A stretch of 32,361 nt of DNA from Candidatus Parcubacteria bacterium (GTDB lineage: Bacteria; Patescibacteriota; Patescibacteriia; CAIXNZ01): NCBI GenBank assembly GCA_026395755.1, contig JAPLYC010000099.1, positions 1 through 32,361 of the forward strand, written 5' to 3'. Every line of letters begins with the position of its first letter. Position 1 is the first letter of the stretch. Position numbers and translations under genes: made by a program. Below the pieces are notes generated by a model. That model had not been told where the DNA came from. It saw only the letters and a program-made list of their open reading frames with translations, and did no database searches. This document shows, in pieces, positions 1-32,361 of this stretch.

Positions 1-384
1 GCCTTTAAATTCAGAAGCATTCTGAAAATCAGGAGAATCAACATTAAAATACACGGGATTAAAAATCTGTTCTATCATTAAACGCTGATCACGTTTAGCT
101 CCAAACGGTCCTGACTTGCCGATATCATGGAAAAGACAAGCAAGCAATAATTCCTCTTTTTTAAATTTACTTTTATCTTTTTTATTTAAATCAGACCAAA
201 GCAGATCAATAACCTGAACCATTTTCACTGCGTCTTCAAAATGGGAATCCGGCATATTGGCCAATTCCACCAAACGTTCGTGAAGCTCTGGAAATTCCTT
301 GATATTAAAATCAATGGCTCTGAATTTTTCAAAAACATAATCAGCCTCTTTTTCGATTTTTTGAATTTTAGGTGACTCGTACAT
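1..384 (-). CDS. HD-domain protein (HDIG-like phosphohydrolase), C-terminus cut off by window edge
   Basis: Own translation from ATG at 384 (minus): MYESPKIQKIEKEADYVFEKFRAIDFNIKEFPELHERLVELANMPDSHFEDAVKMVQVIDLLWSDLNKKDKSKFKKEELLLACLFHDIGKSGPFGAKRDQRLMIEQIF... open to position 1. 'ACLFHDIGKSGP' is a typical HD metal-binding motif. Not in the ORF track. Confidence 0.8.
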   Translation of the reverse strand, partial: MYESPKIQKIEKEADYVFEKFRAIDFNIKEFPELHERLVELANMPDSHFEDAVKMVQVIDLLWSDLNKKDKSKFKKEELLLACLFHDIGKSGPFGAKRDQRLMIEQIFNPVYFNVDSPDFQNASEFKG

Positions 385-433
385 AATATTCTAATTAACT
401 TATAAACTAATTAACCATTTAACAAATCAACGC

Positions 434-1909
434 CTACTTTTCCGGTTTCATAGTCGGAAAAAAGACCACATTGCGAATTGAAGGCTGATTAGTCAAATAC
501 ATGAATAAACGGTCAATTCCGCCTCCATAACCGCCTGTAGGGGGCATACCGTGCTCCAGGGCGCGTATAAAGTCATCATCCAGCATCTGGGCTTCCTTAT
601 CCCCTGCCTCGCGCATTTTAACTTGTTCTTCAAAGCGTCGGCGCTGGTCAAGCGGGTCATTTAATTCGGAAAAAGCATTACCGACTTCTGCGCCCAAGAC
701 TAAAATTTGGAAACGTTCAGTGCGTTTGGGATGCTTAGGATCAATCTTGGCCAAAGGAGAAACTGCCACAGGATGATTAAATAAAATTGTCGGCTGGATA
801 ATATTTTTACGGATAAATCTTTTATAGGTACCGTCAATAATTCTGCCAAAATTATGAATTCCTTTTTGCATTAAGGCTTTCATTTCAGCAGCCAAATCTT
901 TGTCGTTTGTATTTAAAAATTCCAAAAGATCCTGGCTATAATCAGCTTTGTCCAAGTCTACGCCGGTTTTTTCTTTAAATATCTCGACATAATTAACTTT
1001 GGGCCAAGCGCCGCCAAAATCAACCTTGGCGCCCTGATAATCAAATTCCAGTGTGCCAAAAGTATTTTTGATTACTGTTTTATACATTTTTTCTAAAAAT
1101 TTCATCAAATCATTCCAGTCGGCGTAAGACCAGTAAAATTCAAAATCGTCAAACTCCTGTAAATGCTGGGGACTCATACCTTCATTGCGAAAAACCCTGC
1201 CGATTTCATAAACTTTTTCAAAACCGCCGACAATCAGACGCTTGAGGTGTAATTCCAAAGAGATGCGCAGATATAAATTAATATCCAAAGCATTATGATG
1301 AGTGATAAACGGCTCAGCCTCTGCGCCGCCGGGAATTTCTTCCAGAATCGGGGTTGCAACTTCCAGGAAATCGTTTTTGTCCATAAACTTTTTAAACTCC
1401 TGGATAAACCTGGTTTTCAATTTAAATAATTCCCTGACTTCCTGATTCATAATCAGATCCAGATACCTCTCGCGCAAACGAATTTCCAAATCTTGTAAGC
1501 CATGCCATTTTTCCGGCAAAGGACGGAGAGCTTTGCATAATAACACATACTTACTGACCAAAATTGAAATCTCACCTTTATGAGTTTTGAAAATTTCGCC
1601 TTCAACCCCGACAAAATCACCAATATCAAAATTCTTCACAAACCAATCATAAGTATCCTTGCCTATTTTATCTACCTGCAAAGCAATCTGCATTTTCTGG
1701 CTTTCATCCATTAAATGACAAAAGCAAAGCTTACCCATGTCGCGCATGGTCATCAGCCGGCCGGCGGTTTTAACCTTAGTCCCCTCTTTGGACTCAAAAG
1801 CTTTTTGCAGGCTGACTTTTTTATCAAACTTGGCAGGGTAAGGATTTATGCCTGAAGCTACAATTTGATTTAATTTTTCTATACGGACATTGCGTTCGTC
1901 TAGTGACAT
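434..1909 (-). CDS. lysS: Lysine--tRNA ligase (class II)
   Basis: Full-length LysRS-like protein: OB-fold N-terminus (TAGRLMTMRDMGKLCFCHLMD), motif 2 'EIGRVFRNEGMSPQHLQEF', C-terminal 'EHGMPPTGGYGGGIDRLFMYLTNQPSIRNVVFFPTMKPE'. Confidence 0.97.
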   Translation of the reverse strand: MSLDERNVRIEKLNQIVASGINPYPAKFDKKVSLQKAFESKEGTKVKTAGRLMTMRDMGKLCFCHLMDESQKMQIALQVDKIGKDTYDWFVKNFDIGDFVGVEGEIFKTHKGEISILVSKYVLLCKALRPLPEKWHGLQDLEIRLRERYLDLIMNQEVRELFKLKTRFIQEFKKFMDKNDFLEVATPILEEIPGGAEAEPFITHHNALDINLYLRISLELHLKRLIVGGFEKVYEIGRVFRNEGMSPQHLQEFDDFEFYWSYADWNDLMKFLEKMYKTVIKNTFGTLEFDYQGAKVDFGGAWPKVNYVEIFKEKTGVDLDKADYSQDLLEFLNTNDKDLAAEMKALMQKGIHNFGRIIDGTYKRFIRKNIIQPTILFNHPVAVSPLAKIDPKHPKRTERFQILVLGAEVGNAFSELNDPLDQRRRFEEQVKMREAGDKEAQMLDDDFIRALEHGMPPTGGYGGGIDRLFMYLTNQPSIRNVVFFPTMKPEK

Positions 1910-2001
1910 AGGGGTATAGTTTAGTAGTTTAATAGTTTATTGGTTTAATTGGTGATTGGTATATATTAATTTTAGCTAAAAAGCGGATAAAAGTCAAAAT
2001 C

Positions 2002-2030
2002 AAAAAAGGAGCAGTTTTAAGCTCCTTTTT
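2002..2030 (-). terminator. Rho-independent terminator downstream of greA
   Basis: Plus-strand AAAAAAGGAGC-agttttaa-GCTCCTTTTT. On the minus strand this is an AAAAAGGAGC...GCTCCTTTTTT hairpin with T-tract, 12 nt after the greA stop. Confidence 0.85.
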
Positions 2031-2041
2031 GGGTCTAAACT

Positions 2042-2509
2042 TTATTGAATTGATAAAACTTTGTATTTAATTAACCCTGCTGGAGCTTCCACTTCGACGC
2101 TCTCCCCTATTTTCTTGCCCAAAAAAGCCTGACCAATGGGTGATTCATTGGAAATCAAGCCCTGACTGGGATTAGCTTCGCTGGGGCCGACAATCGTATA
2201 TTTTTTAGTAGTGCTGTCAATCTTTACCTCGATAGTACAACCCACGGAAACACATTTTTTGGTGCCTAAACCGTTAGCAATAAGTTCAGCATTATTAAAC
2301 ACTTCTTCCAATTCTCGGATTTTTGCTTCATTCATACCCTGTTCATCCTTGGCTTCATGGTACTCGGCATTTTCAGATATATCCCCAAGTTTGACAGCTT
2401 CTTCGATTTTATCGCTAATCTCGCGGCGACGCACCGTCTTTAAATGGTGCAATTCCGCGGTAATTTTTTCCAAGCCTTCCTTGGTCAAATATTTCTTGTC
2501 TTCTGACAT
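2042..2509 (-). CDS. greA: Transcription elongation factor GreA
   Basis: 155 aa; 'YLTKEGLEKITAELHHLKTVRRREISDKIEEAVKLGDISENAEYHEAKDEQGMNEAKIRELEEVFNNAELI' and 'NPSQGLISNESPIGQAFLGKKIGESVEVEAPAG' are classic GreA. Confidence 0.97.
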   Translation of the reverse strand: MSEDKKYLTKEGLEKITAELHHLKTVRRREISDKIEEAVKLGDISENAEYHEAKDEQGMNEAKIRELEEVFNNAELIANGLGTKKCVSVGCTIEVKIDSTTKKYTIVGPSEANPSQGLISNESPIGQAFLGKKIGESVEVEAPAGLIKYKVLSIQ

Positions 2510-2682
2510 TTCGTTGTAATTAAAAATTAAAACTTAGAATATCTGTTTGGATATAATAATTTATAAAATACCAAAAGCGTTTGTTTGTGTCAAGTGGATA
2601 AAGTTAAACGTTATTCGATTAACGGTCTCGGTTAACGTTTCGTTTTCCGTCTAACGTACTACGAAACGTCAAACAATACCGA

Positions 2683-4626
2683 TTAACGATTTTCGATTAA
2701 CGATTTTTTATAGACATTAAAGTACCAATTTAAAATATCGTAGGTAATGGGCACAGAAACGGCGCTACCTTCTCCGCCTTCTTCAACTAAGACTGTAATG
2801 GCCACCTCCGGATTATCAAATGGTGCAAAGCCGGTAAACCAGGCGTGATTTGGTTTATCAGAACTCCACTGAGCCGTCCCCGTTTTTCCGGCCACCGCAA
2901 CGTTCAGACTATTCAAATATTGTGCGCTGCCCAAAGTCACAGTCTGACGCATGGCATTTCTGACAATATTCATATTCTGAGGACTGATAAAATCCTGATG
3001 GATAATTTCCGGCAAAATGATCTGGCTTGAATTTTGATCCTGAAAAATTTCTTTAACCAAATGCGGTCGATACAATATCCCGCCGTTTGCCAAGGCTGAA
3101 GTATAATTTGCAATCTGCAAAGGATTGACTAAAAGATCACCCTGTCCGATAGCCATATGGTATGTATCTCCGATAAACCACTCTTGATTTTTGGTCTTAA
3201 GTTTCCATAAAGGATCAGGCACCAACCCGGCTGTTTCACCAGGCAGGTCAATACCTGTTTTATCACCAAAGCCGAACAATTTAAGATATTTTGCCATTCC
3301 CTCCGGACCCAAGCCCTGGAAATCCTTATAACCGCCGCCAATAATATAAAAAAAAGTATTAATTGACCAGGCTATGGCATTATATACATTAGTGGCGCCG
3401 TGTCCGCCGGCTTTCCAGTCAGGAAAGAACCAGCGGTCATTAAGTAATAATCCGCCAGTACTCATAAAAGTAGTCTTGTCGGTAATTAATTTATCCTGCA
3501 AAGCTCCTGATGCATAAACCATTTTTATAGTGGAGCCCGAAGGATATTCGCCTTTTATGGCCCTATCAAATAACGGATTGTCCTCGTTAGCTAATAATTT
3601 ATTATATTCCTCCGTGGAAATCCCGCCCGCAAATAAATTATTGTCATAATCCGGCCAGGAAATTAAACTTAGCACGTCCCCATTTTGCGGATTAATCATA
3701 ATCACACTGGCCTTTTTTTTGCCGTATTTTTTTAAATCAGCTTGCAAAATTTCCCTGATTTTATTTTGGACCTGCTGATCAATGGTTAAAATTAAATTTT
3801 TGCCATTTTCAGGCTCCTGGTAATAAAGCACTTTTTTCTCATGACCGGCAACATCAACTTCAATTCCTTCCTTGCCATACTTGCCCCTTAAAATCGGCTC
3901 AAAGCTGGCTTCCACGCCGGTCTTGCCCAGATAATCACCAAGCAAATAACCTTCATTGTTCTTGGCGGCAAATTCCGCCTCGGTGATTTTTCCTTCATAG
4001 CCCAAAATATGAGAAAATGAATTCCCGTAAATATATTGCCGCTCATATCGAGTTTCGATATAAAGCCCGGGAACACTTTTGGCTTTAATCATGAGAAGCA
4101 TGGACTGTTCATAATCAATATCTTCTTTAACTGCCAGAAGATACTTAAAATTTTTCGGATATTTTTGCATTATACTGATAATATCCTGGGCATTTATACC
4201 TATTGTCTCGGCAATTTTATTTATCTGTTCCTGACGGGTCGTTTCGTTTAAGGCTAAATCCTTAGGCATAATCAAGGCATCAAAGAAGGGTACGTTTTTA
4301 ACCAATTGGCGTTTTTGCGAATCGTAAATCAAACCCCGATCAGATAACAAGGCTTTTTCTCGGGTACGGTTGGTATCAGCGATTGCGCTATAATAATCGC
4401 TTTTAATAATCTGCAGGTAAAAACTTTTTACTAAAAGTAAGCCCATGCCCAAACCCAAAAGAAGTAGAAAAAAATTAATCTTTTTATCCGATAAGTACTT
4501 ACCCAGGAAAGTGGCACCGGTTTGAGTGCCTCCGAGGTCTCCATTATCGTGATTTTGATTAAAAAATAAAAAATCATCTATTTCCGTACTGGCACGATAT
4601 TCTCTTTTAACTATTAATTCAATCAT
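2683..4626 (-). CDS. mrdA: Penicillin-binding protein 2 (transpeptidase of the elongasome)
   Basis: N-terminal TM, PBP dimerisation region, active-site 'YPSGSTIKM' (SxxK) and 'AGKTGTAQW' (KTG). Adjacent to mreDCB. Confidence 0.93.
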   Translation of the reverse strand: MIELIVKREYRASTEIDDFLFFNQNHDNGDLGGTQTGATFLGKYLSDKKINFFLLLLGLGMGLLLVKSFYLQIIKSDYYSAIADTNRTREKALLSDRGLIYDSQKRQLVKNVPFFDALIMPKDLALNETTRQEQINKIAETIGINAQDIISIMQKYPKNFKYLLAVKEDIDYEQSMLLMIKAKSVPGLYIETRYERQYIYGNSFSHILGYEGKITEAEFAAKNNEGYLLGDYLGKTGVEASFEPILRGKYGKEGIEVDVAGHEKKVLYYQEPENGKNLILTIDQQVQNKIREILQADLKKYGKKKASVIMINPQNGDVLSLISWPDYDNNLFAGGISTEEYNKLLANEDNPLFDRAIKGEYPSGSTIKMVYASGALQDKLITDKTTFMSTGGLLLNDRWFFPDWKAGGHGATNVYNAIAWSINTFFYIIGGGYKDFQGLGPEGMAKYLKLFGFGDKTGIDLPGETAGLVPDPLWKLKTKNQEWFIGDTYHMAIGQGDLLVNPLQIANYTSALANGGILYRPHLVKEIFQDQNSSQIILPEIIHQDFISPQNMNIVRNAMRQTVTLGSAQYLNSLNVAVAGKTGTAQWSSDKPNHAWFTGFAPFDNPEVAITVLVEEGGEGSAVSVPITYDILNWYFNVYKKSLIENR

Positions 4627-5147
4627 CTTTTTACCAATATTGTTAAATTTAACTTTTTAAATATAGCTTTGGCCAAAACAAATATCAGACTCATTAAAAT
4701 TAAATTGTTTATAATCTGCCAGATAAAATTTGCCAACCAGACCCAATCAAGGCCGATATATATTCTTGAAATTCCCAAGAAATAGAAAATTAAATTTATT
4801 ATTGTCAATAATAAGGAAAACGCGACAGTGCTTAAAATAATCAGGATTAAATTGGTGGCAAACGTAAAATTTATAAAAATTTGCCTATGGAGATAATCAA
4901 CCATAAAAATAATAATCAGATATATAATAATATAGCTGGGAAACGGCAAATACGAATAAAAATTAGCCAGTAGGCCGATAAAAAGTGCAAAAGCAAAACC
5001 CCAGTTTAAGCCCGAAACGAAAGTAATAAACACCAAGAAAACCACTAATAAATTCAGCCGTTCCGGCGGAATAAAAGCGATAAAAACGCTCTGGCTCAAA
5101 AAAACCAAAACCAAGGACAAGAAAAAACAATAGAAATACTTAAGCAT
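4623..5147 (-). CDS. mreD: Rod shape-determining protein MreD-like integral membrane protein
   Basis: 174 aa, highly hydrophobic with several TMs. Located between PBP2 (4-nt overlap) and mreC, as in canonical mreBCD-mrdA operons. Confidence 0.8.
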   Translation of the reverse strand: MLKYFYCFFLSLVLVFLSQSVFIAFIPPERLNLLVVFLVFITFVSGLNWGFAFALFIGLLANFYSYLPFPSYIIIYLIIIFMVDYLHRQIFINFTFATNLILIILSTVAFSLLLTIINLIFYFLGISRIYIGLDWVWLANFIWQIINNLILMSLIFVLAKAIFKKLNLTILVKR

Positions 5148-5150
5148 CTT

Positions 5151-5957
5151 TTATTGGTTAGGAATTATAACAGCTACGATAGAAATTTCATTATAAGCAA
5201 TCAACGGATTAATGGTAGCAGATTGAAACAGCTCGCTGCCCTGACTGATTATACGGTTAATTTTTCCAATTAAAAGACCTCTGGGAATATTAGCTTCAGT
5301 TCCGGAAGTTATAATAAAATCCCCTTCATTAATTAATATATCTTGAGGAATATAATTAACCTTTAAGCTTAAACCATATTCACCTTCCGCCAAACCATTT
5401 GTTTTATTGCTGGATTCCAGACTGATAGCGAGCTGACTCATTTTATCATTTAAAAGTAAGACGGTTGACATATAATCCTTGGTATCAATGATTTTACCGA
5501 TAATAATACCCCGATCTACCACGACAGCAAAGCCGTCCCTGACTCCGTCTTGAAAACCCTTATTTATAATTAGGGAATTAGCTTTATTCGTATCTTTGCC
5601 AATGACAGCCGCTAAGACAGTATTATAATTTTTATCTTCCTTGAAATTAAGAATAGTCCGTAATTTTTCATTTTCCACCTGATAAGCCTTTAGCTGACTA
5701 TTATCATAGTTTAATTGATTGAGCTGCTCCTTTAATTCAGTATTTTCCTTTTTTAAATTTTGGGCGTCCTGATAATTAATAAACGAGTATTTTAATTTGG
5801 TTAAAAAATTAAAAGTATTGCCCTGAGCCATCCCCATGACATTAAAAAAATTATCTTCAAAAATTCTTAAAACTCCGAGATAATGGAAAAAAATAAGCAG
5901 TATGATAACTGCTATGATATAAAATTTAATTAAACGATTTTTACGTTCAACTAGCAT
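5151..5957 (-). CDS. mreC: Rod shape-determining protein MreC
   Basis: N-terminal TM, coiled coil (LKKENTELKEQLNQLNYDNSQLKAYQVENEKLRTILNF), MreC beta domain 'NKGFQDGVRDGFAVVVDRGIIIGKI...LLLNDKMSQLAI'. Confidence 0.92.
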   Translation of the reverse strand: MLVERKNRLIKFYIIAVIILLIFFHYLGVLRIFEDNFFNVMGMAQGNTFNFLTKLKYSFINYQDAQNLKKENTELKEQLNQLNYDNSQLKAYQVENEKLRTILNFKEDKNYNTVLAAVIGKDTNKANSLIINKGFQDGVRDGFAVVVDRGIIIGKIIDTKDYMSTVLLLNDKMSQLAISLESSNKTNGLAEGEYGLSLKVNYIPQDILINEGDFIITSGTEANIPRGLLIGKINRIISQGSELFQSATINPLIAYNEISIVAVIIPNQ

Positions 5958-5961
5958 ATTT

Positions 5962-7014
5962 TTAGCTTGATTCTTCAGAAGTTGAAGAAACGGCTACATT
6001 TTTTAGCAGCTCAATATTATCCAATAAATAACCGGTGCCGCGCACCACTGCAGTTAAGGGATCATCCGCAACATAAACTGGAATCTGTGTTGCCTGAGAA
6101 ATTGCCTGGTCCAAGCCTTTAAGCAAAGCGCCGCCGCCGGTCAAAAGGATACCTCTTTCATAAATATCAGCCACCAATTCCGGCGGGGTTACTTCCAGGG
6201 TAGCCTTAATATTATCGATTATTAAACGTACTGATTTGCCCAAAGCTTCCCTGATTTGCTCATCATTGACAATGATTTCTTTAGGTAAGCCGGTAATCAA
6301 ATCACGACCGCGCATTTGAGCTTCTAATGGCTGCCTTAATTCAGCAGCTGAACCAACCTTAATTTTAATTTCCTCAGCCACTTTTTCACCCAATAAAAGA
6401 TTAAACTTATTACGCGCATACTGAACAATATTTTTGTTCATCTCATCTCCGGCAATTTTTATTGATCTCCAGGTAACTGTACCTCCCAGGGAAATAACAG
6501 CTATTTCGCTCGTACCTCCGCCAATATCAATAATCATATTGCCGACTGCTTCACTAATGGGCAAACGACAGCCTATTGCGGCAGCCATGGGCTCTTCAAT
6601 TAAATATACGCGCCTGGCTCCTGCTGACAAGGCTGCGTCTTCAACAGCTTTTTTTTCTACTTCAGTCACATCCAAAGGGATTCCGATTACCACTCTGGGA
6701 CGAAACAGCCAGCTAAAATGACCCTGATTTATCTTATCAATAAAGTATTTAAGCATTTTCTCAGTTACTTCAAAATCAGAGATTACACCGTCTACCAATG
6801 GCCTGACCGCTGAAATATAACTGGGTGTTTTTCCCACCATTTTTCTGGCTTCATCTCCGACAGCTAAAATCTGACCATTTTTTTGATTAATGGCTACTAC
6901 TGAGGGCTCGTTGATAACAATACCTTTTTCCTTAACATAAACCAAGGTATTTGCTGTACCCAGGTCAATACCCACATCTTTGGAAAATTTTCCTAAAAAA
7001 CGGTCAAAAATCAT
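5962..7014 (-). CDS. mreB: Rod shape-determining protein MreB (actin-like)
   Basis: 'FSKDVGIDLGTANTLVYVKEKGIVINEPSVVAIN', 'NMIIDIGGGTSEIAVISLGG', 'GILLTGGGALLKGLDQ'. Confidence 0.97.
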   Translation of the reverse strand: MIFDRFLGKFSKDVGIDLGTANTLVYVKEKGIVINEPSVVAINQKNGQILAVGDEARKMVGKTPSYISAVRPLVDGVISDFEVTEKMLKYFIDKINQGHFSWLFRPRVVIGIPLDVTEVEKKAVEDAALSAGARRVYLIEEPMAAAIGCRLPISEAVGNMIIDIGGGTSEIAVISLGGTVTWRSIKIAGDEMNKNIVQYARNKFNLLLGEKVAEEIKIKVGSAAELRQPLEAQMRGRDLITGLPKEIIVNDEQIREALGKSVRLIIDNIKATLEVTPPELVADIYERGILLTGGGALLKGLDQAISQATQIPVYVADDPLTAVVRGTGYLLDNIELLKNVAVSSTSEESS

Positions 7015-7072
7015 ATTGATACTAATTTGCTAATCCGCTACTAATCTACTAATTATCGGTAGATATGTATCT

Positions 7073-8332
7073 TTATATTTTAATAATTTTATTTATATGT
7101 TTTTCCAATTGATCAAATTTAACTAATTCTACTTTATCAGAATTGCGTAATTTAACTTCAATACTGTCTTGTTCAAGCGTCTTGGGGCTTAAAACCAGTC
7201 TGATGGGCAAACCCAGTAAATCACTGTCATTAAGCTTTAGCCCGGCTGATTCATCACGATCATCATATAATACTTCAAAACCAGCTGTAATTAGGCCATT
7301 ATATAGCTCTTCAGCTTTTTTGGCAAGTTCCTTTTCCGCTTTTAAAGATATCAAATGAATCTGGAAAGGAGCAACCGCGAGTGGCCAAATTATGCCTTTA
7401 TCATCATGATGTACTTCGACAATAGTTCCCATTAACCGGCTTAAACCAATGCCGTAACAACCCATGATCACTTCCCTATCTTGGCCCTCCTGATCTTTAT
7501 ATTTTAATTCAAACGGCGCAGAATATCTGGTTTTTAACTTAAAAATATTGCCAACTTCAATGGCCTTGGCTTCTTTAAAATCTTTCAGGCTCAAATTACA
7601 GCTTTGACATTTTGTTATTTCATCGATCACCTCCTTGTTATAGGCGATTTTACATTTTGGGCAGATATAAATAATGTCTTCGCCAGCCTGAGTTATTGTC
7701 TGAAATTCATGAGAATATTTAGAAAAAGTACCTCCCAAAGCAAAGGTCAAATAAGTCTCCTGGCCAATACCGCAGCGTTTAAAAATATTAAAATAGGCCT
7801 GTTTTGCCTGTTCATAGTATTCATCCAGATCTTTTTCATCCAAATGAAAGGAATACAAATCTTTCATTAAAAACTCCCGGCCTCTTAATATCCCGGATTT
7901 AGAACGCAATTCCATGCGAAATTTATTCTGAAACTGATAAATATATACTGGTAAATCCTTGTACGAATTAATAAATTTTTTTAGCAAGGGCACAACAACT
8001 TCTTCATGAGTAGGACCCAGGGCAAATTCATGGCTGCCGGAATCAGTAACTTTATACAAATCATCCATACCGCTCCAGCGGCCTGTTTTTTCCCAATTTT
8101 CCTTAGGCTGTAAGGACGGCATAACAATTTCCTGACCTCCAATTGCGTTTATTTCTTCTCTAATTATCTGCTCGATTTTATTTATAACCCGCAATCCCAG
8201 GGGTAACAAAGTGTAAACTCCCGCCATAAGTTTATCGGTATAGCCGCCTTTAATCAAAAGCTGAGCATTAATGCTTTTTTCTTCGGCAGCAATTGATTTT
8301 AAAGTTTTGGTAAATAAGAAAGACTGTTTCAT
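7073..8332 (-). CDS. proS: Proline--tRNA ligase, short form lacking the INS editing domain
   Basis: 419 aa class II aaRS: 'GVYTLLPLGLRVINKIEQIIREE', 'ALGPTHEEVVVPLLKKFINSYKDLPVYIYQFQNKFRMELRSKSGILRGREFLMKDLYSFH', 'MGCYGIGLSRLMGTIVE'. Only a short CxxC...CxxC segment lies where INS normally sits. Confidence 0.95.
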   Translation of the reverse strand: MKQSFLFTKTLKSIAAEEKSINAQLLIKGGYTDKLMAGVYTLLPLGLRVINKIEQIIREEINAIGGQEIVMPSLQPKENWEKTGRWSGMDDLYKVTDSGSHEFALGPTHEEVVVPLLKKFINSYKDLPVYIYQFQNKFRMELRSKSGILRGREFLMKDLYSFHLDEKDLDEYYEQAKQAYFNIFKRCGIGQETYLTFALGGTFSKYSHEFQTITQAGEDIIYICPKCKIAYNKEVIDEITKCQSCNLSLKDFKEAKAIEVGNIFKLKTRYSAPFELKYKDQEGQDREVIMGCYGIGLSRLMGTIVEVHHDDKGIIWPLAVAPFQIHLISLKAEKELAKKAEELYNGLITAGFEVLYDDRDESAGLKLNDSDLLGLPIRLVLSPKTLEQDSIEVKLRNSDKVELVKFDQLEKHINKIIKI

Positions 8333-8721
8333 ATTTTTATACTAGGCTTTGATTTATAACTTATAAAAAATATTTCCAGCAGGGCTAAGGCCAATATTAA
8401 CAAGGCAATATATTTGCCAACCAACAAATTCATGCTGTTTAAATATAAGCAAATAATAATGAGCAGAGAAAACCAAATCCCCTGCCGAAACGAAGCGGTT
8501 ACTTTTTTGAAAATCAATTTATCGCTGGTAAACAAAATTCTGAAAATAAGTCCAAAAATGGCGAATGTGCCGACTAAAGCCAAAAATAAACTCAGATAAA
8601 AAAAGATCAGCGCCAGGATGCCTCCGGCCAGAGGATCAAAAAATAAAATCATCGCCCCCAACGCCAAATAACAGGCAATAGTGGCAATCAGCATGAGAAT
8701 GATATAGCTGCGTAAGGTCAT
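8329..8721 (-). CDS. Small polytopic membrane protein, unknown function
   Basis: 130 aa with about four hydrophobic segments. Stop overlaps the proS start by 4 nt (8329-8332). Confidence 0.7.
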   Translation of the reverse strand: MTLRSYIILMLIATIACYLALGAMILFFDPLAGGILALIFFYLSLFLALVGTFAIFGLIFRILFTSDKLIFKKVTASFRQGIWFSLLIIICLYLNSMNLLVGKYIALLILALALLEIFFISYKSKPSIKI

Positions 8722-8809
8722 ATAAATATTAAATTATTAATAACATAATATTAACATAAAAAATCTATCTTGACAATAAATAGATTTTAGCTAAATTTAG
8801 ATAAAATCT

Positions 8810-9100
8810 TTAAATAATTAACCTGATATTTTTAATAAATTCCGCGCCAGCTTTGTCATTAAGCTCTGCTATGATCCTGGACTTTTTGAAATTTATTTCC
8901 TGACTCATGGCGCTGCTTAAGCAGGCTACGTTTAAGATATAATTTTTGAGATATAATGGCCTTACTTTCCTGGCTATTTCCTGACCAAATTCCCTTATTA
9001 TAATTTTGGAAAATTCCTCAATTATTAAAGCAGAGCCGACTTGCCTGGCCAGCCCTGATTGCTTGATACGTTTTGATAATAAGTTCTTGATGCTATCCAT
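8810..9100 (-). CDS. DUF721 / DciA-like protein
   Basis: 96 aa; 'IKNLLSKRIKQSGLARQVGSALIIEEFSKIIIREFGQEIARKVRPLYLKNYILNVACLSSAMSQEINFKKSRIIAELNDKAGAEFIKNIRLII' matches the DUF721/DciA pattern by eye. Confidence 0.65.
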   Translation of the reverse strand: MDSIKNLLSKRIKQSGLARQVGSALIIEEFSKIIIREFGQEIARKVRPLYLKNYILNVACLSSAMSQEINFKKSRIIAELNDKAGAEFIKNIRLII

Positions 9101-9221
9101 ATATATTTCGTTTATCGTGATATGGTATCGACATTCGTTTCGGAAATCGATAAACGTATAACGTGACGATTGCGTTTTACGAAAAACGTAACGTTAACCG
9201 AAACCGTTTACCGTCTTACGA

Positions 9222-9464
9222 TTACTTTTGCGGGGCGGGATTCACTGGTTGGCTTGGGACAGTTTGTGCCGGCTTTACCTGGTTTAAAATACGATTAATT
9301 GCCTGAGCCAAAACTAAATCATCAGTTTTTAATTTGCTAATTTCATTCTGCAGCGCCATATTATTCCATAATAAAAAACCATTGGAAGCAATCAGAATGC
9401 CGAGGATAAAAATAATCACTAATTGCAACCAATTAAATTTTTGACTTCTATTCTTTAAAATCAT
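9222..9464 (-). CDS. Small single-pass membrane protein with Pro-rich C-terminus
   Basis: 80 aa; TM 'LQLVIIFILGILIASNGFLLWNN', tail 'QVKPAQTVPSQPVNPAPQK'. Sits downstream of the LamG gene on the same strand. Confidence 0.6.
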   Translation of the reverse strand: MILKNRSQKFNWLQLVIIFILGILIASNGFLLWNNMALQNEISKLKTDDLVLAQAINRILNQVKPAQTVPSQPVNPAPQK

Positions 9465-9479
9465 ATTTATTCATATTAA

Positions 9480-12400
9480 TTATTTTTCATAAACGATATA
9501 AATAGTCACAATGTCATTTTCAACCCATGTACCGTTTAGCACATTAACTGTAAAATTTGTTCCGTCATACATCACGCCCTGATCAAATCCGTAAGTCCAA
9601 TCATCAGCCCAAACTTCATCAGGATCAGCGCTTAAAGCCAAAGTGGTTGCTCTTAAATCTGCTATTTTATCCTGCGTGACTGCCTTACCCCAAGAGACTA
9701 AAAACGTACCTGCCGCTGCTTCACCGGAGGTTAAAGTATGCCTCACAACATCATGGGCTAAATTCTCATTACCATCAGTGCTTAAATAATTTGCGGTCAA
9801 ATCGCCGGAAACAGATAGCCCCTTGCTCAGGATAAAACGATTATCGGTACTATCCCATTTCAAATTGCCATATTCAGTATTTGTGCCCAACAAATGAGAA
9901 CCGAAATAAATCATATTATAAACAGTATGGCCGCTTGAATCATATGAATTATCATTCCAGAAGACCAAGGGATAATTTGAAGTGTTATTCGGATTAATCA
10001 TGCCAATAATAACGCCGTGGCCATCATTAGACTGATTTATGACCGAAAGAGTTCCGATGTTACTGGGGGTATTTCTTCCGATTACAAACAATAAATCAGG
10101 CGACCGGCCTACCCTGGAAAAAGCGTCATAAAGATTAAATTGACTGCTATACGTTAAGTCGTAAAATATTACGCTATCAAGTTTACCGTTAAAATAATTA
10201 CCAGCTGAATCTTTACCGATTAATAAATTGGCACTATTACTGATACTGCCTGTAACCGCGGAGATATCTACAGTTGAATTTTGCCAATAGTCTCCATCTC
10301 TAAAAATGGAGGCATTGCCCCCAAAATCAAAACTTACCATAAAGTGATGCCATTTACCGTCTGAAAAATCATAGCCGGTAGCTGCTGAATCAACAGTATT
10401 TGTGCCATCGCCTATAAAAAATCTTAAAGAGTCAGAGCTGGAATTATAATATATTTCATAGCCGGTATCACCGTCGCGTTTGGAAATTACTTTTTTTCCA
10501 TTATTACCCAAAGCAGACCCATTAATCCAAAACTCTATGGCAAAATCATTATTGCCCATATCTAAGCTTTCATGATCAGAAATTTCAAGGTAATCATCAA
10601 TACCATCAAAGCTCATACCATGTCCATACATACCGCCCTTACTCCAAGTGGCACCATTAATTGTAGCGAAATTATTATTATCATCATTACTATATGTTTT
10701 TATACCATAGCCCTCACTAAAACCTAAAGCTAATTTCTTATTGCCGGTATTTTGAAAAAAAACAGGGTCATAAATATTCTTTTCATTTAAAGATGCGGGC
10801 GAAGAAATTAAATTTTCCAAAGTAGTTTCTGTCAGGCCGGCTTTTAGCTTATCATTTATATATAGCGTATTAAATGATGATTGGGCATGATTAATAATTT
10901 CCGTTTCAGTCAATACGTCATCATAAAGCGCTACACTGTCCATGGTTCCGTTTAAAGAAGTATCCGCTGTATTGCCATAACCAAGCAGTAAAGTAGTCGG
11001 CGCCGTAATTGGTGAGGTATATGTACCAGTCGCCACAGAAGCGCCGTCAACAGAAACTTCATAATTACCATTATTCCAGGTCATGGCATAATGATGCCAG
11101 TTGGTATCAGGAATGTCATAGGTCGTATCGGCTAAAGTGGCATCCCCTACTTTGGCATATAAATCACTGGTTCCCTGTTTTACCAATTCCAATGAAGTTG
11201 TACTTGATTCTGAAAAATATGCCAGATAATCCGTCTCTGAAGTCGCTATATTATTTAATTTTGCCCACATTTCAATTGTACCAGTTGTAACGGACACACC
11301 TGGATCAGAAAAAGAAATATAATCGCCGGCATGATCCAGGCTAAAACCATAACCATAATAACCGCTATTAACAAACGGGTAATTGGCATTATATGAGCCG
11401 TCTGCATTGCCTTCCAAGTCATTTATGCCTTCGAGCGGCGTTGAAAAATCATAAGCCAGTATTTTATTCTCATCAATAAAATGAGTATAATCACGATCAT
11501 TCTTGGTATTATCTATGGCCGGTATATTATCGGGTATAAACATTTTCTGGTCTAAAATAATCTGGTTAGAAATTCCATCATAATACATGTAGCTGTCTTC
11601 AAAATTAGTACCATCAATGCCGGTTAAAACCAGATACCTGGATTTAAGCTGATAGGCATTAACATTCAGCTTGTATTGACTACCGCTATATAAACTCTGG
11701 ACTTCATCTGCGCTTAAAGCTCGGCGATAGATCATAAAATCATCTATTCTTCCTTTGGCATAAGTGGTATCATAACGGCCGATATGTAAATCAGCGGCTA
11801 AATTTTCCATAGCGACATAACTGCCGTTTTCACGTTCAGCATCATCCACAGGCAATCCGTTGAAATAAATTTTTATCCCGTCCGAAGAGCCATTGCCATT
11901 ATATGTAGCAACTAATTGAACCCAAGTACCTTCATAGCCGGTTAAAGTCTCAGCATTGAACATTCGGCCGATATAAGAATTATCCACACTCTCATCAAAT
12001 AGCTGAAAACTTATCTTATCATTCTCATCAATATAAAATTTATATTCGGCATTAGTATTATAAATTCCTTTACCTGCAATAATAAAATTGGTGGCATCAG
12101 CCGGCTGAATCCAGGCTGAAATGGTAAAAGGAATATCCGCAGTACCAATTCCAAAACTTAAATCATCAGTATCATCTATTTGCCCATATGCGTTTATACC
12201 GTCTAAAGGCAAAATGCCTTCACTAGGAGCAGTATTAAAAGTTTTTGCGGATAAATTATTTGGGCTGCTGTCATTAGTGACGTAATAGGCGCCCGGTGAT
12301 GTATAATTTGCAAATTGCAGATAGGTTACCAATGAGATATCAATTACTTGAGGTACACTCAATGAACCGGTCATAATACCGTTATCCCCGCCTGACTTTA

Positions 12401-13022
12401 AAATAAAATCAAGCGAGTCTCTGCCATCCAATCTATCCGCATTCATGGAATATGGCGTAGCAGTGAATCTTTTTCTGGGAGAAAAAATTTCTTCAAAAAC
12501 AGTATCATTATTATAATCGAGCTCAACCTGCAGATAGAAACTGTCCTGCTGGAAAGTTACTCCGCCACTACTGGGAGCAGAGCAATCACCCACCCAATTA
12601 CCGCACAAGGAATTTAATTCCACGGTAAAGACACCCTGACTGACACTGACTTTACTGCCCTGAACTTCTACAAGATCATCATTTTGATCAGAACCGTCCC
12701 AAACTTCAGTCCAAAGCAAATCACCGTCAGTCTGGGTATTAAAAATTTTAAACTGCATATTATAATCACCATCAGGAGGCGGCACGCCATCGGCATTGAC
12801 TATTTTACCCTGATAGCTGAGCGTATCTCTGATGCCTTCACCGGCTATAAGATTGCCATAGTAAAGCGAATAAACATAACCTAAGGCAAAAGCAATCATA
12901 ATGCCCAAAAGCAAAGTAACTGAAAAAACCAGCACCGGCTTATTTACCCTGCTTAGTCTTTTTGTAACCTGATCCCAGACTGAAATTTTAGCAAAGATTT
13001 CCTTATTTTTAATCTTCTTCAT
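9480..13022 (-). CDS. Giant exported/anchored protein with three LamG (concanavalin-like) domains
   Basis: 1180 aa. N-terminal TM 'VLVFSVTLLLGIMIAFALGYVYSLY', then 'DTLSYQGKIVNADGVPPPDGDYNMQFKIFNTQTDGDLLWTE'. Three LamG-like units: 'GTWVQLVATYNGNGSSDGIKIYFNGLPVDD...LHIGRYDTTYAKGRIDDFMIYRRALSADEVQSLY', 'NWHHYAMTWNNGNYEVSVDGASVATGTY...LNGTMDSVALYDDVLTETEI', 'KWHHFMVSFDFGGNASIFRDGDYWQNS...FNGKLDSVIFYDL'. Confidence 0.88.
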   Translation of the reverse strand: MKKIKNKEIFAKISVWDQVTKRLSRVNKPVLVFSVTLLLGIMIAFALGYVYSLYYGNLIAGEGIRDTLSYQGKIVNADGVPPPDGDYNMQFKIFNTQTDGDLLWTEVWDGSDQNDDLVEVQGSKVSVSQGVFTVELNSLCGNWVGDCSAPSSGGVTFQQDSFYLQVELDYNNDTVFEEIFSPRKRFTATPYSMNADRLDGRDSLDFILKSGGDNGIMTGSLSVPQVIDISLVTYLQFANYTSPGAYYVTNDSSPNNLSAKTFNTAPSEGILPLDGINAYGQIDDTDDLSFGIGTADIPFTISAWIQPADATNFIIAGKGIYNTNAEYKFYIDENDKISFQLFDESVDNSYIGRMFNAETLTGYEGTWVQLVATYNGNGSSDGIKIYFNGLPVDDAERENGSYVAMENLAADLHIGRYDTTYAKGRIDDFMIYRRALSADEVQSLYSGSQYKLNVNAYQLKSRYLVLTGIDGTNFEDSYMYYDGISNQIILDQKMFIPDNIPAIDNTKNDRDYTHFIDENKILAYDFSTPLEGINDLEGNADGSYNANYPFVNSGYYGYGFSLDHAGDYISFSDPGVSVTTGTIEMWAKLNNIATSETDYLAYFSESSTTSLELVKQGTSDLYAKVGDATLADTTYDIPDTNWHHYAMTWNNGNYEVSVDGASVATGTYTSPITAPTTLLLGYGNTADTSLNGTMDSVALYDDVLTETEIINHAQSSFNTLYINDKLKAGLTETTLENLISSPASLNEKNIYDPVFFQNTGNKKLALGFSEGYGIKTYSNDDNNNFATINGATWSKGGMYGHGMSFDGIDDYLEISDHESLDMGNNDFAIEFWINGSALGNNGKKVISKRDGDTGYEIYYNSSSDSLRFFIGDGTNTVDSAATGYDFSDGKWHHFMVSFDFGGNASIFRDGDYWQNSTVDISAVTGSISNSANLLIGKDSAGNYFNGKLDSVIFYDLTYSSQFNLYDAFSRVGRSPDLLFVIGRNTPSNIGTLSVINQSNDGHGVIIGMINPNNTSNYPLVFWNDNSYDSSGHTVYNMIYFGSHLLGTNTEYGNLKWDSTDNRFILSKGLSVSGDLTANYLSTDGNENLAHDVVRHTLTSGEAAAGTFLVSWGKAVTQDKIADLRATTLALSADPDEVWADDWTYGFDQGVMYDGTNFTVNVLNGTWVENDIVTIYIVYEK

Positions 13023-13053
13023 TGACTTATATTATACCATTTTTTACAGAATA

Positions 13054-16000
13054 TTAAAAATTACCGATTACTGTAATTGTTATGGTGTGAGAGTATAAAC
13101 CGGGCGTGGTATCATATTTAATTCTGGTGCCGTGGCAAAAATTTGTTACCCCCTGATTAACACCATCAGTGGGGCCATTATAAGTGGCAAAAATATGGTC
13201 AGCTGTATCAACTAAGCCTTTGGCCGGCAAATCAGCCGAATGACCTGTATATGACGAACAATTACCAGTATATGCCGGCAAATAACTAGCAGTATCCGTT
13301 GTATCTATCCCAATACCATATTCTCCATATTGAGCTGAGATTGCCTCTGTATCATAAATATAATCAATTGCAGGGCTAATCACAGAAGTACCATTTGTAA
13401 AACCCTGATCCTGCTTGATTGAACCGGTATAGCCACTAACCGCATTGGTAGCCACAGTGGCGCTATAACCGCAAGTTTGAATATCGCTAGTAGTCAATGT
13501 TCCTAAATTACAGGAATTATCTGACAATACCAGGCTTATTTCCGGTTCCACCTGGACATTCACATTTACCTGGGCAGACTGAGGCTGCATTACAAAATAA
13601 GTCATATCTCCATAACGGCTAGCCCAAATAACATAATCACTACTGCCCATAGAATCGCCGCCCATTAACCACATACGATCCTGAAAAACAGTATAGGAAA
13701 AAAAGTCACGCCCATCCCATTCCGCCCAGCTGGTTGCGGTATTCCAAGTAGCGCCATCTATCGACCAATAAACATTATTGGAATCCATACGGCTACCCGG
13801 AATATTGGCATATAGTCCGTTATTACCGCCGTAAACCCACATTTTGTCCTGAAAATCAACTAAGGCAAAAGTATATCTGGGATTCCAAGCAGCTGAACTG
13901 GTAGCCTGTGTCCAAGTACTACCATCTGGGCTGGACCAAACATCATTTACTGACGAACCTACAATTTCTCCTGTCACTGTATGAAATCCACCCATTACGT
14001 ATAAATTGCCATTATAACCAAGGGCATTGTGTCCAAAACGAGTTGACCAGGAACCAACACTAGTTTCCAAATTCCAAGTCGCGCCATCAGCTGATGATAA
14101 AACATCATTTAAGGCAAAAAAATTACAATTGCCATTAGTACCGCAATTGGAATGAGAACTGCAAGTGGTACCAATATTACTGCCGGCCACACAAACCTTA
14201 GAACAAGTAGAACTCGGACAATCAGTATCTAAGCGACAAATTTCATTAATATAGGTTCCGCCGGCACATTTTCCAGAAACATCGCCACCCAAAATCCACA
14301 TTTTCTCTCCACTACCATCATCAAAAACCGCAGAGGCAAATAAATATCTGCCGTAAAAATAATCAGAAGAAGGTGTGGTAACATCCCAATTAATACCATC
14401 CTCTGTTGACCAAACATCATTTAATCCGGCATAAACGCAAGTACTGGATGCTCCACAGTCTGCTCCCTTAGTGCAGGCCTTATTATTATCTGCGCCTCCA
14501 CTACAGATTCCACCGCATTGAATACCGCCGCCGCCAGAACCAGTTTTACTGCCGCCAATTAACCAAAGTTTATTATTATATAGCAAAGTTTTATGTCCCC
14601 AACGGGATGACCAATCAGCAGGATTTGGATCCATGGTCCAAGTGACTCCGTCAGGAGATGACCAAATATCATTTCCAGGTCCATAAAACCATAATTTTTC
14701 CGGATCAGGACCAGCGCCATCACCGTCAAAAGCAACCATGGACGATGCCCAGCGCTTGCCAAAAATTCCATCATAATAATCCCCAATCAAATCCCAAGTG
14801 GCACCATCAGCAGTGGTCCAAACGTCATTCCACATACGATAGCCGACTTCATAACCGCCCAACATAAATACTTTACTTCCCGTACCCGGGTCATGGACCA
14901 CGGTTTTCAATCTAAATCTGGCTGACCAGTTTGTCCAGGTTGTGGGCTCTGAATTACTGGGATAATGATCCTCCGGATCAATTACCTGCTGCCACCCCTG
15001 GCTAGGTTGATATGACCAGACATCATTAAGCATGGTACTGGTTATACTGGCACCGCCCATAACTAAAATTTTATTGCCCAAATCAGGCACATCTGCAGGA
15101 TAATCATAGACAACAGCAGTAAAATCATTGCGTGCTGTCCACGGTGCTGAATAATTACAGGTACTGCCGGGACAACCTGAATTATCAGTACAAAGCTTGC
15201 CTAAATTACTTCCTCCCTGACAAAATTTAAGATGCGTCCAGGTTGTAGCAGCAGTGGTTGTCGCCTGCCAGACATCATTTTTTGAATATGGAGAACTTAA
15301 ATTATAACCGCCTAAAATCCATAATTTTTCACCAGCACCGTCATCATAAACAACCATTTGATGGATTGTTAAATTACCAAAACCCGATGACAAGGATACT
15401 TGATTCCAGCCAGAAGCAGGATCTGAAGTTGACCAAAGTTCATTTAAAACTGTAGTTCCGTTGTAACCGCCGGAAATCCAGATTTTTCCGTCATAAACAG
15501 TTGTGGCAAAAAGGCCCCTAACGCTCCAGTCAGCATTAGCTACTTGAGTCCAGGTTTTTCCATTTGTTGACCACCAAACATCATGATAAAAAACACGAGT
15601 ATTGGAACCGGTATAGGCATCGCCCCCGAAAATCCACATTTTATTAGCAAAAACCGCTGCGCCAAAAGATTTACGCCCAGCCCAGGGTGCATCTTCTGTA
15701 ATTAAATCCCAATTTTCCCCATCCTGAGAACGCCAGACATCATTTTCATAATTATTAGCAGACCCTCCTAATAGCCACAAATAACCCTGGAAAGAAAGGA
15801 CTTCATGGCCATTGCGGCTATGCCAGGGCATTGAAGATCTAGTTTTTTTCAGCCAATTTGCCCCAGTCGGCGGATTACATATAATCTGTTCTCCGGTGCC
15901 AGCAACAGTAGCAAGGATACCGATATCATATTGGCCGGTTGCCGAGCTGGAAACGGGATAAATTCTGGAATAATGGGTAGGATTATTTTCTGTCAATGAA

Positions 16001-16260
16001 TAATGGCTTTGCGCCACCCCATCATCGCCTTCAATCACAGCCCAAACATCAGAAGCTGTAAAATTTACCACAGCGCTAATCGTAATATCATCACCCGGAT
16101 AAATAATATATGGCGTCACGCTGCAACTCATGGTATTAGCTGCCTGAGCCTCTTTTACTAATTGATTGATCGGAAAAATTTTAATAATAACAAAAAAAAT
16201 TAGCAAAATAAAGCCGGCCGAACTCAAAGCAATGCTAACTTTTATTGCTAATTTTTTCAT
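13054..16260 (-). CDS. Secreted Kelch-repeat-like protein with four Cys-rich modules and C-terminal WxL-like '-GNF' domain
   Basis: 1068 aa with signal peptide/TM. About 12 units of type 'kmWilGG....NDVWsSpDGatW' (e.g. NDVWRSQDGENW, NDVWTTADGATW, NDIWSSPDGVTW, NDVWSTEDGINW, NDVWSSPDGSTW). Ends 'ISLVLSDNSCNLGTLTTSDIQTCGYSATVATNAVSGYTG...FCHGTRIKYDTTPGLYSHTITITVIGNF'. Confidence 0.88.
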   Translation of the reverse strand: MKKLAIKVSIALSSAGFILLIFFVIIKIFPINQLVKEAQAANTMSCSVTPYIIYPGDDITISAVVNFTASDVWAVIEGDDGVAQSHYSLTENNPTHYSRIYPVSSSATGQYDIGILATVAGTGEQIICNPPTGANWLKKTRSSMPWHSRNGHEVLSFQGYLWLLGGSANNYENDVWRSQDGENWDLITEDAPWAGRKSFGAAVFANKMWIFGGDAYTGSNTRVFYHDVWWSTNGKTWTQVANADWSVRGLFATTVYDGKIWISGGYNGTTVLNELWSTSDPASGWNQVSLSSGFGNLTIHQMVVYDDGAGEKLWILGGYNLSSPYSKNDVWQATTTAATTWTHLKFCQGGSNLGKLCTDNSGCPGSTCNYSAPWTARNDFTAVVYDYPADVPDLGNKILVMGGASITSTMLNDVWSYQPSQGWQQVIDPEDHYPSNSEPTTWTNWSARFRLKTVVHDPGTGSKVFMLGGYEVGYRMWNDVWTTADGATWDLIGDYYDGIFGKRWASSMVAFDGDGAGPDPEKLWFYGPGNDIWSSPDGVTWTMDPNPADWSSRWGHKTLLYNNKLWLIGGSKTGSGGGGIQCGGICSGGADNNKACTKGADCGASSTCVYAGLNDVWSTEDGINWDVTTPSSDYFYGRYLFASAVFDDGSGEKMWILGGDVSGKCAGGTYINEICRLDTDCPSSTCSKVCVAGSNIGTTCSSHSNCGTNGNCNFFALNDVLSSADGATWNLETSVGSWSTRFGHNALGYNGNLYVMGGFHTVTGEIVGSSVNDVWSSPDGSTWTQATSSAAWNPRYTFALVDFQDKMWVYGGNNGLYANIPGSRMDSNNVYWSIDGATWNTATSWAEWDGRDFFSYTVFQDRMWLMGGDSMGSSDYVIWASRYGDMTYFVMQPQSAQVNVNVQVEPEISLVLSDNSCNLGTLTTSDIQTCGYSATVATNAVSGYTGSIKQDQGFTNGTSVISPAIDYIYDTEAISAQYGEYGIGIDTTDTASYLPAYTGNCSSYTGHSADLPAKGLVDTADHIFATYNGPTDGVNQGVTNFCHGTRIKYDTTPGLYSHTITITVIGNF
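14120..14275 (-). other. Cys-rich module copies 3 and 4 (C-x9-C-x5-C-x4/5-C) within the Kelch protein
   Basis: 'CAGGTYINEICRLDTDCPSSTC' and 'CVAGSNIGTTCSSHSNCGTNGNC'. Same Cys spacing as copies 1 (~15157-15225) and 2 (~14435-14508). Confidence 0.8.
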
Positions 16261-16318
16261 TTTTATAAATGCTAAAATTAATCAATTTTCATTGATCCTT
16301 TTCATCCTCTCACTCAAA

Positions 16319-16339
16319 CCGGAGGCAAAAAGCCTCCGG
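16319..16339 (-). other. Perfect 8-bp GC-rich hairpin between two surface-protein genes
   Basis: CCGGAGGC-AAAAA-GCCTCCGG. On the minus strand it lies 3' of the 16370..17554 gene and 5' of the Kelch gene. No long U-tract follows, so it is a possible weak terminator, attenuator or stability hairpin. Confidence 0.7.
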
Positions 16340-16369
16340 CAAGTATCTCAAATCTCTGATTTTATAAGC

Positions 16370-17554
16370 TTAGAAATTTCCAACAATGGTAAGCGTAACT
16401 GTCTGGGTATAACTTCCCGGAGGGGTGTCAAACTTGATTCTGACCCCATGACAAAAGTCTGTCTTTCCAGTTGTCACACCGTCTACAGGCACAGCAGAAG
16501 TGGCAAAAACATAATCTGTTGTATCTGCAGCCAATCCATTAGCATTTAAGTCGTTAGTTAGACCATCATAGTTTGTTGTACAAACACCAGTAAAATTAGC
16601 ATCAAAATAATCCAGAGTATCGGTTGTATTTACCCCAATGCCATATTCACCATAAGTAGCTGCTAAAGCACCGGTACCATTAATTTTACTATCATCCACT
16701 TCGGAGGTAATTGTAGAGGTTCCATTGGTAAATGCCTGATCTTGCTGAATATAACCGCTATAACCATTAACCGCATTGGTAGCCACAGTAGCACCATAAC
16801 CGCAAGTTTGAAGGGCATCAGTTGTTAAGGTACCCAAATTGCAAGTATTGTCTGATAAAGCGAAAGAAATAGTCGGATCAACCGTGGAAGTAATATTCAC
16901 CTGGTTGCCATTACCGATATAAGCCAGATCAGTTTGTAACCAGACTATGTCATCAGGAGGAGTGGCATTTGCAACCAAACTTTCTACTGCTATTTTATAA
17001 TTCCCAGCAATTGCTGGTGCTACCACGCTACAAGCATCAGCCCCGGCATTACAGTTTAATGAATTGGCATTATCATTAATTGACCTGAATTTGATACTCA
17101 TAGCACCGGCAGCAATTGTGTTAGTTGGCTGAATTACTACTATTGTATAATTGGCGATTAAACCAGTATAAATAACTGTCTTATCCCTAGTATCGTCCGT
17201 AGATTGGGTACTCGTTATACGCTGAGTACCACCACTACAAGTACTTGTACCGACATAAACCACTACTTCTGACTTAGTATCAGTAGCGCTGATTTTTAAT
17301 TTACTAAGATCATAATTATTATCAAAAGCCACAATTATTTCATTACCGGTATTAGTACCAAAATCATAAGCCGTATAACCGTCAGGATCTGTCCAGCCAA
17401 CGCAATAATCAGTATAAGCACCAGTCGCAATACCTGAATTAGGTGTGATAGTAACGGTTGGCGCCAAAGCCAAAGCCTGGTGCGGAGCAAAAAAAGTCAA
17501 TAATGGTACCAGTAAAATAATTAAACACACAATAAACAATTTTCTGTTAAGCAT
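16370..17554 (-). CDS. Secreted two-module surface protein: N-terminal 'yDLs' module + C-terminal WxL-like '-GNF' domain
   Basis: 394 aa with signal peptide 'KLFIVCLIILLVPLLTFFAPHQALA'; 'GNEIIVAFDNNYDLSKLKI...IAGNYKIAVES'; C-terminal 'ISFALSDNTCNLGTLTTDALQTCGYGATVATNAVNGYSGYIQQDQAFTNG...FCHGVRIKFDTPPGSYTQTVTLTIVGNF'. Confidence 0.85.
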   Translation of the reverse strand: MLNRKLFIVCLIILLVPLLTFFAPHQALALAPTVTITPNSGIATGAYTDYCVGWTDPDGYTAYDFGTNTGNEIIVAFDNNYDLSKLKISATDTKSEVVVYVGTSTCSGGTQRITSTQSTDDTRDKTVIYTGLIANYTIVVIQPTNTIAAGAMSIKFRSINDNANSLNCNAGADACSVVAPAIAGNYKIAVESLVANATPPDDIVWLQTDLAYIGNGNQVNITSTVDPTISFALSDNTCNLGTLTTDALQTCGYGATVATNAVNGYSGYIQQDQAFTNGTSTITSEVDDSKINGTGALAATYGEYGIGVNTTDTLDYFDANFTGVCTTNYDGLTNDLNANGLAADTTDYVFATSAVPVDGVTTGKTDFCHGVRIKFDTPPGSYTQTVTLTIVGNF

Positions 17555-17605
17555 AATTTTGTAAAAATTAAATATTAATTATTTAAAATATATATAATAT
17601 TTTTA

Positions 17606-18649
17606 TTAAAAATTTCCTAAAATACTATAACTAATCAACTGATTATAAAATCCGGCTTTAGTCTGGGGAGATACTGCTAATCTAAGTGTAATTAAAGCGC
17701 TTGTGGATAAGTCTCCTTGTATATAATTATACACTGAATTGGCACTTAATAAAAGAGCACCTGTGGATGAAACAGGAGTATCATCATCGCTGTAATCCCC
17801 TGCCTTGATCATGCCTGTCCCGGCTGTTAAAGCCAGACCATAACCCTCGGTTCCGGCAGTAACTATCTGGTCTTCGGTTATATTGGCAATAGTAGCCTGG
17901 CTATTACTCAAATTGCCGTCAGCTTGGATAAAAACCTGAAATCCCGTAGGTAAATTAGTTTCCGGTGCCAGGCGATAAGAACATTCACTGACAGCACTAT
18001 GGGAAATAACGCCGAAATTACAGCCTGTAAACACTCCGTTATCATCGCTATTACGCAGTTCAAAGCTTATGCTGGGCTCAATCGTGCCTGTAAAACCAAC
18101 CATATCAGTAGTTAAAATCTGGGTAGAAATAGTACCCATATCGCCAAAACTGCCTGAAAGACTGATATAATAGGCACCTGCTATATCCGGATTATATATA
18201 TGCTTATCTCCCACTACCTGGTGGCTCGCGTTGGTACCGATTTTAATGGTTATAATTGAACCTGACGCAATTGTATCAGTATCATTTTGGGTAAAAGTAA
18301 TCGTTTGACCTGAAATAACAGCTCCGATATTGCCACCCACGCCGGTTCCGGCTGTTAAGCCTAAGTTTTTATTGGCTCCGTCATCCAATAAATCAATATC
18401 CGTATAATCAATTTGAGTCAGATCAAAACCGGTATCAAAATATACTTCCAGAGTTTTATCCGGTGCCCAATCAGACGATGTGGTAAAGGTAATTTCATGA
18501 TTAGCGGCTGTCGCAATAGTCTGGCTGCTTAATTGATCGCTAAAATCGGAAACCAAGCCGGCTTTGACCTGGTGAAATAATAAATATGAGATACCCAATA
18601 GTAATAATATTAACAAATTTTGAATCCGATGTTTCAGCATAGTTATCAA
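17606..18649 (-). CDS. Secreted two-module surface protein: N-terminal 'yDLs' module + divergent C-terminal '-GNF' domain
   Basis: 347 aa with signal peptide; 'KTLEVYFDTGFDLTQIDYTDIDLL...IYNPDIAGAYYISL'; C-terminal 'ISFELRNSDDNGVFTGCNFGVISHSAVSECSYRLAPETNLPTGFQVFIQADG...KAGFYNQLISYSILGNF'. Only the first Cys pair is retained. Confidence 0.8.
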   Translation of the reverse strand: MITMLKHRIQNLLILLLLGISYLLFHQVKAGLVSDFSDQLSSQTIATAANHEITFTTSSDWAPDKTLEVYFDTGFDLTQIDYTDIDLLDDGANKNLGLTAGTGVGGNIGAVISGQTITFTQNDTDTIASGSIITIKIGTNASHQVVGDKHIYNPDIAGAYYISLSGSFGDMGTISTQILTTDMVGFTGTIEPSISFELRNSDDNGVFTGCNFGVISHSAVSECSYRLAPETNLPTGFQVFIQADGNLSNSQATIANITEDQIVTAGTEGYGLALTAGTGMIKAGDYSDDDTPVSSTGALLLSANSVYNYIQGDLSTSALITLRLAVSPQTKAGFYNQLISYSILGNF

Positions 18650-18655
18650 GCTAAA

Positions 18656-19063
18656 TCACGCCAATTTATGGCGGCTTTTAGGTATTCTCCGGCAATATTT
18701 AAAAAATTTATCAAATACCCACAATAATAACCATAACGATAGAGCAAAACCTATTCGTATACCCCAAAGCAATAATGAACTGAAAATCTGATCATATACA
18801 GTCTGAGCTTCTTGCTCGGCTTTAAGCGGATTTTGCTCTCTATCAGCCTGTAAACCCAATATTTTTTCAAAATAATACAAATACTTATTTTCTGACGACG
18901 AAGATTGTTTTTGCACCTGTATCTGACTCTTATTGCTATTTTTGTTTAAATCAGTTACCGGCACAAAACCGCTCACATTCATACTGGATTGGCTGTGGCC
19001 GATTGATAAAATAAGGAGGTTTAGGAATATAGAGATTATAATGATAAATAAGGCTTTACGCAT
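18656..19063 (-). CDS. Small exported protein with C-terminal TM and basic tail
   Basis: 135 aa; N-terminal signal 'LFIIIISIFLNLLILSIGHS', C-terminal TM 'IFSSLLLWGIRIGFALSLWLLLWVF' then 'DKFFKYCRRIPKSRHKLA'. 6-nt gap to the next gene. Confidence 0.7.
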   Translation of the reverse strand: MRKALFIIIISIFLNLLILSIGHSQSSMNVSGFVPVTDLNKNSNKSQIQVQKQSSSSENKYLYYFEKILGLQADREQNPLKAEQEAQTVYDQIFSSLLLWGIRIGFALSLWLLLWVFDKFFKYCRRIPKSRHKLA

Positions 19064-19117
19064 GGATTTTATTAACTAAAAACTAAGAGCTAAAATGTTA
19101 TAACTTAATGTTAAAAT

Positions 19118-19482
19118 TTAAAACTTTTTACTCTTTAGTGTCAAAATACTGGAAGATAACATCTTTATAATCTCATCTAATCCTTTAATTAAAACATCAA
19201 GTTGGTCCATATTCATTTTGGTCGCATCTTTTAGCAAATTTAGCCAATAATTACTTTCATGAGCTGATTTTAAGGCAATTTGATAATACCTGATGAAGTC
19301 CTTGCGAGAAGAAGCAGCCTTGGCTTCAACTATATTAGCTCCAATCGATGTTGATGACCTTAAAAGCTGATCTAAAATTACCCAATAAACTTTTTTTCAG
19401 GCAATATTTCAATAAACCTTATTATTGAGATTGAAAAGTTATAGGACCTATATCTCAAATCAAATTTTAAATTATCTTCCAT
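19118..19482 (-). pseudogene. Four-helix-bundle protein (S23/TIGR02436-like), frameshifted
   Basis: Own translation: frame 1 MEDNLKFDLRYRSYNFSISIIRFIEILPEKK(fs); other frame VYWVILDQLLRSSTSIGANIVEAKAASSRKDFIRYYQIALKSAHESNYWLNLLKDATKMNMDQLDVLIKGLDEIIKMLSSSILTLKSKKF*. Family hallmarks 'QLLRSsTSIGANivEA', 'kDFi', 'IALKsAhEsNYWL'. Break at the 7-T run 19391-19397 (one A missing on the coding strand); total 365 nt = 3n+2. Confidence 0.85.
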
Positions 19483-19692
19483 AGTTTTTACATTTTACAT
19501 TTAAGTTCTTAGTTTTTTAAATAAAACTTCCATAGTTCTTAGTTCTTACATCTAAGTTCTTAGTTGTTAACAAGAACAACCAAATAACAACTATACACTA
19601 ATAAACTAGCCATTAAAACCATAAGAGGGACCATGCAAATCACAGCCCCTCTTTGTAAATGTTCAAAATATTGTAGTAATGTCAAAAATCAA

Positions 19693-20688
19693 TTATTTCT
19701 TTGCTTTTGCAACTTTGGTATACTTTTTCAAAAGCCAAGCATTGTATTTCTTAACCAGGAAGTAAATAATGATAACTACCAGCAAGATGACAACCAAATT
19801 TACAATAATGACATGCCAGGGAATTACCCAGAAACTGGTAGAAGCATTAAGCATATTAGCTGCTGTGCCATAGCTTAAACTCAAATCAGCAGTATATTTA
19901 CCAAAAGCATAATTTTCTTTTTCCTGCCTGTATTTACCCCAAAAAGTCGTTGCCCCCTTAGCATTGGCATTTTTCACCCAACTGGCGTCATATTTGCGGA
20001 TCTGATCAGGTAAAATATTACCGCCTGTTTCATTCACTATCACCTTGCCTGCTTCAGAACCAAACATGTTTTTAATCACAATGGAACCGGTCGGTTTGAG
20101 ATGGACATTGCCTGAATTTTTAACTCTGATATTGAAATCAACCGGTAATGATAAAAATGATTTTGCAGTGGTGCCAAATTCCGCTAATTCAGCGGACTCC
20201 TTAATTTCACCGGCAATCTTGACCAAGACTAAAGCGCCTAATCTGCTGGTAATTCCTACCTGGGAAACATTAGCTTTTGCTGTCGGAGGCACACTGCTTA
20301 AGAAAATAGCAGCATAATGACCGCCCGGACCTGCAAATTGAGGCACGGCAATTGTAAAAGGAATTTCTACTGTTTGGCCGGCCTGAATACTGATATTGTC
20401 AAAGCCAAATTTAATCCAAGCTGCCAAATCAACTTCTTCGGTTTTGCCTTCTACGAATTCAGGCGCGCCTGTTTCACCTGAAGCAGTGAATTTAACCGCG
20501 GACAAATAATAGGTTTCCGCTGTAGTGTTTTCATTGTGCACTTTTAGCACCTGGTTAATGATGTCGCCTTTTTTGGCGTCAATCTCCAGAATCGGAGGAG
20601 AAATGGTAAGAGCATTGCCAGCCAAAGGCAGCAAAATCCCCAAAAGCATGCCGACCATCACTAAACTACATATTTTTTTTGTTTTCAT
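19693..20688 (-). CDS. Membrane-anchored DUF916/WxLIP-like protein
   Basis: 331 aa; signal peptide, then 'LTISPPILEIDAKKGDIINQVLKVHNENTTAETYYLSAVKFTASGETGAPEFV...WIKFGFDNISIQAGQTVEIPFTIAVPQFAGPGGHYAAIFLSS', second Ig-like part 'SLPVDFNIRVKNSGNVHLKPTGSIVIKNMFG...', C-terminal TM 'VIIVNLVVILLVVIIIYFLVKKY' and basic tail. Organisation resembles DUF916+DUF3324 proteins of WxL loci. Confidence 0.72.
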   Translation of the reverse strand: MKTKKICSLVMVGMLLGILLPLAGNALTISPPILEIDAKKGDIINQVLKVHNENTTAETYYLSAVKFTASGETGAPEFVEGKTEEVDLAAWIKFGFDNISIQAGQTVEIPFTIAVPQFAGPGGHYAAIFLSSVPPTAKANVSQVGITSRLGALVLVKIAGEIKESAELAEFGTTAKSFLSLPVDFNIRVKNSGNVHLKPTGSIVIKNMFGSEAGKVIVNETGGNILPDQIRKYDASWVKNANAKGATTFWGKYRQEKENYAFGKYTADLSLSYGTAANMLNASTSFWVIPWHVIIVNLVVILLVVIIIYFLVKKYNAWLLKKYTKVAKAKK

Positions 20689-20732
20689 ATACCCCTTTTC
20701 TTTAATATTTAATATTATTTAATTAATTATTT

Positions 20733-21815
20733 TTAAAAATTGCCGACTACTGTGATTGTCACCAGCTGTGTATAAGCGCCAGGAGCCTGGGTGCCGATTA
20801 TTCTGGCTACATGACAGATGGATGTATTGCCGGTTGTTACACCACCGTCAACAGCTGTAGCTGATGAAGCAAAGGTCTGAGCAGCTGCATTATCCAAAGA
20901 ACCGATCGGAACATCGAATGATAAAGCATCATTATTTATAGCTGCGCAATTTGCCCAGTTTACTCCCAAAGCCGGGTAAACAGATCCCGTATCTTGGGTA
21001 ACTATTCCGATACCATATTCTGAATTTGTAATTACTCCACCATCAATCTGGTCATTATCATCGCCGTCAGCTTCACGCATAATTGAATATGCCCCATAAC
21101 GTAAACCACCATCTGACTGTATTGCTCCCGTATAACCTCCGATAGCGTTGGTACCCACGGTTACATCATAACCGCAAGATTTAAAAGCACTTGCGCTCAA
21201 AACCCCTAAATCACAAGTATGGCTGGATAATGTCAGGCTTAAAACCGGATCAACAGTACCATAAATAACTACCTGATTGCCCCCAACAGCATTGATAAAG
21301 ACTGCAGCCACACCAGTATCTTCCAGTGTATCAGCATCTGCCCCGGCTCCTCCAAAAAGCCCATCATCACCCAAATCCCAGGTAGTAACTGTAATTATAT
21401 AATCACCTGGAATTGTCGGATTAACAAGATGGGAATTACTTAATGTTACTGTAATTGCATTATCAGGTACAGTACCACCTGTAGTTATAGGAATCTGCAA
21501 ATTTTGTCCGCTTTTAACAGCGGTTCCTTTAGTTGGATTTCCGCCAGTTTGAGTTACCGCCACATCAGCATTTAACACTCCAGTAATATCATAATCCGTT
21601 TCAAAATTAATTTGAATACCATCGCCATCATTTACTTCTGTAGCCGGATCAAATACAAAAGTCCCATTGACAGCTGCTGAAACTTCATAGTTGCTTAGAG
21701 ACGACTGGATAAAAGTGATGGAACCAGCCTGGGCATTCGGGATATTGATCAGACTCAACGAGAAAATCATGACAATGATTCCCCCGATGGATAAGAACTT
21801 AAAAAATTTCTTCAT
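20733..21815 (-). CDS. Secreted two-module surface protein: N-terminal 'yDLs' module + C-terminal WxL-like '-GNF' domain
   Basis: 360 aa with signal peptide; 'DGIQINFETDYDITGVLNADVAVTQ...LVNPTIPGDYIITVTTWDLGDDG'; C-terminal 'LSLTLSSHTCDLGVLSASAFKSCGYDVTVGTNAIGGYTGAIQSDGG...ICHVARIIGTQAPGAYTQLVTITVVGNF'. Confidence 0.85.
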   Translation of the reverse strand: MKKFFKFLSIGGIIVMIFSLSLINIPNAQAGSITFIQSSLSNYEVSAAVNGTFVFDPATEVNDGDGIQINFETDYDITGVLNADVAVTQTGGNPTKGTAVKSGQNLQIPITTGGTVPDNAITVTLSNSHLVNPTIPGDYIITVTTWDLGDDGLFGGAGADADTLEDTGVAAVFINAVGGNQVVIYGTVDPVLSLTLSSHTCDLGVLSASAFKSCGYDVTVGTNAIGGYTGAIQSDGGLRYGAYSIMREADGDDNDQIDGGVITNSEYGIGIVTQDTGSVYPALGVNWANCAAINNDALSFDVPIGSLDNAAAQTFASSATAVDGGVTTGNTSICHVARIIGTQAPGAYTQLVTITVVGNF

Positions 21816-21910
21816 AGTAATTTAATTATTTATAATATTTAATAATAATTTAATAAACTAACTAAAACAAGCTTTTTCAAGGCTTATTTTAATCTCATTT
21901 ACCTAAGGTT

Positions 21911-21919
21911 ATTATAGCA
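21911..21919 (-). promoter_or_regulatory. Putative extended -10 element (TGCTATAAT) upstream of the 20733..21815 gene
   Basis: Plus 'ATTATAGCA' is the reverse complement of TGCTATAAT, ~95 nt upstream of the start codon in a long intergenic gap. No convincing -35. Confidence 0.4.
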
Positions 21920-22021
21920 CAAAATAAATGATTTGTTTTGGGTTAGCAAAGAAAATCTGTGGATAACTAAGTAAGTCTAAAATAGTAAATCTAAAGTTAA
22001 AAGTAATGGGTAAATATTTTT

Positions 22022-23620
22022 TTAAAAATTCGCAATAACAGTAAGGGTTACTGTATGAGAATATAATCCCGGAGGCGTATCATAGCTAATAGTCGCCATA
22101 TGACAAAAAACTATAAGTTCTTCCGCCACAGGTTCCCAATTATTACCCCACAAAATAGGGGTATTTTCAAATGGTATCCCGTACCGGTCAGGTGTTGTTG
22201 TACCATCATAAGTTGCGCATTCATCAATATCATAGCTATCATCTAAATCTAACAAACCATAAGTTTCCGTACCGGGTGTATATGGTTCAGAACCCACATA
22301 ATCAGTCATTTCATGGCCGCCCGGGATTTGAAATTTATGATCTTGCCCTATGTATTGGACATAACCATTAAGAGCATTAGTGCTAACAGTCGCGTAATAA
22401 CCGCAGGTATTTAGCACGCCCGGGTCAATAGTCCCTAAATCACAGGTATTACTGGATAATGCAAAAGAAATGGTCGGATCTACTGCTGCAGTTATATTGA
22501 CATCATCATCTAATGGCTTAGGATAAATAACAACATCCTTACTTCCTTCATCAATTATGCTATCCAATCTAGTAAATGCCCCGTCATAACCTTCGCAGTA
22601 GAAGTTATATGTTTGAATTGTTATGGGATAAACACCAGATGATAGGGGCAAGCTTAAATTTGTATCCGGATATATAAGGTTTTCAATACCAATAACAACC
22701 TCATCGCCTCCCGGGATTACCCACTCTGACCAAGGAAAAAACGAAAAGCCAAAGCAAATAGCATCTTCACAACCATTTACGGCATCATCAACTAGAAAAG
22801 GAGCAGGAGGATGTCCCCAAGGAACAGCTTCTTTATAAATCGTAACATCAGAGATGTCTATAGCCGATAAGTTAAAATTGGGTCCAAAATATATTTTTAC
22901 GCCATTTTGATAACAACCATCATCCATCCCAACAAAATGAGTTGGGGTAAAACGTATCTCGGCCTTACATACTGGCGTACTATCAAAATTAGTTTCATTC
23001 GTACATTCTTCAGACACCGTATTCCAATCATAAAAATTAACGTCGCTCAAATTTATGGGGGCAGGAGAAATAATGCCGGCAGTAATAGTGCTCGTATCAA
23101 TACCCTTACCAAAACTGTCCGTAACATCCATTTGAATCTCGTAATCACCGACAGTATATGGTGTTCTGATTTTATTATTAGCAATCACGATATTCATATA
23201 GCTACCTGCTGCGCAAATATCCGTATCAGTAGAGTCTCCTAAGGTTATAGTGATAATATCCGCATCAATTCCTTCGCCGTCAGTGACAACTACCGTTTCA
23301 TCATCCATTACATTAGCATCATCATCGCAAGTGATAGTAACATCCGCCGTCCCCACGGCGCCCACATTAAATTGATTTTTTTGATCTGCCGAAAAATCAA
23401 CAAAAGTTAGAATTATCTTATCAGAATCAGTACCGCTTATTTCCTCAATTAAATTAAAAACTCCGGCGGTTATATTAATATTGATGGGAACAGCATTAGT
23501 TGAGATTTTATAACTGCTTAATTGTACACTTCCCTCGGCGCTAGCCAACCTGGGATAAAATAACGTTAAATAAAAAACTAAAAGTATTAAAAAAGAGGCT
23601 TTGGCAAAATATGATTTCAT
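22022..23620 (-). CDS. Secreted surface protein: two 'yDLs'-type modules + C-terminal WxL-like '-ANF' domain
   Basis: 532 aa with signal peptide; 'DKIILTFVDFSADQ...' and 'GVKIYFGPNFNLSAIDISDVTIYKE...'; C-terminal 'ISFALSSNTCDLGTIDPGVLNTCGYYATVSTNALNGYVQYIGQDHKF...FCHMATISYDTPPGLYSHTVTLTVIANF'. Confidence 0.84.
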   Translation of the reverse strand: MKSYFAKASFLILLVFYLTLFYPRLASAEGSVQLSSYKISTNAVPININITAGVFNLIEEISGTDSDKIILTFVDFSADQKNQFNVGAVGTADVTITCDDDANVMDDETVVVTDGEGIDADIITITLGDSTDTDICAAGSYMNIVIANNKIRTPYTVGDYEIQMDVTDSFGKGIDTSTITAGIISPAPINLSDVNFYDWNTVSEECTNETNFDSTPVCKAEIRFTPTHFVGMDDGCYQNGVKIYFGPNFNLSAIDISDVTIYKEAVPWGHPPAPFLVDDAVNGCEDAICFGFSFFPWSEWVIPGGDEVVIGIENLIYPDTNLSLPLSSGVYPITIQTYNFYCEGYDGAFTRLDSIIDEGSKDVVIYPKPLDDDVNITAAVDPTISFALSSNTCDLGTIDPGVLNTCGYYATVSTNALNGYVQYIGQDHKFQIPGGHEMTDYVGSEPYTPGTETYGLLDLDDSYDIDECATYDGTTTPDRYGIPFENTPILWGNNWEPVAEELIVFCHMATISYDTPPGLYSHTVTLTVIANF

Positions 23621-23676
23621 GCTTTCGTATTAAAACTTAAAAAATATATTCGTTAGAATAAATGATATCACCAAAC

Positions 23677-24426
23677 CTAAAAGATAGGTATGAATTCATA
23701 AGTCAAAACCGTCTCGTAAGCGCCGGCGGGTGTGTCATCGGCAATATTAACTATAGCTGTAACAGTGAAATTTGTCTGATAAGAGTAGCTCTCAGCATAA
23801 GCAATGGTATCGCCCTCATGAAAAGCAAATTTATTAACCTGATTATAATTAGGAGCTGCCAAGCCAATGCCGCCACTGGGATTAGCGCCTAATGCCGGCA
23901 AAGTGTTTCTGACTAAATTAAGTCCAAATTGTTCAGCGCCGATTGAAATTGAAGCAGCAGTAGTGCCAATAGGCTCAATTGTGTAATCAGCCGAATGCAA
24001 GGACTGGCCGTAAACTTTAATCGTATAACCTTCTTTGGCATTGGTATAAGCGGAAAAAATATGAGTGGCATAACGCGTTATTTTAGGCGAAAGTTCGCCA
24101 AAATCCAAATTTACAGACTGTACGCTAAAACCAACTGTCGGTTCACCTTCAATGCCGGAAAATGCTGTCCGCTGACCAAAATTAGCACTCTCGCTCCGGC
24201 CGGCAGTAAATTCAGACAAATTGGAATCAACTTTAAACCCGGTGCTGTTGGTCAGTCCCCCGCCGGCATCAAATGTATCTATCCAAATCTGGTAATTATC
24301 ACTGGACATACCGGCAATTGACTGATGCGCCAAAGTAATGACCACTGCTAAAACCAGAAGCTTGATTACAACCCTTAAATCTTTCTGCAATTTTTTAATT
24401 TGCTTACTCTTTTTTCTTTTTTGCAT
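23677..24426 (-). CDS. Secreted protein with Cys-free WxL-like C-terminal domain (track ORF 23677..24480, start re-assigned)
   Basis: 'MQKRKKSKQIKKLQKDLRVVIKLLVLAVVITLAHQSIAGMSSDNYQIWIDTFDAGGGLTNSTGFKVDSNLSEFTAGRSESANFGQRTAFSG' then 'VNLDFGELSPKITRYATHIFSAYTNAKEGYTIKVYGQSL...PAGAYETVLTYEFIPIF'. The internal ATG at 24426 precedes a plausible signal sequence; the 24480 start would add a long overlap with the upstream gene. Confidence 0.78.
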   Translation of the reverse strand: MQKRKKSKQIKKLQKDLRVVIKLLVLAVVITLAHQSIAGMSSDNYQIWIDTFDAGGGLTNSTGFKVDSNLSEFTAGRSESANFGQRTAFSGIEGEPTVGFSVQSVNLDFGELSPKITRYATHIFSAYTNAKEGYTIKVYGQSLHSADYTIEPIGTTAASISIGAEQFGLNLVRNTLPALGANPSGGIGLAAPNYNQVNKFAFHEGDTIAYAESYSYQTNFTVTAIVNIADDTPAGAYETVLTYEFIPIF

Positions 24427-26959
24427 GTTTAATAAATCTATCAATAATTTCCAGCCTGGTTTTATTTCGGCCGTCAGCATTTCCCTCTTTATAAACTTGC
24501 CGCAGCATATTTTTAGTGATTGGGTTTTCTTTTATCTTTTTCAATAAATACATGCAGCTTAACAGTACTGTCAGCAAAACCAGCAGCAAAATTATCCAGA
24601 GATACCAGGCTGAAAATCTTGGTGCTAATTTTAAAACTTTACTGATATTAAAATAAACCTTTTCACTCGGAGCTGAATCAATAAAATTCACGTTGGCAAT
24701 GCCGTAAATACTATATTTACCGGGCGTCAAAATTTTATCAGCATAGGCCAGCCAATTGCCGTTGTAATCGGCTAAGGTATAAATAATTGTTTGCGGCACA
24801 GATGAAATAAATAAATAGACTTTGGCGCCCGTTTGAGCCCGTCCCCGGATCAGGGGAAACTCCACCTTATCAATTATGGGCGCAGCCACCACGAATTCCG
24901 GCCGGTTAATAATATACTTTTTCTGTTCTGCTATAATAACCGCCATTTTCGGCAAATCAATCCCGGCCTCAATCACATTACCGGCATTATCAACGGCGCG
25001 TAAAGTCATAATTTTTCCGTTTTTATCCGCCTCGCTGAAAGTATATGGACTCTGAACTTTTTGCCACGGACCTTCATCCAGCTTCATTTCAAAGTAAGCT
25101 AAACCGGAATGATTATCAATAGCTGAAAAATAAATCTTATCGCCTTCAATGCTGGGCTTGAAAAATTCCGGTGCCGTATTATCAATCTTGACCTGATAAT
25201 GCGCGGTTGGTCCATAGCCGTCGCTGTATTTTACTTTCAGGTGAAAATACCAAAAACCGTCAGTTAATTTGCTGAAAGAAAAAACTTTATCCTGAGAAAA
25301 GAAATAACCGATCGCGGGATCTGACAAGGGATTCTGATCAATATTAAAAGTATAGCCTAAATTCTGTTCCGCTACATCCCAGACAAATTGGGGCGTATTA
25401 TTGCTGTACCAGGTTTCCTGGCTGAGATGGGTCGGCGAACTAATAGCAGGCAAGCTTTTTTTCAGAGGCTGTTCGAATTCCTGTTTCTGACATTGAGGAA
25501 TTGGACAGGAATTGCCTCCCCCGCCTCCCCCGCCGCAGGGCGGACACTGACCGCCAAAAACAGTAATACGCACGGCTTGGCTACTTTCCAATGGATTGGC
25601 ATTATTGTCCCGGGCTTTAAATACCGCGTAATATACCCCAAAATTCTTGGGAGTCCAGGTAAAACGCGAAGTTGAAGTTATGCCGTTACTAATCGGGGTT
25701 AAGCTGGCGGTTTCCAGTGGTTCTGAGCTTAAGCTGACATTATCACCGTCCGGATCAGTGGCTGAAACATTGAAAGTCAGGATTTCGCCGGCATTGATTG
25801 TTTTTTCCGCAATCGTTTCAAAAACCGGCGCATGATTTGGCGGCACTGACACCCCGATACTCACTGCCAAATTTGAATTTTTAGGATCAGTCGGATGATT
25901 ATCTTGGGCATTAAAACTGGCTGTATAAACACCTTCTGCTCCCGGAGTCCAGGAAAAATCACCGCTGACAACAACCGCATTATTGACTACATTAGTGAAA
26001 GTGGCTCCGGCTGGAATCGTCCAGGTCAAATTTACCAAATCGCCTTCAGGATCAGTAGCCTGCACATGAAAGCTGACACCGGCTCCCAAATTAATTGATT
26101 TATTGCCAACCGGCTGAAAAATCGGAGCATGATTGGCCGGCGGCACCGGAACCGAAACATTAACTGTAACAGCCAAACTACCGGTTTTGGCACCGGTTGA
26201 ATTATCATCAGTGCCATAGAATTTAAGAGTATAGCTGCCATTAGCTGTCGGTGTCCAGTTAAAATCGCCTTCAGCCACCGGGCCTGTTGTGATATTACTA
26301 ATTATTGCATCAGCCGGAATATCCGTGGTCAAAGTCACATTATCTCCGTCCGGATCACTTGAACGCACATGAAAGCTGACAGTCTGTCCCAAATCAATTG
26401 TTTTATTGCCAACCGGATCAAAAACCGGAGCGCGGTTGGGCTGCGGCGGTGCGCCCAAAACATTGATGGTAATATTAAAACTGCCGCCTAAATTTAACAT
26501 TTCCACCTGATCAGGAGAAATTAAATGTGAACCTGTGGCAAAATTTATAGTGGAACTGCCGACAGCATTGGCTTTAAAAATTAAAGTTCCAAATTTACTA
26601 TTGGTACTGACGCTGTCAACCAGGATAAAACCGCCGACATTAATATGGGAATTAGCATCATCCAGTACCTTCCCCGGACTCTGGTTTGGCCAGGCAGTGC
26701 TTAAATTAAAATCTTTAATTGATAATACCTTTCCGCCGGGAGCTGCCGGAATATTGGTAAAATCAGAAATCAGACGCACGGTATTAATAGCAGCGCCATT
26801 GGGTTCAACTATGATATCAATATAAACATTTTCACCGACATAATAATCGGTTTTAGCCGAAGTCAGCCGGAAAATTGCCCCTGCCGCCTGTGCCGGTAAA
26901 ATCGGGATAAAAAGACTGACTAAAATCAGGAGCAAAATAATTTTGGATAGTTTGGACAT
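24404..26959 (-). CDS. Membrane-anchored cohesin-like + three Ig/cadherin-like repeats protein
   Basis: 851 aa. N-terminal cohesin-like 'FRLTSAKTDYYVGENVYIDIIVEPNGAAINTVRLISDF...FILVDSVSTNSKFGTLIFKANAVGSSTINFATGSHLISPD'. Three 'NHAPvFepVgnKtInlGqtvsFhV.atDPdGDnvsLt...FsWTP...GvYt..F.a.Dn' repeats. Linker 'CPPCGGGGGGGNSCPIPQC'. C-terminal TM 'YLWIILLLVLLTVLLSCMYLL' and basic ~50-aa tail. Confidence 0.8.
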   Translation of the reverse strand: MSKLSKIILLLILVSLFIPILPAQAAGAIFRLTSAKTDYYVGENVYIDIIVEPNGAAINTVRLISDFTNIPAAPGGKVLSIKDFNLSTAWPNQSPGKVLDDANSHINVGGFILVDSVSTNSKFGTLIFKANAVGSSTINFATGSHLISPDQVEMLNLGGSFNITINVLGAPPQPNRAPVFDPVGNKTIDLGQTVSFHVRSSDPDGDNVTLTTDIPADAIISNITTGPVAEGDFNWTPTANGSYTLKFYGTDDNSTGAKTGSLAVTVNVSVPVPPANHAPIFQPVGNKSINLGAGVSFHVQATDPEGDLVNLTWTIPAGATFTNVVNNAVVVSGDFSWTPGAEGVYTASFNAQDNHPTDPKNSNLAVSIGVSVPPNHAPVFETIAEKTINAGEILTFNVSATDPDGDNVSLSSEPLETASLTPISNGITSTSRFTWTPKNFGVYYAVFKARDNNANPLESSQAVRITVFGGQCPPCGGGGGGGNSCPIPQCQKQEFEQPLKKSLPAISSPTHLSQETWYSNNTPQFVWDVAEQNLGYTFNIDQNPLSDPAIGYFFSQDKVFSFSKLTDGFWYFHLKVKYSDGYGPTAHYQVKIDNTAPEFFKPSIEGDKIYFSAIDNHSGLAYFEMKLDEGPWQKVQSPYTFSEADKNGKIMTLRAVDNAGNVIEAGIDLPKMAVIIAEQKKYIINRPEFVVAAPIIDKVEFPLIRGRAQTGAKVYLFISSVPQTIIYTLADYNGNWLAYADKILTPGKYSIYGIANVNFIDSAPSEKVYFNISKVLKLAPRFSAWYLWIILLLVLLTVLLSCMYLLKKIKENPITKNMLRQVYKEGNADGRNKTRLEIIDRFIKHAKKKKE

Positions 26960-27034
26960 ATTTGTTTAAATTATAGATTTTAGATTATAGATTTTGGATT
27001 CAAACTTTGGACTTCGAACTTCGGCCTTCGGACT

Positions 27035-28378
27035 TCAATACACCGAGTCCCAGTGTGCCGCCAGACCGGATAAATCAAAATCATCCACAATGCCGTCTTC
27101 ATTAAAATCCGCATAGCACCAATTGGTTTCCCAATGTCCGGCTAATCCGGCCAAATCAAAATCATCAATCACTGCATTGCAATTGGCATCCCCGACTTCA
27201 CAACGGTTAACAGTAGCAGTTAAAAAAGGACTGTTTTGTCCATACGAATCTCTGGCAAAAATTAAAAATAAATTTGCACCCAGTCCCAGACTAACCGGCT
27301 TATTCCAGGTTAAATCAGTCGGGTAATTTATATTCTCGCTGTCTCCATTTATAAAAATAGTAGTGCTACCGGGTTTGGTGCCATCAATCGTAACCGTGGG
27401 TAAAAAAATCGGACAAAGACGCTGATTAATTGTGGGCTGTGCCGGCGGCGGCGGCCAGGGATTGCCGCTGTTATTGGTAGTGGCATAAACTTCATTGGAA
27501 ATCGCATTATTACCCTGATCATTATATACATAAACCACAAAATAATAGGTGCGAGCCGGAGCCAAGCCGTCAATATTAAAAATAGTCTGTGTCCGAAGAG
27601 TAGGATCTGTCGGATTAGCCTGGTCAGGAATTACTCCGGGAATACCTGGAATCGGTAAAAAAGTACCGTTTAAATCTGTAACTCCCGGGCTAGTACCCAT
27701 ATACAATACATAACGATGAAAATTAAAGTCCAAGTTTTCACTCCAATCAAGATCAAGCGAATTGGTCAGGACATTATAAGGAAAATTTAAAATCACGGGA
27801 GTCGGTAAAGTGCCCAATGGCGCGCCGTTTACTCCCACCTGATCATCGGCAATCGGGACTGCCAGTCGCCCGCTATCGATTAAATTATCAGCAATGTCAT
27901 ACAGCGCAAGGGAAATTATTTTGGAACCCAAGGCCAGCGGATTAACAATTTTATGTGCAGCACCGATACTGATTATAACAATATCATTAGGCGCAATATC
28001 CCCGGTTGAACGAATTAAATCAATATGGTTGCCTGAACGCGATAATCCCCAATTTACTGCTGTCGGGTCAGCGACGACTGTTTCAGATATCTCCTGACCC
28101 GTGACTGATCCATGTGTCAAAGTAACATCTGAATAAATAATTGCACTTAAATCAAAGCCGCCGTCAAAACTGATTCGGATGTAATCCCCAGCTCCCGTCA
28201 AACCGCTTGGCGTGGTAAAAGTAAATACATGGTCAGAAGGAATTGCGGGCGCATGCCTGCTCACTCTATCGCTTAATGTATGTAAATTCGCTGCTTGCAA
28301 ATTATAAGGCAATAAAAAAAACAAAATTAAAAATAAACCAAATCTTATCCATTGTTTTTGTTGCCAAAAAATCCTCAT
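27035..28378 (-). CDS. Secreted protein: 'yDLs' module + FN3-like domain + C-terminal type I-like dockerin
   Basis: 447 aa with signal peptide; 'DYIRISFDGGFDLSAIIYSDVTLTHG...IVNPLALGSKIISLALYD'; FN3-like 'LDLDWSENLDFNFHRYVLYMG...LAPARTYYFVVYVYNDQGNNAISNEVYATT'; tail 'GDANCNAVIDDFDLAGLAGHWETNWCYADFNEDGIVDDFDLSGLAAHWDSVY' = two EF-hand-like dockerin repeats. Stop is TGA. Confidence 0.85.
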   Translation of the reverse strand: MRIFWQQKQWIRFGLFLILFFLLPYNLQAANLHTLSDRVSRHAPAIPSDHVFTFTTPSGLTGAGDYIRISFDGGFDLSAIIYSDVTLTHGSVTGQEISETVVADPTAVNWGLSRSGNHIDLIRSTGDIAPNDIVIISIGAAHKIVNPLALGSKIISLALYDIADNLIDSGRLAVPIADDQVGVNGAPLGTLPTPVILNFPYNVLTNSLDLDWSENLDFNFHRYVLYMGTSPGVTDLNGTFLPIPGIPGVIPDQANPTDPTLRTQTIFNIDGLAPARTYYFVVYVYNDQGNNAISNEVYATTNNSGNPWPPPPAQPTINQRLCPIFLPTVTIDGTKPGSTTIFINGDSENINYPTDLTWNKPVSLGLGANLFLIFARDSYGQNSPFLTATVNRCEVGDANCNAVIDDFDLAGLAGHWETNWCYADFNEDGIVDDFDLSGLAAHWDSVY

Positions 28379-28389
28379 TTTGTACTTTT

Positions 28390-28422
28390 ATCCCGCCGAG
28401 ACGGGATGCCGCTATGCGGCAT
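28390..28422 (-). other. Two back-to-back hairpins in the intergenic region
   Basis: ATCCCG-ccgaga-CGGGAT followed directly by ATGCCGC-tat-GCGGCAT (the 'AT' is shared), between the stop of 28426..30885 and the start of the dockerin gene at 28378. Confidence 0.75.
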
Positions 28423-28425
28423 GAA

Positions 28426-30885
28426 TTAAAAATTATTAACTACGGTAATGGTTAAGACCTGATAATAAGTACCGGGCGGAGTTGCGTAAGAGATTGCCAC
28501 AGCATGGCACAGAGAGACAGTATCATCACTGACAGCGACTGTTGACATCGCAAAGGACTGTTCACTCGTGGTTATTGCCGCAGCCGGCATGGGAGTATTG
28601 CCGTTATTATAGCTGCCACAATCAGTTACCTGTTTATCAATGCCTAAACTGGCATAATCGCTGTCACTGGTTGCGGCGCCATATTCTTCATGTCCGGGTG
28701 TAACAAAGCCGTCGCTAACCGCAGTCAGATTATTACTGCCGCTTCTTAAATTATCATCAGCTTTGACATAAGCGATATATCCGTTAACGGCATTGGTGGA
28801 CAAAGTCAGACTATAGCCGCAAGTTTTTAGCTGCCCTGAATCAAAGGTCCCTAAATCGCATGTACCTGACGGTAAAGAAAAAGTTAAGGTCGGATCCACA
28901 GTGGCTGTGATATTCACATCAGCGGTTGTAAGTTCGGTTTTGGCATCAACATCAAAATAAAAATATTGTATAGTGGGCGAATTATTAATATTGCTTGTGG
29001 TCAGATTGGCTTTCCAGCGCAAATCAGTGCCGACATTGGTAAAAGTATGTTCAAGGCCAGGCGTCACTACTTCCCAATGAGAACCGGCGTCAGCGCTCAA
29101 ATAATAGGTAATTCCGGTACTGCTGGGTGTATTATCTAATACAGACAAGGTGGCCTTGGTAATATCGGTGCCCGGATAAGCCGTGGCAATCTTGGTCGAA
29201 ACTAAATTCTGACTGGATGTCGGGTACAGATTATTATTAAATTTGGTAAATGATAATTCCGTGCTTGACTGCCAGCTAAGTACGAAAATATTTTCAGTAT
29301 TTGGTTCATAATAAACCGGAGTCTCCCAGGCGATAACACCATTGGGGAAAATCGTATCCTGATCATTAGTTATTTCATCACCGCCTTTAAAATCATTGCC
29401 GGTATATCGGCTTAAATATGTAGGTTGCGGTGAGCCTGACATATTAGTAAAAACAAAAATCGGGTAATTATTGTTATCAAACGCCAGGGGCAAATCAAAT
29501 TGGCTATTATTATATAATATCCTAAGGTAGGAACCATTAGTCACAGAACTTATTTGTTCCCAGCCGTCTGTCTGCCCGTCTGCCTTTTTCCAGGCATTAT
29601 TTTTCCACTGAGTAAAATATAATTCGTCATCAGTATTACCGGAAGACTGGGCGCTCATATATATTAGTAAAATATTATCAATATCCACATTTATACCGAA
29701 TAAGTAATCGCTTGCTAGATAGCTTATTGTTTCTATCCCGTCAGTAATCCCATCGGCATATTTCCAGGCGCTACCCACTCTTTTGGCCACAACAATTCTT
29801 TCCGGTATGGTTATATTGGCTGCGGCATAAATTTCATTAGCGCTATTTATAGCCAGAAATGGCCGATTACCTTGATTAAATAGGGTTAAATCATCGGTAT
29901 CTCCAGGAACAGCACTAAAAATATTACCGTCTAAATCTGTCCAATTACTGCCATCCCATTGACCCAAATAAGTATTGTAATCTCCAAGCCCGGATATAAA
30001 ATATAGTTCGCCATTACCGGCATATTTAAAATCCAAAGAATTATACATAGAAGTACCAGTTTCGCTGATGATGTCTTCTTGACCCGAAGTCGTTCTGTCA
30101 GCATGTTTCCAAACTCCGCTATTTAGACGGGTATATCTTAATTTTAAGGTATAAGGAACGCCGGATCCGATTTTTTCTTTCCACATAATCGTGGGCTCAT
30201 TATTATTATCCAGTTTAAAATCATAATTTCTATAATTAACATCAGCTCCGCTTGAGGATATCAATTCCAGCCCTGTAGTTGTCCCATCGGCTTTAGTCCA
30301 GCCAATACCTGGAGTATATTGCGAATACTGCACTGAATTATTAGCACCTTCCAAAATCGCGGCAATAGCAGGATAGCCCGAAGCTAATCTTAACACCTTT
30401 ATACGTGAAAAAGCATTTGCTAATTCCAAATTGTCAGGCTCGGTACTGGTTCCGGCTAGATTGGTCCAGCAATCAGTTTTGCTGCCACCGCAAACGTCGA
30501 TACCTGCTCCGACTGTCCATTTCAAAGAATAAAAATTTGTCGTATAAGAATAGACCACTACCGGCTGATTTTTCCCGTCAGCAGTGATATCAAAAACATC
30601 AGCATGCCCCCCCGGCAAGGTTTCATAAGTCGGACCGGCAGTATCATCAGCTTTGCGCCAGGCACCATTGATCAGATGGCCGCTTGTGGAATCAATTTCC
30701 CATTCAGCCGTGGTATTGGTCGAGTCTTTGTAAGTAGTGGTATTAAATGCTTCCACGAAAGTGGCGGCATGTACGATACTAATATAAAAATTGTTGAGCC
30801 TAGGTAAAATTAACCAAGCCGAAAGCAATAACAAAAATACATCAAAAACTATCCAACTTTTATAATTACGCTTGAGTTTGGACAT
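28426..30885 (-). CDS. Secreted repeat (propeller-like) protein with C-terminal WxL-like '-NNF' domain
   Basis: 819 aa; N-terminal TM/signal 'WIVFDVFLLLLSAWLILP'. Repeats 'aWkkADG.TdG.E.IS' (IGWTKADGTTTGLELIS, GVWKHADRTTSGQEDIIS, SAWKYADGITDGIETIS, NAWKKADGQTDGWEQIS). C-terminal 'LTFSLPSGTCDLGTFDSGQLKTCGYSLTLSTNAVNGYIAYVKADDN...LCHAVAISYATPPGTYYQVLTITVVNNF'. Confidence 0.85.
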   Translation of the reverse strand: MSKLKRNYKSWIVFDVFLLLLSAWLILPRLNNFYISIVHAATFVEAFNTTTYKDSTNTTAEWEIDSTSGHLINGAWRKADDTAGPTYETLPGGHADVFDITADGKNQPVVVYSYTTNFYSLKWTVGAGIDVCGGSKTDCWTNLAGTSTEPDNLELANAFSRIKVLRLASGYPAIAAILEGANNSVQYSQYTPGIGWTKADGTTTGLELISSSGADVNYRNYDFKLDNNNEPTIMWKEKIGSGVPYTLKLRYTRLNSGVWKHADRTTSGQEDIISETGTSMYNSLDFKYAGNGELYFISGLGDYNTYLGQWDGSNWTDLDGNIFSAVPGDTDDLTLFNQGNRPFLAINSANEIYAAANITIPERIVVAKRVGSAWKYADGITDGIETISYLASDYLFGINVDIDNILLIYMSAQSSGNTDDELYFTQWKNNAWKKADGQTDGWEQISSVTNGSYLRILYNNSQFDLPLAFDNNNYPIFVFTNMSGSPQPTYLSRYTGNDFKGGDEITNDQDTIFPNGVIAWETPVYYEPNTENIFVLSWQSSTELSFTKFNNNLYPTSSQNLVSTKIATAYPGTDITKATLSVLDNTPSSTGITYYLSADAGSHWEVVTPGLEHTFTNVGTDLRWKANLTTSNINNSPTIQYFYFDVDAKTELTTADVNITATVDPTLTFSLPSGTCDLGTFDSGQLKTCGYSLTLSTNAVNGYIAYVKADDNLRSGSNNLTAVSDGFVTPGHEEYGAATSDSDYASLGIDKQVTDCGSYNNGNTPMPAAAITTSEQSFAMSTVAVSDDTVSLCHAVAISYATPPGTYYQVLTITVVNNF

Positions 30886-30914
30886 TCAGTGTTTCTAAAA
30901 ATATAATTTGATAA

Positions 30915-30942
30915 ATTTTAGTATAATTATATTTACTAAAAT
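30915..30942. promoter_or_regulatory. Operator-like dyad overlapping a candidate -10 upstream of the first surface gene
   Basis: Perfect 9-bp inverted repeat ATTTTAGTA-(10 nt)-TACTAAAAT. The spacer holds ATTATA (=TATAAT on the minus strand, 30926-30931), 30-57 nt upstream of the 30885 start. Confidence 0.4.
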
Positions 30943-31024
30943 CTGTTTTAATTATATCATTTTTTAATCTAATGTCCTATCGCCAATTCCCAATTCCTAA
31001 TCCCCAATTACCTAATTTATTTTT

Positions 31025-31675
31025 TTAAAACGGCCAAGATGTAATCAAGCCAATCACACAAAAAATAGTTCCCAAAACGCCCAAAATAACGGTTAAACTT
31101 AAAAACATTGATTTGTACCTGGGCTTTTGCATGACCAGGCTGACCGCGCCCATGACCAGACAAATCTGCAGGAATAAATCAGCCAAATCTGATTTACTGC
31201 CGGCCTTGTCCAGTTTTTCAATTTCCTGTTCCCATTCCTGGGCGCCCACGACTTTGCCCAATTCCCCGTCAACATCCTGAATCCATTCATTTTGCGGGAT
31301 ATTGTCTGAACCTTGGAGAATTTCATTCTTTTCCTTGATATATCTGGCTGAATTGGCTGTTACTTTATCAATCTCTTTCTGAAAATCAGCTTGCTTACCT
31401 GACGCAATTACGCCTGATTCCAATAACCCTGTCATGGTATTGGCCTGGCCTTCAGCCAGAATCTGCTTAATGCCTTTGGAATTATACCAGTCATACGCGC
31501 TCACCTTTTCCGTATTGTCCAGGAGAATGGACGATCCATAGGAATCCCCGGCCAAACCGTTAATGGCCAAAATCGCGGTAAATACCGCAATCACAATGCC
31601 GGCCATCATCTCAAAACGCGGATTGCCTTCTTCAATAGTGACTGATTCTTCAATTTTGATTATTTCTTCTGACAT
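31025..31675 (-). CDS. DUF4337-like membrane protein
   Basis: 216 aa; 'MAGIVIAVFTAILAINGLAGDSYGSSILLDNTEKVSAYDWYNSKGIKQILAEGQANTM...SDLADLFLQICLVMGAVSLVMQKPRYKSMFLSLTVILGVLGTIFCVIGL' matches the DUF4337 layout by eye. Confidence 0.6.
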   Translation of the reverse strand: MSEEIIKIEESVTIEEGNPRFEMMAGIVIAVFTAILAINGLAGDSYGSSILLDNTEKVSAYDWYNSKGIKQILAEGQANTMTGLLESGVIASGKQADFQKEIDKVTANSARYIKEKNEILQGSDNIPQNEWIQDVDGELGKVVGAQEWEQEIEKLDKAGSKSDLADLFLQICLVMGAVSLVMQKPRYKSMFLSLTVILGVLGTIFCVIGLITSWPF

Positions 31676-31786
31676 AGGTTTTAGTTAATTTTTTTTAAGG
31701 ATTATAGCGATCCTCTGCGCATTTAGCAGAGTTTCTAGTTAAATATCAAATCTCAAGCTTCAAGCTCCAAATAAATTACAATGATT

Positions 31787-31815
31787 AAATAACAAATCCC
31801 AAACGTTTGTTATTT
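31787..31815. repeat. Perfect 10-bp inverted repeat in intergenic DNA
   Basis: AAATAACAAA-tcccaaacg-TTTGTTATTT. TTTGTTATTT-type words recur at ~31840-31847 and ~31860-31868. Confidence 0.75.
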
Positions 31816-31922
31816 TAATATTTGTGTTTTGAGATTTATTTGTTATTTGTAATTTACTATTTGTTATTTTCAGTCATATCCCTGCCATCTGTTTAATTTG
31901 CGTTCGGGTTTTGAATATATCC

Positions 31923-32318
31923 TTATTTAGTTTGGTACATGCCCTGAGCACAGGCTTTTTTCTCATAGCCCAAGTGGATATAAATTTCGCCGTTATTATC
32001 ATTAAATTGAGCGCCTTTTTGTTTATGGGTGCGGCAAAGATTGCATTCGCTGGTAAACTGCAGATTATGAATTTTGGTCACGCCGTCTTTGACGGTTTTA
32101 TAATATGAGCACCAGTCCCCTGTTTTATCAAAACAAGTTTTCATGACTTCATCACTTAATTTTTCCGCCACAAATTCATCTGGGCAGGATAAAAGATTAG
32201 CCGGGACAACAATGCCTGAGCCAAACTGATTATCAGTTTGTTTTTGAACATTGGACTGGCAAGCAGCTAGTATACATGCCGTTAAGGTTAAAATGCTTAA
32301 AATAAAAAGTTTTTTCAT
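31923..32318 (-). CDS. Small Cys-rich lipoprotein, unknown function (start re-assigned from 32339)
   Basis: From ATG 32318: 'MKKLFILSILTLTACILAACQSNVQKQ' with lipobox-like LTAC/LAAC; Cys-rich mature part 'CPDEF..CFDKTGDWCSYYKTVKDGV...CNLCRTHKQKGAQFNDNNGEIYIHLGYEKKAC'. Confidence 0.65.
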   Translation of the reverse strand: MKKLFILSILTLTACILAACQSNVQKQTDNQFGSGIVVPANLLSCPDEFVAEKLSDEVMKTCFDKTGDWCSYYKTVKDGVTKIHNLQFTSECNLCRTHKQKGAQFNDNNGEIYIHLGYEKKACAQGMYQTK

Positions 32319-32361
32319 ATAATTATTCTTTCGGTACAATCAGCCCTGTACAGCGCCAATT

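Follow-up and report, generated by a model that had tools for sequence, protein, structure and literature searches.

A probable non-cellulosomal cohesin–dockerin surface anchor that recurs across Patescibacteria

Does a secreted dockerin protein of a Candidatus Parcubacteria bacterium dock onto a membrane-anchored cohesin protein encoded beside it, and what would such a lock hold in place? The question was raised by one stretch of 32,361 nucleotides, hereafter the window, in which two adjacent reading frames had been proposed as a cell-surface pair serving adhesion or wall assembly rather than a cellulosome. Both reading frames were confirmed on the minus strand: the dockerin gene occupies 27035–28378 and the cohesin gene, 75 b downstream of it, 24404–26959. 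A scan of the minus strand between the two genes found no terminator-like site. Near-repeats follow one another through the spacer (26960–27034; AGTCCGAAGGCCGAAGTTCGAAGTCC...AATCTATAATC), and the dockerin and cohesin reading frames are in phase.

The dockerin gene encodes a secreted protein of 447 aa, as judged from ORF coordinates, Pfam and hydropathy, with a hydrophobic N-terminus, an N-domain (residues 29–185), an fn3-like domain (201–304), an Ig-like domain (309–396) and a dockerin domain (396–444; 27047–27196, minus strand). The two dockerin repeats, GDANCNAVIDDFDL and ADFNEDGIVDDFDL, each carry D or N at loop positions 1, 3, 5, 9 and 12 and D-F at positions 10–11, matching PF00404 (Dockerin type I) in its feature of two Ca2+-binding loops with D/N at five positions. 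The PF00404 score was 16.2 bits for the whole protein and 21.3 bits for the domain alone, both below the gathering score of 22.9. Relatives passed it, with 25.6 bits at locus L098 and 32 bits at locus L184, and all 36 dockerin domains scanned matched the family at E ≤ 0.01 (best 6.7e-11). Across 92 distinct dockerin domains, the Ca2+ positions are occupied by D/N in 82–100% of cases. The two-repeat dockerin of the original prediction is therefore borne out and is canonical in form: every Ca2+ position is occupied by D or N, and its relatives match PF00404. Hydropathy indicated a signal-peptide-like N-terminus in 75 of 76 distinct dockerin proteins and a TM-like segment in one of the 76. Elsewhere in the window's genome (G000:C69; L082:7071-8804), a 577-aa protein carries three dockerin-like domains, and no adjoining cohesin gene was found there.

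ORF analysis, domain scans and hydropathy describe the product of the cohesin gene as a membrane-anchored protein of 851 aa. A signal peptide is followed by the cohesin domain (about residues 25–168, the A5 alignment span; 26456–26887), placed by model, Foldseek and profile; three Ig/PKD repeats of the Big_9/PKD-like type (residues 174–467; 25559–26440), assigned from Pfam and family comparison; an Ig-like domain (residues 502–669; 24953–25456), which scored 39.8 bits against NF047446 (cut-off 40); and a transmembrane helix (residues 787–805; 24545–24601), assigned by hydropathy and followed by a basic tail, all on the minus strand. The helix and tail claimed for this protein are thus real, and hydropathy placed a TM close to the C-terminus in 195 of 206 cohesin proteins. 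The Ig-like domain is common to most cohesin proteins; the Big_9/PKD-like repeats are full or reduced within the family and absent from more distant cohesin proteins. PF00963 (Cohesin; gathering score 24.1) gave no match to the window's cohesin domain. It matched 29 of 56 aligned cohesin domains (E ≤ 0.01; best 6.3e-12), with 26.6 bits at locus L081, and a combined dockerin–cohesin profile retrieved both dockerins and cohesins from the PDB. The two Pfam searches proposed for the pair therefore gave a divided answer: the window's own domains fall under the cut-offs, whereas relatives pass them.

Fold and docking were examined by AlphaFold2 on artificial read-through chains running from dockerin into cohesin. 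Reading one TGA and one TAA as residues brings the window chain into a single frame. The window chain (266 aa; 138 sequences in the alignment) was modelled with pLDDT 88 and pTM 0.77, and the chain of a diverged pair from locus L167 (236 aa) with pLDDT 91.4 and pTM 0.86; both include the cohesin signal peptide, and cohesin–dockerin complexes are already known to AlphaFold2. When the window model was compared with the PDB by Foldseek, 49 of the top 50 structures were cohesins, and a fibrillar-adhesin domain took rank 39; by target length, the TM-score was best for 2vo8 (0.83) and reached 0.76 for 2xdh. The predicted model thus has the cohesin beta-sandwich that had been expected at the N-terminus of the downstream gene's product. 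The cohesin makes up only about 57–61% of either chain, and a confident cohesin alone would by our estimate give a pTM of about 0.6. The two pTM values therefore appear too high for free domains, and the dockerin is probably placed against the cohesin in both models. The confident interface that the original prediction called for is to this extent indicated indirectly, through the pTM of two read-through pairs.

We then consider whether the arrangement is particular to this contig. A scan of genomes with an alignment of cohesin proteins, and thus with the cohesin protein alone as the handle, fetched 78 loci from records titled as Patescibacteria lineages or, in some cases, just 'bacterium'. 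A dockerin gene lies directly upstream on the same strand in 62 of them, as counted by script. Three further loci, L137, L180 and L184, were recognised as variants by eye, and two, L132 and L178, have no dockerin gene; the other 11 begin no more than 700 b into their contig, which cuts off the upstream side. The usual order in Patescibacteria is one dockerin gene, a gap with a median of about 13 b to the first cohesin gene, and then one to five membrane-anchored cohesin genes, usually several. Among 145 genomes drawn evenly from the phylum, the dockerin profile occurred in 41, the cohesin in 54 and both in 36, and a dockerin followed by a cohesin within 1 kb was observed in 27, against 0.12 expected. 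The adjacency is far beyond chance, and this phylum-wide order was out of reach of the original prediction. The window's genome has a second, smaller pair (G000:C114; L081:7785-9747), with a dockerin protein of 211 aa and a cohesin-TM protein of 428 aa, and pairs of this type are also present in G001 and G007.

Subtypes and topology point the same way. Where the dockerin has Asp at position 10, the cohesin lacks the late NDGxGT-type motif in 11 of 11 distinct pairs, compared with 15 of 72 cohesins scored as lacking it among the other pairs, several of which have near variants that the pattern missed; these counts ignore shared ancestry, and the pattern passed over some obvious variants. Judged from the sequences, the dockerin and cohesin subtypes appear to match, adding support to docking. 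A dockerin protein with a signal peptide and no TM, set against a cohesin protein with a C-terminal TM, also forms a seemingly complementary topology that supports it. Taken together, linkage, topology, subtypes and the pTM of the models support the view that the membrane cohesin protein would dock the secreted dockerin protein.

What the pair might hold is suggested by its neighbours, all on the minus strand. NCBIfam assigns relatives of these neighbours to the CPR Pam pilus. At 23677–24426 lies a PamT-like gene that overlaps the cohesin gene, its likely start (ATG at 24426) falling within the last stretch of the latter. Its 267-aa product scored 132.8 bits against NF058581 (cut-off 55) and 166.5 against the PamT equivalog NF058579, below the cut-off of 240, a score reached in none of 57 genomes. 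This PamT-like gene adjoins the cohesin gene in the window's genome, in G001 and in G004–G007. Pam-pilin-like proteins of 819 aa (28426–30885; NF058581 40.7 bits), 532 aa (22022–23620; 28.8 bits), 360 aa (20733–21815) and 347 aa from a TTG start (17606–18649) are also encoded; the N-domain of the 360-aa protein is common to the dockerin protein, and that of the 347-aa protein is homologous to the dockerin protein's. Apart from the 267-aa protein, four window proteins scored 21–41 bits against NF058581, all below 55, and 24 of 39 members of the pilin-like family matched it at E ≤ 0.001. Two further pilin-like proteins (13054–17554), of 1068 aa with Kelch repeats and of 394 aa, were assigned from clustering and the C-terminus; it is the C-terminus that groups the Kelch-repeat protein (13054–16260) with the pilin-like family, and NCBIfam gave no match for the 394-aa protein. 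A search of the pilin-like proteins for a WxL domain gave no match. NF058580, tried as a Pam family, proved unrelated to Pam. A WxLIP-like single-TM protein of 331 aa (19693–20688) itself matches fn3_5; 21 of 46 members of its family match WxLIP_PGBD (E ≤ 0.01), the window member not among them. Beyond these genes, 9480–13022 encodes a large protein that looks secreted and contains three Laminin G/ConA-like domains, and 2683–7014, downstream of the cluster, holds genes that by eye resemble those for penicillin-binding protein, MreD, MreC and MreB.

A WxLIP-like gene, a Pam-pilin-like gene or both occur in 40 of the 78 loci, with the WxLIP-like gene directly before the dockerin gene in 27; roughly half of the loci, some of them on short contigs, lack this context or have another. 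The N-domain of the window's dockerin protein recurs in pilin-like proteins, both those of the window and those encoded at other loci; among dockerin proteins it is a minority feature (17 matches, some of them the same gene in two loci). At loci with neither pilin-like nor WxLIP-like genes (L150, L151, L166, L177, L186 and others), a gene from a different family, with products of about 130 aa, often precedes the dockerin gene; one member tested, from L166, had no NCBIfam or Pfam match.

Because the pair recurs across the phylum, often with pilus-like genes nearby and with cellulose-degrading enzymes absent from its surroundings, it is probably used to hang a surface structure on the membrane in these bacteria. 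We consider it likely that the two proteins are a cognate, non-cellulosomal pair acting as a Ca2+-dependent, non-covalent surface anchor. The signal peptide would export the dockerin protein, which itself lacks an anchor. The dockerin at its C-terminus, once folded around Ca2+, would bind the cohesin that the 851-aa protein, held by its TM, presents at its outer end. Since the dockerin would bind a TM-anchored cohesin, the dockerin protein could be retained at the cell surface with no covalent attachment, and the several cohesin genes of other genomes would provide several sockets. The cargo may be a pilus-like or fibrillar surface assembly, a reading drawn from the N-domain common to Pam-pilin-like subunits and from the pilin-like, PamT-like and WxLIP-like neighbours. 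More tentatively, we suggest that Patescibacteria may fix a pilus-like fibre to the membrane by a Ca2+-dependent cohesin–dockerin plug, in which a dockerin-tipped subunit, with a domain in common with the pilins, would use any one of several TM-anchored cohesins; if so, one fibre would be exchangeable among sockets.

The pair may equally be real and the cargo different, the dockerin protein itself being an adhesin or wall component displayed by the cohesins. This is a sub-case of the anchor reading and competes with its pilus part only; we regard it as possible, short of likely. The N-terminal domains of dockerin proteins vary widely, many loci have no pilin-like neighbours, and the authors who reported an essential dockerin-domain protein in Southlakia suggested that it acts on host glycans (PMC10633639), whereas the N-domain held in common with pilin-like proteins and the frequent Pam/WxLIP-like context argue for the pilus. 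We find it improbable that the two domains are relics in a surface-protein operon that do not bind each other, the dockerin serving as a Ca2+-stabilised module or binding another partner. Some genomes do have a dockerin or cohesin match with no adjacent partner, and the binding that the anchor reading supposes is predicted; however, linkage holds in most evaluable loci, and the D/N occupancy of the Ca2+ positions, the pTM of two diverged pairs and the complementary topology all weigh against relics. That the locus is a remnant or minimal cellulosome, its cohesin protein tethering dockerin-bearing polysaccharide-degrading enzymes, is very unlikely and was rejected: the domain pair is that of cellulosomes and the window's LamG protein (9480–13022) has a sub-threshold GH16 match (E 0.007), but Pfam scans of window proteins gave no glycoside hydrolase family above cut-off, as the original prediction had held in calling the pair non-cellulosomal, the hallmarks of dockerin-bearing glycoside hydrolases (or any dockerin-bearing enzyme) and a multi-cohesin scaffoldin were not found among those proteins, and cohesin proteins usually carry a single cohesin each.

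A conserved two-part lock bears on the way in which surface structures are built and anchored in bacteria that are reduced, for the most part uncultured and probably dependent on hosts. Its recurrence through the phylum provides defined pairs for binding tests and suggests a use of cohesin and dockerin outside cellulosomes. The pair may also help to place SEML1_0315, an essential protein with a dockerin domain reported in Southlakia, of the Saccharibacteria (PMC10633639). A bounded literature search, which is no proof of absence, found nothing published on Parcubacterial cohesins or the Pam pilus, and nothing on an operon of dockerin with TM-cohesin, so that novelty is relative to the literature searched.

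Four known systems provide points of comparison. In the CPR Pam pilus (NF058579 for PamT, NF058581 for the pilin C-domain), the likeness lies in the 267-aa protein, which passes NF058581 and resembles PamT, with weaker paralogs; the two models, however, leave the cohesin and dockerin proteins uncovered. The WxL/WxLIP system of Gram-positive bacteria likewise combines a WxLIP-like protein, anchored by a TM, with secreted proteins that have a C-terminal domain in common, whereas the window's pilin-like proteins have no WxL domain match and a cohesin–dockerin pair is added. The clostridial type I cellulosome uses the same domain types and the same predicted docking mode; in contrast, the window has membrane-anchored single cohesins, and neither a multi-cohesin scaffoldin nor a dockerin-bearing glycoside hydrolase was found in it. 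Archaeoglobus fulgidus also has cohesin and dockerin outside cellulosomes, and the window model matched its cohesin structure 2xdh; specific binding of archaeal cohesin–dockerin pairs is reported in PMC9012536. In Patescibacteria, by comparison, the two domains belong to an operon found throughout the phylum, in which one gene for a secreted dockerin protein is joined by one to five genes for TM-anchored cohesins and often has pilin-like and WxLIP-like genes around it.
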